The notes below the pieces were generated by a model. It was not told where the DNA came from and did no database searches. It saw only the letters and a program-made list of their open reading frames with translations. This document shows positions 1-64,000 of a stretch of 64,000 nucleotides of DNA, piece by piece. The stretch spans positions 302,496 to 366,495 of the forward strand of contig SMNH02000003.1 in the NCBI GenBank assembly GCA_006383075.2, written 5' to 3'. The stretch is from Kordia sp. TARA_039_SRF. Lineage in GTDB: Bacteria; Bacteroidota; Bacteroidia; Flavobacteriales; Flavobacteriaceae. Numbering within the stretch: position 1 is the stretch's first letter; each line of letters begins with the position of its first letter. The translations under genes were made by a program, and so were the position numbers.

Positions 1-1
1 T

Positions 2-3000
2 GCAGGAATAGGACTAGCTGACGGATACTTGAATCGTCCAAATCTTACTGCGGAAAAATTCATAGAAAACCCATTCAATACAGAAGAAAAACTTTATAGA
101 ACTGGAGATTTAGTAAAATGGTTGCATGATGGAAATATTGAGTTTGTTGGGCGAAAAGATTCACAAATAAAAATTAGAGGTCATCGCGTAGAATTGGGTG
201 AAATAGAACAACACATTGTGAAATATTCGCAAGCGATATCTCAAGCTGTAGTTGTTCAGCAAAATTTGAACACTCAAGATGAATTAGCAGCATATTATAT
301 TTCCAATACTGTGATTGATGAAAAGGAGTTAAGAACTTATTTAAAGTCACAACTGCCTTCGTATATGGTGCCTAATTATTATAAAAAGCTTGAAAGTATA
401 CCATTATCGGCAAATGGAAAAATAGCTAAGGATAAGTTGCAAATTATAACCAAGAATGATCTTGTAAAAGGTGATTTTGTAAGTGCAACTAATGAAACTG
501 AAGAAAAAGTAATTGCTATTTGGGAAGAACTTTTAGGTGAACAAACGATTGGAATTACAGACAATTTCTTTGAATTAGGCGGACATAGCTTGCTATTAAG
601 TAAACTCGCAAATACATATCACAAGGTTTTTCAAAAGGAGCTAGATTTAAAAGCCATTTATGCAAATCCTACTCCTGAATATCATGCCTATTTGCTAAGA
701 AAGAATAGTACTAAAACTTATGAGCAGATTACTCCAGTTGTGACTTCAGATATTTATGAATTGTCGCCTTCGCAGTTGCGCTTTTGGCTACTTTATAAAA
801 TACGTGGAAAGTCAAAAGAATTCAATATATGCAATTCATTTGTACTATCGGAAAACCTAAATTTTTCTCTTTTTGAAAAAGCTTTTAATGTCATACTAGA
901 ACGTCATGAAACTCTAAGAACGGTTTTCTTTGAGATTGATGGAGAACCTAAACAAAAAATAGAAGCTTTTAAACCTGTGCAAATTAGTGTGCAAGAACTT
1001 CCTAAAGAAGTTGTAAAACGACAAGTATTTTATCACGAGTTTGAGTTGCAAGAAGCTCCATTATATAAACTTTCAATCTCTACAGATAAAGGGGTAAACA
1101 CCTTGTTCTTTAATATTCATCATATAATTAGCGACGGTTGGTCAATAGAAGTAATCGTGGAAGAATTATTACAAGTTTATCAAGCGTTGTTAGAAAAAAG
1201 GAATCTAAACTTAGAAGAACTTACCATACATTATAAGGATTATGCACATTGGCAAAACAATCTTTTAGCTACGAATAAACTTAAAGACCAAAGAACCTAT
1301 TGGAATGAAAAACTTTCAGGTCATATACCATATTTACAATTGCCTAAAGATTATACATATACCAACAAAAAGAAATATACTTCTTCAAGGTATCATACCA
1401 TCTATCTTGATGAACAAACAAAGGAGAAAATTTCAAATGTATCTAAACGTTTAAAAACGAGTGTTTTTTCATTGTTTTTAGCTTCATTTAAAGTTTTACT
1501 ATATAAAATCACTTCAGAAAAGGAATTGACGGTAGGAATTCCTGCTGCAAATCGTACGCATGACCAAGTAAAACGCATAGTAGGTTGTTTTTTAAATACC
1601 TTAATGCTTAGAGACACGCTTATAGAAGAAGAAACATTTGAAGCATATGTAACCAAAGTAAATCAAACTTTGATGGAAGGATTAGCGAATCAAAATTATC
1701 CTTTCGAAAACATATTAGAAGATATTCAAGTCACAAAAGAACAATATGGTTTTCCAATCAGTCCAGTATTCTTAAATATGTTGGACTTCAATTTGGATAC
1801 ACTTGAAAGTATTCAGGATTTTAACACTCAGCAAGGAACAATTGATAGTGTTCCAAAGTTTGAATTAGAATGTTATTTAAAAACATATATCAACGGAATG
1901 GCGATTAACTGTGTTTACAATGACAAGTTATTTACACCTGAGACTATCGCTTATTGGATGAAATCTTATGTAGAAATCATAGAACAAGTGCTTGCAAAAC
2001 CGTCAAAAGAGCTACAAGAAATTTCTGTTTTCAACACCTATGTTTCAGAGCCAGCAGCAACAATGCCTGCCAATTCGTTTACAACTTTCGATGCTACTGA
2101 AATTGAGCAAACAATCATCAGTAGATTTGAAAAACAAGCGCAAAAATATCCAAACAGAATTGCTGTACATTCTGAAAATCATGATTTTACATATAGAGAA
2201 ATAAACAACTTAGCAGCAACATTAGCTTTTAAAATCGATAAAGAAAGTGGAGGGAATTCTAAGAGAATTGCCTTATTGCTAAGCCATAACGAATCTTCGG
2301 TTATAGGAATGCTTGGAGTTCAAAAAACAGGTAAAACCTATGTTCCTATTGATGCAAATGCACCTATGCAAAGAATACAATTTATTCTTCAAGATGCGGA
2401 AAGTACTGCCTTAGTGTATGATTATAACACTAAAAAGATTGCTGAAGCATTAAAAGCATCTAACCCGGAATTGATTATCATAGAAATTCCAACAGAAATA
2501 GATGCGCAAATAGGAGTTTATCAAACTAAAACAGTCGCTGCAAGTGCAGAAGCTTATATATTATACACTTCAGGCTCCACCGGAAAACCAAAAGGAGTAG
2601 TACAAGCACATAGAAATGTTTTACATTACATAAGAGTCTATACCAATAATGTTCGAATTTCAATAAATGACAATCTTAGTGTTTTATCAACGTACACTTT
2701 TGATGCTTCCGTGAAAGATATATATGGCGCCATTTTAAACGGAGCTACAGTAAGTTTTTACGATGTATCAAAACAAGGTCTTACAGGATTTTATGACTGG
2801 TTACATAGCAGAGAAATTACAATACTTCACATGGTGCCAACTATATACAGGCATTTTCTAAAAGAACTGGAGTCAAATCAAGTTATAAACTCTGTTCGCT
2901 TGGTTGATTTAGGAGGAGAAGCGTCTTATAAATCCGATTTTGATTTGTTTAAAAAATATTTCACAAAGAAAGCATTTTTAGTAAATGATTATGGACCAAC

Positions 3001-3925
3001 AGAGGCAACTATTATATCTCAAAACTTCATGTCACATGATGCATCTCCAACTCGCAATAATATCTCTTTAGGAAATACAGTAAGAGATACAGAAGTCATG
3101 CTTCTGGGAGAAAACGGAGAACACAAAGGAGTATATCAAGAAGGAGAAATTGTTTTTAAAAGTGAATATTTATCTCTAGGATATCTCAATAGACCAGCGC
3201 TAAATGAAAAGGCTTTTATAACATCTGAAGCGTTTGGAGGAAGAATATATAAGTCTGGAGACATAGGAAGAAGACTGCCAAATGGACAAATTGAATTTGT
3301 AAAAAGAAAAGATACACAAGTAAAACTCAACGGAGTTCGTATAGAACTTGCTGAAATTGAATATCAACTAGAGCAAGTAGAAACAATTAAAGAAGCCGTT
3401 GTATTGGTGAAAGATGTTGATGGAGTAAAATATTTAACAGCTTATGTTGTAACCAATACAGAAGTTTCTAAGGAAGATATTCAACGTATGTTAAAAGCTA
3501 GTTTACCTAAATATATGATTCCTACCTCTTATGTTTTTATGGAGAGTCTTCCATATACAAGAACAGGAAAAATAGATAAAAAATCGTTACCAGAATTACA
3601 GGTATCCGCTACTACAAAAACGTATATAGCTCCAGAAAGCGATATAGAAATTGAATTAACTTCAATTTGGTCTGAAGTACTTAAAAATGATGTAAATAAG
3701 ATAGGTGTTACAGATAATTTCTTTGAATTAGGAGGAAATAGTCTTCAAGCCATTATCCTATTAAATAAAATAAATAAAGCATACAATACGGCGTTGTCTA
3801 TTGAAAATCTTTATGACACATTAACCATAAGAGACTTGGCAACACTGCTAGAGTTCTCAGTATTCCAATTACAAGAAAATACTATCGAAAATCATGACAT
3901 TGATCATGATGAGGTAATATTATAA
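2..3925 (+). CDS. NRPS, 5'-partial: A(C-term)-PCP-C-A-PCP
   Basis: Nonribosomal peptide synthetase whose 5' end lies before the window. The frame is open from base 2 and already encodes the late A-domain motif GYLNRP, so the TTG at 29 is not a real start. Domains in order: C-terminal part of an A domain (YRTGDL, then A10 NGK near 412), PCP with GGHS (Ser codon 587), an LCL-type C domain with HHIISDG at 1118-1138, a full A domain (about 2120-3590; A3 TSGSTGKPKG, A5 NDYGPTE), and a PCP with GGNS (Ser codon 3740). A hand-read pocket code for the full A domain is DAKHDGDIIK, which I cannot assign. There is no E or TE domain. The tail ends DEVIL, a possible short docking peptide for the next protein. 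The family assignment is certain; the substrates are unknown. Confidence 0.97.
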   Translation, partial: AGIGLADGYLNRPNLTAEKFIENPFNTEEKLYRTGDLVKWLHDGNIEFVGRKDSQIKIRGHRVELGEIEQHIVKYSQAISQAVVVQQNLNTQDELAAYYISNTVIDEKELRTYLKSQLPSYMVPNYYKKLESIPLSANGKIAKDKLQIITKNDLVKGDFVSATNETEEKVIAIWEELLGEQTIGITDNFFELGGHSLLLSKLANTYHKVFQKELDLKAIYANPTPEYHAYLLRKNSTKTYEQITPVVTSDIYELSPSQLRFWLLYKIRGKSKEFNICNSFVLSENLNFSLFEKAFNVILERHETLRTVFFEIDGEPKQKIEAFKPVQISVQELPKEVVKRQVFYHEFELQEAPLYKLSISTDKGVNTLFFNIHHIISDGWSIEVIVEELLQVYQALLEKRNLNLEELTIHYKDYAHWQNNLLATNKLKDQRTYWNEKLSGHIPYLQLPKDYTYTNKKKYTSSRYHTIYLDEQTKEKISNVSKRLKTSVFSLFLASFKVLLYKITSEKELTVGIPAANRTHDQVKRIVGCFLNTLMLRDTLIEEETFEAYVTKVNQTLMEGLANQNYPFENILEDIQVTKEQYGFPISPVFLNMLDFNLDTLESIQDFNTQQGTIDSVPKFELECYLKTYINGMAINCVYNDKLFTPETIAYWMKSYVEIIEQVLAKPSKELQEISVFNTYVSEPAATMPANSFTTFDATEIEQTIISRFEKQAQKYPNRIAVHSENHDFTYREINNLAATLAFKIDKESGGNSKRIALLLSHNESSVIGMLGVQKTGKTYVPIDANAPMQRIQFILQDAESTALVYDYNTKKIAEALKASNPELIIIEIPTEIDAQIGVYQTKTVAASAEAYILYTSGSTGKPKGVVQAHRNVLHYIRVYTNNVRISINDNLSVLSTYTFDASVKDIYGAILNGATVSFYDVSKQGLTGFYDWLHSREITILHMVPTIYRHFLKELESNQVINSVRLVDLGGEASYKSDFDLFKKYFTKKAFLVNDYGPTEATIISQNFMSHDASPTRNNISLGNTVRDTEVMLLGENGEHKGVYQEGEIVFKSEYLSLGYLNRPALNEKAFITSEAFGGRIYKSGDIGRRLPNGQIEFVKRKDTQVKLNGVRIELAEIEYQLEQVETIKEAVVLVKDVDGVKYLTAYVVTNTEVSKEDIQRMLKASLPKYMIPTSYVFMESLPYTRTGKIDKKSLPELQVSATTKTYIAPESDIEIELTSIWSEVLKNDVNKIGVTDNFFELGGNSLQAIILLNKINKAYNTALSIENLYDTLTIRDLATLLEFSVFQLQENTIENHDIDHDEVIL

Positions 3926-3947
3926 GTTTTCTCTAAAATAAAGTTCT

Positions 3948-6900
3948 GTGAAAAAAACGTTTCTCCAAAAACTACAAACGCTTGGGGTAAGTCTGAAAGT
4001 TGTAGATGAAAGTCTTAAAATCAATGCTCCTAAAGGCGTATTGACAAAGGAATTAATTGATGAAATTAAGGTGAATAAAGAATATTTACTAAAATTAATT
4101 AAACCTAATGAAATTAAAATTCCTGTTACAGCAACAAAAGAAAGTTATCCTGTAACACCTGCCCAAAAACGCTTTTGGATTGTAAACAAGCTAGGTGGCG
4201 AAAATGGAGCATATAACATTACAACTGAACTCAAGTTTCATGGAAAGCTAGATGAAGAAATTTTCTCTAAGACATTACAAGAGTTAATTAAAAGGCATGA
4301 TAGTTTCAGAACATACTTTCTAGAAGAAGAAGGTTCTTTAAAACAATGCATAACACCTTATAAAGCAGAAAATGTTGTAGTAGAAGTAGAAGATGTAAGT
4401 AATTCTGAAGTAAAGAAGCAAGTAGCTCTTACTGCGCATTACATGTTTTCACATAATCTCTCACAAGCACCTTTAGTTCGCTTTAAAGTTTTAAAAGTAG
4501 AAGAAGAAAACTATATCCTACTTTTTAACATGCACCATATTATCGGAGATGGTTTATCCATGGAAATAATGTGTGCAGAATTTTTACAGATTTATAATGC
4601 GCTGACTAAAGGAGAAACACCTCAATTGACTGATTTACCAATTCAGTACAAAGATTATGCGTGTTGGTTAGAAAAGCAGCAAGAAGAATTAGAGCAGTCA
4701 AAATCATACTGGATTGAAAAATTGGGAGGAGAATTACCAACATTAGATTTTCCTTCAGTTTACAAACGTCCTAGAGTAAAAACATACCATGGAGCAGTAT
4801 ATGAATACGTTTTTTCAAAAAACTGTTATGAATCATTAATGTCGTATACAAAAGAATCGGGAGCGAGTCTTTTTATGGGCATAATGGCAGCTATGAATGG
4901 ATTGTTTTATCAGTATACTAATGCGACTGATATTATTTTGGGTACAGCTGTAGCTGGAAGACATCATACTGATTTAGAAAATCAAATTGGGTTGTTTTTG
5001 AATACTTTGCCAATACGAACCGAGTTTAGTGAAACTTTGAGCTTTGAAGAACTACTAAATATCCAAAAAGAAACACTCATACAAGCATACAAGCATCAAA
5101 AAGTTCCGTTCGATGTTATTGTTGATGCTTTACAAATTCCAAGAGACGTTTCGAAATCAGTATTATTTGATTTCATGGTGATTTTACAAAACCTTCAAAA
5201 CAATAAAGAAGAACAAATAGAATCATTAGAAGGTATTACAATTGAAAAGTATAAAAGAGAGAAAAAGTTCAGCCAATACGATAGCACCTTCTCTTTTATA
5301 GCGCAAAAAGAAATGTTAAGTATTTCGGTAGAGTACAATACAGATATTTATTCTGAATCTTTTATAAAATCACTGAGTACGCATTTAGAAAACTTCATCA
5401 TTAATGCAATACAGTCGCCAAAAGAACCCATAAAAACCATTCCTTATGTATCGGCTGCAGAGGAAAAACAATTTCTTTTCGATAACAATCAAACAGCGCA
5501 AAGCTATGACAAATCACAAACAGTAGTTTCGTTATTTAGTGAAACAGTGAAGAGAAAATCAAATGAAATTGCTCTGGTTTTTGAAGGAAAAGAATTTACA
5601 TATAAAGAATTAGATTTACAATCAAATAAGCTAGCAGCCTATTTATTAAGTTCAAATTCCATTGAAAAAGAAGATCGTATAGGAATACAATTACAACGCT
5701 CGGAATGGTTGATAATCGCCATGCTAGCCATTATGAAAGTTGGAGCGGCTTATGTTCCTATTGATCCTGATTACCCAAAAGAAAGAGTCACCTATATTTC
5801 TCAAGATAGTCAATGTAAGCTTATTGTAGATGCGGACTTTATTCAGAAATTTAGTGAAGATAAAAATGTGTACGACTTCCCTAAAGTTATTTTGAATCCT
5901 GAAAACTTAATGTATGTAATGTATACCTCAGGATCTACAGGAAAACCGAAAGGAGTAATGATTGAACATCAAAATGGAGTTTCCTTTTTACAAAATGTAG
6001 AAGAGCAATTAGCATTTAAAAATTATACAACTATAGCAGCCACAACCAATGTGGTATTTGATATCTCGTTTTTGGAGATTTTTGGAGCATTATGTACAGG
6101 AAGAAAAATGGTGCTATTTTCTGAAAATCAATTAAATAATGAAGGTTTGTTTATTGAAACCATGTTGCAAAATAGGATAGAAGTATTACAAGCTACACCG
6201 TCAAGATTTAGTTTGCTTTGGGAAGCAATTTTAAATACTTCCTTACCAGCATTTAAATTATTACTAATTGGTGGCGAAGCATTTCCTAATGCATTATACA
6301 ATAATAGAAAAGCGTTTGAAGGCATCGAAATATTAAATGTTTACGGTCCAACGGAAGCTACGGTTTGGAGTACCTATTTAAATGTGAGTAAGAGTGATAA
6401 TCTCCATATAGGAAAACCATTAGCCAACGAACAGGTATATGTTTTATCCGAAGACTTGTTGCCAAAACCACAATGGATAAAAGGAGAATTATACATTGGT
6501 GGAGATGGCGTTGGTAGAGGATATTTAAATCAAGATGAATTGACAAAAGAACGATTTATTGAAAATCCTTTTAAAAAAGGAAAACGCCTATACAAAACAG
6601 GGGATGTAGCGCGATGGTTACCGAATGGAAATATTGATCTTATTGGAAGAGTAGATAACCAAATCAAAATTAGAGGTCACCGAGTAGAATTAGGAGAAAT
6701 TGAACAAGCAATAGCTAAGGAACAAGAAGTATCTCAGGTTGTAGTAGATGTATATACTAAAGATACAAGCAAACTGCTTGTTGCCTATATAGTTCCGAAT
6801 GCAAAATTTGATAAAAAAAGATTACAAGCTCAGCTTAAGCGTGTTCTTCCTAACTATATGCTACCTAGTTATTTTATAGAAATTGATCAAGTACCACTTA

Positions 6901-7259
6901 ATAAAAGCGGTAAAATAGATAGAAAACAGTTACCTAAAATTCAGGAGAGTGACTTAATCAAAGAAGAATACATTGCTCCTGCAAACGAAATAGAAAAACA
7001 ATTAGAAACTATTTGGAAAGAAGTTTTAGGATTGGAAAAAATAGGAACACTAGATGACTTTTTTGCCTTAGGAGGCGATTCATTGAAGTTTATAAAAATT
7101 GCAAATAATATTCATAAAGTTTTTGATGTAGAGCTAGACATCAACGAGTTCTTTTTGAATTCCAATATTCAAAAAATAGCTAAAGAAATAGATTTCAATA
7201 TCCAATTGAAAAAAAGCACTACAGCACTTCCAGAAACCAAATTTGAAGATATCATATAA
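3948..7259 (+). CDS. NRPS, docking-C-A-PCP, glycine-like module
   Basis: Single elongation module, 1103 residues, GTG start 22 bases after the previous stop. Residues 1-50 resemble the TubC-type N-terminal beta-hairpin docking domain. The C domain has HHIIGDG starting at residue 196 and LCL character. The A domain (about 515-1010) has TSGSTGKPKG, NVYGPTE and YKTGD. The PCP has LGGDS near residue 1045. The hand-read pocket code is DILQLGVVWK, close to codes known for glycine (DILQLG-IWK), so glycine is the likely substrate. The C-terminus ends FEDII, like the I/L-rich tails of its neighbours. The stop overlaps the next start in TAATG, implying translational coupling with the next subunit. Confidence 0.96.
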   Translation: MKKTFLQKLQTLGVSLKVVDESLKINAPKGVLTKELIDEIKVNKEYLLKLIKPNEIKIPVTATKESYPVTPAQKRFWIVNKLGGENGAYNITTELKFHGKLDEEIFSKTLQELIKRHDSFRTYFLEEEGSLKQCITPYKAENVVVEVEDVSNSEVKKQVALTAHYMFSHNLSQAPLVRFKVLKVEEENYILLFNMHHIIGDGLSMEIMCAEFLQIYNALTKGETPQLTDLPIQYKDYACWLEKQQEELEQSKSYWIEKLGGELPTLDFPSVYKRPRVKTYHGAVYEYVFSKNCYESLMSYTKESGASLFMGIMAAMNGLFYQYTNATDIILGTAVAGRHHTDLENQIGLFLNTLPIRTEFSETLSFEELLNIQKETLIQAYKHQKVPFDVIVDALQIPRDVSKSVLFDFMVILQNLQNNKEEQIESLEGITIEKYKREKKFSQYDSTFSFIAQKEMLSISVEYNTDIYSESFIKSLSTHLENFIINAIQSPKEPIKTIPYVSAAEEKQFLFDNNQTAQSYDKSQTVVSLFSETVKRKSNEIALVFEGKEFTYKELDLQSNKLAAYLLSSNSIEKEDRIGIQLQRSEWLIIAMLAIMKVGAAYVPIDPDYPKERVTYISQDSQCKLIVDADFIQKFSEDKNVYDFPKVILNPENLMYVMYTSGSTGKPKGVMIEHQNGVSFLQNVEEQLAFKNYTTIAATTNVVFDISFLEIFGALCTGRKMVLFSENQLNNEGLFIETMLQNRIEVLQATPSRFSLLWEAILNTSLPAFKLLLIGGEAFPNALYNNRKAFEGIEILNVYGPTEATVWSTYLNVSKSDNLHIGKPLANEQVYVLSEDLLPKPQWIKGELYIGGDGVGRGYLNQDELTKERFIENPFKKGKRLYKTGDVARWLPNGNIDLIGRVDNQIKIRGHRVELGEIEQAIAKEQEVSQVVVDVYTKDTSKLLVAYIVPNAKFDKKRLQAQLKRVLPNYMLPSYFIEIDQVPLNKSGKIDRKQLPKIQESDLIKEEYIAPANEIEKQLETIWKEVLGLEKIGTLDDFFALGGDSLKFIKIANNIHKVFDVELDINEFFLNSNIQKIAKEIDFNIQLKKSTTALPETKFEDII

Positions 7260-10200
7260 TGAAAAATTTTATCAAAGAATTATTGGCTAAAGACATACAT
7301 TTAGTAAGTCAAGATGGTAATTTAAAAGTAAAACATAATGGAAACCTGACAGAAGAAATCAAGGTTTCTATTAGAGAAAATAAAGAAGAAATTTTACAAT
7401 TCTTGAATGCATATAATGCTAAAACTACTTTTGAAAATATTTCAAAAATAGAAGCGCAAGAGTCATATGAATTATCATCTTCACAATATAGAATTTGGGT
7501 ACTAAGTCAATTTGAAGGTGCTTCAGAGGCTTATAACATGTTCAACTCGTTTCCAGTTGAGATTGAGGAAGTTGAAATATTCAAAAAAGCAATTTATGCT
7601 GTTGTAGACAGACATGAAATTTTGCGTACAGTATATAAGAAAGATGCCAACAATCAGGTTAGGCAATGGGTGAAAGATAGGGCAACATTGGGTTTTGTAA
7701 TCACAGAACATGATTTCACCAAATCAAACAATGCTTCAGAAGAAGTTGTGAAATTTATCAAGGAAGATGCCTTTAAAGCTTTTGATTTGGAGCATGGTCC
7801 TTTACTACGTGTATTTCTTCTCAAAACATCAGCAACCAATTATATGTTTTATTACAACATGCATCACATTATGAGTGATGGTTGGTCTATGAATATTCTC
7901 TTCAGAGATGTAGCTGCTTATTATGAGGCACTTAGCAAAAATACAGTTGTTGAATTACCAGAATTAAAAATTCAATACAAAGACTATGCAGCTTGGCAAT
8001 TGAATTATTTGAAAAGCGATGTTTATAAAGAACAAGAAGCATTCTGGAAGAGTGAATTATCGGGAGAATTGCCAATTCTTAAATTACCATCAAAAGGAGC
8101 AAGACCAAAAGCATTAGGGAATAATGGATATCATTTGGCAACATACATATCGCCAGATAAAGCAACAGCATTTAAAAAGTACTGTAAAGAGAAAAAAGGA
8201 AGCTTGTTTATGGGACTTCTTGCTGTGTGGAATGTATTGTTATACAAATACACAAATCAAAAAGATATCATTATTGGAATTCCTGTTTCAGGAAGAGAAC
8301 ATACCGATTTAAAAGACCAAATAGGTTCCTATGTAAATACATTGGCATTAAGAAACCAACTAAATCCAAATGATAGCTTTAACGCTTTATTTGAAAAAGT
8401 AAAAAATCGTGCGCTGTCTTGTTTCAAACATCAAATGTTTCCTTTTGACAAGTTAGTAGAGGCTTTGAATATAGAAAAAGACCCAAGCAGAAATGCTATA
8501 TATGATGTGCTGATAACTATGCAAGGAGCCGATAAAACTCGTGATGTAGTTTCTCCATCTCAAATTGATTATGCTAGTATTGAAGATGTAGGTAAAGGCA
8601 TTTCAAAATTGGATTTGGACATTGACTTTGAAGAATATGGTGATGCTATCAGTTTTAAAGTTACGTACGATGCAGATATTTACGCCAAAGAAATGATAAA
8701 GCGTATGATGCTTCAATACAGGGAATTGATAAGTGCTATCATAGATAATCCAGAAGAGGAACTCCAGTATTTAAACTATTTAACAGAAAATCAACGTCAA
8801 AAATTAATTGTAGATTTCAACACAACAGAACCAAAAGAAGAAAACGATAATACCTATATACAATTATTTAAAGAACAAGTACAAAAAACACCAAACCAAA
8901 AAGCATTGGTGTTTGATGACAAAGTTTTAAGCTATAAAGAATTAGATGAGCTATCTGATGAATTTGCATTTTTTTTACAAGACAAAAGTGCAATAGAAAT
9001 CAATGATAAAGTTGCCATACAATTACATCGCAACGATTGGCTGATTGTTGCTTTATTAGGGATTTTAAAATCAGGAGCATGCTATGTTCCTATTGACCCG
9101 AATTACCCAAAAGATCGTATAGAGTTTATTCAAAAAGATAGTGCTTGTAAATTTATCATAGACTCAAAATTCATAGAAAGCTTTGAGGAGCCGCATAACG
9201 TAGTTTCCAATATTGAAAATTTATATATAGACCATACCAATGAAACAAGCGCATATATAATTTATACATCTGGGTCTACTGGAAAACCTAAAGGAGTAGA
9301 AATAAGTCATGCTGCTTTTGTAGATTATGTAACTACGTTTAAATCGTATTTTAAGCTTACTACAGAAGACACGGTTATTCATCAAGCGAGTATTTCTTTC
9401 GACACTTCTGTTGAAGAAATTTTTCCTGTATTGATTAGTGGTGGAACTTTAGTAATAGCTTCCAATAATCAAAAAGATATTGATGGTTTATTAAAACTTT
9501 GTGAAGAACATAAGGTGACCGTTTTCAGCACCAATCCGCCAACATTACAATATTTAAACAGTATTTATACTGAAAACACGTATGATTTTAGAATTCTGAT
9601 AAGTGGAGGCGATGTGTTAAAAGCAAATCAAATCGATACACTTTTTGATAAAGTAAACGTATACAATACGTATGGTCCAACTGAAAGTACAGTATGTGCA
9701 ACCTATCACCAAATCAATAAATTACATGCGAATTTGCCTATCGGAAAACCTATACCGAATAGAGAAGTATACATATTGGAACGCAATAGTGAAAGTTTGG
9801 TTTCAGAAGGAGTCGTTGGAGAAATATGCATTGCAGGAAAAGGAATTGCTAATGGGTATGTAAATCGTCCTGAATTAACAAAAGAAAAATTTATCCAGCA
9901 TCCATTCAAAGAAAATCAACGCTTGTATAGAACAGGTGATTTAGGAAAGTGGCTTTCGGATGGAACAATTGCTTTTATAGGTAGAAAAGATGATCAAGTT
10001 AAAATAAAAGGGTATAGAATAGAACTTGGTGAGATTGAATATATAATAGCTCAAAAAGAAACCATTAAAAATGTAGTTGTTTTAGTGGAAAAATCAGAAA
10101 CATCTGCAAAACAACTGGTAGCATACATTGTTTCAGATACAAAAGAAGAAACAGAAGATTTAAGAACATTTATTGCGGCATCGTTACCGGAATATATGAT

Positions 10201-13200
10201 TCCTAATTTCTTTGTACAGATTGACGAAATTCCACAAACTATAAATGGAAAGGTAGACAAAGTTGCTTTACAAAAACTTAAAGGAAACACCATAAAAGAA
10301 GATAATTATGTAGCTCCTAGAACTCTTGAAGAAGAAATCTTAGCTGAGGTTTGGAAAAAAATTCTAAAAGTACCTGAAGTAAGTGTAAAAGCTAAGTTTT
10401 TTACCTTGGGAGGAGATTCAATCAAAGCAATTCAGGTTGTTTCAAAGTTGAAAAAAGAAGGATATGGATTAAGCGTGAAACAAATTCTTCAGTATCCCAT
10501 TCTTGAAGACTTAGCACTTCACGTAACGTCATCTATTAAGACCTCTGATCAAGAAGCAGTGGATGGAATAGTAGCGTTTTCTCCAATACAAGAAGACTTT
10601 TTTAATGACAAAACCATTAAAAACAGAAACCATTTTAACCATTCTGTAGTATTAAAAAGTAAGTCAGCAATTGATGCAGAAGTATTACAGAAAACCATAA
10701 ATACATTAGTAAAACATCATGATGTTTTACGTATGGTTTACAAGGAAACAAAAGACGGTAAATGGGAACAGATAAATTTAAATGCCGAGACAAACTTTGA
10801 CCAAATCAGTTTTCAAGACTTAAGAGAACTTGACGATGAAGTAGAAGCTATGAAGGAACATGGAGCAACATTGCAATCAAGTTTCAACATACAAACAGGG
10901 CCTTTATTAAAAATAGGACATTACAGAATGTCTGATGGAGATCATTTGGTGTTTATAGCACATCATCTCATTATTGATGGTGTTTCTTGGAGAATACTAT
11001 TAGAAGATTTTTCAAATGTGTATGAACAAATTGCTGCTAACAATAAAATTGAATTACCACTAAAAACAGATTCGTACAAGCATTGGTCTACAACTATTAA
11101 AAACTATGCGAAAAGTGCTGAAATAGCAAAGGAATTACCGTATTGGGAAACAATTACTCAAAAACAAATAGAAAAAATACCAACAGATTTTAAAACTGAT
11201 GAAGAGTACGATATTCAATACAACAAGTACTGTTCCTTTGAAATTTCTGAAGAAACCACCAATCTATTACAAACAGAAGTTCACAAAGCCTATAATACAG
11301 AAATCAATGATGTATTACTAACGTCACTTGGATTAGCCATACAAGAAGTTTTTGGCGTTAACCAGACAGTGCTTACTATGGAAGGACACGGAAGAGATGA
11401 AATTATAGAAGGCGTAGATGTAAGTAGAACAATGGGTTGGTTTACATCAGTGTATCCTGCAGTAGTTGATGTTACAAATACAAGCAGCAATACAGAAGCT
11501 CTTATAAATATAAAAGAAAGCTTAAGAAGAATTCCAAATAAAGGAGTTGGCTACGGAATTTTAAAGCACAATTCTAAAGATTTTAAACAAATTTCAGAAG
11601 CGTCATTAATATTTAACTATCTAGGAGATTTTGGTAGCAATGCAAGCAATAAGGAAGCGTCTATTTTTGACTTTTCTAGTGAAACAATTGGTCACAATTC
11701 AGATGCTCAAAATACAAACGAAGCGTTATTAAATGTATATGGAATTCTGTCGTCAGGCAAGTTAAGAATGTATATAGATTTTGATGATTCCTTGTTCAAA
11801 ACGGAAACAATACAGCAACTGTCAGATGCTTACGAAAAACAGCTAAAGGCTCTTATTGAAGCCACTTCTGCCCAAGAAGCACAAGTAACACCTTCAGATT
11901 TGACATATAAAGGATTGTCCACAAAGCAATTAGCTGAAATAAATAAGGATAATACTGTTGAAGATGTGTACGAATTGGCTCCATTACAACATGGAATTTA
12001 TTACCATGCCTTGCAAGATGCTATCAATGCTGTTTACTTTGAGCAAACCGCCTATAGAATACATTATGACAATGGAAACATTGACATGTTCTGTAAAGCG
12101 TTTAATGCCTTAGTTGAGAAATATGCGGTCTTACGCACTAGTTTTACCAATGCTTATGGAGAAACACCTTTACAAATAGTTCATAAAAAAGTAGAAAGCG
12201 ATTTTTCTTCTGAAGTTCTCAATAAAGAAGCTGTCAAAGATATAGAAGCGTATGTAGAACAGAAGAAAATTGAAGATAGAAACAAAGGATTCAATCTTGA
12301 GACTCCACAATTAATTCGATTGACAGTTTTAGAGTTAGGAAATAATAAATTTGAATTCATTTGGAGCTTTCATCACATTTTAATGGATGGATGGTGTGTC
12401 GGAATTTTAATTAGTGATTATTACAAATTTTTAAAAGCATTTGAGCAAAATAAAGAAGCAACGTTTGAAAAATCAACGCCATACAGTGAATATATCAAGT
12501 GGTTGCGTACTGTTGATACAAATGATACACTTGAATTTTGGCAAAAGAATTTAAGCAATTATGAAAATAATGCGATACTTCCATTCCAAAAAAACAAAGC
12601 AACACTGAAGAAAACTTCAAAAGAAGTCGTTGAAAAACACATGGAAATTCAACTGAAAGATGAAGTGTTTAATCATATAAATACCTTATGCACAACTCTT
12701 GGAATTACTATGAATACATTTATCCAAGGAGTTTGGGGTTATTTACTTTCACGCTACAACAATGTTGAAGATGTTGTTTTTGGTGCAGTCGTTTCAGGTC
12801 GTCCTGGAGAATTAACTATGGTAGATCGTATTGTTGGACTCTTTATAAATACAATTCCAGTGCGTGTTGCATATACAAATGATGACACACCGCAACAATT
12901 ACTAAAACGTATCCATCAAGAAGGTATTGAAGCGAGTTCACATCATTACATAAGTCTCTCTGATGTGCAAATGCAAAGCGAGCTTGGAAAAGAACTCATC
13001 AATCATTTTATTGCTTTTGAAAACTATCCTTTAGAAGAGTTTCTAAGTGAAGGAAACGAACAAACACCTGACAATCAGAAAAATGAACTTACGATTGAAG
13101 CTGTTGATAATTTTGAACAAACAAACTATGATTTCCACATCATGGCAGTGCCATCAAAAAATGCGCTGAGAATACAGTTTACATACAATGAAGCAGCTTT

Positions 13201-15118
13201 TGATACTGAGTTAATTCAAAAAATCCCTGAACATTTTCAAAATGTAGTACATGAATTTGTTTCAGATGAAACCCAATCTTTGGGCAACATTTCCTATTTG
13301 ACAAAATCGGAAGAAACTCAGATTCTGGAAGAATTTAATGCTACAAAGATTCCATATCCATCAGAAAAAACAATCATCACACTTTTTAAAGAGCAAGTAC
13401 AAGAAACGCCAAACAATATAGCGTTGATCTTTGAAAATACGGAGATGACGTATGAAGAATTAGACAAGAGTTCAAATGAACTTGCAAACTATATTAAACA
13501 GCAGTATACAATCAATACAGGAGACTCTGTAGGAGTTTTATTAGAAAGGGATGAATGGTCTATTATAAGCATGTTGGCTATTTTAAAATTAAGCGCTGTA
13601 TATGTGCCTATCGATACAAATTATCCTGAAGAACGTATCTCGTACATTCAAGAGAATAGTAATTGTATCTTCACAATCAATACTGACTTTATAACGGCTT
13701 ACAAAAACACAAAAGCTAAAAACGCTTCTTTAGAAGTTGACGTTACCACTACAGCAGACGACCTAGCTTATATTATGTATACTTCCGGTTCTACAGGAAA
13801 GCCAAAAGGTGTGATGGCTGTACAAAAAGGAATTGTTCGATTAGTAAAAAATACAAACTATGTAAAAGTAAAAGCAGGTGATCGAATTTTGAGTTTATCT
13901 AGTTTTTCCTTTGACGGAGCTACTTATGACATTTTTATGGCATTGCTCAACGGAGCAACGGTAGTTGTTACAACTAAAAATGACTTCTTAGATTACAAAA
14001 AACTCAATCAGATATTACTAGATAATCAAATCAACGGATTCTTTATAACCACTGCATTGTTTAATACATTGGTAGACCAAAAACTGAGCGCATTGCCTAC
14101 CTTAGATTATATTTTATTTGGAGGTGAACGTGTTTCAAATTTACATGTAGAAGAATTCATGAAAATGTGCCCTGAAGTAACTTTAACTCATGTATATGGG
14201 CCTACAGAAAATACTACTTTCTCAACATATTACACGATAAAAGAAATAACACAAAATGATGTGCCTATTGGAACATCCATAGCTAATAGTACAGCATATA
14301 TCTTAAACTCTTCAAAACAATTGCAAACAGTCGGAGTAGTCGGAGAAATATATCTTGGTGGTGACGGATTGGCAAAAGGATACTTAAACGATACGGCACT
14401 TACTGAAAGTAAATTTATCACATCTCCATTCAATAAAAACGAACGGATATACAAGACAGGAGACCTTGGGAAATTGTTGCCAGGCGGATATATAGAATTT
14501 ATCGGCAGAAATGATGGACAGGTCAAAATAAGAGGCTTCCGTATAGAATTAGGAGAAATTGAGGATGCACTTCTGAACATGGAATTTATCACATCTACTA
14601 TTGTAATTGCAATTACAAAAGATTCCAAAGAAAAATCACTGGTAGCGTATATAACAGCAGAAAAGGAAGTTATGGTTGAAGAAATTCGAAAAGAACTCGC
14701 AGACCAGTTTCCACATTATATGGTACCATCTAGTTTTATACAATTAGAAAAATTGCCATTAAATATCAATGGGAAAGTAGACAGGAAAGCACTTCCTATT
14801 CCAAATGATATCAATTCATTATCAACTACAGCATACGTAGCTCCTACCAATCAAATAGAAGAAGAATTGGTGGCTATTTGGGAAGAAATATTAGAAAGAA
14901 AAGGTATTGGCATACAAGACAACTTTTACGAATTGGGTGGGCATAGCCTAAAGGTGATAAAAGTGATTTCAACGATTCAGGAAAAATACGCAATCAAAAT
15001 TCCAGTTGAAAAAATGCTGATATCTCCAACAATTGAAGCGATTGCCTTAGAAATTGAAAATGTCAAATGGTCAGAGCATGTAAGCGAAAATGCATCTACC
15101 AAAAAAATAATCTTATAG
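7259..15118 (+). CDS. NRPS, docking-C-A-PCP-E-C-A-PCP (Lys-like, Ile-like)
   Basis: Bimodular NRPS of 2619 residues. Residues 1-50 form a TubC-like docking domain. Module 1: C (HHIMSDG starting at 202), A (about 525-1010) and PCP with GGDSI, then an epimerization domain (HHLIIDG starting at 1235, plus EGHGRD and FNYLGDFG), so E looks active and yields a D-residue. Module 2: a DCL-type C domain (HHILMDGWC starting at 1705), A (about 2020-2520) and PCP with GGHS near 2561. Hand-read codes are DTESIGTVCK (near the lysine code DAESIGSVCK) and DGYFLGVTFK (near isoleucine codes such as DAFFLGVTFK). Predicted contribution: D-Lys-like, then Ile-like. The tail ends KKIIL. Substrate calls are tentative; the domain order is firm. 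Confidence 0.96.
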   Translation: MKNFIKELLAKDIHLVSQDGNLKVKHNGNLTEEIKVSIRENKEEILQFLNAYNAKTTFENISKIEAQESYELSSSQYRIWVLSQFEGASEAYNMFNSFPVEIEEVEIFKKAIYAVVDRHEILRTVYKKDANNQVRQWVKDRATLGFVITEHDFTKSNNASEEVVKFIKEDAFKAFDLEHGPLLRVFLLKTSATNYMFYYNMHHIMSDGWSMNILFRDVAAYYEALSKNTVVELPELKIQYKDYAAWQLNYLKSDVYKEQEAFWKSELSGELPILKLPSKGARPKALGNNGYHLATYISPDKATAFKKYCKEKKGSLFMGLLAVWNVLLYKYTNQKDIIIGIPVSGREHTDLKDQIGSYVNTLALRNQLNPNDSFNALFEKVKNRALSCFKHQMFPFDKLVEALNIEKDPSRNAIYDVLITMQGADKTRDVVSPSQIDYASIEDVGKGISKLDLDIDFEEYGDAISFKVTYDADIYAKEMIKRMMLQYRELISAIIDNPEEELQYLNYLTENQRQKLIVDFNTTEPKEENDNTYIQLFKEQVQKTPNQKALVFDDKVLSYKELDELSDEFAFFLQDKSAIEINDKVAIQLHRNDWLIVALLGILKSGACYVPIDPNYPKDRIEFIQKDSACKFIIDSKFIESFEEPHNVVSNIENLYIDHTNETSAYIIYTSGSTGKPKGVEISHAAFVDYVTTFKSYFKLTTEDTVIHQASISFDTSVEEIFPVLISGGTLVIASNNQKDIDGLLKLCEEHKVTVFSTNPPTLQYLNSIYTENTYDFRILISGGDVLKANQIDTLFDKVNVYNTYGPTESTVCATYHQINKLHANLPIGKPIPNREVYILERNSESLVSEGVVGEICIAGKGIANGYVNRPELTKEKFIQHPFKENQRLYRTGDLGKWLSDGTIAFIGRKDDQVKIKGYRIELGEIEYIIAQKETIKNVVVLVEKSETSAKQLVAYIVSDTKEETEDLRTFIAASLPEYMIPNFFVQIDEIPQTINGKVDKVALQKLKGNTIKEDNYVAPRTLEEEILAEVWKKILKVPEVSVKAKFFTLGGDSIKAIQVVSKLKKEGYGLSVKQILQYPILEDLALHVTSSIKTSDQEAVDGIVAFSPIQEDFFNDKTIKNRNHFNHSVVLKSKSAIDAEVLQKTINTLVKHHDVLRMVYKETKDGKWEQINLNAETNFDQISFQDLRELDDEVEAMKEHGATLQSSFNIQTGPLLKIGHYRMSDGDHLVFIAHHLIIDGVSWRILLEDFSNVYEQIAANNKIELPLKTDSYKHWSTTIKNYAKSAEIAKELPYWETITQKQIEKIPTDFKTDEEYDIQYNKYCSFEISEETTNLLQTEVHKAYNTEINDVLLTSLGLAIQEVFGVNQTVLTMEGHGRDEIIEGVDVSRTMGWFTSVYPAVVDVTNTSSNTEALINIKESLRRIPNKGVGYGILKHNSKDFKQISEASLIFNYLGDFGSNASNKEASIFDFSSETIGHNSDAQNTNEALLNVYGILSSGKLRMYIDFDDSLFKTETIQQLSDAYEKQLKALIEATSAQEAQVTPSDLTYKGLSTKQLAEINKDNTVEDVYELAPLQHGIYYHALQDAINAVYFEQTAYRIHYDNGNIDMFCKAFNALVEKYAVLRTSFTNAYGETPLQIVHKKVESDFSSEVLNKEAVKDIEAYVEQKKIEDRNKGFNLETPQLIRLTVLELGNNKFEFIWSFHHILMDGWCVGILISDYYKFLKAFEQNKEATFEKSTPYSEYIKWLRTVDTNDTLEFWQKNLSNYENNAILPFQKNKATLKKTSKEVVEKHMEIQLKDEVFNHINTLCTTLGITMNTFIQGVWGYLLSRYNNVEDVVFGAVVSGRPGELTMVDRIVGLFINTIPVRVAYTNDDTPQQLLKRIHQEGIEASSHHYISLSDVQMQSELGKELINHFIAFENYPLEEFLSEGNEQTPDNQKNELTIEAVDNFEQTNYDFHIMAVPSKNALRIQFTYNEAAFDTELIQKIPEHFQNVVHEFVSDETQSLGNISYLTKSEETQILEEFNATKIPYPSEKTIITLFKEQVQETPNNIALIFENTEMTYEELDKSSNELANYIKQQYTINTGDSVGVLLERDEWSIISMLAILKLSAVYVPIDTNYPEERISYIQENSNCIFTINTDFITAYKNTKAKNASLEVDVTTTADDLAYIMYTSGSTGKPKGVMAVQKGIVRLVKNTNYVKVKAGDRILSLSSFSFDGATYDIFMALLNGATVVVTTKNDFLDYKKLNQILLDNQINGFFITTALFNTLVDQKLSALPTLDYILFGGERVSNLHVEEFMKMCPEVTLTHVYGPTENTTFSTYYTIKEITQNDVPIGTSIANSTAYILNSSKQLQTVGVVGEIYLGGDGLAKGYLNDTALTESKFITSPFNKNERIYKTGDLGKLLPGGYIEFIGRNDGQVKIRGFRIELGEIEDALLNMEFITSTIVIAITKDSKEKSLVAYITAEKEVMVEEIRKELADQFPHYMVPSSFIQLEKLPLNINGKVDRKALPIPNDINSLSTTAYVAPTNQIEEELVAIWEEILERKGIGIQDNFYELGGHSLKVIKVISTIQEKYAIKIPVEKMLISPTIEAIALEIENVKWSEHVSENASTKKIIL

Positions 15119-15160
15119 GATAGTAATATCACGTATACAAATTTGAATTAACCTATTACA

Positions 15161-18100
15161 ATGAAAAAAACGGCTTATTTAATAAAAACTCTCAGAGAAA
15201 AAGGGATAGGTGTCAATATTCAGGGAGAAAACTTAGAAGTTTCTATTTTGAATAAAGACAACGAAATTGATGACGATACATTATCAATTCTAAAAGAAAA
15301 TAAAAATCAAATAAAAGAATATTTACAATCTCTTTCTCAGCATGAAGTTCTTGAAGTAATTCCTGTAATTCAAGAGGATAGTTCGTACGATATTTCAAAT
15401 GCACAACGCCGAATTTGGTTTTCTAGTCAGATTGAAGAAGTATCAATAGCTTATAATATGCCGGCGAGTATTACTCTACACGGTGAATATAATATAGAAC
15501 ATCTGACAAAAGCCATAGAGAGTGTTGTTGATAGGCATGAAATATTAAGAACTGTATTTGAGTACGATTCAGAAAAAGAAGTAGTTAAGCAACGTGTAGT
15601 AGCTATTTCAGATATAGAATTTAAAGTTTTTTATAAAGAGTTTCACCAAGAAGAACAATCATTTAGAAAAGCCAAAGCTTATATTTCAGAACGTGTAAAC
15701 ATTCCTTTTGACTTGGAAAGAGGACCGCTACTTCGAGTAAGCATATTACGAGTTAAAAAAGATGAGTATATACTGTTCTATAACATGCATCATATCATTA
15801 GTGATGGATGGTCTATGAATATATTATTCAAAGATATCATAGCTTATTATCGATATTATAATGAGGGCAAGGCGCTGGAGCTACCAACGCTAAAAATACA
15901 ATATAAAGATTATGCAAATTGGCAACGAAATAAGCTAACCTCTGGAGCGCTTGATGCACACAAAGAATATTGGACAAGCTCACTATCAGGAACAATTCCA
16001 AAGATAGATTTACCATCTAAAAACAATAGACTACCAGAGAAAAGTCATAATGGAAGAAGGCTAAAAGTTGTACTTCCAAAGAGAATCAGCAGTAAGTTAA
16101 AAACATATACGCATGCGCACAAAGGAACGGAGTTTATGGGAGCTCTTTCTATATTAAATGTGTTGATTTTTAGGTATTTAAATCTTTGTGATATTGCTTT
16201 GGGAATACCAATAGCAGGTAGGGAACATGCAGATTTGAAAAATCAAATAGGATTTTATGTAAACACATTAGTTTTAAGAAACCAACTCAAAGCAGATGAT
16301 AGTTTTAATGATGTTTTTGAAAAAGTAAAAGCAAATACACTCAACGCATATACATACCAAGAATATCCTTTCGACATTCTGCTAGAAGACCTAAATATAT
16401 CTAGAGAAACAAACAGGAATCCGCTGTTTGACATCATGCTAAACTTCCTAAATGTAACCAAAGGAGGTTCTGAAAATACAACCGTAGATAAAACGGAAAT
16501 TGGTCAAATAAAAGATCAAGGATTTATTTATCCAAAATATGATATTGACATATTAATTGAAGCCTCTGAAGAATATTGGTCACTCACTTTAGATTATAAC
16601 AGTGATGCGTACAAAAAGGAGGCAATGTCTGACTTAATTAATCATTTTATTGCAATATTGGATGCTGTATGTGATAATCCTAAAGAAAAAATAAGCAAGA
16701 TTAGCTACCTGTCTGAACAAGAAAAAGACAAGCTTTTATATTCTTTTAACGAAACTACTACTGCATATCAAGAAAAAGGAATCATAGAATTATTTTCAGA
16801 ACAAGTCAAATTAGTTCCTGAAAACTTAGCGGTAAAATATGAAAATGAAAGTTTAACATTTCTTGAAGTTGATGCACTATCAAACAAGTTTGCTTCGTAT
16901 TTAAATACAAAATATCAAATAAGCAGTAATGATAGAGTAGTTATTTCGTTAGATCACAATCAGTATTTAATTCCAGTATTAATTGCAGTTAAAAAATTGA
17001 AAGCGGTATATGTACCGGTCGATTCTATCATGCCAGAAGAAAGACTATTGTTCATAAAAGAAGATAGTCAAAGCTCTATAATTATAGATGCAGCATTCTT
17101 AGAGGTAATGAATAACGAAGCTGAAGAAAAAAGTTTTGATATTCAAGAAGATCATCATACAAATCCTGTTGAATTTATTATATATACTTCAGGCTCTACA
17201 GGCGTTCCTAAAGGAGTATTGTTGCGCTCTAATAGCGTATACAATAGACTACATTGGATGTGGAAAAATTATCCTTTTATGTCAGGTGAGGTATGTTGCG
17301 CTAAGACATCTATAAGTTTCGTAGATCATATCTGGGAATTCTTTGGACCATTACTACAAGGAATACCATTAGTATTCTACAAAAAGAATGAAATTTTAGA
17401 TGTTCAGAACTTTATAGAAAGTCTATCTCGAGAAAAGATTTCACGCATTGTATTAGTCCCTTCACTGTTAAGAGAATTACTATCATATTCAGATATATGT
17501 AAAGAAAAACTGCAACACCTAAAAATTTGGATTAGTAGCGGGGAAGCATTACGAGAAGAAGATGTTAAAAGGTTTTACAACGTAATGCAAAATAAAGAAG
17601 TAAGACTTCTTAATATTTACGGATCAACAGAGTTGACAGCAGATGCAATGTACTTTGATACCTATGAAGCATACAATCCACACAAAAAAATTAAATTATT
17701 TGATGACTCTTTAAAAGATGAGTTAGCAAAGTTAATATCCGAACATGATGCTTCTACGAAAATAATTAAAAATCCGTTTAAAGAAATTATAAAAAATGTA
17801 GACTTTAACAGCCCTGACATTGAAAGAAACTATACTACTGATGAGTATTTAAAACTACTAAAAGCGGAAATTTTACCAAATGTAGTCAACGTTAATTCCC
17901 CTTCTTTCATAGGACACATGGCTGGGCCAATCCCTAAAGTGGTTAGAGAACTTAACGAAGTTGTTGTAGCACTGAACCAAAATCAGGTTAAAATTGAAAC
18001 ATCAGCGATTGCCACACTTATAGAACGACAAGTCATTGGTTTCTTTCATAAGACTATCTACAAAGAAAACAATGACTTCTATGAAGAAAACATACAGAAT

Positions 18101-21100
18101 CCTAATACATCCCTAGGAGTTGCCACCAATGGAGGAACAATTTCCAACATCATGGTGTTAAACTACGCTTTAAATAAAGCGTTAGCTCCTGATAAACAAT
18201 TTAAAGGGGTAAAATCAGAAGGACTTGTTGAAGCTCTTAAGCATTATGGCTATAAAGATGTTGTTGTTATTGGGTCAGAAAGATGTCACTACTCAATAGG
18301 AAAAGCATTAAAAATATTAGGACTTGGAACAAACTCTTTTGTTGGTTTGAATTATGAAGGAAAAACAGCCAAAGAAATTCAAGATGAACTAGCGCATAAA
18401 ATAAAAACATTACAAGACGAGAAAACCTTAGTTGTTAGTATCATAGCAATTGCTGGAGCTACGGAATCTGGAAATATAGATCCTTTAGAGCTTCTTGGAA
18501 ATATAGCATTAAAAAACAACATTCATTACCATGTTGACGCTGCTTTTGGAGGTAGCTTTTTACTTGCAGATGAGTTTAAAGATAAATTCAAAGGGATTTC
18601 TTTGGCAGACTCTGTATCTGTTTGTGCTCACAAACAATTATATCTTCCTGTAGGACTGAGTTATTGTATATTTAAAAAACCTGCTTTTGCAGTGCATTCT
18701 GAGAACAATTCAAACTATCAAGCACGAAAAGGAAGTTACGACTTAGGCAAGTATACCCTTGAAGGATCTAGAAATTTTTCAAGCTTTATTGTACACGGAA
18801 TACTAAACATTTACGGTAAAGAAGCATTTAGTGAAATCATTGTCTACAACTATAAGAATGCACAGCAATTTGCAAAGAAAATTCAAGGCTATGAAGAATT
18901 TAAGTTGCTGTTTCAACCAGATTTAAACATTGTTTTATATAGATATATTCCAACAACGCTCCGACATAAAAAAGTATTTACAGATACAGAACTTGAACTG
19001 ATTAATCAAATTAACCTTCAGATTCAGCAGCAACAGTTTGATGCTGGAAACTCTTTTGTATCCTACACGAAAATACAAAGACAGAATGCGATGGAAGATC
19101 TTGTTTTACGAGCAGTATTTATGAATCCATACACAACAGCGGAGGATTTAGAAAATATACTCGAAGAGCAACGAGCATTGGGTTGTGAAATAGAGGATGT
19201 TCCTTTTATTGAAAAAGAGAAAAACGTCGGTAAAAATGTATCATTAGGAAAACCAATTGACAATGTTAAAATTTACATTTTAGATGAATATGCCAATATA
19301 TTACCTGTAGGTGTTGTTGGTGAAATTTGTGTAAGTGGTGACTGTGTTTCCGAAGGTTACTTACGAAATACTAATGTAGAATCTAATAAGTTTATGGACA
19401 GTCCTTTTGTAAAAGGGGAGCGTATGTACAGAACTGGAGATCTTGGAAAAAGATTGAGAGATGGAAGCATAGAATTCATCGGAAGAAATGATTCGCAAAT
19501 AAAAATAAGAGGAAACCGAATTGAATTAGGCGATATTGAAAATGCGCTATCAAATTTAGACTATATAAAGTCTAATGTTGTAGTGACTGCAACACAAGAT
19601 TCAGGTCAAAAAATATTAGTTGCATACGTAACTACAGATAAAGAAGTACCTAATGAAAATATCAGAAAGGCATTAGCTGAAAAATTACCAAATTATATGT
19701 TGCCTTCTTATTTTGTACAACTTGATGAATTTCCATTGAATTCGAGCGGCAAAATAGATAAAAATAAATTGCCATCTCTTGAGGAAATAGGTACGTATAG
19801 TAACACTTCATTTGAAGTGGCAAGCACTATTAATGAGCAATTATTAGTTCAAGTCTGTGAAAATGTCTTAAAGCAAAGCCCAATTAGTTTAACAGACAAT
19901 TTTTACAATCTTGGAGGAGATTCTATAAAATCAATTCAAATTGTTTCAAGATTGAGACAGCATGGATTGATTATAAAACCTGAAGATATTCTTACTACAG
20001 ATACCTTGAAGGATTTAGCAAAATTAATTGTAAAAATAGAAAGAGAAATTGATCAAGCAGCAGTTACAGGAACTGTAATACTTACGCCGAGTCAAAAAGT
20101 ATTTCTTAACAACAATCAATTGCAGGAAACATCAAATGATAATCAAACTGTTTTATTACAGACACAACGACAATTGGATTCAGAATTGTTGGAAAAAACG
20201 ATTAAAGCACTAACGATTCATCACGATGCACTTCGAATGACATTCAAACATCAAGAAGAAGGCATCATTCAATACAACGAGGATACTTCAAAAAAGCACT
20301 ATGTATTCACCTCTTATAATCTTACAGCAGTAAAAGATACACAGGCGGAAATGACAAGATTATTGGAAGATGCTCAAAAAAGTTTTAATCTTTTAAAGAA
20401 TCCAATACTTCATGTACATCATTTTAAATTACCTAATGAAGATCAAGTAGCATTGCTTTCACATCCTATTGTAATGGATGCGGTTTCTTGGCAAATAGTT
20501 TTAGAAGATATCTCTAATACGTATACGAACTTAGAAAAAGGATTACACAGTAATTTGCCACTAAAAACGGATGCTTTCCAAACTTGGGCTAACGCTCAAA
20601 AATACTATGCTCAAGAAGTTTTAAATACTAAAGAAGTAGCATACTGGGAAAATGTCACAGCGCAAACAACATCAGAATTTCCAGTAGATACCCTATTGGA
20701 TGAAGCAGTTGTGCTTGATGCTAATATGTCATTCAAATTAGATCAAAAAACGACAAAATTACTACAGAATGAAGTACATGCTGTATACAATACAGAGACG
20801 AACGATATATTATTAACCGCTTTAAGTTTAGGAATCCTAAAGAGTTTTGGAGTAACCGAATCTATAATAGAGTTGAGAGGTGATGACAGACCGCGAGTTA
20901 TTGAAAACATCAACACAAACAGAACTGTAGGATGTTTTAGTAATGTTTATCCCTTTATCTTACTAGCGAACTCAAGTTCTAACACAGAAACACTTCTACA
21001 AGTAAAAGAATCTTTACGTTCAGTGCCTCATCAAGGAATAGGATACGGAATTTTAAAATATTCGACGAATGAATTTTCAAAAGAGATACAACCAGATATC

Positions 21101-24100
21101 GTATTTAATTACTTAGATGGTACTATATATCAGGAAAATAACTCTCTATTTCATTTGAAAGCAAATGAACTAAATAATAATTTGTCTACAAGTAACGGTA
21201 CAGAGAAATTAAATGTCTTATGTACTTTGATAGACGGATCATTAGAAGTCAATGTTAATTATGCTTCTCAAGTATATCATGAGAAAACTATACAAACATT
21301 CATTTCATTATATGAATCTGAATTAAAGGTACTTATAGAAAAGGTTATTGCCACAAAAGAACCTGTTCTTACCCCATCAGATTTATCATTTAAAGGGTTA
21401 AGTATAAAAGAATTAAAAGCACTAAACACAGACTACACCTTAGAAGATATTTATAAAATATCTCCTTTACAAGAAGGAATGTATTTCCATTGGTTACGAG
21501 CTAATAAATCAAGAATGTATTTTGAGCAAACTTCTTACAAACTTACGGGAGTGAAGTTCTCTATAAATTCATTAAAAGGCGCATACGAAAAGTTAGTATC
21601 TAGACATGGCGTTCTAAGAACAAGTTTTAGTAATGACTATGCAGGAGAATTACTTCAAATAGTTAGAAAGGAAGTTGTTGGTGGCTTTAGCTATGAAAAA
21701 TTTCCAGAGAAATTAACAGCTACGCAGCAAAAAGAATATATAGAAAGAATCAAGAAAGAAGATATAGAGCAGGGTTTTGATTTGAATGTAGCTTCTCAAA
21801 TGCGACTTAAAGTTATTGATTTAGGAAATGAATCTTATGAGTTTATATGGAGTTACCATCATATTTTAATGGACGGATGGTGTTTAAGTATTTTAATAAA
21901 CGAGTTTACTTCATTATACGCGTCTTTAGAAAACGGATCGGCGCCTATATTGCCAAAACCTACACCATATTCCAACTATATTCAATGGCTAAAAACGGTA
22001 CAAAAGGAAGAAACAAACGCCTATTGGAAAGCATATTTATCATCCTATGAGACGGTAGCAGAAATACCTTTTAAACAAGCGGATAATTCTTTAGACTCTA
22101 CAAATCAATTAGAAGAAAGTTATGTCATAAAAGATGAACTCTATGCAAGTTTAGAATCATATTGTAATACTTTAGGAATTACACAAAACACCTTTATCCG
22201 CGGTATATGGGGATATTTGCTATCTAAATATAATAATACCAACGATGTAGTATTTGGCTCTGTTGTTTCTGGACGACCTGCCGAACTGGATGATGTAGAA
22301 AACATGATAGGTCTTTTCATAAATACAATTCCGGTAAGAGTTCAATATGATGGTCAGACAAAGGCAATAGATTTACTAAAACAATTACAACACGAGTCTA
22401 TTACTAGTACTAAACATCATTACAATAATTTAGCATCTGTACAAGATCAGAGTACATTAGGTTCAGATCTCATCAATCATATCCTTGTCTTTGAAAATTA
22501 TGCAGTGCAAGAAACTGTTGGAGAAACAAGTAATTGGACAGATTCTAAACTTACAGTTGAAGAAGGAGACAGAGTTACACAAACAAATTATGATTTTACA
22601 ATCATAGCTATTCCACAAAAAAGAAGTCTCGCATTAAAGTTTAAATACAATGGGAATCTCTATGTTGAAGATAAAATTAAAAGAATAGCAAAACATTTAG
22701 AAAATATCATTCTCGAAGTAGTCAACAACAAAGATGTTACTTTAAGTAATATAAACTATTTAGATACCGAAGAACAAGTTAGAATATTAGAAGAATTCAA
22801 CGACACAAAAACTTTATATCCAAAAAATAAAAGTTGTATTACATTATTTAAAGAGCAAGTAGAGAAAACTCCAAAAAATACAGCACTTTGCTTTCAAGAC
22901 ATCCAACTTACTTACGATGAATTGGACAAACTATCTAGTCAATTTGCTACGTATTTACAAACGCATCACAAAGTAAAGCCTAATACTACTGTAGGGATAA
23001 AGCTTCCTAGAAGTCAATGGCAAATTATAGCACTACTTGGCGCCTTAAAAACGGGAGCTATTTATGCACCGATAGACTATAAGTATCCTCAAAATCGAAT
23101 TGATTTTATTATAAACGACAGTAATTGTACAACTGTAATAGAAGAAAACACGATTGATGATTTTGTGAATCTTCAACATGAAATAACAGAGCAACTAGAA
23201 GCACATACAGGAAAGGTAGATGATATTGTCTATGTAATGTATACTTCTGGATCTACCGGAACACCAAAAGGTGTAAAAGTTACACATCAAAATATTGTCA
23301 GACTGGTAAAAGAAACAAACTTCTATCAGTTCTCTAAAGCAGATACTTTACTGAGTACAGGATCGTTCTCTTTTGATGCTACTACAATAGAATTCTTCGG
23401 AACACTTTTAAATGGAGGTTGTTTGGTAATTCCAACCTATGAAGTATTAATGAATCCTGACGCACTATCAGAGGAAATCAACGAAAAAGAAGTAAACATT
23501 ATGTGGTTTACTGCAGGTTGGTTCAATGAGTTGGTAGATACTTCCAGCAATCTCTTCAGACCATTAAAAACAATCTTAGTAGGAGGAGATAAGCTCTCCA
23601 GTACACATATTTCAAAAATACAAGACATATATCCTTCTCTTGAAATTATCAATGGATATGGACCTACAGAAAACACAACTTTTTCGCTTACATACAATAT
23701 TTCGAAAGTCGTAGAAAATATTCCTATCGGTTCACCAATAGCAAATAGTACAGCTTATATATTTGATGCCTATCAACAAATAGTTCCTACAGGAGTTATT
23801 GGAGAAATTTATCTTGGAGGAGATGGTGTTTCAAAAGGATATTTAAACAATCCGGAATTAACAGCAGCAAAATTTATCCAAAATCCTTACAATTCGGAAG
23901 ATACGCTCTACAGAACTGGAGATTTAGGAAGATGGCTAGACAATGGTGTTGTTGAATTTATGGGAAGAACGGATGATCAATTAAAAATTAGAGGTCACCG
24001 CGTAGAATTAGGAGAAGTAGAAACACAATTATTACAAAAATCTTCCATAGACAAAGCAGCTGTTTTGGCTAAGAAAGACGAACATGGGAATTACTATTTA

Positions 24101-27100
24101 GTTGCGTATTTCGTTTCCAATAAGAAAGAAGTAATTTCTGAGATAAGAACATTTTTGTCAAGTTCTTTACCAATATATATGATTCCTAGCGGATATATTC
24201 AATTGGATAAAATGCCGCTAACAGTCAACGGAAAAGTTGACAGAGCTGCACTGTCAAGTATCGATACAGAAAAACACATCATTAAAGATCAATATGAAGC
24301 TCCAATTACAGAAAGACAACAAGTACTTTGTAGTGTTTGGGGAAATGTATTAAAGCGTACTCCAGTTGGTCTAAAAGACAATTTTTACAATTTGGGAGGA
24401 GATTCTATCAAATGTATACAAATTGTAGCACGACTCAAGCAAGAAGGATATAGCTTAAAAGTAGAAGAGATTTTAAGATATCCGGTATTGGGAGAATTAG
24501 TGCAGTATATGAAACACAATCAAACTGCTATTGATCAAGCAGAAGTAACGGGAGATGTACTCTTAACTCCAATTCAACATTACTTCTTCGAAAACGCAAA
24601 CATAAAAAACAAGAATCATTACAATCAATCTATGTTCTTAAAAATCACAAAGAATATAGACCATGAGATTCTTAAAAAATGTCTACACAAGCTGGCTATC
24701 CATCATGATGCGCTGCGAATGACTTTTGATAAGGTTAACGAAGTGTGGATGCAAACAAATCTACCAGAGTCCGAAACTACATTCGACGTTAGCTATCATG
24801 ACATAACCGAGGTTGAAAATCCTGAAAAGGAAATGCAAAAAATAGGAAGCGAAACGCAAAAATCATTCAACATTGAGAATGGTAGTCTTTGTAAAGCTGT
24901 ACACTTCAAATTAAAGGATGAAGATATGTTATTTGTAACCATTCATCACTTAGTTGTGGATGGTGTATCATGGAGAATTTTCATGGAAGATTTAAGCACA
25001 CTTTACGAACAGTTCTCAGAGAATAAAACAATCAAGTTACCTTCTAAAACGCATAGTTATCAACATTGGGCAGCTATTCAAAAGCAAGTTGCTACTAGCA
25101 AAGTAGTACAAGAAGAAACTTCTTACTGGGATAGTATTTGTAGTAAAAATGTACATCCAATCCCGTATGACAAACAACCAAAAATCAAATTATTTACTTT
25201 AAACGGTTCTACTTCTTTCGGTTTAAGTAAAGAGGTTACTGAACTTTTACAAACCAAAGTACATAATGCATATATTACGGAAATCAATGACATCTTAATT
25301 GCTTGTTTAGGACTAGCAATCAAGGATGTGTTTGGAACTACTGAAACCTTGCTGCAAATGGAAGGACATGGTAGAGAAGCCATTGCTGAAGATTTGGATA
25401 TCGGTAGAACTATAGGTTGGTTTACCTCTATTTTTCCGTTTGTATTAAATCATACCTATGAAGATCACTTAGAAGTATTGGTAAAAGTCAAAACAGACTT
25501 GCGTAAAATTCCTAATAAAGGAATTGGGTATGGAATGTTAAGACATCTAAATAACAATGAAGAGCTTACATATATTCCTGGAGCAATATTTAACTACTTA
25601 GGTGATTTTGGAAGTAAAGCAGGAAACAAAGAAACTTCAATTTTCGAATACGCTTCTCAAAGATTAGGAGAAGATGTAAGCAAGAAAAACGGTTACGACT
25701 GTCCGTTAATTGTTACTGGAATGATGAGTTATAACGAACTTAGTATCGACATTACGTATGCAAAAGACTACTATGAGGTCGATACAATGCGAAAATTAGC
25801 AGCGCGTTATCAGCATCATCTTGAAGCATTAATTCTTGAACTATCAAGTATTGAAACAAGGCAGCTAACGCCTTCTGATGTAACTTTTCCAAGACTTACG
25901 AGTAGAGAATTAAAAACACTAAATACAAATAACAATGTAGAAGACGTCTATGAACTATCGCCTTTACAACAAGGAATATTTTACCAATGGTTATCGGATA
26001 AAGAATCGTTAGCATATCTGGAACAGGTTTCTTATCGATTAGAATCTAAAAACCTAAGTATTGAAAATGTTCAAAAAGCATACAATCAATTAATAAATAG
26101 ATATGCAATTTTAAGAACAAGATTCACCAATGATTATGGAGGTGTTTCTTTACAAATAGTATACAAATCGATTGTAGGAAATTTTGAATATCAATCTATT
26201 GACGCTTTAACCATAAATGATACTGAGGCATATATAGAAAATATAAAGTTGGAAGAATTGAGAAAAGGATTCAATCTTGAAAAAGACTTCTCTCAAATGC
26301 GCTTAAAAGTTGTAGAATTACCAAACAATGAATATGAATTTATATGGAATTTCCATCATATTCTTATGGACGGATGGTGTATTAGTATTTTGGTAAATGA
26401 TTTCTATAAATTGCTTTTAAATATTGAATCTACAAATGCAACAGCACTTCCAACACCAAAACCTTATTCAGATTATTTAAGTTGGTTAACAAATATAGAT
26501 AAGGAAAAGTCGCTATTATACTGGAATAACTATCTAAATGGGTACAATAGTTTAGCAACCATTCCTTATAAAAAGAATGGTTTAAAGCAAAATTCAGAAA
26601 AGTTTTCTAGAAAAGAAATGCATATTACAGGAGCATTACTAGAAAAGATTAACAAAATATGTCTTGCTCAAAACATTACTCGAAATACATTCATGCAAGT
26701 AGTTTGGGGATATTTATTATCAAGATACAATGATGTGCAAGATGTTGTATTTGGAGTAGTAGTATCTGGTAGACCTGGCGAACTGGAAGGAGTTGAAGAA
26801 ATGGTTGGACTATTTATCAACACGATACCGGTAAGAATGTCTTATACGCAAGAAGATACACCAACTTCTATTTTACAAAAAATGCATCAAAGTGATATCA
26901 ATAGTAAGCCATATCACTATTTGAATCTTTCAGAAGTTCAGGCAGAAAGTAATCTTGGAACAGATTTACTAGATCATATCATGGTATTTGAAAATTATCC
27001 TGTTCAAGAACTCATTAAAGAAGATATTGAAAGTCACAACAAACAAGAATTGGCAATTGCAGCGGTTGATGTAATTGAACAAACAAATTATGACTTAGAT

Positions 27101-30100
27101 TTGACCATTGAATTGTCTGAAAACTCATTAACAGTACAATTTAACTACAATGAGCATGTATATGAATCTTCTGGTGTAGAATTAATAAGTACGCATTTAC
27201 TAAATGTAATTGATAGATTTGCTACAGAAGATACAAAACCACTAGCTAATTTTGACTTTTTATCTGAGGTAGAGAAAAACGAACTATTGATTGCATATAA
27301 CGATAATGCAACAATTTACCCGTCAAATGAAACGATTTTAGACGTATTTGAACAACGAGTAATCGAAAACCCAGAAGAAATTGCTGTAGTTTTTGAAGAT
27401 GTCAAACTTTCTTTTAAAGAATTAGACATACTTTCCAATCAATTAGCACATTACCTAAAGGCAAACTACTCTTTAGAAACAGGAAGCCATGTAGGGATAA
27501 AACTTGATAGAAGTGAATGGGTAATCGTAAGTATTTTTGCAATTCTAAAAACAGGAAGCACATACATTCCAATTGATACTGCGTATCCTGAAGATCGTAT
27601 ATCATTCATAGAAGAAGACAGCCAATGTAGTGTGTGTATTGATGCTGAATTTTTACAAGAGTTCAATAAAAATCAATCAAAATGTAGCAAGGAAAAACTG
27701 GTAATACAACTATCTTCGGAAGCTTTAGCTTACATTATTTACACATCCGGATCAACAGGGTATCCAAAAGGAGTTTTAGTAACGCATGCTTCGGTTGTTA
27801 ACATATACTACGGATGGAAAGCAGCATACCGTCTAGATGATTTTAAAGTAACCTTATTGCAATTAGCAAGCTTCTCCTTTGATATGTCGGTGGCTGATTT
27901 GTGTAGATCTATTCTAACGGGAGGAACCATGGTAATTTGTGGGAACGATATGAAGTTGGATACAACGTCTATGTGTAATTTAATCACAGAGAATCAAGTA
28001 AGTGTATTTGAAGGAACACCTTCATTTGTAATGCCGTTGATGCGTCATATTCACAAACAGAAGATTGATGTTAGCTTCTTAAAAATGATCATTTTAGGAG
28101 CTGAAAGTCTTAATTTAAATGACTTTGAATTCTTACTTCTAGAATTTGGTCACAATAGCCGTGTTATCAACAGCTATGGAGTTACGGAAGCAACAATTGA
28201 TAGTACGTATTATGAATGCGAAGTAGACACCCATCACGAGTTGAGTACAACTGTACCAATCGGAATTCCTTTCCCGAACGTACAATTATATGTCTTAGAT
28301 GCCAACAAGCAACTCGTGCCTAAAGGAATTGCGGGTGAATTGTATATAGGTGGAGAAGGAGTTGCTAAAGGATATTTAAACAGACCAGAATTAACAGCAC
28401 AAAAATTCATAGCCAATCCGTTTAATAAAGAAGGATTACTTTATAAAACCGGAGATATGGCAAGATGGTTACTTAACGGAACACTAGAATTTTTAGGGAG
28501 AAGTGACGATCAGGTAAAAATTAGAGGATATCGAATTGAATTAGGTGAAATAGAGTATCAAATACAACAATTCACAACTGTAGAAGATATCATAGTACTT
28601 GCAAAACAAGGCGCACAGGAATATAAAGAATTAGTGGCATACTTTACAGCTACTGAAAAGATAGAATCTAAAGAATTGAGAGCATATCTGTTAGAAAAAC
28701 TTCCATCATACATGCTTCCAAGCTACTATATTCAACTAGATAAAATGCCGTTATCTCCAAACGGAAAAGTTGATAAAAAAGCACTTCCTGAAGTACTAGA
28801 AGAGAACTTACAGCAAGAAAACTTCATTGCACCTAGAACTCCAGAGGAAAAAGCATTGGTTAGTGTTTGGAATGCAGTCTTAAAATTTGAAAACATAAGT
28901 GTAAAAGATAGTTTTTACAATTTAGGAGGAGATTCTATAAAATCAATTCAAGTAGTAGCAAGACTAAAACAATTAGGATATAGCTTGAAAGTAGAACAAA
29001 TTCTTAAAAATCCTGTGCTGGAAGACTTAGCAAATTTTGTGACGAAAAATACACGAATTATAGATCAATCGCCAGTTTCAGGAGAAGTATTACTTACGCC
29101 AATACAACACTATTTCTTTACAGACGAAAGCATCGTAGTAAAACATCATCACAACTTACCAGTATTGCTAAAAAGTAGTGTGGAACTCGATGCTAAAGTC
29201 TTAGAACGTTGTATTCAAAAATTAATCATGCATCACGATGCTCTACGTATGGTATACAGTAATGAAGATGGAATTTGGAAACAATACAACAAAGGTATTT
29301 CAGGCAAGCATTATACAATACAATATCACGATTTAAGGAACGTACCTAATGAATTAGAAAAATTAGACAAACTAGGAAATGATATTCAATCGGGAATAGA
29401 TATTGTCAACGGACCATTATTGCATGTTGGACATTTTAAATTATCCGATGGAGATCGTTTGGCATTAATAGTACACCATTTAGTTGTTGATGGGATTTCA
29501 TGGAGAATTTTATTGGAAGACCTTACGGGATTATATGAAGCAGAAATCAATCAAACAAAGTTTGAATTAATGCTAAAAACAGATTCTTTCCAAAGTTGGG
29601 CATTAGCACAAAAAGAATATGCACATGGAAAATCTATTGAAAAAGAATATTCGTATTGGGAAGAATTATGCCGTCAAACCATACCAATGTTGCCTGTAGA
29701 TAAAGAAGCATCAACAAATGGAATTTATCATCACAATCAAGAAAAAGTACTGATTTTAGATAAAAAAATCACAGAAAAGCTACAAACAAAAGCACATAAA
29801 GTATACAAGACAGAAGCAAATGATATACTTCTTACAGGACTTAGTTTGGCTATTAGAGATACATTCCAAACGAATCAATGTGTCATAAAATTAGAAGGGC
29901 ATGGAAGAGAAGACATCATAGATGATATTGATATTAGCAAAACTGTCGGTTGGTTTAGTTCTGAATATCCAGTAGTACTTGATGTTGCGAATGTTGAAGA
30001 AAACATAAAAGCATTGGTACGCATCAAAGAAAATCTTAGAAAAATTCCAAACAAGGGAATTGGCTATGGAATGTTGCGCTATTTGAGAGATGACTTTGAA

Positions 30101-33100
30101 GGGAAATTACATCCAAGTATTATTTTCAATTATTTAGGAGATTTCGGAAGTAATGCCGGTGGAACTGCAACTCAAGAAGGAAATCAACCAATATTTGATT
30201 ACGCTTCAGAGAGTTTTGGCTCAGATACAGATGCTAAAAATGGACAAGAAGAATTGATAGACATCTACGGCGTTTTAGCATCTAATCAATTGAGTATTAA
30301 TTTACGTTATTCAGATAAAGTGTTCAATGAAGAAACAATGAATCTGCTTACGGCGAATTACGAAAAATACTTGATAGCAATTATAGAAGAACTTGCAGCA
30401 AGTGAAACAGAGCACATTACGCCATCCGATTTAACATTTAATGAGCTTACTTTAGAAGGATTGGCATCTATCAATAAAGACAACAACATTGAAGATATTT
30501 ATCAACTATCTCCATTACAACATGGAATGTTCTATAACTGGTCTTTAGATCCTAGCTCAAACGCCTATTTTGAGCAAATATCATACAAGCTAACTACTTC
30601 GGAGTTACGAATGGAAGATATTAAGAAAGCATACGATTTATTAATACAAAGACATACAATTTTAAGAACTGGATTTACGAATGAGTATGCAAATATGATA
30701 TTGCAAATTGTTTACAAATCAGTTCCAGACAGCTTTAGTTACGAAATAGTTCCGGAAGATGTAGATGTAAAAGAATATATCAAGCAGCAAAAACAAGCAG
30801 ATATTTCCAAAGGGTTTAATTTGTATGATAAAGTACAAATGCGCTTAAAAGTACTTGTTTTAAGCGAAAACAACTATGAATTTATTTGGAGTCACCACCA
30901 TATTCTTATGGATGGTTGGTGTATGAGTATTTTGATTAATGACTTCTATTTAATTTTAAATGAAGTTTGTACAGGATCGTCATCTAAATTACCTGCGCCG
31001 GTTCCATATGCTAATTATATTGATTGGATCAATAAAATTGAAGAAGACGAATCGTTGCGTTTTTGGAAAAAATATTTAAAAGGCTACGAAAATATAGCAG
31101 AAGTACCATTCCAAATTAAAGAAGTAGCTCCGACTTACAAACGAACCCACGAAAAATTAAAAGTCGATAATACAACATTCAAGAAAATTCAATCCATTTG
31201 TGCCAAATTAAACATTACACAAAACACTTTCATACAAACGGTTTGGGGTTGTTTAGTTGCCAAGTATAACAACACATCAGATGCCATTTTTGGAGCCGTA
31301 GTTTCTGGAAGACCTGCAGATTTGGTAGGTATAGAAGAAATGGTTGGACTCTTCATCAATACAATTCCAGTCCGTATCAAATACAACGAAAATGAAACTC
31401 CAGAATCATTACTAAGAAGAAGTCATAAAGAGTTTATCGATTGCAATCAGCACCACTACATAAACCTATCTGAAGTACAGGCGCAAAGTGAATTTGGAAT
31501 GGATTTAATTGATCATGTGATGATCTTTGAAAACTACCCTATTCAGGAAGTTATTGAAGAAGACATCAACTCCAATAAAAATGAAAGTTCTGTAGGATTA
31601 GCTATTGAATCTGTAAATATATTCGATCAAATAAACTATGACTTTAGTATTGTGGTTCATCCTGAAGAAGACAGATTAGAAATTTGCTTCGACTACAATG
31701 CCAATATGTACGATAGTAAGGGAATTAAAGAATTGGCAACACATTACAATCAATTATTACAACATTTCTGTGATTCTCCAAGAGAAAAAATTGATCAATT
31801 CACCTATGTTTCTGAGGAAGAAAAGTATGAACTACTCAACGTTTTCAACGGACCAAAAGTGCCGCTTGTTGAGAATGAAACATTCATGGATTTGTTTGTA
31901 CATCATGTAGCGGAAAATGGAAAAAATGTAGCTTTATATACAAATGACAAGACATTTACGTATGAAGAAATTCATAAAACTTCAGATAAGTTTGCAGTAT
32001 TTATCAAAGAACACTTCAATCTTCCAAAACAAGCAATTGTAGGGATTAACTTGACTAGAAGTGAATGGTCGTTAATAAGCGTTTTAGCAATATTTAAAAC
32101 AGGAGCTGCCTTTTTACCAATCGATCCAGAATATCCGAAAGAACGTATTGAATATTTACTAAATGATAGCAAATGTAGATACGTAATTACCGAAGAACTC
32201 ATCAAAGAATTCATGACCAAGAAAGACAAATATGCTGGTTCATCGTGTAAAGAAGAAATTAAAGGAAATCATTTAGCGTATGTTATTTATACATCTGGCT
32301 CCACGGGAATGCCTAAAGGAGTTATGATAGAACATGATGGAATGCTAAATCATATGCATGCCATGGTATCTTCATTAGAATTGGATGCCAATAGTATCAT
32401 TGTACAAAATGCACCAAGTACTTTCGATATATCCATTTGGCAATTGCTAAATAGCTTAATTGTAGGGGGCGCAACGAGTATTTATGAAAAAGCGACACTA
32501 CTCAATCCTCAACGGTTTTTAGAAAGAGTACAACGTGAAAAAGTAACCATACTACAAGTTGTTCCGAGTTATTTAAAACCGTTATTACAAATTGAAAAAG
32601 ATTTACAACAAAGCTACCTTTCAAATGTAAAATATCTATTAGTTACGGGAGAAGCGGTAAGTAAAGAACTTATCAAAGAATGGTTTAATAGATATCCGAG
32701 CATCAAAGTTGTAAATGCTTACGGACCAGCGGAAGCTTCAGATGATGTTACGTTACACTTCATGGATAAAGTTCCAGAATCTTCAAATATTCCTATCGGA
32801 AAACCGATTCAAAACATGTCTATATTCATATTAGATGAAAACTTACAATTATGTGGTAAAAATATCATCGGAGAAATATGTGTAGCAGGAATTGGATTGG
32901 GAAGAGGATACTTACACAGAGAGGAATTAACTAGGGAAAAGTTTGTAAAAAACCCATTCAATAAAAATGAATATCTATACAGAACAGGTGATTTAGGAAG
33001 ATGGCTGCCAAATGGTACATTAGAATTTTATGGGCGAATAGATGATCAGGTTAAAATTCATGGTTTCCGTGTAGAATTAGGTGAAATTGAATACCAGTTA

Positions 33101-33691
33101 ATGATTCATGAAGCTATTGAACAAGCAGTAGTTATTGTAAAAGAAGAAGAATCAGGAAATAAAGAACTAGCAGCTTACTTAGTTTCAGAAGAAAAGTTAG
33201 ATATAGCTGAAATAAGAGAATATCTACTAAAAAGATTACCTGACTTTATGTGTCCGGCATTCATCATACAATTAGAAAAACTGCCGCTTTCAGCCAATGG
33301 AAAAATAGACAAAAAAGCATTAACTAAGATTGGCGATGCTGAAACAGAAGCAAATCCAGATTACGTACCACCTAGAAACGAAAAAGAAGAAAAATTAGTC
33401 AAAATTTTAGCCAAAGAATTAAACAAAGACGAGCACACAATAAGTGTTACCGATAACTTCTTTGATATTGGAATGACTTCCATTAAACTACTCAAAGTAA
33501 TGCACAGCATCAACAAAGCATTTGATGACATAAAAATAAAACCGAGGGTATTATTTGAATACTCTAATATAGTTGAGTTAGTAGAAAATGTATTTACTCC
33601 TAAAGAAGTAATTGAAGAAGAAATCACAGAAGAAGAAGTTGCTGTGGATGTATTACAAGATATAGACGATTTTTTAAGTGAAATAGAATAA
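15161..33691 (+). CDS. Four-module NRPS with a PLP decarboxylase inside its first A domain
   Basis: 6176 residues in one open frame. Residues 1-60 are a TubC-like docking domain. Module 1: C (HHIISDG starting at 210), an A domain split by a decarboxylase (about 834-1357), PCP, and an E domain with lost catalytic residues. Module 2: DCL-type C (2233), A coded DAIWLGGTFK (Val-like), PCP, active-looking E (HHLVVDG at 3262, EGHGRE). Module 3: DCL C (3732), A coded DMAEIGSIDK (near ornithine DVGEIGSIDK), PCP, active-looking E (4772, EGHGRE). Module 4: DCL C (5246), A coded DIWQLTADDK (unassigned), and a PCP with the unusual core DIGMTSI. The acidic tail (IDDFLSEIE) differs from the tails of the other NRPS proteins and precedes a PKS, so it may be an NRPS-to-PKS docking helix. 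Predicted output: beta-Ala, D-Val, D-Orn, X. Confidence 0.96.
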   Translation: MKKTAYLIKTLREKGIGVNIQGENLEVSILNKDNEIDDDTLSILKENKNQIKEYLQSLSQHEVLEVIPVIQEDSSYDISNAQRRIWFSSQIEEVSIAYNMPASITLHGEYNIEHLTKAIESVVDRHEILRTVFEYDSEKEVVKQRVVAISDIEFKVFYKEFHQEEQSFRKAKAYISERVNIPFDLERGPLLRVSILRVKKDEYILFYNMHHIISDGWSMNILFKDIIAYYRYYNEGKALELPTLKIQYKDYANWQRNKLTSGALDAHKEYWTSSLSGTIPKIDLPSKNNRLPEKSHNGRRLKVVLPKRISSKLKTYTHAHKGTEFMGALSILNVLIFRYLNLCDIALGIPIAGREHADLKNQIGFYVNTLVLRNQLKADDSFNDVFEKVKANTLNAYTYQEYPFDILLEDLNISRETNRNPLFDIMLNFLNVTKGGSENTTVDKTEIGQIKDQGFIYPKYDIDILIEASEEYWSLTLDYNSDAYKKEAMSDLINHFIAILDAVCDNPKEKISKISYLSEQEKDKLLYSFNETTTAYQEKGIIELFSEQVKLVPENLAVKYENESLTFLEVDALSNKFASYLNTKYQISSNDRVVISLDHNQYLIPVLIAVKKLKAVYVPVDSIMPEERLLFIKEDSQSSIIIDAAFLEVMNNEAEEKSFDIQEDHHTNPVEFIIYTSGSTGVPKGVLLRSNSVYNRLHWMWKNYPFMSGEVCCAKTSISFVDHIWEFFGPLLQGIPLVFYKKNEILDVQNFIESLSREKISRIVLVPSLLRELLSYSDICKEKLQHLKIWISSGEALREEDVKRFYNVMQNKEVRLLNIYGSTELTADAMYFDTYEAYNPHKKIKLFDDSLKDELAKLISEHDASTKIIKNPFKEIIKNVDFNSPDIERNYTTDEYLKLLKAEILPNVVNVNSPSFIGHMAGPIPKVVRELNEVVVALNQNQVKIETSAIATLIERQVIGFFHKTIYKENNDFYEENIQNPNTSLGVATNGGTISNIMVLNYALNKALAPDKQFKGVKSEGLVEALKHYGYKDVVVIGSERCHYSIGKALKILGLGTNSFVGLNYEGKTAKEIQDELAHKIKTLQDEKTLVVSIIAIAGATESGNIDPLELLGNIALKNNIHYHVDAAFGGSFLLADEFKDKFKGISLADSVSVCAHKQLYLPVGLSYCIFKKPAFAVHSENNSNYQARKGSYDLGKYTLEGSRNFSSFIVHGILNIYGKEAFSEIIVYNYKNAQQFAKKIQGYEEFKLLFQPDLNIVLYRYIPTTLRHKKVFTDTELELINQINLQIQQQQFDAGNSFVSYTKIQRQNAMEDLVLRAVFMNPYTTAEDLENILEEQRALGCEIEDVPFIEKEKNVGKNVSLGKPIDNVKIYILDEYANILPVGVVGEICVSGDCVSEGYLRNTNVESNKFMDSPFVKGERMYRTGDLGKRLRDGSIEFIGRNDSQIKIRGNRIELGDIENALSNLDYIKSNVVVTATQDSGQKILVAYVTTDKEVPNENIRKALAEKLPNYMLPSYFVQLDEFPLNSSGKIDKNKLPSLEEIGTYSNTSFEVASTINEQLLVQVCENVLKQSPISLTDNFYNLGGDSIKSIQIVSRLRQHGLIIKPEDILTTDTLKDLAKLIVKIEREIDQAAVTGTVILTPSQKVFLNNNQLQETSNDNQTVLLQTQRQLDSELLEKTIKALTIHHDALRMTFKHQEEGIIQYNEDTSKKHYVFTSYNLTAVKDTQAEMTRLLEDAQKSFNLLKNPILHVHHFKLPNEDQVALLSHPIVMDAVSWQIVLEDISNTYTNLEKGLHSNLPLKTDAFQTWANAQKYYAQEVLNTKEVAYWENVTAQTTSEFPVDTLLDEAVVLDANMSFKLDQKTTKLLQNEVHAVYNTETNDILLTALSLGILKSFGVTESIIELRGDDRPRVIENINTNRTVGCFSNVYPFILLANSSSNTETLLQVKESLRSVPHQGIGYGILKYSTNEFSKEIQPDIVFNYLDGTIYQENNSLFHLKANELNNNLSTSNGTEKLNVLCTLIDGSLEVNVNYASQVYHEKTIQTFISLYESELKVLIEKVIATKEPVLTPSDLSFKGLSIKELKALNTDYTLEDIYKISPLQEGMYFHWLRANKSRMYFEQTSYKLTGVKFSINSLKGAYEKLVSRHGVLRTSFSNDYAGELLQIVRKEVVGGFSYEKFPEKLTATQQKEYIERIKKEDIEQGFDLNVASQMRLKVIDLGNESYEFIWSYHHILMDGWCLSILINEFTSLYASLENGSAPILPKPTPYSNYIQWLKTVQKEETNAYWKAYLSSYETVAEIPFKQADNSLDSTNQLEESYVIKDELYASLESYCNTLGITQNTFIRGIWGYLLSKYNNTNDVVFGSVVSGRPAELDDVENMIGLFINTIPVRVQYDGQTKAIDLLKQLQHESITSTKHHYNNLASVQDQSTLGSDLINHILVFENYAVQETVGETSNWTDSKLTVEEGDRVTQTNYDFTIIAIPQKRSLALKFKYNGNLYVEDKIKRIAKHLENIILEVVNNKDVTLSNINYLDTEEQVRILEEFNDTKTLYPKNKSCITLFKEQVEKTPKNTALCFQDIQLTYDELDKLSSQFATYLQTHHKVKPNTTVGIKLPRSQWQIIALLGALKTGAIYAPIDYKYPQNRIDFIINDSNCTTVIEENTIDDFVNLQHEITEQLEAHTGKVDDIVYVMYTSGSTGTPKGVKVTHQNIVRLVKETNFYQFSKADTLLSTGSFSFDATTIEFFGTLLNGGCLVIPTYEVLMNPDALSEEINEKEVNIMWFTAGWFNELVDTSSNLFRPLKTILVGGDKLSSTHISKIQDIYPSLEIINGYGPTENTTFSLTYNISKVVENIPIGSPIANSTAYIFDAYQQIVPTGVIGEIYLGGDGVSKGYLNNPELTAAKFIQNPYNSEDTLYRTGDLGRWLDNGVVEFMGRTDDQLKIRGHRVELGEVETQLLQKSSIDKAAVLAKKDEHGNYYLVAYFVSNKKEVISEIRTFLSSSLPIYMIPSGYIQLDKMPLTVNGKVDRAALSSIDTEKHIIKDQYEAPITERQQVLCSVWGNVLKRTPVGLKDNFYNLGGDSIKCIQIVARLKQEGYSLKVEEILRYPVLGELVQYMKHNQTAIDQAEVTGDVLLTPIQHYFFENANIKNKNHYNQSMFLKITKNIDHEILKKCLHKLAIHHDALRMTFDKVNEVWMQTNLPESETTFDVSYHDITEVENPEKEMQKIGSETQKSFNIENGSLCKAVHFKLKDEDMLFVTIHHLVVDGVSWRIFMEDLSTLYEQFSENKTIKLPSKTHSYQHWAAIQKQVATSKVVQEETSYWDSICSKNVHPIPYDKQPKIKLFTLNGSTSFGLSKEVTELLQTKVHNAYITEINDILIACLGLAIKDVFGTTETLLQMEGHGREAIAEDLDIGRTIGWFTSIFPFVLNHTYEDHLEVLVKVKTDLRKIPNKGIGYGMLRHLNNNEELTYIPGAIFNYLGDFGSKAGNKETSIFEYASQRLGEDVSKKNGYDCPLIVTGMMSYNELSIDITYAKDYYEVDTMRKLAARYQHHLEALILELSSIETRQLTPSDVTFPRLTSRELKTLNTNNNVEDVYELSPLQQGIFYQWLSDKESLAYLEQVSYRLESKNLSIENVQKAYNQLINRYAILRTRFTNDYGGVSLQIVYKSIVGNFEYQSIDALTINDTEAYIENIKLEELRKGFNLEKDFSQMRLKVVELPNNEYEFIWNFHHILMDGWCISILVNDFYKLLLNIESTNATALPTPKPYSDYLSWLTNIDKEKSLLYWNNYLNGYNSLATIPYKKNGLKQNSEKFSRKEMHITGALLEKINKICLAQNITRNTFMQVVWGYLLSRYNDVQDVVFGVVVSGRPGELEGVEEMVGLFINTIPVRMSYTQEDTPTSILQKMHQSDINSKPYHYLNLSEVQAESNLGTDLLDHIMVFENYPVQELIKEDIESHNKQELAIAAVDVIEQTNYDLDLTIELSENSLTVQFNYNEHVYESSGVELISTHLLNVIDRFATEDTKPLANFDFLSEVEKNELLIAYNDNATIYPSNETILDVFEQRVIENPEEIAVVFEDVKLSFKELDILSNQLAHYLKANYSLETGSHVGIKLDRSEWVIVSIFAILKTGSTYIPIDTAYPEDRISFIEEDSQCSVCIDAEFLQEFNKNQSKCSKEKLVIQLSSEALAYIIYTSGSTGYPKGVLVTHASVVNIYYGWKAAYRLDDFKVTLLQLASFSFDMSVADLCRSILTGGTMVICGNDMKLDTTSMCNLITENQVSVFEGTPSFVMPLMRHIHKQKIDVSFLKMIILGAESLNLNDFEFLLLEFGHNSRVINSYGVTEATIDSTYYECEVDTHHELSTTVPIGIPFPNVQLYVLDANKQLVPKGIAGELYIGGEGVAKGYLNRPELTAQKFIANPFNKEGLLYKTGDMARWLLNGTLEFLGRSDDQVKIRGYRIELGEIEYQIQQFTTVEDIIVLAKQGAQEYKELVAYFTATEKIESKELRAYLLEKLPSYMLPSYYIQLDKMPLSPNGKVDKKALPEVLEENLQQENFIAPRTPEEKALVSVWNAVLKFENISVKDSFYNLGGDSIKSIQVVARLKQLGYSLKVEQILKNPVLEDLANFVTKNTRIIDQSPVSGEVLLTPIQHYFFTDESIVVKHHHNLPVLLKSSVELDAKVLERCIQKLIMHHDALRMVYSNEDGIWKQYNKGISGKHYTIQYHDLRNVPNELEKLDKLGNDIQSGIDIVNGPLLHVGHFKLSDGDRLALIVHHLVVDGISWRILLEDLTGLYEAEINQTKFELMLKTDSFQSWALAQKEYAHGKSIEKEYSYWEELCRQTIPMLPVDKEASTNGIYHHNQEKVLILDKKITEKLQTKAHKVYKTEANDILLTGLSLAIRDTFQTNQCVIKLEGHGREDIIDDIDISKTVGWFSSEYPVVLDVANVEENIKALVRIKENLRKIPNKGIGYGMLRYLRDDFEGKLHPSIIFNYLGDFGSNAGGTATQEGNQPIFDYASESFGSDTDAKNGQEELIDIYGVLASNQLSINLRYSDKVFNEETMNLLTANYEKYLIAIIEELAASETEHITPSDLTFNELTLEGLASINKDNNIEDIYQLSPLQHGMFYNWSLDPSSNAYFEQISYKLTTSELRMEDIKKAYDLLIQRHTILRTGFTNEYANMILQIVYKSVPDSFSYEIVPEDVDVKEYIKQQKQADISKGFNLYDKVQMRLKVLVLSENNYEFIWSHHHILMDGWCMSILINDFYLILNEVCTGSSSKLPAPVPYANYIDWINKIEEDESLRFWKKYLKGYENIAEVPFQIKEVAPTYKRTHEKLKVDNTTFKKIQSICAKLNITQNTFIQTVWGCLVAKYNNTSDAIFGAVVSGRPADLVGIEEMVGLFINTIPVRIKYNENETPESLLRRSHKEFIDCNQHHYINLSEVQAQSEFGMDLIDHVMIFENYPIQEVIEEDINSNKNESSVGLAIESVNIFDQINYDFSIVVHPEEDRLEICFDYNANMYDSKGIKELATHYNQLLQHFCDSPREKIDQFTYVSEEEKYELLNVFNGPKVPLVENETFMDLFVHHVAENGKNVALYTNDKTFTYEEIHKTSDKFAVFIKEHFNLPKQAIVGINLTRSEWSLISVLAIFKTGAAFLPIDPEYPKERIEYLLNDSKCRYVITEELIKEFMTKKDKYAGSSCKEEIKGNHLAYVIYTSGSTGMPKGVMIEHDGMLNHMHAMVSSLELDANSIIVQNAPSTFDISIWQLLNSLIVGGATSIYEKATLLNPQRFLERVQREKVTILQVVPSYLKPLLQIEKDLQQSYLSNVKYLLVTGEAVSKELIKEWFNRYPSIKVVNAYGPAEASDDVTLHFMDKVPESSNIPIGKPIQNMSIFILDENLQLCGKNIIGEICVAGIGLGRGYLHREELTREKFVKNPFNKNEYLYRTGDLGRWLPNGTLEFYGRIDDQVKIHGFRVELGEIEYQLMIHEAIEQAVVIVKEEESGNKELAAYLVSEEKLDIAEIREYLLKRLPDFMCPAFIIQLEKLPLSANGKIDKKALTKIGDAETEANPDYVPPRNEKEEKLVKILAKELNKDEHTISVTDNFFDIGMTSIKLLKVMHSINKAFDDIKIKPRVLFEYSNIVELVENVFTPKEVIEEEITEEEVAVDVLQDIDDFLSEIE
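17660..19230 (+). other. Group II PLP decarboxylase domain inserted between A5 and A6 of an A domain
   Basis: In-frame insert of about 520 residues (834-1357 of the NRPS). The A domain reads normally to A5 (NIYGSTE near 818) and resumes at SLGKPIDN, followed by A6-A10. The insert carries group II decarboxylase landmarks: SFIGHMAG, IETSAIATLIERQV, TNGGTISN, HYSIGKALKILGLG, the pyridine-binding Asp in HVDAAFGGS (D1126), the Schiff-base Lys in AHKQLYLPVG (K1158), and a C-terminal VLRAVFMNP segment. HKQLY and the GHM segment recall PanP-type PLP aspartate 1-decarboxylases, which convert L-aspartate to beta-alanine. The length matches a whole enzyme and no catalytic residue is obviously missing. 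The host pocket code VDWVISIADK (V721, D722, W725 seen directly) replaces the Asp that binds alpha-amino groups and resembles the beta-alanine code. Glutamate to GABA is the main alternative. Confidence 0.88.
20060..21345 (+). other. Degenerate (probably inactive) epimerization domain
   Basis: E-family domain between the PCP of the decarboxylase-bearing module and the next C domain. In the other three E domains of the operon the motif is HHL(V/I)(V/I)DG(V/I)SW. Here it is HPIVMDAVSW (H1768, P1769), so the catalytic second His is Pro and the Gly is Ala. The second catalytic motif, EGHGRE/D elsewhere, is RGDDRP (from R1906), so the catalytic Glu is lost. FNYLGDFG has become FNYLDG. The fold is retained over its full length. 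If the module loads achiral beta-alanine, epimerization has no meaning and selection on it would relax. The next C domain still looks DCL-type. Confidence 0.9.
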
Positions 33692-33707
33692 AAATAACTG
33701 CTTTAAC

Positions 33708-35990
33708 ATGGAAAAAAGATCAATAAAAAAAGATATAGCGATTATCGGTATTTCGTGCAAGTTTGCACAATCAAACTCACCCAAAGCTTTTTGGGAAAAT
33801 TTAAAAAGCGGTGCAGATATTTCACAATTCTATACTGATGAAGAGTTAGAGGCTTTAGGAACACCTAAAACGTTTATTGAGAACCCAAATTATATAAGAC
33901 TTAAATCCTTTGTGGAAGGATCTGACTCTTTCGATTATCCGTTTTTTGGATATACTAAAGATGAAGCCGATTTAATGGATCCTCAAATACGCGTCTTACA
34001 CGAACAAGTATGGTTGGCAATGGAAGATGCAGGGTACAATGTGCATGCCATTAAAGAAAAAGTAGGATTGTATTTAGCCGCGTCTGACAATTTGAATTGG
34101 ATGGCACATGGGATGTTAACCCAAAATGAAAATGTAGATATGTTCTTTCAATCACATATCATCAATAAAAACTACGTAAGCACCTTAATTTCTTACAACT
34201 TGAACCTTAAAGGACCGAGTTATGTGATTGATACCGCGTGTTCTAGTTCGTTAACTACAGTGCATTTGGCTTGTAGAGGTTTATTAATGCGAGAATGCTC
34301 TGTAGCAATGGCTGGTGGTGCCTGCTTAAATACGGAAGGAAACTCTAGTTATCTTTTTGAAGAAGGAATGATTGGTTCTAAAGATGGAAAATGTAAAGCT
34401 TTTGATAGTGATTCTACGGGAACCATTCCGGGTGAAGGAAGTGGCGTTATTGTATTAAAAAGGTTAGAAGACGCATTACGTGACAAGGATCCTATTTATG
34501 CAGTTATAAGAGCTTCCGCAACCAATAATGACGGAAAAAGAAAAGTTGGATATACTGCTCCAAGTGTTGCTGGACAATACGATTGCATAAAACAAGCACA
34601 GCGTTTTGCAAATATAGACCCTAATGATATTACCTACGTGGAAGCACATGGAACAGGAACTAAGCTTGGAGATCCGATTGAAGTGGAAGCATTAAACAAA
34701 GCTTTTAATTACAATACCAATCATAAATGTGCTGTAGGATCTGTAAAAACAAACATTGGGCATTTGGATTATGCCGCAGGAATAGCAGGAATTATTAAGA
34801 CTGCATTGGCTCTTGAGCAAAAAGCGATTCCGCCATCGCTACATTACACAAGTCCAAATCCAGAAATAAATTTTGAAGACGGACCTTTTTATGTAAATTC
34901 AGCATTGACAGAATGGAAAAGAAAAGATGCCAAACCATTACTTGCTGCAATCAATAGTTTAGGAATAGGAGGAACAAACGTTCACGTGATTCTTGAAGAA
35001 GCAACATCAACAAATAAGACTACTCCTTCAAGACCTTATCAATTACTAACATATAGTGCTAGAAGTGAAAAATCACTCACAAACTATCAACATCAGTTAG
35101 GTACATACTTAGAAACCACAGCAAATGATTTTAATGATATAGCCTATACCTTAAATGTTGGAAGAAAAGGACATACTGTAAGAGATTATATAGTAGCCCA
35201 AAATGGAGCTGCTGCTGTTGATATTCTAAAAAAGAAAACAGCGAATAATTTAAAAACAAGCACCAGAGAGCAATACAGAAGTATCGTTTTTATGTTTGCA
35301 GGGCAAGGAACACAATATTTCAAAATGGCTTTTGATTTATATAAAGAAGAAAGTACATTCAAAGAAATTATTGATGAGGGACTGAAAATTTTACAAGAAG
35401 AAACTGGAGAAGATTTCAAACAAATTTTAGGATATCACATTGATGCTCATGAAGATCAAGAAAAGATCAACCAGACATATTACACACAACCCTTACTATT
35501 TTTAATTGAATATGCTTTGGCATCATTGCTTATAAAATGGGGAATTCAACCTAAATATATGATAGGTCATAGTTTAGGAGAGTACACAGCGGCGTGTATT
35601 GCAGAAGTTTTTAGTCTTAAAGACGGTCTTCGTTTGCTGGTAAAAAGAGGAAGCTTGATGAATACACTTGAAAAAGGATCAATGCTAGGCTTAAATATTT
35701 CTGCAAAAGATATAGAAGCCATACTTCCTAAAGACATTTCTATCGCTACAATAAATACAAAAGAATCCTGCGTAATTTCAGGAAATGATGCTAGTATAAA
35801 TGATTTTGCAGAAGTACTAACAGAAAAGGAAATCGCTTTCACTAAGCTAAAAACATCGCATGCTTTTCATTCAGCGATGATGGATCCAATATTAGAAGAG
35901 TTTAAAAATGAACTAAAAGAGATTACATTATCAGCGCCTAAACTTAGTTATATTTCAAACTTAACAGGAAAAGTTGCAAAATTCGGATAA
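33708..35990 (+). pseudogene. Type I PKS, KS-AT, truncated by IS21
   Basis: Polyketide synthase that would extend the peptide by a C2 unit. The N-terminal KS has all catalytic residues (DTACSSS, EAHGTGT, KTNIGH). The AT that follows has GQGTQY, the active Ser in GHSLGE, and HAFH, typical of malonyl-CoA selectivity. The frame runs into the IS21 end and stops there. The last codons (KFG, TAA) come from the insertion-sequence terminus, so the C-terminal AT segment and any KR, DH, ACP, C or TE domains are missing. The gene begins 16 bases after the NRPS stop and is clearly part of the operon. As it stands it lacks an acyl carrier and is probably non-functional, unless the junction is an assembly artefact. 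Confidence 0.93.
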
Positions 35991-36078
35991 AGTGAACCAC
36001 TAACTTCGGGTTAAACTGAGCCACCCTTGCCGGCTCAAAGTGAGCATAGCTTGCCGGATGAAAGTGAACCACTAAAAA
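35984..36078 (+). repeat. IS21 left subterminal repeats (4 units, 23-24 bp period)
   Basis: Four imperfect direct repeats begin at 35984, 36007, 36031 and 36055, each of the form CGG-N(2-3)-AAA(G/C)TGA(A/G)C, mostly ending CCAC. The right end shows one clear unit (38472-38496 region, inverted) and a degenerate second one. Multiple terminal repeats of this kind are known in IS21-family elements as transposase binding sites. Confidence 0.85.
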
Positions 36079-36127
36079 TCGTTTCTATTTGAGTTTATAA
36101 ATAATCTTTCTTTTACAAGAAAAGATT

Positions 36128-37672
36128 ATGGCAAACAAACAAATAGACATGCGAAAAGTAAAAACCTTATTCAAATTATATTCTGGTGGCGTTAGTAAAC
36201 GTCAAATAAGCTCACAACTTGGCATATCACGTAATACAGTAAGCAAATACATTAATTTTTTTAAGTCATATAAATTAACTGCTTATGAGATATCTGCGCT
36301 AAGTGTAGAAGAACTTCACAAGCTTTTTTTAACCAAGACTAAAGAAAAAAGTCATCAGCTAAAAACTTTAGAACAGTACTTTCCTTATTTTGATAAAGAG
36401 ATTAAGAAAACAGGTGTCACCCAGCGTTTATTATGGGAAGAATACAAAGAGCGCCATCCAGATGGTTATCAGTTCTCACAATTTAGATATTGGTATTTAG
36501 AATGGCGTAAAGAAGTCTCACCAGTGATGCATTTTAATCATAAGGCAGGTGATAAACTCTTCATAGATTTTACAGGAAAAAAATTGACTATTGTAGATAA
36601 GTACACGGGAGAACTAGAGGAATTAGAAGTTTTTGTTTGTGTATTAGGCGCAAGTCAATATACCTATGTAGAGGCTTGTAAGAGTCAGAAAAAAGAAGAT
36701 TTTATACGTTGTATAGAAAATGCTTTATGGTTTTATGGCGGTGTTCCTCGAGCATTAGTTACTGACAACCTTAAGGCAGCTGTGACAAAAAGTAATCGTT
36801 ATGAACCCAAAATAAATGAAACTTTCTCTGATTTTGCAGATCATTATGAAACAACCATCCTACCGACAAGAGCCTATAAACCTAGGGACAAAGCTATTGT
36901 AGAGAATGCTGTACGTATTATATATACTAGAGTTTTTGCCAAACTCAGGAAAGAAACTTTCCATAGCGAAACAGCTATTAACAAGCGTATACTAGAACTT
37001 ATAAAGGAGCATAATAATATGTCTTTTAGAGGACGTGAATACACTAGAGCTTCCTTATTCCAGGAGCTAGAGTTATCACAGCTCAATGCATTACCTGTAA
37101 AGCGATATGAATTAAAACAGTATGCTAAGGGAACGGTACATAAAAACAGTCATATTTACTTTAACAAGGATAGGCATTATTACAGCGTTCCATATCAATA
37201 TATAGGCAAACGCATACGGATTGTATATTCAGAAAGCTTCATAGAGGTATATTACAAATACAATCGCATAGCGCTACATCCAAGACATAGAAAAAAATAT
37301 GCTTATACAACTACAAAAGAACACATGCCTTCTCATCATAATTTTGTTAGTGAATGGAGTAGTGAGAAATTTATAAGTTGGGCAGGTAATATTGGACAAT
37401 ACTGTCAAGACTATATCATCAAAATACTAGACAAGAAGCAGCATCCTGAACAATCCTATAAATCCTGTATGGGAGTTTTACAATTAAATAAGAAGGTAGG
37501 TCGTATACGATTAAATAATGCCTGTAAAAGAGCTTTAGATTATGGAGGGTACAATTACAATATCATAGTAAACATCTTAGAAAAAGGTTGGGATGTTATA
37601 GAAGACACTCCTGAAGAGCAAAGCCAAGTTCCTAATCACAAAAACATAAGAGGAAAAGAATATTATAAATAA
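36128..37672 (+). CDS. istA: IS21-family transposase IstA
   Basis: DDE transposase of 514 residues. The N-terminal helix-turn-helix (KRQISSQLGISRNTVSKY) binds the element ends. The RNase-H fold catalytic core shows the three acidic residues in FIDFTGKK, VTDNLKAA and AIVENAV. The C-terminal beta-rich part resembles the Mu-transposase C domain. Length is normal for IstA. istB follows after 8 bases, the usual istAB arrangement. No frameshift or stop is seen, so the element may still move. Confidence 0.96.
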   Translation: MANKQIDMRKVKTLFKLYSGGVSKRQISSQLGISRNTVSKYINFFKSYKLTAYEISALSVEELHKLFLTKTKEKSHQLKTLEQYFPYFDKEIKKTGVTQRLLWEEYKERHPDGYQFSQFRYWYLEWRKEVSPVMHFNHKAGDKLFIDFTGKKLTIVDKYTGELEELEVFVCVLGASQYTYVEACKSQKKEDFIRCIENALWFYGGVPRALVTDNLKAAVTKSNRYEPKINETFSDFADHYETTILPTRAYKPRDKAIVENAVRIIYTRVFAKLRKETFHSETAINKRILELIKEHNNMSFRGREYTRASLFQELELSQLNALPVKRYELKQYAKGTVHKNSHIYFNKDRHYYSVPYQYIGKRIRIVYSESFIEVYYKYNRIALHPRHRKKYAYTTTKEHMPSHHNFVSEWSSEKFISWAGNIGQYCQDYIIKILDKKQHPEQSYKSCMGVLQLNKKVGRIRLNNACKRALDYGGYNYNIIVNILEKGWDVIEDTPEEQSQVPNHKNIRGKEYYK

Positions 37673-37680
37673 TTACAGAT

Positions 37681-38412
37681 ATGAATACACAAACATTAGA
37701 ACAAATGAAGCTCTTACGCTTCTACGGTATGCACAGAGCTTTTAGCGAAGCATTACAAGCAGGAAGTGTTCAGTACACTAATGATGAACTTATTGCTCAT
37801 TTAATACAATCTGAATGGGATGATCGGTATAACAGAAAAATTGAACGGCTCACCAAAGCCGCCAAGTTTAGGTACAAAGCTATTATTGAAAACATCAATT
37901 ACGATCCTAACAGGAATATTGATAAAAATCAGATACAGCGTTTTGCTTCTTGTGATTTTATTAAAAATCAAGAAAATATACTTGTCACGGGAAGTACTGG
38001 TGTTGGAAAAAGCTATATAGCTTCTGCAATTGGTTATCAAGCCTGCTCTTTAGGATATCGAGTGATGTACTTTAATACCAATAAGCTATTTACTAGAATG
38101 AAAACAGCTAAAGCTGATGGATCTTATTTAAGAGAGATCAATCGACTAGAAAAACAAGACCTACTTATTTTAGATGACTTTGGGCTTAAAACCTTAGACA
38201 ATGTTAATAGGCATATTTTTATGGAAATTATTGAGGATAGACATGGGAAACGATCTACTATTATAGCATCACAATTACCTACTGAAGCTTGGCATCAAAT
38301 CATTGGAGAACAAACTATTGCTGATGCTATTTTGGATCGATTGGTACACTCAGCACATCGTATAAATTTAAAAGGTGAATCGATGAGAAAAAAATTAAAA
38401 AAGAATCACTAA
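37681..38412 (+). CDS. istB: IS21-family ATPase IstB
   Basis: AAA+ transposition helper of 243 residues that acts with IstA in target selection and strand transfer. Walker A is TGSTGVGKS and Walker B is LLILDDFG, followed by a sensor-like SQLP segment and the typical C-terminal LDRLVHSAHRI. Length matches intact IstB. The N-terminal region (LRFYGMHRAF) is the IstB_N type. It is co-transcribed with istA. Confidence 0.96.
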   Translation: MNTQTLEQMKLLRFYGMHRAFSEALQAGSVQYTNDELIAHLIQSEWDDRYNRKIERLTKAAKFRYKAIIENINYDPNRNIDKNQIQRFASCDFIKNQENILVTGSTGVGKSYIASAIGYQACSLGYRVMYFNTNKLFTRMKTAKADGSYLREINRLEKQDLLILDDFGLKTLDNVNRHIFMEIIEDRHGKRSTIIASQLPTEAWHQIIGEQTIADAILDRLVHSAHRINLKGESMRKKLKKNH

Positions 38413-38496
38413 TTTTAACACTCAAATGAAACGATTTTTTACACTTCATTTACACTGCTCAATTTAATCCGGCACGGGTGGCTCACTTTACCCGAA

Positions 38497-38654
38497 TTTT
38501 CCAAATAGATCCTCGGAAAGTTTTCCACATTATCCAAAAGCATATCTAATTCAGCTTTAAAATCACCAAAAACAGGAAGGTTTTGTTCTTCATAATACTG
38601 CTTTATTTCTTTTACGCTAAGAACAAATGAAGGACGAAAAACAAGTATGTACAT
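38497..38654 (-). pseudogene. RelE/ParE-type toxin gene, 3' end removed by IS21
   Basis: The start at 38654 encodes about 52 native residues with a RelE/ParE-like opening (SVKEIKQYYEEQN, then DMLLDNVENFPRIY). The reading then enters the IS21 end at about 38496 and runs on to a stop at 38439. Typical members are 90-100 residues, so roughly the C-terminal 40, including most of the active site, are missing. It starts one base after the antitoxin-like gene, the classical toxin-antitoxin layout. The truncated product is unlikely to be toxic. Confidence 0.7.
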
Positions 38655-38655
38655 T

Positions 38656-38871
38656 CTAAACTTCCAGAGCCGTATTAAATTCCTCTCTGCTTAAACCACT
38701 ATATTTATCTTTCTTGGCTTCTTCTGCGAGTGCCTCTAAAATTTTCTTGTGTTCTTCTGGAACTTGGTACTGTGGAAGCTCAATCAGACCTAACTCAATT
38801 TTGAGTTCTTCAACGCTCTCAAAATGAGTTTTAGAAAGTTTTACATCGCCGCCAATCGTTATTTGTACCAT
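38656..38871 (-). CDS. Probable antitoxin upstream of truncated ParE-like toxin
   Basis: 71-residue protein with a basic/hydrophobic start and an acidic, helical C-terminal half (EEHKKILEALAEEAKK, then SREEFNTALEV), as in antitoxins of ParE/RelE systems. It ends one base before the toxin start. No family motif is certain, and the call rests on size, position and composition. Confidence 0.55.
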   Translation of the reverse strand: MVQITIGGDVKLSKTHFESVEELKIELGLIELPQYQVPEEHKKILEALAEEAKKDKYSGLSREEFNTALEV

Positions 38872-38955
38872 ATTTTTATAATACTTATGACAAAACGAAA
38901 AGCAACTGCCAATATTTGGCTTTTCTAAATTACTGAGATTGGATAAAAACAGGAG

Positions 38956-38987
38956 CTAAAAAAAGCCCCATTTTACAATGAGGCTTT
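38956..38987 (-). terminator. Rho-independent terminator
   Basis: Read on the minus strand: an 11-bp stem AAAGCCTCATT/AATGGGGCTTT (one G-U), loop GTAA, then a T-rich tail. It lies directly downstream of the minus-strand gene ending at 38993. Confidence 0.85.
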
Positions 38988-38992
38988 GTTAT

Positions 38993-39562
38993 TTATTGTT
39001 TCGTTAACGTCAAATGTGATGGTATTTTAAAAGGCCAAGGGTCACTTTCTCTCCCACTTGCCCAAAAAATATCCCATTTTAATTGTGGATTACAACCCAG
39101 CGTCGTACACGGCAAATATTCTAGATTTAAAGTTGGTGTCATGCTTTTACTATATGGAATATTTGTAGGTTCAAAATAAGTAAGAGATACTTTATTTGGC
39201 GTATCTACAAAGATAGAACCTCCCGAAATTTTATGCTTTATATCTTCATTTATACTATTTAAAGTGTTGTAGATAATGGTTCCATTTTCCGTGTACTTGA
39301 ACCTCGCATAAATCTCATCAGAATACGAACCTGAATAATCGACATGCTGATTCAAATAGAATGTAACGATAAGTTCCTTCGTAGCATCTTGGTATTTCCA
39401 TGTTCCAAGGAATTTATTCAAATCACCGTTTATATCTTTATAATAATACACTATATTTTCTTCTTCATCTAAAATTCCTTCTTGTGTTAATGGAACTATC
39501 TGCTCTTGAGCAAATAAAAGACTTGTAAATAAGCCACAAATTATTGATATTATGTTTTTCAT
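38993..39562 (-). CDS. Secreted flavobacterial hypothetical protein (DUF6705-like)
   Basis: 189 residues with a Sec signal peptide at residues 1-18 (hydrophobic IISIICGLFTSLLFAQ, cut likely after FAQ). The mature part contains LGTWKYQDATKELIVTFY, which recalls small secreted Bacteroidota proteins annotated as DUF6705. That name is from memory and not checked. Ends 6 bases before a good terminator. It follows a lipoprotein gene with 19 bases between them, probably one transcription unit. Function unknown. Confidence 0.7.
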   Translation of the reverse strand: MKNIISIICGLFTSLLFAQEQIVPLTQEGILDEEENIVYYYKDINGDLNKFLGTWKYQDATKELIVTFYLNQHVDYSGSYSDEIYARFKYTENGTIIYNTLNSINEDIKHKISGGSIFVDTPNKVSLTYFEPTNIPYSKSMTPTLNLEYLPCTTLGCNPQLKWDIFWASGRESDPWPFKIPSHLTLTKQ

Positions 39563-39581
39563 ATTATTTCGTTTTTATTTT

Positions 39582-41153
39582 CTATTCATCACAGAGCCAG
39601 CCTGTAATTTCATTATTTTCTCCTATAACAGCTCTTAATACTTTTGCTTCAACTTTAGTGCCACCAATTTTCAGCTTATTCATAAACTTATTGAATTTGT
39701 TTGCCACATCATTTAAACAATTAGCATCACAAACTTCTCCAGCATTTTGATTTATTTTGTCCCAATCTTTAAGAACCTTTTTATTAAAACTTTTTCTAAA
39801 TTTATCTTCCGTTTTTGTATCCTGCAAAGCATTTAAAGCAGCTATAGCTTCTTCAGGTTTGATAACAATAGCAAAAACACCAGCTTCGGTCATTACAATT
39901 TGCGTTACTTCATTAGCTAGTAGAGGATTGTTATCTTGAATATACTTAATATTTTTCATCAACTCAATTACATCCTCATCTGAAGGCACAGGTGCATTAA
40001 AAAATGGCTGGGAACTTACAGCTGCATTATAAAACTTTGTTTGATGAATATGTACCGAAAGAACTTCACTTGCCATGTAGTCTGGTTCATAATCTAAACT
40101 ATTTCCATCACGTGTACTCGGATATCTCGGTGTATATTGATTTAATCCTGTTTTTGCAAAACGAACCCCATCTTCTTTGTAATTACTAGATAAATCAGAA
40201 TGAATTCCCAACTTTAAAGCATCTATATGCTCTTTTACCGTTTCATTATTCACAAGATTTAACAATCTTTGTTTCTGCTCTTCACAGTTTATCTCGTCAT
40301 TTTCTTGTGGTTCTCTTGGCGTCAAAACAGTCGTTTCATCATCTTCGCATGGGTTCTCAATGGTGGGCACGCAACCATCATCATCAAAATTATCATTTGG
40401 ATTTACATTTCCTCCACTGCCCCCGTTTCCTCCAGTATTGGTAGTATCTACAGGGTGGCTGTTAGTGTCGTCTCCTGATGTAAGCTCTGGCGGACACGCT
40501 CCATAATGCACAGTTACCACGTAATTCCACGAAGTACCATTTGTACAGTTTGGGTGTCCTTCATAATGTCCTTCATTTCCTAAATTACATTCCCAGTCAC
40601 CACTGATACCAGTTATGCACTGACTAGACGATTTAGCGGCGATTGCATCAGCTATTTCTTGCTCAGAAAATATAGTACCTTGAGCCTTTACTTCGCCCAC
40701 AAAAGGCGCTGAAGTATCAGACAGCCAGCTGTCAGAAGGCGTGTACTCCAAAATTCGCATAGAACGTAAGGTATTATCGTAATTAATACCTAAAACAAAG
40801 TTATAAAATTCATTTTGTTCTGTCTGTGTTCCAATTCGAAAAGTATAAAACGTAGCATCTTCTCGCTCAATCATGACAATCTCGTCAGTCATAATCCATG
40901 CTTGGTCACTTGCATCTAACGTTTTTTGCTGTGTTTTATTTCCTTTACGATTTCCTTCAAAAAGAGAGCTTAATGATTTATATTCAGCAATACTCCCTAA
41001 TTTGAGGTTTAGTTCCTGTAAAGAGATTCTCTTTACCTTGCTTTCTTGACTTGCCTCTATCTGCGTATAGACAGATTCTTTTTCACATGATATTGTCGCC
41101 AATAAAAGTAAAAAAAGGGCAAGGGTTACTCTAATACAATGTTTAATATTCAT
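39582..41153 (-). CDS. Lipoprotein, unknown function
   Basis: 523 residues. Signal peptide with lipobox at ATISC (Cys about residue 23), so a membrane-anchored lipoprotein; Cys is followed by EKES, compatible with surface export in Bacteroidota. The middle has a Cys-containing segment (CITGISGDWECNLG, CTNGTSWNY, HYGACPPE) and a Gly/Asn/Asp-rich linker (GGNGGSGGNVNPND). The C-terminal half is helical with acidic and lysine-rich stretches and three Cys. No enzyme motif is recognised. Upstream of and probably co-transcribed with the 189-residue secreted protein. Confidence 0.75.
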   Translation of the reverse strand: MNIKHCIRVTLALFLLLLATISCEKESVYTQIEASQESKVKRISLQELNLKLGSIAEYKSLSSLFEGNRKGNKTQQKTLDASDQAWIMTDEIVMIEREDATFYTFRIGTQTEQNEFYNFVLGINYDNTLRSMRILEYTPSDSWLSDTSAPFVGEVKAQGTIFSEQEIADAIAAKSSSQCITGISGDWECNLGNEGHYEGHPNCTNGTSWNYVVTVHYGACPPELTSGDDTNSHPVDTTNTGGNGGSGGNVNPNDNFDDDGCVPTIENPCEDDETTVLTPREPQENDEINCEEQKQRLLNLVNNETVKEHIDALKLGIHSDLSSNYKEDGVRFAKTGLNQYTPRYPSTRDGNSLDYEPDYMASEVLSVHIHQTKFYNAAVSSQPFFNAPVPSDEDVIELMKNIKYIQDNNPLLANEVTQIVMTEAGVFAIVIKPEEAIAALNALQDTKTEDKFRKSFNKKVLKDWDKINQNAGEVCDANCLNDVANKFNKFMNKLKIGGTKVEAKVLRAVIGENNEITGWLCDE

Positions 41154-41247
41154 TCGGTTTTAATGATTTATATCAAAAATAAAAATATTTCTTTTATCGA
41201 AAGAAAAAACTTAATAAACGTTTTATTTTTACTCTGGGAGTAAAAGG

Positions 41248-41285
41248 AATCTAAAGCTTCTCAGATGTCTGAGAAGCTTTAGATT
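41248..41285 (-). terminator. Perfect 17-bp inverted repeat, probable terminator
   Basis: Arms 41248-41264 and 41269-41285 are perfectly complementary around a 4-base ATGT loop. It sits between the lipoprotein start and the end of the DUF2958-like gene. The minus strand continues into CCTTTT, a weak U tract. A role as a protein-binding palindrome cannot be excluded. Confidence 0.6.
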
Positions 41286-41301
41286 GAGAAAATTTCTGAG
41301 G

Positions 41302-41598
41302 TTATTTAATTACCTCAGAAAATCGTTTTTCTTCAAAATAGATATCTCGCTCAATGCCAAGTCCAAAGGGAAGTTTTACAGATTCCATATCTACCAGAGA
41401 AAAAGTTCCCCACTCATCAAACGCAAATCCTGTAACGTATCCAAAGAAGATTTTGTCTTCTGGATTATACTCCGTAGCGTACCATGTGCCACTTCCGCAT
41501 GGATTAAAGAATTTGGCGATAATGATTGGGTCGTCAACATGTTCTTGTGAGCCGACTTTTTGAAAACGATCTTGTATTGCTTTTGTTAAGAGTTGCAT
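41302..41598 (-). CDS. DUF2958-like protein of a mobile element
   Basis: 98 residues from ATG at 41598 (MQLLTKAIQDRF). The longer upstream in-frame extension runs through the structured leader and is rejected. The sequence has the DUF2958 pattern: DDPIIIAKFFNPCGSGTWY, DKIFFGYVTGF, EWGTFSLVDMESV, LPFGLGIERDIYFE. The family is common on conjugative plasmids and ICEs but its function is not known to me. A conserved leader hairpin lies just upstream. Confidence 0.8.
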   Translation of the reverse strand: MQLLTKAIQDRFQKVGSQEHVDDPIIIAKFFNPCGSGTWYATEYNPEDKIFFGYVTGFAFDEWGTFSLVDMESVKLPFGLGIERDIYFEEKRFSEVIK

Positions 41599-41604
41599 AC
41601 TAAA

Positions 41605-41722
41605 AAAATTAAAAATTATGCACAGCTTCAAGTTCTGTTGGCTCTCATGGCAAGGAGGAACTCGTAAGAGGTAAATCCTTGTCCATGAAAAGCCCATAAA
41701 GAACAAGCTTAGTGCGTCATTT
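41605..41722 (-). ncRNA. Structured leader, CAAGGA/TTCCTCCTTG family (copy 1)
   Basis: Minus-strand leader of the DUF2958-like gene. Outer stem AAAAATTAAAA with TTTTTAATTTTT; middle stems GCAC/GTGC and AGCT/AGCT; then GGCT-TTCATGG with CCATGA-AGCC; apical stem CAAGGA with TCCTTG. The apical loop carries GTTCCTCC. The same architecture with different stem sequences precedes three or four other minus-strand genes here. Confidence 0.65.
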
Positions 41723-41758
41723 TAATTTTTGGATGCTAACTGGAAAAGCATGAATCGT

Positions 41759-43198
41759 TTATTTAGGAGTTATTACATATTCGAATCTAAATTCGGATTT
41801 TTGAGGCTCACATTGTTTGGTTGGCGGATCTACTCGAATACGTTTTTTCTTTATTGCTTGAGAAACACTACGCAAAAGATCTCTTTTCCAGCTACCCTGT
41901 TTATCATCACCATTTCGATCTCCATTGACCGTTGCAAATCTTCTGTCTTGCATGTAGCTTATCTCAATTTTTTTGTAATTGCCTTTTTTATCAAAGAAGA
42001 TGAAAATATTCGCTTTTACATTACGAGCGTAATCCCTCAGATATGATTTTTTAAGTCTTTCTACTGCTTTTAGAAATTCAGGTTCATTAGTTATCGCAGT
42101 CTCTAAGTACGTTTGTACATCTGTTGTATTACGCTGATTATTGACGATTAAAACCGCTTTTTTATCTCCTTCCTCACAGTTGAGTTTGGTGTACCATGTA
42201 TGAATTGGCTCAATCTTATAGGTATTTCCACCAGAAACTACAGCTCGTAAATCTTGGAGAAAAAATAAATACTTGTTGCTTACTTTTTGTTGTTTAAAGT
42301 GTGGAGCTTGGCTACGAGGCACACGTATTTCGTATCGTTTTTTATTGTATTTGTATAACTGTTTTGCGTCTTGTATTTCTACGACCAGGGTGAATATTTC
42401 CTTTTCAGCATTATACTCCATACTTTTGATGTGCGCTTGATTATGAGGTTTGAGTGTTGGCGGATATTTTTTAATAAAAGCATTTGTTTTCGCTTGTTTC
42501 TCAATTTTACTTTTATGCCTTCTGCATGTGCTAAGAGCTTCTTTGAAAGAAACACCGATATTCTTACTTCGTTCTTGGTATTTTCTTGTGACTTGTAGTT
42601 CTAATGCAACATATTTTGCAAATCGCTTTTTAAATTCTTGCTGAGTTTCAAACTCTGTTTTTCTCTTTTTTAATGCTCCATGCTCAGAAACTAATTGCTT
42701 TAACTTTCTCGATTGGGCTTTTTCATTCTGTATATGCATAAACAGAGGAGAATAGTAAGGTCTTGCCTCTTGCACAAGGGCAATACTTTTAGCATACGAC
42801 TTTTCTACAATAGACTTATAAAGATCAATTTCAGATGCTAAGACAAGGTTTGCATTGGTTACATAATCCTTTATCTGAAGATTATCCGATTCAAACTTTA
42901 ACCTTTGTTGTTCGTCTTCTACCGCTTTTAGTGTGGAGAACTTATAATCTCTTTCGAGAATTTGTATGTATTTATCTGCTTTCTTGAAATATCGTTCGGC
43001 TGATCTAAAACTATTCTGACCAAGATAGTAGTAGCCTATATTATAATAGTCATAAAGAGCTATCCCAGATCGCGTATTTCCATTATCAATATTTTGTACT
43101 TGTTTACTCGTTAAAAGAGTTGATTGTTTTTGTGCTTGGGCTGGAATACTTAAAAAGAAAAAGAGCATGAACCCTAAAAGAAAAGAATTTTTCATCAT
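41759..43198 (-). CDS. Secreted protein with TPR-like helical N-half, unknown function
   Basis: 479 residues with signal peptide 1-23 (FLLGFMLFFFLSIPAQAQ). The first Met pair is at 43198 and 43195. Mature residues about 45-90 (YDYYNIGYYYLGQNSFRSAERYFKKADKYI) look like one or two TPR-like helix pairs. The middle is a long Lys/Arg-rich helical region. The C-terminal third is beta-rich and ends with FRFEYVITPK after a basic IKKKRIRVDPP. No enzyme signature recognised. The leader at 43302-43430 resembles the structured leaders found here. Likely periplasmic. Confidence 0.7.
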   Translation of the reverse strand: MMKNSFLLGFMLFFFLSIPAQAQKQSTLLTSKQVQNIDNGNTRSGIALYDYYNIGYYYLGQNSFRSAERYFKKADKYIQILERDYKFSTLKAVEDEQQRLKFESDNLQIKDYVTNANLVLASEIDLYKSIVEKSYAKSIALVQEARPYYSPLFMHIQNEKAQSRKLKQLVSEHGALKKRKTEFETQQEFKKRFAKYVALELQVTRKYQERSKNIGVSFKEALSTCRRHKSKIEKQAKTNAFIKKYPPTLKPHNQAHIKSMEYNAEKEIFTLVVEIQDAKQLYKYNKKRYEIRVPRSQAPHFKQQKVSNKYLFFLQDLRAVVSGGNTYKIEPIHTWYTKLNCEEGDKKAVLIVNNQRNTTDVQTYLETAITNEPEFLKAVERLKKSYLRDYARNVKANIFIFFDKKGNYKKIEISYMQDRRFATVNGDRNGDDKQGSWKRDLLRSVSQAIKKKRIRVDPPTKQCEPQKSEFRFEYVITPK

Positions 43199-43301
43199 AT
43201 ATGTTTTTTTGTGCTTTTGAGGTTCTAAAAAGCGATTTTTTTAGGATAAAAGATGAGAAAAAAAGCAGTATCAAAAAAGGTGTGAACCCCAAACTAAATC
43301 A

Positions 43302-43430
43302 GCTAGTTCGGGTCTCGCCAGAAACCTAAGAGGACTGAAATAGTAATATGAGGAAACACACCCAAAAAAGATGCATTGCCTTACTATTATCTTCCTCTTT
43401 TATATTAACTCTGGCGAAGTTTGAACTAGA
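43302..43430 (-). ncRNA. Long stepped hairpin leader (probable copy 2 of the leader family)
   Basis: The only structure I see in the 416-base gap 43199-43614 apart from a terminator. Four nested stems: CTAGTTC/GAACTAG, TCTGGCGA/TCGCCAGA, AAGAGGA/TCCTCTT and ATAGTAA/TTACTAT, enclosing an apical loop that contains TTTCCTC on the minus strand. It lies about 100 bases upstream of the secreted protein gene. The core is more divergent than in the other copies. Confidence 0.55.
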
Positions 43431-43547
43431 GAGTAAAAATAGTAACACGATTGTTGTTACGCTTATATGATTTGTTTTATATGTTTCTTATAAATACAGT
43501 TTTGTGTTTCTGATATGTAAAGATAGATTTTTTTCTTGTTTGTAGGA

Positions 43548-43584
43548 ATAAAAAACAAAAACCTCGTTCGGATGAACAAGGTTT
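43548..43584 (-). terminator. Rho-independent terminator
   Basis: Minus strand: AAACCTTGTTC / GAACGAGGTTT (11 bp with one G-U), loop ATCC, tail TTTTTGTTTTTT. Follows the gene ending at 43615. Confidence 0.85.
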
Positions 43585-43614
43585 CTTTCTCAAATGTTTT
43601 GTACAATCTAAGGT

Positions 43615-44043
43615 TTACAACTCAAAAGCAATGAGTTCTTTCTCAATTTCGCTTTTGCGAGTTTCAAGCGTTGCTTTTAAATGATTTGTCACCAACGTAA
43701 TCAAATTCGAGTTGGTCGTTTTAAACGATAAATTCTGAGAATCCACGATTTCAAAACGTACAGACTCGCTTTGGTTGTACTTAAATTTATTAAGTTCCGT
43801 AAGCGTACTGTTTAAGCGTGTTCGCTGTTGTGCCAAGCCTTTCATTTGTTCAAGCTTTTCCAGCTTGTCTTGCAAGTTTACTACTGGTGTTTCAGCAGGT
43901 TTTGTGTGGGTTTTTGGCGGTGTTTTGCTTGCAGGGGTTGTCTTTTGCCCTACCGCTTCTTGTGCCAGTTTTTCCTGTACAGCTTTTTTTGCTGTAGTTG
44001 CTTTTTTGGTACTTCCGTTTTGTGTTTTTGCAGTTACTGCCAT
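43615..44043 (-). CDS. Ala/Lys/Thr-rich mobile-element protein with helical C-half
   Basis: 142 residues. The first 55 are low-complexity and basic (TKKATTAKKAVQEKLAQ, PPKTHTKP), likely disordered and possibly DNA-contacting. Residues 56-142 are predicted helical with QDKLEKLEQMKGLAQQ and ending ETRKSEIEKELIAFEL, suggesting a coiled coil. I recognise this type from Bacteroidota conjugative elements but know no function. A strong terminator follows. Confidence 0.65.
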   Translation of the reverse strand: MAVTAKTQNGSTKKATTAKKAVQEKLAQEAVGQKTTPASKTPPKTHTKPAETPVVNLQDKLEKLEQMKGLAQQRTRLNSTLTELNKFKYNQSESVRFEIVDSQNLSFKTTNSNLITLVTNHLKATLETRKSEIEKELIAFEL

Positions 44044-44150
44044 AATTAAAATTTTAAATGAAACATAATTTTACTGTGTCTGATAGCCGTTATATTTGAG
44101 TGGTATCAAACACAATGCGACAAAGGTTGCGGCGGCTGAAAAAGCAAGAG

Positions 44151-44198
44151 AGAAGTGATATTTTTTCGATAAAGCGAAGCCGAAAAAATATCGCTTCT
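44151..44198. repeat. Near-perfect 18-bp inverted repeat in gap
   Basis: Arms 44151-44168 and 44181-44198 (AGAAGTGATATTTTTTCG against CGAAAAAATATCGCTTCT, one mismatch) with a 12-base loop. Flanking AGCAAGAG and CTCTTGC extend the symmetry. It lies about 110 bases upstream of the minus-strand gene at 44043. It could be an untranslated-leader hairpin, a terminator for upstream transcription, or a binding palindrome. Confidence 0.7.
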
Positions 44199-44338
44199 CC
44201 TGAAAAGGCTTGCTCTTGCAAAAGCGATGGCAGAGCAACTATCTTTGCATGGGTTTGTATTCCACGTATAAGGGCTCTTTGGTACAATTATATTTTCATT
44301 GGATTTTTGGATAGTGATAGTAAAAAGATGAAGAAGGG

Positions 44339-44719
44339 CTATATTTCAAGCCCAAGTTCTAAAGCTAACTGATAAGCAGTTTCTTCAAAGGCAAACCAAG
44401 TCATAAAGTTTTTTAAATCACCTCTTATAGCTAGAGGTTGACCAATTGAATCTTCATAATCATATCGAAGATTTTCTATATAATCATAGTATTGATCGTA
44501 GAATCTATGAGTTTGAGAATAGAAACAAAGGGAGCTTATCCATCCAGAAACACAACCATGTTTCAGTAAACCTTCAAAGAAAAATGCTACTTCATTATCG
44601 TTTATATCTTCACTGAAAATCAGAGCTTCGTTTGCTACATAAGCTTTTAGAGTCGATGATTCACTTGAAATAATCTCTTTAAGTTTTAGAACGAAACTGG
44701 TTTTTTTAGACGTATTCAT
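44339..44719 (-). CDS. Hypothetical mobile-element protein
   Basis: 126 residues from ATG at 44719 (MNTSKKTSFVLKLKE). The upstream in-frame ATG at 44746 falls inside the outer stem of the leader hairpin and is less likely. Acidic, helical protein with EDSIGQPLAIRGDLKNFMTWFAFEETAYQLALELG at its end (split here by helices). Reminiscent of small proteins carried on flavobacterial ICEs. No motif identified. Confidence 0.65.
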   Translation of the reverse strand: MNTSKKTSFVLKLKEIISSESSTLKAYVANEALIFSEDINDNEVAFFFEGLLKHGCVSGWISSLCFYSQTHRFYDQYYDYIENLRYDYEDSIGQPLAIRGDLKNFMTWFAFEETAYQLALELGLEI

Positions 44720-44734
44720 GATAAAAAGAATTAA

Positions 44735-44847
44735 GGGTAAATACATCTAGCGTCAGATTGTGAAAGGCTCAAAAATCAAGGAGGAACTCACAGGAAAATC
44801 CTTGATTTTTGAGAAACTGAAACAATAGCTTAAAAATGTATCTACCC
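44735..44847 (-). ncRNA. Structured leader, CAAGGA/TTCCTCCTTG family (copy 3)
   Basis: Minus strand: outer stem GGGTAGATACAT/ATGTATTTACCC (12 bp, one G-U) and a perfect 15-bp inner stem CTCAAAAATCAAGGA / TCCTTGATTTTTGAG. The loop contains TTTTCCTGTGAGTTCC. It ends about 15 bases before the start at 44719. This copy has the longest uninterrupted inner stem. Confidence 0.75.
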
Positions 44848-44913
44848 ATTCTTTATCATGAATATTAGAAACATTAAAATTTAGTATCGTTGAATGAATC
44901 AATCGTATTCGAT

Positions 44914-45597
44914 TTACTTAAAACCGTTATTGTAATTGTAGGCTTGCTCAGCACTGTTTATATATTCAATTTGTGGCACGCCTGTTTTGAGTAATGTTCT
45001 ATTCACTACAAAAGCACCTTTGAAATTATTCTTTGGATACAAACTATCATCGGCAATTACGATTCCATGAATACCATGATGCATGAGATTAAGGGCTGCC
45101 ATTTTAGTACACATGAAATCCAGATCGACTAAAAAATGGAAGTTCCCCAATGATATAGCATTGGATGCCAAGGAAAAACGTCCGCTACCGCAACAAGGAT
45201 CACTAAACGTTTTACAGGTTTTCGATTTTGCAATTTGCACCATCAAATCACAAACTGACATTGGCGTAAAGAACTGTGAAAGATTCTTTTGTTTTGATAA
45301 TCCGATAAATTCATAAAATGTTCCAAAGAAATCATACCATTTCGAGTCATCTTGAATTTTTTCACCTAATATCTTGATGACTTCATACATCATAAGGGTA
45401 AACTTCTGACGTTCTTCTGAAGTATAACGGTTTTGTAACAATTCTGTATTCAGCGGATAATTAAAACACCAAGCATGAATGTAGAGATCAAGAAAATCTT
45501 CAAAAGCGTAATGTTTTCCATGACTCCGTGAGACAGATTGAAAGAGATCATAAAATGCTTTAAATTCGCTAGGTACATATGTCTTTGCTTTGCTCAT
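44914..45597 (-). CDS. N6-adenine methylase-like protein lacking the NPPY motif
   Basis: 227 residues. A helical N-terminal part is followed by the HsdM-like QFFTPMSVCDLM and SAM-binding motif I in FSDPCCGSGRFSLA, so the fold is that of type I-type N6-DNA methylases. Where NPP(Y/F) should follow IVIADDSL, the sequence reads AFVVNRTLL, so the catalytic tetrapeptide is absent. The protein is also short. It is probably not an active methyltransferase. A leader hairpin precedes it. Confidence 0.8.
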   Translation of the reverse strand: MSKAKTYVPSEFKAFYDLFQSVSRSHGKHYAFEDFLDLYIHAWCFNYPLNTELLQNRYTSEERQKFTLMMYEVIKILGEKIQDDSKWYDFFGTFYEFIGLSKQKNLSQFFTPMSVCDLMVQIAKSKTCKTFSDPCCGSGRFSLASNAISLGNFHFLVDLDFMCTKMAALNLMHHGIHGIVIADDSLYPKNNFKGAFVVNRTLLKTGVPQIEYINSAEQAYNYNNGFK

Positions 45598-45613
45598 TGT
45601 ATTAAGTGGATAA

Positions 45614-45726
45614 AAATTAAATATGCCCTGTCTCTAGCTGAATGAATGGAAAAAACACAAGGAGGAATTTGAAAAAGCATTCCTTGTGTTTTTTGACTGT
45701 TCAGCTATTTTTGGCGTATTTAATTT
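45614..45726 (-). ncRNA. Structured leader, CAAGGA/TTCCTCCTTG family (copy 4)
   Basis: Outer stem AAATTAAATAC-GCC with GGC-ATATTTAATTT (14 positions, one non-pair on the minus strand, G-U on the plus), middle stem AGCTGAA/TTCAGCT, inner 14-bp stem AAAAAACACAAGGA/TCCTTGTGTTTTTT. The loop carries AATTCCTCC. It ends 17 bases before the methylase-like gene. Stem sequences differ from copy 3 while pairing is kept. Confidence 0.75.
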
Positions 45727-45807
45727 TGGGCTTTAGACAACGAGGGAAATAAATATATTCTAGTTTTGGATTGAAGATTACCTTTCAAGTTTAGAATTTA
45801 GACCTGC

Positions 45808-45835
45808 AAATTGTTCTATTTTATTAGAACAATTT
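45808..45835. repeat. Perfect 11-bp inverted repeat downstream of serine recombinase
   Basis: AAATTGTTCTA / TAGAACAATTT with a 6-base loop, 28 bases past the recombinase stop. No clear U tract follows. Terminator or recombination-site palindrome are both possible. Confidence 0.55.
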
Positions 45836-45862
45836 CAAAGTTTTATAATTATTAGAAGTCAA

Positions 45863-47530
45863 TCAAAAAGTTTCATTTTCGTCAAGTATGGTGCACCATG
45901 TTTGATAACAGCTTCTCAGATTACCCTGCAACCTGCTTGTGGAGTAGTCTTTTGGGGGTTCGATTTTGTTATTTTTATGGACTCTGAGCTTTTGAATAGT
46001 TAGATACTTCCGTTTGGCTTGTACTAGCAGTTTTTTATCCCTTAAAGTGGGGTTCGATCCTATTTCTAAAATCAACTGTTTTTTTTCTTTATTAGAAGCA
46101 TTTAAAAATTTAGTTTTCAAGTTTTCTATAAAAGACAGAGCTTCTCTAATTTCTTGAATTTTCGTGTTTCTACAATGATTTTTTCCTTTTAGAATTATCA
46201 TTTGTTTTTCAAGTACTTCTTTTTTCTTCTTAAATAAATCTGCACCAATTTCATCAGTCATCCGCATGTCAACAAGTCGAGATAATTGTGATTCTAAATC
46301 CTTTATTTGTCTGATTCGTGTTTGCTTATCTTTTTTCTCCTTTTGAACTTCTCTTTGTTCTAAATACTTCAACCACTTTTCAGCCCAATCAATAAAGTTT
46401 GCTCTTATTTCTAAAGAAGTAATAAAACTTTCAAACTGTTTGTCTAACAATTCTTTTCTGATAGATTTTTGATTACATTCACCCTTTGACTTTGAACAAT
46501 GGTAATAGGTGTAGAACTTTCCTTTTGAAATATCTTTATGACTTATCATATACCCACAAGAACATATTTTAGGGTTTTTAGCCGTTTGCTTTTTACCGCA
46601 CTTAGGACATTTATATTTTACTTTCGTTTCTGCTGTGATCATACTACTACACACTTTACATTTCATGATTCCAGAATAAGCAAATGATTGGCTCGTATAT
46701 GCTTTTCTTCCTCTATACCTCAAAATTGATTGAACTTTTTCAAATTCTTTAAAAGTTATCATTGGCTTATGATTCCCCCAAGCCTGATGTTCTCCAGCTT
46801 TTATATAGCCATAATAAAATGGATTTACTAAAATATTGTGAAGTGTTCCTGTCGTTAATTTGACTCCACCAGTATTTTTCTTCTTTGAGGTCTTAAAATT
46901 CCACTCATTATTGGCTTTCTCGCAGATTTGCTGAAGTGAGTATTGACCTGTAAGGGCTAAGTCCCACATTTTACGAACAGTTGAAAAACGCTCTGGATCA
47001 GTTTCAATTTTTTTCTCAAGTCTATTATTCACATAGCCTTGTGGAGCGATATGACACCAACCACCTTTATTGACTTTCGTTTTATTCCCCCTTTTAATAT
47101 TAAGGGATAAATCTCGGCTGTACTGGTTTGCCATTCCAAACTCTATTGTCAGCGGCAACGTATTATCAGTAGGCAAGAATGTTTTATGGGGTGTTTTAAT
47201 CATTTTTATAATCCCCTGTTCTAAACAGTGCATTGTCATTCCCCCTTCAATATGATTTCTCGCTAAGCGGTCAGCTTTCCAACATAAAATACTATCTATT
47301 TTTTTATCATTAATATCTTGTAGCATTTCATTAAAGCCTTTTCTGTTATTTGGCTTATGAGCAGATGCACAATCCTTATATATTTTAATAATGTTTATAT
47401 TTTCTTTTCCTGCATGTTCTTCTAATACTTCCAATTGAGATTCGATGGATTGCACCTGTCTGTTTTTATCTTCTTGTGATTTACGGACATAAAGTGCAAA
47501 ACGAAGCTGTTTATAATCATAATTATACAT
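45863..47530 (-). CDS. Large serine recombinase
   Basis: 555 residues. The N-terminal resolvase domain has the nucleophile Ser in YVRKSQED and the Arg-rich motif CWKADRLARN. It is followed by a recombinase domain (GYVNNRL...TTGTLHNILVNPFYYGY) and a zinc ribbon (CKVCSSM...CPKCGKK...CSCGY...YHCSK). A coiled-coil stretch (REVQKEKKDKQTRIRQIKDL) follows, and the tail is basic. This is the layout of large serine integrases that insert and excise mobile elements. It is the likely integrase of the accessory region 41-60 kb, though its att sites were not found. Confidence 0.93.
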   Translation of the reverse strand: MYNYDYKQLRFALYVRKSQEDKNRQVQSIESQLEVLEEHAGKENINIIKIYKDCASAHKPNNRKGFNEMLQDINDKKIDSILCWKADRLARNHIEGGMTMHCLEQGIIKMIKTPHKTFLPTDNTLPLTIEFGMANQYSRDLSLNIKRGNKTKVNKGGWCHIAPQGYVNNRLEKKIETDPERFSTVRKMWDLALTGQYSLQQICEKANNEWNFKTSKKKNTGGVKLTTGTLHNILVNPFYYGYIKAGEHQAWGNHKPMITFKEFEKVQSILRYRGRKAYTSQSFAYSGIMKCKVCSSMITAETKVKYKCPKCGKKQTAKNPKICSCGYMISHKDISKGKFYTYYHCSKSKGECNQKSIRKELLDKQFESFITSLEIRANFIDWAEKWLKYLEQREVQKEKKDKQTRIRQIKDLESQLSRLVDMRMTDEIGADLFKKKKEVLEKQMIILKGKNHCRNTKIQEIREALSFIENLKTKFLNASNKEKKQLILEIGSNPTLRDKKLLVQAKRKYLTIQKLRVHKNNKIEPPKDYSTSRLQGNLRSCYQTWCTILDENETF

Positions 47531-47546
47531 GTATTTGAGCTACAAA

Positions 47547-47604
47547 AAGAGATGGTTCAGGCTTCCCAATCAAATAATTCCATTTATTGGCTGAACCACC
47601 TCTT
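47547..47604 (-). promoter_or_regulatory. Hairpin upstream of serine recombinase
   Basis: Outer 14-bp stem AAGAGATGGTTCAG/CTGAACCACCTCTT (one mismatch) and inner CCAAT/ATTGG. On the minus strand the right arm runs into CTCTTTTTG, so it may be an attenuator ahead of the recombinase, or an att-like palindrome. Confidence 0.5.
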
Positions 47605-47665
47605 CTTATCCTGAAAAGTTAGAATTATATGAAATTAGGGAAGCTATTTTATATTATTATTAGAT

Positions 47666-47839
47666 TTAATCAGTGTCAATAAAATTGTTTAAAAGGTAGA
47701 GCTTTCCTTTAGAAAACGCATATATATACAATAAGCTTTGTGCCTCTGCATAACACTGATCATCTGTTAGTTCATCATTATACTTTTGTTTAAATAATTG
47801 TTTTAATTCGTCATAGGCTTCTTTGGGAAGTTGTTGCAT
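47666..47839 (-). CDS. Small acidic hypothetical protein (57 aa)
   Basis: ATG at 47839 opens MQQLPKEAYDELKQLFKQKY, followed by an acidic segment with DDQCYAEA and a hydrophobic YIYAFSKGKLYLLNNF end; stop TAA at 47666-47668. Composition and clean boundaries look like a real small protein. No family known to me. Confidence 0.55.
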   Translation of the reverse strand: MQQLPKEAYDELKQLFKQKYNDELTDDQCYAEAQSLLYIYAFSKGKLYLLNNFIDTD

Positions 47840-47982
47840 GTAGTTTTATGAAAAATAATAGACTCTTCTTATAACCTAGAATCGTGTAATCTACCAAAAG
47901 AAAATTGAGTGATAAAATAAATTCTTTTCATCACTCAATTCATGTTATAGATGATTTAATTATTTTCTAATTTCATTGTTTA

Positions 47983-48375
47983 ATGACTAAATTTTATGGG
48001 GGAGCAGATTTCAAAATTCTACATTATAATTTCCTTCATGGAGATACAAATGGAAAGATTTTTATTATGGAAGGTTATGAATCGGAATCTGTTGGTTGGG
48101 GTAAAGGCGCTATCATTCATCTTCACAAAGCAACACCTTTTCTACTCAATGTAATATTTGAATGGTTTCAGGACCATCCAAAGGGTATTGTTGGTGATAT
48201 AAAGTTACTCTATGATTTAGTTGAAAAATATGAATGTTGGGAAATATCGAAAAAGATTAAAAGAAGTCATTATAATTTTAACAAGAGAAAAAAGCGAATG
48301 CTTTCGCTTCATAATATTTTAAGAGAACATAGATCCTCCCAAAAGTTTGACATCAAACAACTAAGATCTGTTTAA
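47983..48375 (+). CDS. Hypothetical protein, 130 aa
   Basis: Plus-strand gene between minus-strand mobile-element genes. It begins MTKFYGGADFKILHYNF and ends with a basic helical region (KKIKRSHYNFNKRKKRMLSLHN). No recognisable motif. A strong terminator follows 13 bases after the stop, which supports a real transcription unit. Confidence 0.6.
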   Translation: MTKFYGGADFKILHYNFLHGDTNGKIFIMEGYESESVGWGKGAIIHLHKATPFLLNVIFEWFQDHPKGIVGDIKLLYDLVEKYECWEISKKIKRSHYNFNKRKKRMLSLHNILREHRSSQKFDIKQLRSV

Positions 48376-48387
48376 TAAGAACGCATC

Positions 48388-48424
48388 AAAGAACCAAGAA
48401 GAATATATTCTTGGTTCTTTTTTT
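48388..48424. terminator. Bidirectional rho-independent terminator
   Basis: 13-bp perfect stem AAAGAACCAAGAA/TTCTTGGTTCTTT, loop GAATATA, T tract after it on the plus strand. Lies between convergent genes ending at 48375 (+) and 48437 (-). Confidence 0.9.
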
Positions 48425-48436
48425 AAATGAAAACCT

Positions 48437-48889
48437 TTAGAGAAGGTTTTCATCAGCAAAGCTAAAATAGCTATCTTCTGTTACGATGATATGGTCAAGA
48501 AGTTTAATATCCAAGCTTTCTCCTGCAATTGAGATTTTCTTCGTAATAGCTTTGTCAGCACTGGAAGCTTTGAGTGTTCCGGAAGGATGATTATGTGCCA
48601 AGATCATAGCTACTGAATTGGTAAGTAATGCTCCTTGAAAAACTAAACGCACATCTACTAAAGTTCCTGTGATACCTCCAGAGCTTAAATGATAATACCC
48701 AATGATTTTATTGGAATTGTTGAGATAGATAACATACATACTTTCTCGATGATTTATTTGTCCTTCTGGATAGAGAGAACGAATATAATCGGATGCCATA
48801 CGAGAGCTTGTAATTTTTGTGATTTGAGATTTTTTCCGCTGATACGAGAGCTGTACTTCGCCAAAGTAATGAATGTCTAGATTTTCCAT
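48437..48889 (-). CDS. radC: RadC-like JAB-domain protein
   Basis: 150 residues. It carries the JAMM metal-binding pattern AHNHPSGTLKASSAD and the RadC-type GGITGTLVDVRLVFQGALL. Short RadC copies without the N-terminal helix-hairpin-helix domain are common on Bacteroidota mobile elements. The biochemical role of RadC is unsettled. A divergent copy of the leader hairpin lies upstream. Confidence 0.9.
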   Translation of the reverse strand: MENLDIHYFGEVQLSYQRKKSQITKITSSRMASDYIRSLYPEGQINHRESMYVIYLNNSNKIIGYYHLSSGGITGTLVDVRLVFQGALLTNSVAMILAHNHPSGTLKASSADKAITKKISIAGESLDIKLLDHIIVTEDSYFSFADENLL

Positions 48890-48890
48890 G

Positions 48891-49029
48891 ATGCCTTAGT
48901 TTTAATGAATAATTCTTTGGCGATATTGGCATCTGTCCAAGGGGAAATAACACAAGGGAAAATTTCGGTAGAAATCCTTGTGGTTTTGCCCTAAGATGAT
49001 CTTTGACAAGGAATTTTCATAAAGGCATT
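48891..49029 (-). ncRNA. Structured leader, degenerate copy 5, upstream of radC-like gene
   Basis: Outer stem ATGCCTT/AAGGCAT; inner CACAAGGA with TCCCTTGTG (one bulge), minus strand. The TTCCTCC core has become TTTCCC. The gap 48890-49255 holds this structure and the hairpin at 49197-49230; I see no gene in it. Confidence 0.5.
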
Positions 49030-49196
49030 GGGAAATATAAATCTATACATAATGATGAATAGCATCTTTACTGATAAATCCGTCTTTTAAAGTCTGATGT
49101 AGAATTCTGAGAATGGGAAGTATTCAAAGAAGCTCAACAGTCTCCCTATGAGAAGTTCCATGGGTTAGCACATGACTTTGCAAATACACACTAAGC

Positions 49197-49230
49197 TAAA
49201 AATCCTCGCTGATTTTCAGAAGTAGGCGAG
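49197..49230 (-). terminator. Possible terminator
   Basis: Minus strand CTCGC/GCGAG stem with an inner TGA/TCA, followed by GATTTTTAG, 26 bases past the stop at 49256. Confidence 0.4.
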
Positions 49231-49255
49231 AAAAAGCAAGTACCTGTAGTAATTG

Positions 49256-49810
49256 TTAGTCGCCGTTGTTATTCCTATTTATCTTCTTAAAAATATCTCT
49301 TAAACGTTTTTGCTCTTCATTAAAATCGATGTCAAAATAAGTTCCAATAGCTCTAGTTCCAGTCCACAAATATCTACCAGCAAATCCTAAGAATATATAG
49401 CTTATGACAACATCTACAGTTTGGAAAGTAAATTCCAAAGAGCTAAATTCTACTAGTCCTGGCGTAAACAGATTTTCATCAATCCAAGAATCAAGCCCAA
49501 CTGTATAAACTACATAGAAGGTGAAAATCATAAAAGCAGTAATAAGTCCTTTTTTAGCTTTTTCTGTTGACTCTACTTTTTTCTCTAATTTTTTGAGTTC
49601 TTTTTTTAAAGGTGTTTCATTAAATCCGTGTTTTTTACCTTTAGTTATAGATTTATCTAAAAATTTTATCCGTTCTTGAAGTTTTTCAAGTGTATTATTT
49701 GCGTTGGGAATAAAAAAAGCTGCAGCTGCCAAAGATAAGCCAGCAAGTGAAGCAACGAAGTCAGAACCGATTGCTTCATCTAAACGAGCTATTATTTCAG
49801 TTATATCCAT
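49256..49810 (-). CDS. Membrane protein with coiled coil, unknown function
   Basis: 184 residues. A hydrophobic segment near 20-36 (ASLAGLSLAAAAFFIP), a charged coiled coil (LKKELKKLEKKVESTEKAKK), a transmembrane helix (LITAFMIFTFYVVYTVGL) and a second near 130-150 (VVISYIFLGFAGRYLW). Basic tail. Next to an Mrr-like nuclease gene; a shared role is possible but not shown. The 311-base AT-rich gap 49811-50121 holds no gene or structure I can support. Confidence 0.65.
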   Translation of the reverse strand: MDITEIIARLDEAIGSDFVASLAGLSLAAAAFFIPNANNTLEKLQERIKFLDKSITKGKKHGFNETPLKKELKKLEKKVESTEKAKKGLITAFMIFTFYVVYTVGLDSWIDENLFTPGLVEFSSLEFTFQTVDVVISYIFLGFAGRYLWTGTRAIGTYFDIDFNEEQKRLRDIFKKINRNNNGD

Positions 49811-50121
49811 AATTTTTTCTAATTGCGCCTAAAACCTAGATATAAGTATTACAGTTATTTTTCTTTCAAACATTGTGTTTAATCAAATATAGACAAGCAT
49901 CTATAATTAAGCTTATTTATCCACATTTAGAATAATATTTATTTTTATCACCTCTTTTATTTGGTAAACATTCTAAATTAAATATAACAGAATCTTATAT
50001 AAATAATGAGGATTTGCTGTTAAAAACTAATTTTTGCTCTAAATCCACTATTCGCCTTAAAATTTAATAATATTCAACGAAAATAAATTTTCATCCATTT
50101 TTGACAAAATCTTATACCATA

Positions 50122-51039
50122 TCACTTATTTTTTAAATCCTCATCTGTGATATTAGGTGAGACTAATTTATTATTGATTAATTCGGACAATTTTATCATA
50201 GCTATTCCTCCAATTTTCAAATCAGAGGACTCAAGTGCCAATGTCCATGGTCTTAGTTTATTTGAATGTGTGCATTTCAGCATTGAAACAAATGTATCAC
50301 AGTTTATCAACTCAATTTGAAACTTTTCTTTTTTGACTTCTTGAATGTATTCATGGGATGAATTACCAAATTTTGTTGCAGTAGTTATAACCTTTCCATT
50401 TTTTAGGTTTTTGGGAATCATTGCACCTACCAATTCTCTTACAACCGATGGTCGCTCTGTTATGCCTTTTGATCTTCTTTTTACTTGAACCGCTGAAATA
50501 TTGCCATTGTCTATTATCAATAAATCAATTCCCCCATCTCTAGATTGCCCAACATGTTTTACTTCACAGCTAAAAAAATCTTTCAATACAGAGGCAACAA
50601 GTTTTTCAAACTTGAAAGGGTTCATAAGCCTTATTTTTTTCTCATTATGATATAAATAGTCTCTTAAACTATTCATTGCATCTTCATCACAATCTTCTAA
50701 GTTTTTCAAAGTAGATGATAATAAGTGGTCTTCAGTTCCTCGATGTTCAGAAAAACTCATTATTGGACGCCATTTTTCATGGCTAAGAACTTGCCACCAG
50801 CCACAATTAGGGCAATCATTTATTGTTACCCAAATTCCTGTGTCACTATGATCCATATAAATGTGATCCCAAATTTGTTCATTATGATACCAAAGCATTC
50901 TCATTTTTGAACCGTCAATGGGACAATACTCATTAAGAGATTTAAATAGTTGATCCCCAACTTCAATATCTGGTGTACAACTTTTTGTGAATTTTTTATA
51001 AATTAAAAAATCAGAATACTTAAGGGTAGTGAGATCCAT
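50122..51039 (-). CDS. Mrr-like restriction endonuclease with N-terminal zinc-binding region
   Basis: 305 residues. N-terminal CPIDGSKM and CPNCGWW pairs suggest a zinc-binding fold. Residues about 140-260 have the Mrr_cat pattern: NPFKFEKLVASVL, then GGIDLLI and AVQVKRR as the D...(Q/E)xK catalytic elements, with a following RELVGAMIPKNLKNGKVITTATKF. Such nucleases cut modified or foreign DNA and are common as cargo in mobile elements. No methyltransferase partner is adjacent. The gap 51040-51342 upstream is very AT-rich and holds only the terminator at 51286. Confidence 0.85.
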   Translation of the reverse strand: MDLTTLKYSDFLIYKKFTKSCTPDIEVGDQLFKSLNEYCPIDGSKMRMLWYHNEQIWDHIYMDHSDTGIWVTINDCPNCGWWQVLSHEKWRPIMSFSEHRGTEDHLLSSTLKNLEDCDEDAMNSLRDYLYHNEKKIRLMNPFKFEKLVASVLKDFFSCEVKHVGQSRDGGIDLLIIDNGNISAVQVKRRSKGITERPSVVRELVGAMIPKNLKNGKVITTATKFGNSSHEYIQEVKKEKFQIELINCDTFVSMLKCTHSNKLRPWTLALESSDLKIGGIAMIKLSELINNKLVSPNITDEDLKNK

Positions 51040-51285
51040 TTTAAGTTTTATTAAGTATAAGGTCTTAAATCCAGATAACTATTATTTTTCTTTTAATTAT
51101 AGTATATATACCAATAATTAACTAAAACATAAAAAATTACTTTTCTATAATATAATTCAATAATATGTTTTATACTACATAAAAATAAAGAAAAAAATAT
51201 AAAACATTTAATGTTTCATTAAAATAAAAATATTAGCGATGTATATTGAAAAATAACTAAAAGCATAAGCAACATTATCAATATC

Positions 51286-51319
51286 TAAAAAAGAGCCACA
51301 AAATAACTTCTGTGACTCT
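51286..51319 (-). terminator. Rho-independent terminator
   Basis: Minus strand AGAGTCACA/TGTGGCTCT (9 bp, one G-U), 10-base loop, T6 tail. Ends the mobilization operon after the gene stopping at 51343. Confidence 0.85.
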
Positions 51320-51342
51320 CTTAATATTTTTATTTACATACT

Positions 51343-51645
51343 TTACTTCCTCGGATCAGCAAACAGCTCAAAAAGTTTTTTGAGGATCTCACCAAGAAAA
51401 AGCAGTAGCTTTTCTATGGTGTAAAAAAGCCATTTAAATAGCACTTTTAAGAGGTAAGACAAACCGTAAAAGAGCTTTTTCACGAGTGGCACTAGTATGT
51501 TGCTAAACAATATTTCGATCCAACCGAATGGAAGATATTTATTTTTGATTCTAAAAAGCCAGCAAATAATACCTATCCATATAAGGGGCTTAATAATGAT
51601 GAAAAAAAGGTTAATTATAATTGAGAGTATTGTGTGAATTATCAT
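51343..51645 (-). CDS. Small membrane protein of the mobilization operon
   Basis: 100 residues, strongly hydrophobic. N-terminal helix IIHTILSIIINLFFIIIKPLIWIGIICW, then amphipathic stretches (LVPLVKKLFYGLSYLLKVLF). 19 bases after the coupling ATPase gene, last in the operon. Possibly a membrane partner of the coupling protein; no family recognised. Confidence 0.6.
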   Translation of the reverse strand: MIIHTILSIIINLFFIIIKPLIWIGIICWLFRIKNKYLPFGWIEILFSNILVPLVKKLFYGLSYLLKVLFKWLFYTIEKLLLFLGEILKKLFELFADPRK

Positions 51646-51664
51646 AATTCTATTTTTTAAAGGT

Positions 51665-53017
51665 TTATAACTTTGATCTTCTTTTAAGTTTAAATTGCTT
51701 ATACCATGGCTTGGTTTTTAATATCGTTGCCTTGTTTTTGTGGATGTAGAGAAAAGATTGTTTTGGAAGTTCACAAATCTGTTGGGCTGAAAGCAACGGT
51801 ACTCCCACAGGACGATTTTCGCCCAGTTCTTTCGTTTGATTGCCCAATAAAGCAGATGCCCAAAGAGCCGTTTCGGTAGAAACAGAGGGAAAGATGAGCT
51901 TGTTTAGGCAGTTATTCAGAATCACCTTTTTTTGAGAGATTCCATACATATCCAATTGCTCCAACGACTGAAAAAAGAGCATAATAGAAACTGCTCTTTT
52001 TCTCATCGTGACGATATAGCTTTCCAAATTTTGTAAATAAAAAGCGCCTGCTTCATCAATATAAGCATGGACTTCTAGTTGCTCCTCTCCTTGTTTTGGA
52101 AGTTCCATACACTGAGCCATCAGAAACTTATTTATGATAGAAAGCATGGCTTTCACTCCGCTATTACTCAGGCGATCTTCGCGCACCTGGATAAAAATAG
52201 CTTGCGGTTTTTGGCGCAAAGTTTCTATCTCAAAAGTATCGTCGCTGATAATCTCACCAATCGTTTCGTTATTTACCAGCTTCGCAATAGCAGATTTTGC
52301 CGTGCTTACAATACTGAGTAACATTTTGCTGTTATCTGAGCTATTTGCTACTAACGACTTATATTCTTCTTTGAGTCGCTGATTACTTTTAAGATGCGTT
52401 AAAATAAAACGGTCAAGTTTCTCTGGCGAAGCTCCAAACCAATTAAGAAGCATATACACCGTATGCAGGTTTTTCGGGTACTCGTTTTGTGTCGGAGACA
52501 CAACAGCACGCATCAAAAGTGTTAGAATAATTTCCGCAGAATCCGACCAAAAAGGGTCTCCCTTTTTGGTACCATCATACTGAATGAGAATAAGCAAACT
52601 GGCTAAATCCTCAATCCCATTGGCGGTTTTAGATACCACCAAAAGCACATTTATTTTCAGTGATTTTGACGCATCATCGAGGTTTACAACCTTTACATGA
52701 AACCCCTGAGATTCCAACCATCTATGCGTATCTCTCCATATATCTGATGCAGGATCAATCACCCAGAAGGAGTGTAAATACTGCTTTATTTTTTGGAGAA
52801 TAATGGTCTTTAAAAGGGTTGACTTACCACCTCCGGTTGGACTGATAACAACGGTGTTAAGTTTGGTATATTCTGGCTTTAGAAATCTTACTCCATCCAA
52901 ACAAATGCCTTTGCATTTGCGTTGAAAGTACCTTCGTATTTGTCTCGGACTCATCATCCTAGCATTCCCGTAGAGTCCGCCTTTTTTGGGCTTAAAAATT
53001 ATATTATAAAATGACAT
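51665..53017 (-). CDS. VirD4/TraG-type coupling ATPase
   Basis: 450 residues. Walker A is SPTGGGKST and a Walker B-like segment is HAYIDEAGAF. WVIDPASDIW and the later ISIMLFFQSLEQLDMYG match type IV coupling proteins that hand relaxase-bound DNA to the secretion channel. There is no obvious N-terminal transmembrane pair, so it is a short soluble type as on mobilizable elements. It follows the relaxase gene by 16 bases. Confidence 0.85.
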   Translation of the reverse strand: MSFYNIIFKPKKGGLYGNARMMSPRQIRRYFQRKCKGICLDGVRFLKPEYTKLNTVVISPTGGGKSTLLKTIILQKIKQYLHSFWVIDPASDIWRDTHRWLESQGFHVKVVNLDDASKSLKINVLLVVSKTANGIEDLASLLILIQYDGTKKGDPFWSDSAEIILTLLMRAVVSPTQNEYPKNLHTVYMLLNWFGASPEKLDRFILTHLKSNQRLKEEYKSLVANSSDNSKMLLSIVSTAKSAIAKLVNNETIGEIISDDTFEIETLRQKPQAIFIQVREDRLSNSGVKAMLSIINKFLMAQCMELPKQGEEQLEVHAYIDEAGAFYLQNLESYIVTMRKRAVSIMLFFQSLEQLDMYGISQKKVILNNCLNKLIFPSVSTETALWASALLGNQTKELGENRPVGVPLLSAQQICELPKQSFLYIHKNKATILKTKPWYKQFKLKRRSKL

Positions 53018-53033
53018 TATTTTTTTTTAAAGA

Positions 53034-53858
53034 TTAATATTCACGAGACATATCTCGTGTTCTTGGTTTTTCTCGAAGCTTTTTAAGCTCGTCTAATTCA
53101 TGTAGAATTTCGTATTTCTCAGGCGTTGTATAGCGACTAAAACGATATTTACATCCCTTGTACCACACGCCGTTAATAACTCCTTTTTTGGTAGTGTAGA
53201 GCGTACAATCTTCCTGCTTTTCGATTAACCTGTATAGCTCAGAAAGATTGGAAGCCTCATCCGCAAGCGTATTGAAAAGTTCACGTATGAAATCCTTGTT
53301 GGTTTCTCGTGGAGTATTTTGTGGCTTCTTGTCTTTTGTGCGATCTGGACGGGTATAAACAAGAGACTGTAACTGAGGATATTTTTCCCTCTGATACATT
53401 TCTAGTTCCTTGTCTTGACTCTCATATTCCTCACGTGAAACTCTGGTACTTTGCTGACTTTTTACATGATTTGTTGACACTGCGAAATGCCAATGATAGT
53501 GCTGTATTCCATCCGCTTTGCCCTTTTCTGGCTTATGAATAACGCCGTACACTAAAGCATTATCCCCATAACCACGCAGATCCAAATATTTCTCTGCTAA
53601 ATCGTATAAAATTGCAGGATTGTTTTCCAAATGCTGGCTGTCCTCAGCCATAAAACTCATAATACAGTGTTTGAGTTTTTTCGAGCGAACGTGCCGAAAT
53701 TTGGCGTTTGCCTCAAAAGCTTTCGCAAGTTCTTCAGGCGTACTGGCAAGCCCTGTATTTTTAAAGATTTGTGGATCACCTTTTTGGTAGCCATCCAAGA
53801 AGTATCGAATCATTTTTCCAAATGGCTGATTGCTCGATTTTAACTGCTTAATGTACAT
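53034..53858 (-). CDS. Relaxase (HxHxH mobilization nuclease)
   Basis: 274 residues. The metal-binding three-His motif HYHWHFAVS is at about residue 119. The N-terminal region (FGKMIRYFLDGY) may carry the catalytic Tyr. It nicks oriT and leads transfer. The start overlaps the upstream accessory gene by 11 bases. Shorter than many relaxases because no C-terminal helicase or primase is fused. Family level (MobP-like) is an inference. Confidence 0.82.
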   Translation of the reverse strand: MYIKQLKSSNQPFGKMIRYFLDGYQKGDPQIFKNTGLASTPEELAKAFEANAKFRHVRSKKLKHCIMSFMAEDSQHLENNPAILYDLAEKYLDLRGYGDNALVYGVIHKPEKGKADGIQHYHWHFAVSTNHVKSQQSTRVSREEYESQDKELEMYQREKYPQLQSLVYTRPDRTKDKKPQNTPRETNKDFIRELFNTLADEASNLSELYRLIEKQEDCTLYTTKKGVINGVWYKGCKYRFSRYTTPEKYEILHELDELKKLREKPRTRDMSREY

Positions 53859-54399
53859 CGAGTTCCTTTTTTATCGCATCTAAAATCATCTGCGAGTGCT
53901 CCAAAAACCTTGGGTTTTTGGCATACTCGCTTCTAAAAAAAGCTTCCAATGATACAGGCGTACAAAAACGCATAAAGACGTTTTGAAGCTGCTGAAATTC
54001 CTGTTTGAGCCGTTCCATATCTGCGTGGTGGACTTGATTGTGTGTCTTTGTATTGATATGAAAGCTTATTTGCCGCATACTCGTTGCACATTGAATGAGG
54101 CATGCCTGTATCTCACGCAAAAGATCATGCGAAAGCATTACAAAAACTTCTTGTTTGTAGCCACGATCTATGACCGACTGAATCAGCTTCGTAACACTTA
54201 TATGAAGCTTTGTTGCATCTAGCTGAAACGCTTCATACTGTTCTAAAGTAAATGAGAGTTCGAGGCGTTTTTTGCCTTTTCTTCGCTTCTTTTGGTTCGA
54301 GCGTAATTGTGTTTTACGAAAATTATTATACAGTTCGATACGTCGCTCAGCACTGCACGCACTCTCGCCTATTTCTAATAAATATTGTTCAAAATTCAT
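53848..54399 (-). CDS. Mobilization accessory protein (MobC-like)
   Basis: 183 residues from ATG at 54399 (MNFEQYLLEIGESACSAERR). The longer ORF to 54558 would read through the candidate oriT and is rejected. The basic stretch RSNQKKRRKGKKRLELSFTLEQYEAFQLDATKL resembles a ribbon-helix-helix-type region of relaxosome proteins (shown across its two halves). Helical C-terminal half. The overlap with the relaxase indicates coupling. Confidence 0.75.
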   Translation of the reverse strand: MNFEQYLLEIGESACSAERRIELYNNFRKTQLRSNQKKRRKGKKRLELSFTLEQYEAFQLDATKLHISVTKLIQSVIDRGYKQEVFVMLSHDLLREIQACLIQCATSMRQISFHINTKTHNQVHHADMERLKQEFQQLQNVFMRFCTPVSLEAFFRSEYAKNPRFLEHSQMILDAIKKELDVH

Positions 54400-54436
54400 A
54401 TGTAAAAAATGAAGTAGGTTCTTCTTATAACATGAC

Positions 54437-54498
54437 TTCTTTTTTCGCCGAAAAAAGAATAAGAGTGTCCGTATCTCATCGCCCTTATGGGCGGAGAT
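54437..54498 (-). other. Candidate oriT: two adjacent palindromes upstream of mob genes
   Basis: 54437-54459 is a palindrome of two 11-base arms (TTCTTTTTTCG/CGAAAAAAGAA) around one base. 54473-54498 is ATCTC-AT-CGCCC-TTAT-GGGCG-GAGAT. They lie 40-100 bases before the accessory gene start, where oriT usually sits. No nick site can be read by eye. Confidence 0.5.
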
Positions 54499-54524
54499 AG
54501 TGGGTTTTAGTCCATAAAATGATT

Positions 54525-54553
54525 GAAAAAGAAGGGAGTGAAACCTCCCTTCT
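54525..54553 (-). terminator. Rho-independent terminator
   Basis: Minus strand AGAAGGGAG/CTCCCTTCT, loop GTTTCA, tail TTTTTC. It separates the HTH/small-protein unit from the mobilization genes. Confidence 0.85.
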
Positions 54554-54565
54554 TCCATCGAGCTT

Positions 54566-54880
54566 TTAGCGAGACTTATCGTGCGATTTGTCCTTGTTTT
54601 TGGCTCTTAGTTTTTGGAGTTCTGAAAGTTCAGTCTCAATCTGTTTTTGGCCGCTCTTTTCCATCGCCATTTTGATATTCTGTTCAATATACTTTCGCTC
54701 TTGATGGGCATGATATGCGCCTTTTCGAAACGCAGAAAGTATTTCTGACGTAGAGCCATATTCCAAAATTTCTTCGATCAGATTGCCTAGCACAGCTTTG
54801 TCTTGACGTGATACAAAGCCGTAGCAATACCCAAGCTTGAACGCCTGAATTGTAGCTGTTTCTTCTCTCCACTTTTTCAT
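54566..54880 (-). CDS. Small mobile-element protein paired with HTH protein
   Basis: 104 residues. It begins MKKWREETATIQAFKLGYCYGF and ends in a Lys/Asp/Ser tail (AKNKDKSHDKSR). Its start overlaps the HTH gene stop in ATGA. The arrangement and the FKLGYCYGFVSR segment parallel the 94-residue protein at 63499 (FIEGFNKGYVLRE). Function unknown. Confidence 0.65.
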   Translation of the reverse strand: MKKWREETATIQAFKLGYCYGFVSRQDKAVLGNLIEEILEYGSTSEILSAFRKGAYHAHQERKYIEQNIKMAMEKSGQKQIETELSELQKLRAKNKDKSHDKSR

Positions 54881-55182
54881 AACTCGTCAAAGGTTTTATG
54901 ACTGTGTTTCTCCAAATACTTTAGAAGCGATTCTCGTTTATAAAGTATGATCTTGCGAGATGGTTGACTGTATTCAATAAGCCCCTGAGAACGGAGATGA
55001 AAGAGCGAAGTATCGCTCTTTATCCCCAACAGTTTTTTAGCTGAATCCGAATCTATCCATACCTCTTTTTGATCTTTCCCCTGCAATTTTTCAAGATGAG
55101 AAACCACTTTATCAATCAGTTCAAAAAAATTCTTCTCGGTAATCATGATGAAATTATCGCCTTCCATATCACAGTGTTTCAA
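54877..55182 (-). CDS. Helix-turn-helix DNA-binding protein
   Basis: 101 residues, or fewer if Met at 55146 (MITEKNFF) is the start. The HTH region is WIDSDSAKKLLGIKSDTSLFHLR, with the wing-like YSQPSRKIILYKRESL: the Bacteroidota excisionase/MerR-like type found next to mobilization genes. Closely resembles the protein at 63215 (LRNEGKIRYSQPQKKIILYDR). Likely a regulator or recombination directionality factor. Confidence 0.8.
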   Translation of the reverse strand: MKHCDMEGDNFIMITEKNFFELIDKVVSHLEKLQGKDQKEVWIDSDSAKKLLGIKSDTSLFHLRSQGLIEYSQPSRKIILYKRESLLKYLEKHSHKTFDEL

Positions 55183-55909
55183 AGGTTACCTTCGTTATGC
55201 CAAAACTTGCAAATACTTCCTTCCAATAACTTTCGAGATACGAAAGAATATCGCCCTTGGCTTCCATATCAAGCGGTAAAACAAACGTAGCACTACTAAT
55301 ATTAGAGATCGTCTTTGGCAAGCCAAATTTTCTGCGGATGCGTTCGGCATCTTTCTTGGCAGATTGAACTGCTTCCTGCATGTTTTGAAAACTCCTACGA
55401 TCCATTTGTCGATACTCAGATGATTCAATTCCATCGGTAAAAAAATACACATCTACGTTCTTGCCTGTGGTTTGAGAAAGTGGCACAAGACTCGTTAAAA
55501 TCTCAGTAGCACGAGCTTTGGCTTTGTATGTTTTGATAAACTCAAGAACAGATTTTGCAAAACGCTTTCTTTTACGCTTGATCGTAATTCCGAAAAACTG
55601 CTTTTCTCGCTCAATATCTTCTTTTTTATACAGCGAAGCGTTAAAAATAGACTCTGTATAAAAGAAGGTTTTTACATTAGTAATTGACGAGGTTTTCTGG
55701 TTTATAAATCGCACTTCAATAGTAGCTTTCTTGGCTTTGCAAGCATTGTTTACAATCTCAAAAATTCTACGATTTTGTGTATCTGTCTGGTCTTCTACCG
55801 AAACAGATTTGTCATTAAAAATCACGATGTGATTTTCATTCTGTGCCACCGCAATAAGCGGTGTAGCACAGAAAAAAAGAGTCATTGTTATAATTACTAT
55901 ATTTTTCAT
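55169..55909 (-). CDS. Secreted vWA-like protein
   Basis: 246 residues with signal peptide 1-22 (IITMTLFFCATPLIAVAQ). IVIFNDKSVSVED and VDVYFFTDGIESS resemble the metal-site strands of von Willebrand A domains, although the canonical DxSxS is altered to NDKSVS. Four bases overlap with the upstream 486-residue membrane protein, and 14 with the HTH gene. Probably part of an envelope complex made by this element. Confidence 0.65.
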   Translation of the reverse strand: MKNIVIITMTLFFCATPLIAVAQNENHIVIFNDKSVSVEDQTDTQNRRIFEIVNNACKAKKATIEVRFINQKTSSITNVKTFFYTESIFNASLYKKEDIEREKQFFGITIKRKRKRFAKSVLEFIKTYKAKARATEILTSLVPLSQTTGKNVDVYFFTDGIESSEYRQMDRRSFQNMQEAVQSAKKDAERIRRKFGLPKTISNISSATFVLPLDMEAKGDILSYLESYWKEVFASFGITKVTFETL

Positions 55910-57366
55910 TTGTTTTCTTTTAGTGGTGAATAATTCGTGTGATGTTGAGCAGTCATCTGCCCATTAAGATTTGGGGGAAAGGGTGGTTCTTTCCTCTGCC
56001 TGTACGTCTTGATATATTTGCTTTTATCCAAATCTTTCGCTTGGCTTAAAAGTTTCTCACAAGCGTTCTTCCTCCCCAAATGATATCTAAACAGCTGACG
56101 TAAAACATTTGCATCCAAAAGACGTTCAACTTGGGTGTCATACGTGAATTTAATTTGAGCAATTCGTTTAGACAAAACTTTTCGTCTTCGTTTAAGTTTC
56201 ATAAAAAGTTTCGCTTGCTCTACTATTGATTTGAGACTACAACAAGAAAATATGCTTATAACTGAGAAAAGAGATACTACTATATAAGTACAAACAACTA
56301 TAAAAAATGGCTTTTGTTCTAGTTCCTTCGAACGACGTGTTACTTCTGCCTCAAGCGTATCTGCTTTGGTTTGCAACTCTGACACCTCACTTGGATCATA
56401 TGCGTCTGCTATAGTAGATTGATAGTGTCTTAAACGGTTTTCAACGTCATAGAGTTCCTGCCTCTCTGCTTTATGGCTTATACTCTGATATAATAAAATT
56501 CCAGCAGTAAATACTTGAGCGAAAAAGAGAATACTAAATATCGTAAACAGTACTGGATATCTTTTTTTTCTTCCCAAAAGTTGCTCTGACTGCGTAAAAA
56601 GCCTTCTGCTAATAACGTACGTAACACCCACAATCATAGTCGCACATACCCATGATTTTTCAGGAGAAAAACCAATAGTATTCTCAAAAATGGATTGAAA
56701 AACAACACCTTCTACTCCAAGCATAAAAGCAAGAACAGCTAAAAGAGAGGGTACTGTCCACGAAGTAAAATACTTCCTCTTATTCGTGCTCAGAGGCTTC
56801 TTTGGTTCTTCTCGCTTCACGATTGGAAGCGGTTTTACATCTTCCACCTTCTGAAACTGATTGGTGCTAATATCTACCGTTTTAATGGCTATATTATGGA
56901 TATCCTCGTCTAATTTCATGATAAGCTCAAACTCGTCTGTATTATGTTTTGGCACACTCCTTTGAAAAATATAACTGTTTACATCTCTCGACGCTTTATA
57001 TTTCTTACTCGTATCATCCTCGAACTTTATTACTGGAATATTGGCTTTCAATTCTTCCTCTTTTTTTTCATCAACAGACAAAATGTTATAGTATTTATAC
57101 TCAACCTCATGTAATTCTTCATAGAGCGTAACATATTCTTCTCGAAGTTTCGCGATCTTCGTTTTAAACGAAAGTAATTCCGAATTAATAATCGCCAACA
57201 TTTGTTCTAGCATAATTTTTTTCCCTTTCATTGGTTTCAAGCCCAAGGTTTTCAAAAAAGCATTCCCAAATTGATAGGTTTCTTCTGAGTCAATACCTAA
57301 AAAGGTATACACTAACATCACTAAAGGATTTTTGTGTTTAAATAATTTTATAAAAAAATATTTCAT
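55906..57366 (-). CDS. Multi-spanning membrane protein with coiled coils
   Basis: 486 residues. The N-terminal half has an early coiled coil (LLSFKTKIAKLREEYVTLYEE). Transmembrane segments: about 205-225 (WTVPSLLAVLAFMLGVEGV), 232-250 (WVCATMIVGVTYVI), 267-290 (LFTIFSILFFAQVFTAGILL) and 345-370 (FFIVVCTYIVVSLFSVISIF). A coiled region separates the last two. The C-terminus ends in a proline-rich stretch. First gene of the operon running through the vWA-like and HTH proteins. No family recognised; a role in transfer is inferred only from position. Confidence 0.7.
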   Translation of the reverse strand: MKYFFIKLFKHKNPLVMLVYTFLGIDSEETYQFGNAFLKTLGLKPMKGKKIMLEQMLAIINSELLSFKTKIAKLREEYVTLYEELHEVEYKYYNILSVDEKKEEELKANIPVIKFEDDTSKKYKASRDVNSYIFQRSVPKHNTDEFELIMKLDEDIHNIAIKTVDISTNQFQKVEDVKPLPIVKREEPKKPLSTNKRKYFTSWTVPSLLAVLAFMLGVEGVVFQSIFENTIGFSPEKSWVCATMIVGVTYVISRRLFTQSEQLLGRKKRYPVLFTIFSILFFAQVFTAGILLYQSISHKAERQELYDVENRLRHYQSTIADAYDPSEVSELQTKADTLEAEVTRRSKELEQKPFFIVVCTYIVVSLFSVISIFSCCSLKSIVEQAKLFMKLKRRRKVLSKRIAQIKFTYDTQVERLLDANVLRQLFRYHLGRKNACEKLLSQAKDLDKSKYIKTYRQRKEPPFPPNLNGQMTAQHHTNYSPLKENK

Positions 57367-57381
57367 ATTTGTTTTGTTTTA

Positions 57382-57414
57382 AAAGCCATCAGAAGCATCG
57401 CTTCTGATGGCTTT
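57382..57414 (-). terminator. Perfect 15-bp hairpin terminator
   Basis: AAAGCCATCAGAAGC/GCTTCTGATGGCTTT with a 3-base loop; TTTT follows on the minus strand. Ends the small gene at 57433. Confidence 0.85.
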
Positions 57415-57432
57415 GTTTAGACATTTTTTTGA

Positions 57433-57642
57433 TTACTCTAAGAGTAAGTGGAGAAAATCTAAATTCTCTTGATAAATCTTTTGAGCCATTTTAGAGGCCT
57501 CATCTTCTCTATTAGAATTTGTTTTCTCTGGTAAGGGTGGAATAACTATACCTTGATAAAATCCACCTCCGTTTAGAATCATTTTTTTTATTTCTTTTTG
57601 GATCATAAAATTTAGGTTTTTGTTTTTTTGAGTGCACTTCAA
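57433..57642 (-). CDS. Small hypothetical protein
   Basis: 69 residues from 57642, or 57 from the internal Met at 57606 (MIQKEIKKMILNGGGFYQG), which looks more natural. Contains GIVIPPLPEKTNSNREDEAS. It is followed by a strong terminator, which favours reality. A competing frame at 57512-57709 lacks such support. Function unknown. Confidence 0.5.
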   Translation of the reverse strand: MKCTQKNKNLNFMIQKEIKKMILNGGGFYQGIVIPPLPEKTNSNREDEASKMAQKIYQENLDFLHLLLE

Positions 57643-57753
57643 AAAGACTTCGTTTGGTAGAAATTTCCACGTACTTTAAAACTAGTTTATGTTTGTTTGA
57701 ACACTGCAAGTATATTTACAAAAACAAGCACAAACCCAATAAAATCAATACTT

Positions 57754-57816
57754 TATAGTGGATTTATCAAATATAATAGTGGATTTATTAAAAATGGTAG
57801 TGGATTTTTAAAATCG
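57754..57816. repeat. Three 21-bp direct repeats (iteron-like)
   Basis: AGTGGATTT starts at 57757, 57778 and 57799, exactly 21 bases apart. Each unit is approximately T-AGTGGATTTAT-AAA. Two-helical-turn spacing suggests binding of one protein on the same DNA face, as at iteron origins or operators. No replication initiator is recognisable nearby. Confidence 0.75.
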
Positions 57817-57843
57817 AGTTACAGGATATTAATTCGTATAAGA

Positions 57844-58278
57844 TTACAATCTAAAGTTATTATACTCCAAACCTGATTTTATATGACTAATTTGACTCTT
57901 TTTACTTTTTTGACGCTTTATACCTCTGTCCAATCTGCTATCTACTCTATCATTCAAATCTGCGAGACTGATTGAATAATCCTCAGGTTTTCCTTGATCA
58001 ACTTCGGTTATACTTTTTACTTTAAGTAAAATTTGTTCCTGTAAATCAAAAAAGTATTGCTGCGATTCAAAACCAAAAGCATATTTATTTGCATCCCCAT
58101 ACATTTCTTTTCTATATTCAAGAAATGTTTTAAGCGTTTTATCTATATGATCTACACCTTCTTGTCCAATGATATCTAAAACACGTTTTGAAACATGGGG
58201 ATAGCCATTAAAAAGAGTTCTTCCTTCATAAGTATTAGGAATATACTGTATTCTTTCTTCGATTTTTTTTATTTTCAT
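57844..58278 (-). CDS. Hypothetical protein next to iteron-like repeats
   Basis: 144 residues. Helical and charged, with NGYPHVSKRVLDIIGQEGVD and a basic tail (RGIKRQKSKKSQISHIK). Diverges from the WG-repeat gene with a 51-base shared intergenic region. The repeats lie 28 bases past its stop. No motif recognised. Confidence 0.6.
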   Translation of the reverse strand: MKIKKIEERIQYIPNTYEGRTLFNGYPHVSKRVLDIIGQEGVDHIDKTLKTFLEYRKEMYGDANKYAFGFESQQYFFDLQEQILLKVKSITEVDQGKPEDYSISLADLNDRVDSRLDRGIKRQKSKKSQISHIKSGLEYNNFRL

Positions 58279-58329
58279 AATCTATTAATAGCACACCAAA
58301 AGTAACTTGTCAATATTTCTTATCTAATC

Positions 58330-60390
58330 ATGAGTAAAGAAGAAAAATTTAAACAAACACCCGAAAGAATAGCAGAACTTCAGAAAGAAGTATTAGAAAA
58401 AGTTAAAAAGTCATTTAAAGACTTAGCGTCTTCAAAAAAAGCAGAAGGATTAATAAATGTAACTTTAACATATTTGAACGCCTATAAAGAAGTTTTTAAT
58501 GAAGAACTTCCTAAAGGTATAACTACACAAAAAAACGATAACGAAAAAAAGAATACTGAGAGATATGAGTTGCTTAATAATTTATTGTACTGTGATGAGT
58601 TTAACGATTATATTAATGATGTAGACATAAAGTATATTAAAGAAGATGAAGAAATAATTGCCGATAATGATGAGAAGAAAGATTTATATATTGAGCAACA
58701 CTGCTATAAATTTAAAAACTCAATAATAAAATTAATAGAAGATAATAAATATGGGCAAAAAGAGGGAAAAATACGTTATGGAGTAATTGAATTAGCTTCT
58801 ATTTTCGTTGGATATTTAGGATGGAATCATTTTGTTTTAGAATTAGAAGGTCAATACGATCAAAAACAATTTATTGAAAATTTGAAGCAAAAAACAGATG
58901 AGAGATTTAAATTAAAAACCAAGCTACAATCGTTTAACAAAAAAAATGATGCGTTGTTTGACCTATTCAAAAGTATAGAAAAATTAGAAAGAATGGGGTT
59001 AAAAACTTATTTAACTGCAGAAGATATATACAATATATTATTACAATTGTCAGATGATTCAAATAATTTACAAAGATCAATTGAAGAGAATAAACAATTA
59101 GACAAAGCTAATCATGATAAGCTATATAACATTATTAAACAATATAACTTGAACCTCAAGAATAAGGAAGAAGAATTTAAAAAAGAGGCTTTAAAAAATG
59201 CCCAAGAGGCAAAAAAAGAATTTTCAACATATAATTATTTCAAAGGAAACCTATTCTATATTATCATCTGTGTCATCCTATTGTTCTTTACAGGCTACTT
59301 AATTTATCTTAACCAAAAAAATCAAACTAAATATAAGAATAATGAATCCAAATATTCTTCAAAGATAGATGGTCTGAATAATAGACTAGACAGTATAAGT
59401 AAAAGTAGCTTGAAGAATAAATATGATCGCTATATAAACTTTCTAAGAATTAAGAAAGGAAAATTATTTGGAATTAATAGTGCCGAGGACAATTTAATTA
59501 TACCTCCAATATATAACTACATAAATTATATGAAGATAGATAGAAATGTAAGTATAAGAAAAGGAGATAAAACATATACATATGGCGATATAGATAATAA
59601 AGAGAGTGAAATAATTTCAGTAAAATATAGTGATATTAAGAGTGCCGGAGATATTTTCTTCAAAGTTAAAAATGAGAAATATTTTGGTTTAATAAATTCA
59701 AAAAATGATACAATTTTACCCCTAGAATATAATCATATATTCAGAATACGAAATGGATTGTTAAGAGTAACAAAGGAGAAAAAAACTGGTTTCTTTAGTT
59801 TAACCAAAAAACAATTTGTCGTTCCACTACAACCAAATCTATTGCTTGTTAATGATTCATCGAGTAAAGATTATATTGGTGGTGCTATTATTATCAAAAG
59901 AAATAATAAATATGGACTTTTAAATGAACAAGGAGAACTTATTAGTTCTATTATTTATGACGATATCAATCAATTTTTTGATAATTATATTATCATAGGT
60001 GAAAAAGAGGATAAATATGATGTATTTGATTATGATGGAAATATTTTAAAGGCGAACTATTTTGATCGTATCATTACTATAGACTTTAATCGTGATAGCA
60101 TAGCAAGATTCAAAAAGAATGAAAAATGGGGATTGATAAATAATAAACTTCAAGAAATTTTAGCAAATAATTACAATCGAATAGGTCCATTTTATAATGG
60201 ATTGGCTTATGTAGAATTAAATAAAAAATGGGGGGTTATAGATAGATTTGGAATTGAAGTAATATCAATGCAATATGATAGCATTGAAAGACTTCCGTTT
60301 TATAATGATGAATCAGCAACGGTTTTTCTAGATGGAAGAAAATTTAAGATCAATAAAGAAAATGAATGTATTGAAAATTGCCCAGATTAA
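58330..60390 (+). CDS. Membrane-anchored WG-repeat protein
   Basis: 686 residues. N-terminal about 310 residues are charged and helical with coiled coil (LNLKNKEEEFKKEALKNAQE). One transmembrane helix at about 312-330 (LFYIIICVILLFFTGYLIYL). The C-terminal half holds repeated WG/KWG-type units: KLFGINS, KYFGLINS, KKTGFFSL, NKYGLLNEQG, EKWGLINN and KKWGVIDRFG, each followed by a Y-(D/N)-x-I segment. WG repeats are beta-rich and thought to bind ligands or protein partners. Last gene before the tRNA fragment, so probably cargo of the left element or resident DNA. Confidence 0.8.
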   Translation: MSKEEKFKQTPERIAELQKEVLEKVKKSFKDLASSKKAEGLINVTLTYLNAYKEVFNEELPKGITTQKNDNEKKNTERYELLNNLLYCDEFNDYINDVDIKYIKEDEEIIADNDEKKDLYIEQHCYKFKNSIIKLIEDNKYGQKEGKIRYGVIELASIFVGYLGWNHFVLELEGQYDQKQFIENLKQKTDERFKLKTKLQSFNKKNDALFDLFKSIEKLERMGLKTYLTAEDIYNILLQLSDDSNNLQRSIEENKQLDKANHDKLYNIIKQYNLNLKNKEEEFKKEALKNAQEAKKEFSTYNYFKGNLFYIIICVILLFFTGYLIYLNQKNQTKYKNNESKYSSKIDGLNNRLDSISKSSLKNKYDRYINFLRIKKGKLFGINSAEDNLIIPPIYNYINYMKIDRNVSIRKGDKTYTYGDIDNKESEIISVKYSDIKSAGDIFFKVKNEKYFGLINSKNDTILPLEYNHIFRIRNGLLRVTKEKKTGFFSLTKKQFVVPLQPNLLLVNDSSSKDYIGGAIIIKRNNKYGLLNEQGELISSIIYDDINQFFDNYIIIGEKEDKYDVFDYDGNILKANYFDRIITIDFNRDSIARFKKNEKWGLINNKLQEILANNYNRIGPFYNGLAYVELNKKWGVIDRFGIEVISMQYDSIERLPFYNDESATVFLDGRKFKINKENECIENCPD

Positions 60391-60424
60391 AAATCATTTG
60401 TTGTACCTATGTTGTACCTGTAAA

Positions 60425-60458
60425 ATTAAAAAAGCCCTCACATTTCTGTGAAGGCTTT
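60425..60458 (-). terminator. Terminator downstream of tRNA 3' fragment
   Basis: Minus strand AAAGCCTTCACA/TGTGAGGGCTTT with loop GAAA, then a T6 tract. It lies just past the tRNA fragment's 3' end in the tRNA's own direction, as expected for a native tRNA terminator. Confidence 0.8.
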
Positions 60459-60468
60459 ATTTTCCTAG

Positions 60469-60510
60469 TAGCGGGAACTGGACTCGAACCAGTGACCTTC
60501 GGGTTATGAG
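60469..60510 (-). other. 3' half of a tRNA-Met(CAU) gene, probable attachment site
   Basis: On the minus strand the sequence runs from the anticodon loop CTCATAA through CCCGAAGGTC, the T arm ACTGGTTCGAGTCCAGT and acceptor strand TCCCGCTA. The 5' half is absent: plus-strand bases after 60510 are unrelated AT-rich DNA. The CCC of the anticodon stem suggests an initiator-type tRNA. A tyrosine integrase gene begins 173 bases away. Because the missing 5' half lies on the right, the integrated element should extend rightwards. The rest of the gap 60511-60682 has CATATAAAA repeated near 60592 and 60602, possible arm-type integrase sites. Confidence 0.85.
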
Positions 60511-60682
60511 AATAAACCTTATTGTGTCAAAATGATTTAAAATGCCTAAATATCAGTATTTTGCAAATTTTCACATATCATAAAGAGTCATATAAAACCA
60601 TATAAAATCAGCAAATGTTTTAGGTATGTTTTAGGAAAATATTACGCTTTTTCGTATCTTTAAGTATCAAAATACGCACCTT

Positions 60683-62023
60683 ATGGCTTCGGTAAAGATA
60701 CTACTTTGGAAGCACGATCAAAAACCTGACGGCAGATTTCCAATCGCAATACGCATCACTAAAAATAGAAAATCGAGATATATTTTCACAGAACAATATG
60801 TGTTTGAAAATGAATGGGATTCTAAAAACTTAAAGGTTAAAAAATCACATCCCAACTCGACACGCCTAAATAATTTACTTCTTAAAAAACTCAGTGAAGC
60901 CCAAAGCGCCATTCTCGATTCAGAAGCCAATGATGATAACGCCAGCAGCAAACAGATTAAGAAGAAAATCAAACGCTCCGGTAGAAATACATCTTTCTTT
61001 CAAGTGGCAGCAGAGCGTATAGAAAAAAAGCATCTCGCAGGAACGTATTCAGTCTCTCAATCTGAACTTTCTATTTTATTCAATATTAAGGAATTTCTTG
61101 ATCTTAATAAAAAAGCCCCTGTCCTGTTGGTAAAAACCCAAATCAAGCAGCGGCGCAAAGAACGCATCTCAAAAGGACGTAAAGGTGAACTCACACCGCT
61201 TGGTCAAATTAGGAAATTCTCAACGGACAAATCCTTAATATTTAGTGATATCACGACCGCTTTTCTTGATAACTTTAAATCATTTTGCACGATATATCTT
61301 GACCAAAAAACAAGAACAATTACCAATCAATTAATATTCATCCGCACGCTTTACAACGTCGCAATCAAAGATGGAATTATTCATGAGAAATTTTATCCAT
61401 TCGCAGGGGAAAAGGAAAAAATTACGCTTTCGAGTAGTAATAAAATTGGTCTAAATCGCGAAGAAATCACAAAAATTGAAAATCTCGAATTGGAGCCACA
61501 AAGCTCGATTTGGCATACTAGAAACGTGTATTTATTCTCATATTATTTTGCAGGTGTTCGTATCTCTGACGTATTAGAATTGAAATGGTATAGCTTTATG
61601 GATGGTCGCTTGTATTATGAAATGAATAAAAACGAAAAGCCGGTCAGCATAAAAATTCCTGAAAAGGCAAAAGTAATTCTAAGTCTGTATGAGCAGGACA
61701 AACAAGGCGTTGACGATTATGTATTTCCATTTCTCAAAAAAGCTAATCAAGCTAGCCCCGAAGATATTTTTAGAAAGACACGCAATGCAACAAAGCTTTT
61801 GAATAAATATTTAAAGCGTATTGCAGTTATGTGTGAGATTGATAAAAACCTATCCAATCACATAGCAAGACATACATTCGGAAATCTAGCAGGTGATAAA
61901 ATTAACCCAATCATGTTGCAAAAGCTTTACCGACATAGCGATCTAAAGACCACAATTGGATATCAAGCGAATTTCATACATAAAGAAGCTGACGATGCTC
62001 TCGATATGGTTTTAGGAGATTAA
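60683..62023 (+). CDS. Tyrosine recombinase (integrase)
   Basis: 446 residues. N-terminal arm-binding domain of Bacteroidota type (ASVKILLWKHDQKPDGRFPIAIRITKN, split in two strands), then a SAM-like core-binding domain. The catalytic domain has Arg in GVRISDVLELKW, HxxR in HIARHTFGNL, His in LYRHSDLKTT and Tyr in IGYQ. All catalytic residues are present. Lies just inside the tRNA attachment site and points into the element, as in ICEs and genomic islands. Confidence 0.93.
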   Translation: MASVKILLWKHDQKPDGRFPIAIRITKNRKSRYIFTEQYVFENEWDSKNLKVKKSHPNSTRLNNLLLKKLSEAQSAILDSEANDDNASSKQIKKKIKRSGRNTSFFQVAAERIEKKHLAGTYSVSQSELSILFNIKEFLDLNKKAPVLLVKTQIKQRRKERISKGRKGELTPLGQIRKFSTDKSLIFSDITTAFLDNFKSFCTIYLDQKTRTITNQLIFIRTLYNVAIKDGIIHEKFYPFAGEKEKITLSSSNKIGLNREEITKIENLELEPQSSIWHTRNVYLFSYYFAGVRISDVLELKWYSFMDGRLYYEMNKNEKPVSIKIPEKAKVILSLYEQDKQGVDDYVFPFLKKANQASPEDIFRKTRNATKLLNKYLKRIAVMCEIDKNLSNHIARHTFGNLAGDKINPIMLQKLYRHSDLKTTIGYQANFIHKEADDALDMVLGD

Positions 62024-62027
62024 ATTT

Positions 62028-63113
62028 TTAATTTTTACCTGGCTCTAGTACTTTTATTTTATAAATCTCTTGAGGTTTTAATGAATCAAGTTTTGCTTGT
62101 TCTTTTTCATACCTTTCACGAGTAATTTTATTTACTCCTTCCTCACATAAAGATTTTTTTAGGTAATAAGAATCTATAACAAGTGTAAACTTAATTGGTT
62201 TATTTGCTTTAAATTCAGGAGCAATTACTTCTCCATACTTGACTTTAGTGACTTTTTGCACTAACCAAGTGTCACAAAAATCTGATTTCAATACAGAACT
62301 ACGACCACTAACCCTAGTTTGCCCCACAGTAATTACTTCTGAGACGTCTAGTTCTTTTTGCAAAGCAGCTTCTAAACCCGAGAAATTTATTCCTAAGCTT
62401 CCTCCGTTACTACCTCCCCTATCAAAGCTAAGTTGTCTCGTATTTGAAAAGGTTGCATCTAAATCCTCTTCTGTTCCTGGTGTAACAAAAATAATTTTTG
62501 GCTTTTCCAATATTTCTTTTGTTACATCAGTCATTTTCCAATTTATCAAATTACCAGATAAAGGGATTCCCGTTTCAATCTTAATTTTATCGTGATTTTT
62601 AATAATTGTCCTTTTCGTTACTACTTCACCGTTGTTCCAAAAGTAGCCCCACATTGCAATTGAAGGACAATCTGTAATAGTAAATTCATATTTAACACCC
62701 TCTAATTCAAAAATTTTAGTATAGCCCTCTTTTGGCGACTCTTTGCTTATTTCAAAAATCCAGCCTATATGTATCTGTCCAGTAACGCGATCTTCTACAT
62801 CAATCAAAATTTCACAATGATCTCCGACTAATGGTTCCCCTCGCATGTATATATTTAAAGAATGTGGTCCTGTCCCACCAAAATCCTCTTTGTTTCTTAT
62901 CAAGTATTCTCTAAACGAATGCTCAGGATTACTAGAATCTGTTGCATCTGGAGTGGGTGTATGCCTTCTGTGAAGATTCTTGAAGCCTCTTGATATTGAT
63001 GTTTCAAAGGTTTCAATTTCGTATGTAACGTTATTTTCTTGAAAGTTGTTCACTGTTTGGGCAAATAATCCCCCTAATAAACTGAAAAATAATATGGTTG
63101 TAAAAAATTTCAT
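62028..63113 (-). CDS. Secreted hypothetical protein
   Basis: 361 residues with signal peptide 1-19 (FFTTILFFSLLGGLFAQ). The mature part is beta-rich, with a polar Gly/Ser stretch (DRGGSNGGSLGINFSG) and Cys residues in DHCEI, TDCPS, DFCDT and SLCEEG. Convergent with the integrase gene, 4 bases apart. Cargo of the right element. No family recognised. Confidence 0.65.
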   Translation of the reverse strand: MKFFTTILFFSLLGGLFAQTVNNFQENNVTYEIETFETSISRGFKNLHRRHTPTPDATDSSNPEHSFREYLIRNKEDFGGTGPHSLNIYMRGEPLVGDHCEILIDVEDRVTGQIHIGWIFEISKESPKEGYTKIFELEGVKYEFTITDCPSIAMWGYFWNNGEVVTKRTIIKNHDKIKIETGIPLSGNLINWKMTDVTKEILEKPKIIFVTPGTEEDLDATFSNTRQLSFDRGGSNGGSLGINFSGLEAALQKELDVSEVITVGQTRVSGRSSVLKSDFCDTWLVQKVTKVKYGEVIAPEFKANKPIKFTLVIDSYYLKKSLCEEGVNKITRERYEKEQAKLDSLKPQEIYKIKVLEPGKN

Positions 63114-63214
63114 TTTTTATAATTATCATAGTAGACTATTATTCTTATGGATAAAAACAGTTTTAAAAGTAGTAAAATTTTTCAATTTATGTAATTTATT
63201 ACTACTTTTATTTT

Positions 63215-63487
63215 ATGGAAGTAATATGCCTTGAAGATAAAGCATTTCATGCGCTTTTGGATGAAGTTATGGCGCGGGTGCGGGAGCAGTCATCTAGTGT
63301 AGTCCTTGATAAATGGATATCGGGGAGTGAGGCGATGCAGATGTTGCGGATTACCTCAAAAACTACGCTTTCCTATTTGCGCAATGAAGGAAAAATACGA
63401 TATAGTCAGCCGCAAAAGAAAATCATTCTTTACGACCGCGCATCAATCGAAGCGTATTTAGAAAAAAACGCTAAAGACACCTTTTAA
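63215..63487 (+). CDS. Helix-turn-helix DNA-binding protein of right element
   Basis: 90 residues. HTH with wing: KWISGSEAMQMLRITSKTTL, then YSQPQKKIILYDRASIEAYL. Homologous to the protein at 54877 in the left element. Followed after 11 bases by a small protein in the same order as on the left. Likely regulator or excisionase. Confidence 0.8.
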   Translation: MEVICLEDKAFHALLDEVMARVREQSSSVVLDKWISGSEAMQMLRITSKTTLSYLRNEGKIRYSQPQKKIILYDRASIEAYLEKNAKDTF

Positions 63488-63498
63488 ATTTCATATCT

Positions 63499-63783
63499 AT
63501 GGAAGAATTAAATGACCCTTCTCAAGAGTTTATAGAAGGATTTAACAAAGGCTATGTGCTACGTGAGCATAAGCCAGAACTCGCACTTAGTTTAAGCCAA
63601 ACTAAATTTCCTGATAGTCAGAAAGATTTTCAGACTGGTTTTCTAGGTGGCATTGAACAGAAAGAAGCTGAATTGAGAAAAGTAAAATCCAAAGGTTTCT
63701 CTTTTGGTAAACTTAGAGAGCAATACAAAGATGAGTTAAATCTTGGCGATACAGCCAAAGGTAAGGAAATAGACAGGGAATAA
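63499..63783 (+). CDS. Small mobile-element protein paired with HTH protein
   Basis: 94 residues. Contains EFIEGFNKGYVLREHKPELA and FQTGFLGGIEQKEAELRKVK. Position and first-half pattern parallel the 104-residue protein at 54566. Precedes the coupling ATPase by 18 bases. Function unknown. Confidence 0.6.
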   Translation: MEELNDPSQEFIEGFNKGYVLREHKPELALSLSQTKFPDSQKDFQTGFLGGIEQKEAELRKVKSKGFSFGKLREQYKDELNLGDTAKGKEIDRE

Positions 63784-63801
63784 ATTCTAAACTCATAAAG
63801 T

Positions 63802-64000
63802 ATGGGGATTTTCGATAAACTCATCTCTTCTGATAGTTCAAACGATCCAAACAAAAAGCTAGACAAGGTACTTTACGAAGTACCGGGTACCAACACCGAC
63901 ATTACTTGGGCGGATGCTGTAGAAGGAACTTTAATCCTGGGTGCAACCGGTAGCGGAAAATCATCTGGTCCAGCAAGGCATATCGCCATGGCGATGCTCA
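63802..64000 (+). CDS. VirD4/TraG-like ATPase, 3'-partial
   Basis: The first 66 codons are in the window. It begins MGIFDKLISSDSS and includes Walker A in LGATGSGKSSGPARH, preceded by TWADAVEGTLI. This N-terminus is typical of the soluble conjugative coupling ATPases of Bacteroidota elements. The gene continues past the window end. Same gene order (HTH, small protein, transfer genes) as the left element. Confidence 0.75.
   Translation, partial: MGIFDKLISSDSSNDPNKKLDKVLYEVPGTNTDITWADAVEGTLILGATGSGKSSGPARHIAMAML

Follow-up and report, generated by a model that had tools for sequence, protein, structure and literature searches.

A PanP-type decarboxylase inside an adenylation domain of a Kordia nonribosomal peptide synthetase and its probable role in beta-alanine supply

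The first adenylation (A) domain of a 6176-aa NRPS ORF from Kordia sp. TARA_039_SRF is split by an inserted PanP-type enzyme, a group II PLP decarboxylase present in full length. The insert probably converts free aspartate to beta-alanine, which the surrounding A domain would activate, making this a self-supplying module; the proposal, drawn from sequence comparison, was already part of the original prediction and we judge it the best explanation of the data. The window, that is the whole stretch of DNA analysed, is 64,000 nucleotides long. The NRPS ORF (15161..33691, + strand) is an uninterrupted reading frame of 6176 codons, with the interrupted module first and three more A domains after it. 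The cluster has further NRPS ORFs upstream, at 2..15118 on the + strand (2-3925, 3948-7259 and 7259-15118), and the first of them apparently begins ~4.8 kb ahead of the window. A PKS ORF of KS-AT type follows at 33708..35990 (+). An IS21 element cuts its AT, so that the PKS gene of the cluster is split in this assembly.

The interrupted module opens with a condensation domain (residues 75-526, Pfam PF00668; 15383..16738, +). The N-terminal part of the A domain, A1 to A5, covers residues 545-833 (16793..17659, +), as delimited by positions 1-331 of the PF00501 profile, an AF2 model and Foldseek, and its A5 motif YGSTE was found at residue 820 by motif search. In a second Pfam query the AMP-binding profile resumes C-terminal to the insert (profile positions 341-384), followed by AMP-binding_C at residues 1459-1531. 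This C-terminal part, A6 to A10 (19211..19780, +), includes K1531, equivalent to GrsA K517, and precedes a PCP (residues 1561-1623, Pfam PF00550, PP-binding; 19841..20029, +). The core motifs of an A domain thus flank an in-frame catalytic domain with a PCP behind it, which is the layout of interrupted A domains; PF00282 lies inside the PF00501 halves, and the insertion point is between A5 and A6, as predicted. A pattern search of the same ORF gave an A5-A7 spacing of 605 residues in the split A domain against 86 and 91 in two others, hence ~515 additional residues, close to the ~520 first estimated. The AF2 model of the split module has a mean pLDDT of 87.4 and a pTM of 0.57, a value at which the relative placement of the A and decarboxylase active sites is not fixed. 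In Foldseek the model matched A domains spanning the insert (4d4i, TMt 0.84; 1amu, 0.66) as well as decarboxylases (DfoJ, 0.88; GADL1, 0.86; GAD67, 0.84).

The insert itself occupies residues 841-1350 (about 17681..19210, +). Pyridoxal_deC (PF00282) matched residues 903-1262 over profile positions 29-374 of 375 (E 3.5e-36), with 125.2 bits against a gathering cut-off of 27, and the His, Asp and Lys of the PLP site are also present. The PanP model TIGR03799 (NCBIfam) matched residues 840-1340 over profile positions 20-522 of 522 (454-458 bits, E 4.8e-136). This full-length match bears out the assignment as PanP type, although it stays under the curated equivalog cut-off of 606.1, so that aspartate is not established as the substrate. 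The insert shares 55% identity with that of Kordia periserrulae and 34-38% with six standalone PanPs; GAD, CSAD and GADL1 are relatives. This kinship and the sub-threshold score would also suit the same layout acting on another acidic substrate (glutamate to GABA, or cysteine sulfinate to hypotaurine), but we think this quite unlikely, the PanP model scoring 454 bits and the next decarboxylase family among the matches listed 109, and the pocket, described below, fitting the beta-alanine code. Two other PLP families, Beta_elim_lyase and Aminotran_5, were considered for the insert and rejected, both Pfam profile matches being under their cut-offs.

The original prediction had called for a search of other genomes for the same architecture, and it does occur there. 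A genome-contig scan with the single protein gave 50 stretches, none of which was confirmed as a relative, and an alignment-based genome scan gave at least 551 relatives, the best 80 of which form our set of loci. The same in-frame insertion was found in 12 of these 80 loci, in separate genomes of which six are not MAGs, and in two further cyanobacterial cases beyond them. The taxa are Bacteroidota and Cyanobacteriota, with MAGs of SAR324, Parabeggiatoa and Fibrobacter; A domains interrupted by a decarboxylase are therefore a small family in more than one bacterial phylum. The genome draws scored the 3-5 best candidates per genome, and rarity figures from the matches listed may miss cases. Five of the 80 loci (L069 and L075, both standalone, L086, L090 and L118) lacked the searched motif. 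That two genes were fused by an error of annotation or assembly has a negligible probability: the frame is single and open here, and the same in-frame layout in independent genomes refutes it.

In the A-domain tree, from which L062 was left out as too short, a single clade (support 98/99) unites the other 12 interrupted A domains with two relatives, L052 and L034, so that the interrupted cases cannot be counted as independent; the codes of Mycetohabitans fall outside it. The PanP tree requires at least two changes between the interrupted rows and the NRPS-adjacent ones, but because its outgroups are long-branched and one is a 200-aa fragment, it does not settle the root or the number of insertion events.

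HVDAAFGG at residue 1124 and AHKQLY at 1156 were recovered by motif search and place Asp1126 (18536..18538, +) and Lys1158 (18632..18634, +), in agreement with the alignment. We take Asp1126 to be the partner of the PLP pyridine N, Lys1158 the Schiff-base lysine and His1043 (18287..18289, +) the PLP-stacking residue. Thirteen of the 15 decarboxylase positions examined are identical across all 13 interrupted proteins, the variable ones being T993 (Ser in 2/13) and R1204 (Lys in L048). N939, N941, H1043, D1126, H1157, K1158, Y1186 and R1317 are identical in the 19 standalone proteins aligned as well. The invariant H1043, D1126 and K1158 make it highly improbable that the insert is catalytically dead or merely a structural, dimerising element. 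Arg1317 (19109..19111, +) aligns with the arginine in the FFRMVISNP motif of GAD67, presumably Arg567. The equivalent of GAD Arg567 is described as a carboxylate-binding arginine (excerpt of PMC3870968).

The pocket of the split A domain reads, by alignment, VDWVISIAD plus K1531, the code originally derived by hand. VDHIWEF was found at residue 721, and V721, D722 and W725 (17321..17335, +) correspond to GrsA 235, 236 and 239, a numbering that the review literature also uses; these positions, like D1126 and K1158, agree with those originally given. The code agrees with a beta-alanine-type VDW...S..D pattern with Asp236. VDWVISLADK, named in the original prediction too, is given as the reported beta-alanine code; the string itself was not found in the literature searched. 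In GrsA numbering the pocket has V235, Asp236, Ser301, A330 and Asp331, with no basic residue among the nine aligned positions, and so departs from the VinN type at Asp235 and at Lys330/Arg331. Since solved beta-amino-acid A domains of the VinN type keep Asp at 235 (review, in the part available), the pocket of the split A domain is of another type. For the code count, 83 rows were reduced to 69 by dropping 5 partial A domains and 9 rows from L041-L045, which repeat or adjoin other loci. All 13 interrupted A domains compared have Asp236 without Asp235 and with Ser301; of the 27 uninterrupted A domains from those loci, none does. Among loci that have a standalone panP and whose A domain could be read, this type also occurs in 5 of 12; none was seen in the locus DNA examined for the other 7.

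These residues bear on a different order of events, in which the A domain loads aspartate via its beta-carboxyl onto the PCP and the insert then removes the alpha-carboxyl. We consider this unlikely, and the different PLP fold of VinO/BtrK-type enzymes counts against it. The original statement that the insert cannot act on a PCP-bound residue was nevertheless too strong, since aspartate loaded through its beta-carboxyl leaves the alpha-carboxyl free; such a route is proposed for BolO/BolC/BolN of bolagladin, with VinN as the model and vicenistatin as the precedent, and beta-alanine does not rescue a bolN deletion (excerpt of PMC7756342). Methyltransferase inserts of interrupted A domains, according to the literature in part available, work on T-bound substrates, and PMC3870968 raises, in the excerpt, the speculative idea that a Ppant-tethered amino acid could lose its alpha-carboxyl. 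VinN, however, holds the alpha-carboxylate by Arg331 and a Ser (excerpts of PMC7756342 and of a review), where Asp stands at 331 and 236 here. In the docked model of PMC3870968, again from the excerpt, the GAD Arg567 equivalent binds the alpha-carboxylate, and a tethered substrate would fit too; the same Arg in GAD salt-bridges GABA, which suits a free diacid better because the only carboxylate of GABA is the former side-chain one. The argument there started from loss of the N-domain, whereas 96-104 residues separate A5 from GHM in 13/13 interrupted proteins, ~15-20 of them belonging by estimate to the A domain, and most of the N-domain of the decarboxylase therefore seems kept.

In the preferred reading, the embedded PanP-type domain would remove the alpha-carboxyl of free L-aspartate to give beta-alanine, and the A domain, judging from its code (Asp236, Ser301, Asp331) and conservation, would adenylate it and load the next PCP. 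With the decarboxylase embedded, beta-alanine, which PanD otherwise produces for pantothenate, may be more plentiful locally. PanD was found in 10 of the 13 interrupted genomes, that of the present strain included, so pantothenate there need not depend on the insert; in the other three, all MAGs, PanD was not found. Because fold type I PLP enzymes are homodimers or homotetramers and group II decarboxylase active sites are shared between subunits, the module should either function dimerically or bring two synthetase chains together, and direct channelling from the decarboxylase to the A site is possible. A doubtful extension, offered tentatively, is that the monomer is made, held and loaded within the module: the insert, dimeric like related enzymes, would pair two chains and pass beta-alanine to the adjacent adenylation pocket without its release to the cell pool; neither the A5-A6 site nor a pre-loading mode is named in the available part of the review PMC8097286. 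PleC and DtxS4, in-cluster fungal aspartate decarboxylases, are likewise proposed to supply NRPSs with beta-alanine, but as separate proteins, and in PleABC the host pool substituted for the decarboxylase (excerpt of PMC12177691). Since host beta-alanine could replace the enzyme there, local supply need not be essential.

Jamaicamide reportedly has a beta-alanine unit. JamL of its cluster (Lyngbya majuscula, Q6E7J8) was listed in 2013 as A-PLP4-A with function unclarified (excerpt of PMC3870968), which overturns the earlier view that decarboxylase-interrupted A domains had no known precedent. JamL too has Pyridoxal_deC within one A domain (...C-HxxPF-A-PLP4-A-CP), a likeness taken from the published layout and not from sequence, but it carries PKS and NRPS domains on one chain (same excerpt). 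Where a methyltransferase, ketoreductase, oxidase or monooxygenase interrupts an A domain, as in proteins such as TioS (5wmm, rank 49 among the Foldseek matches), the A fold is similarly kept around a catalytic domain. The sites of such inserts, as named in the available part of PMC8097286, are A2-A3, A4-A5 and A8-A9, unlike A5-A6 here, and methyltransferase inserts act post-loading, the Kordia insert probably pre-loading. PchE, a dimeric NRPS, also has an inserted domain in its A region, but this is an epimerase and no PLP enzyme (excerpt of PMC8807600). VinN/VinO and BolO/BolN are proposed to reach carrier-bound beta-alanyl from an aspartate-type substrate by PLP-dependent decarboxylation as well, differing in activation of the beta-carboxyl, decarboxylation on the carrier and separate proteins (excerpt of PMC7756342). 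Standalone panP genes in NRPS/PKS clusters (Mycetohabitans, Gloeocapsopsis, Nostoc, Paenibacillus, Chitinophaga YR573) code for the same enzyme family, sometimes near an Asp236-code A domain as counted above, but as genes of their own beside uninterrupted A domains.

The A-PLP-A layout was thus already known from JamL; what is added here is that it recurs at a single site across more than one phylum, that it goes with one pocket type, and that an arrangement left without a function in 2013 gains a testable one. If the proposed function is true, interrupted A domains would extend from on-carrier tailoring to monomer supply within the module. The layout could then serve as a genome-mining mark for products containing beta-alanine and possibly as a part for putting beta-alanine into engineered peptides.

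The NRPS gene at 15161-33691 was intact and coded for a protein of 6176 aa, which opens with a condensation domain followed by an A domain and a carrier protein. Some 515 extra residues follow A5 in this first A domain and divide it: A5 and A7 lie 605 residues apart, compared with 86 and 91 for the two other A domains found by pattern in the same ORF. The insert (about 17681-19210) formed a complete Pyridoxal_deC domain (Pfam) and matched the PanP model TIGR03799 over its full length with 454 bits, below the curated cut-off of 606.1. Residues 537-1559 were modelled with AlphaFold2 (38-row alignment, mean pLDDT 87.4, pTM 0.57). In the model, linkers of low confidence flank the insert at either end; in Foldseek, it matched A domains, with alignments spanning the insert, and also GAD67, GADL1 and DfoJ. 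Domain calls and predicted structure both bear out the decarboxylase that the original prediction had placed inside an A domain, and the residues it had named were found in place.

Alignment of the 13 interrupted proteins (the window protein and 12 relatives) and 19 standalone proteins showed that N939, N941, H1043, D1126, H1157, K1158, Y1186 and R1317 were invariant in all of them; T993 was replaced by Ser in two of the 13 and R1204 by Lys in locus L048. The N-terminal segment ahead of the PLP domain is described as lost upon embedding in the accessible text of PMC3870968. The A5-to-GHM stretch comprised 96-104 residues in all 13 interrupted proteins, an estimated 15-20 of them belonging to the A domain, and the Met-to-GHM distance was 97-112 residues in five NRPS/PKS-linked standalone PanPs; judged from these lengths, the segment seems mostly kept. 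PanD was present in 10 of the 13 genomes with an interrupted protein, among them the Kordia genome itself, where no second TIGR03799 match was found.

Mapped via the window A domain, code positions 235, 236, 239, 278, 299, 301, 322, 330 and 331 (the nine in the N-terminal part) gave VDWVISIAD with K1531 at the tenth position, in agreement with the VDWVISIADK read by hand before. The tenth-position K was found in 12/13 interrupted domains, the L067 stretch stopping short of it. The other interrupted domains carried VDWVISIAD, VDWVVSIAD, VDCVTSIAD, VDWVTSIGD, ADWVTSIAD, VDWVTSIAD, VDAVFSLAD (three times), VDAVFSIAD, VDALFSIAD and IDAIFSIAD. Asp at 236, non-Asp at 235 and Ser at 301 were combined in 13/13 interrupted and 0/27 uninterrupted domains of the same loci, 26 of the latter having Asp235; the Fisher p of 8e-11 does not account for kinship: 12 of the 13 interrupted domains grouped with those of L052 and L034 in one clade (98/99) of the A-domain tree. 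These two domains are uninterrupted, share the code type (with Asn at 331 in L034) and have a standalone panP in their locus.

Twelve loci held both a standalone panP and one or more A domains that could be read; the code type occurred in five of them (L033, L034, L035, L052, L115) and was not seen in seven. L033, L035 and L115, NRPS loci from Mycetohabitans and Xenorhabdus, carried VDTVISFGD or VDTVVSFGD, an Asp236 pocket of a second type; the domains from Mycetohabitans sit elsewhere in the tree, for which the Xenorhabdus one was too short. In L052 (Chitinophaga sp. YR573), the N-terminus of the standalone PanP is short, with 57 residues ahead of GHM, and the locus also holds an uninterrupted VDWVTSIAD A domain, which pairs in the tree with the interrupted Flavitalea domain; this arrangement is possibly a split or a precursor of the fused form.

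Beyond the demonstrated anatomy, motifs, recurrence and tie to one pocket type, we propose that the insert would convert free Asp into beta-Ala, that the surrounding pocket would activate it, and that the module would act as a dimer. Decarboxylation of a carrier-bound residue, deemed impossible in the original prediction, is chemically feasible but the less likely alternative. D1126, K1158 and R1317 line up with GAD67; the accessible text of PMC3870968 reports a salt bridge of GAD Arg567 with GABA and a docked model with the equivalent residue on the alpha-carboxylate, so that this arginine alone cannot discriminate between a free and a tethered substrate. Against the on-carrier route, VinN has Arg331, in a review's account, at a site where the pocket of the window A domain offers nothing basic to hold an alpha-carboxylate.

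The same architecture, sought in other genomes as had been suggested, recurred. With an eight-row alignment as query, the best 80 of at least 551 relatives were kept; 12 of these loci had A5 upstream and A7 downstream of the decarboxylase in one frame, 63 had frames no longer than 615 aa, and the searched motif was missing from 5. The interrupted loci came from Tenacibaculum gallaicum, Kordia periserrulae (insert 55% identical to that of the window, in a 3567-aa frame), a Saprospiraceae MAG, Chitinophaga oryziterrae, Chitinophaga sp. GbtcB8 and Flavitalea sp. on the Bacteroidota side, and from Acaryochloris and Richelia MAGs, Hyella patelloides and MAGs of SAR324, Parabeggiatoa and Fibrobacter. 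MAGs made up 6/12; outside Bacteroidota only Hyella is not a MAG, and the SAR324, Parabeggiatoa and Fibrobacter cases therefore depend on binning. The interrupted form is rare: with 3-5 best candidates scored per genome, it was found in 2/397 genomes of the Kordia family among the matches listed, 1/395 of its order at 1e-60 (Kordia sp. TARA_039_SRF itself), 2/388 of the class of Hyella (both previously found) and 1/244 of the family of Chitinophaga oryziterrae (that species itself). Two further long frames with A5 and A6 flanking the decarboxylase (G1669, G1639) came from 388 genomes drawn within the order of Hyella. The same draw contained cyanobacterial copies of the embedded type as a broken frame (L195, G1513) and short standalone frames (L194, G1654; L196, G1625), which may reflect decay or excision.

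Behind the NRPS gene lies a PKS ORF (33708-35990) whose AT domain is truncated by an IS21 element (35974-38504; IstA 36128-37672, IstB 37681-38412). The AT remainder is found at the beginning of another contig of the genome, C13 (locus L171), preceded by 116 bases identical to the IS21 right end and followed by a KR-carrier frame. The break is either a real rearrangement or an assembly join at the repeat, and the product line may be interrupted in Kordia sp. TARA_039_SRF. Behind the PKS remainder, L171 2447-16205 carries a HalD-type halogenase, a class III aminotransferase, an Asp/Glu racemase and one further NRPS, possibly the other half of the cluster. Downstream of the cluster in the window, minus-strand ORFs at 51665-54558 resemble, by eye, a coupling protein and a relaxase.

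Jamaicamide has a beta-alanine unit. JamL of its cluster is listed in PMC3870968 as C-HxxPF-A-PLP4-A-CP, with a PLP domain embedded in an A domain as in the window module; the layout was therefore already known, although the original prediction knew of no decarboxylase-interrupted A domain, and the role of the JamL domain is not clarified in the accessible text. Reviews of interrupted A domains (PMC8097286 among them), as far as their available sections go, describe methyltransferase, ketoreductase, oxidase, monooxygenase or reductase inserts at A2-A3, A4-A5 or A8-A9, whereas the window insert lies at A5-A6; an epimerase insert is described for PchE (available text of PMC8807600). The present work adds to JamL a wider family, the A5-A6 site, a common pocket type and a proposal for the function of the embedded domain.
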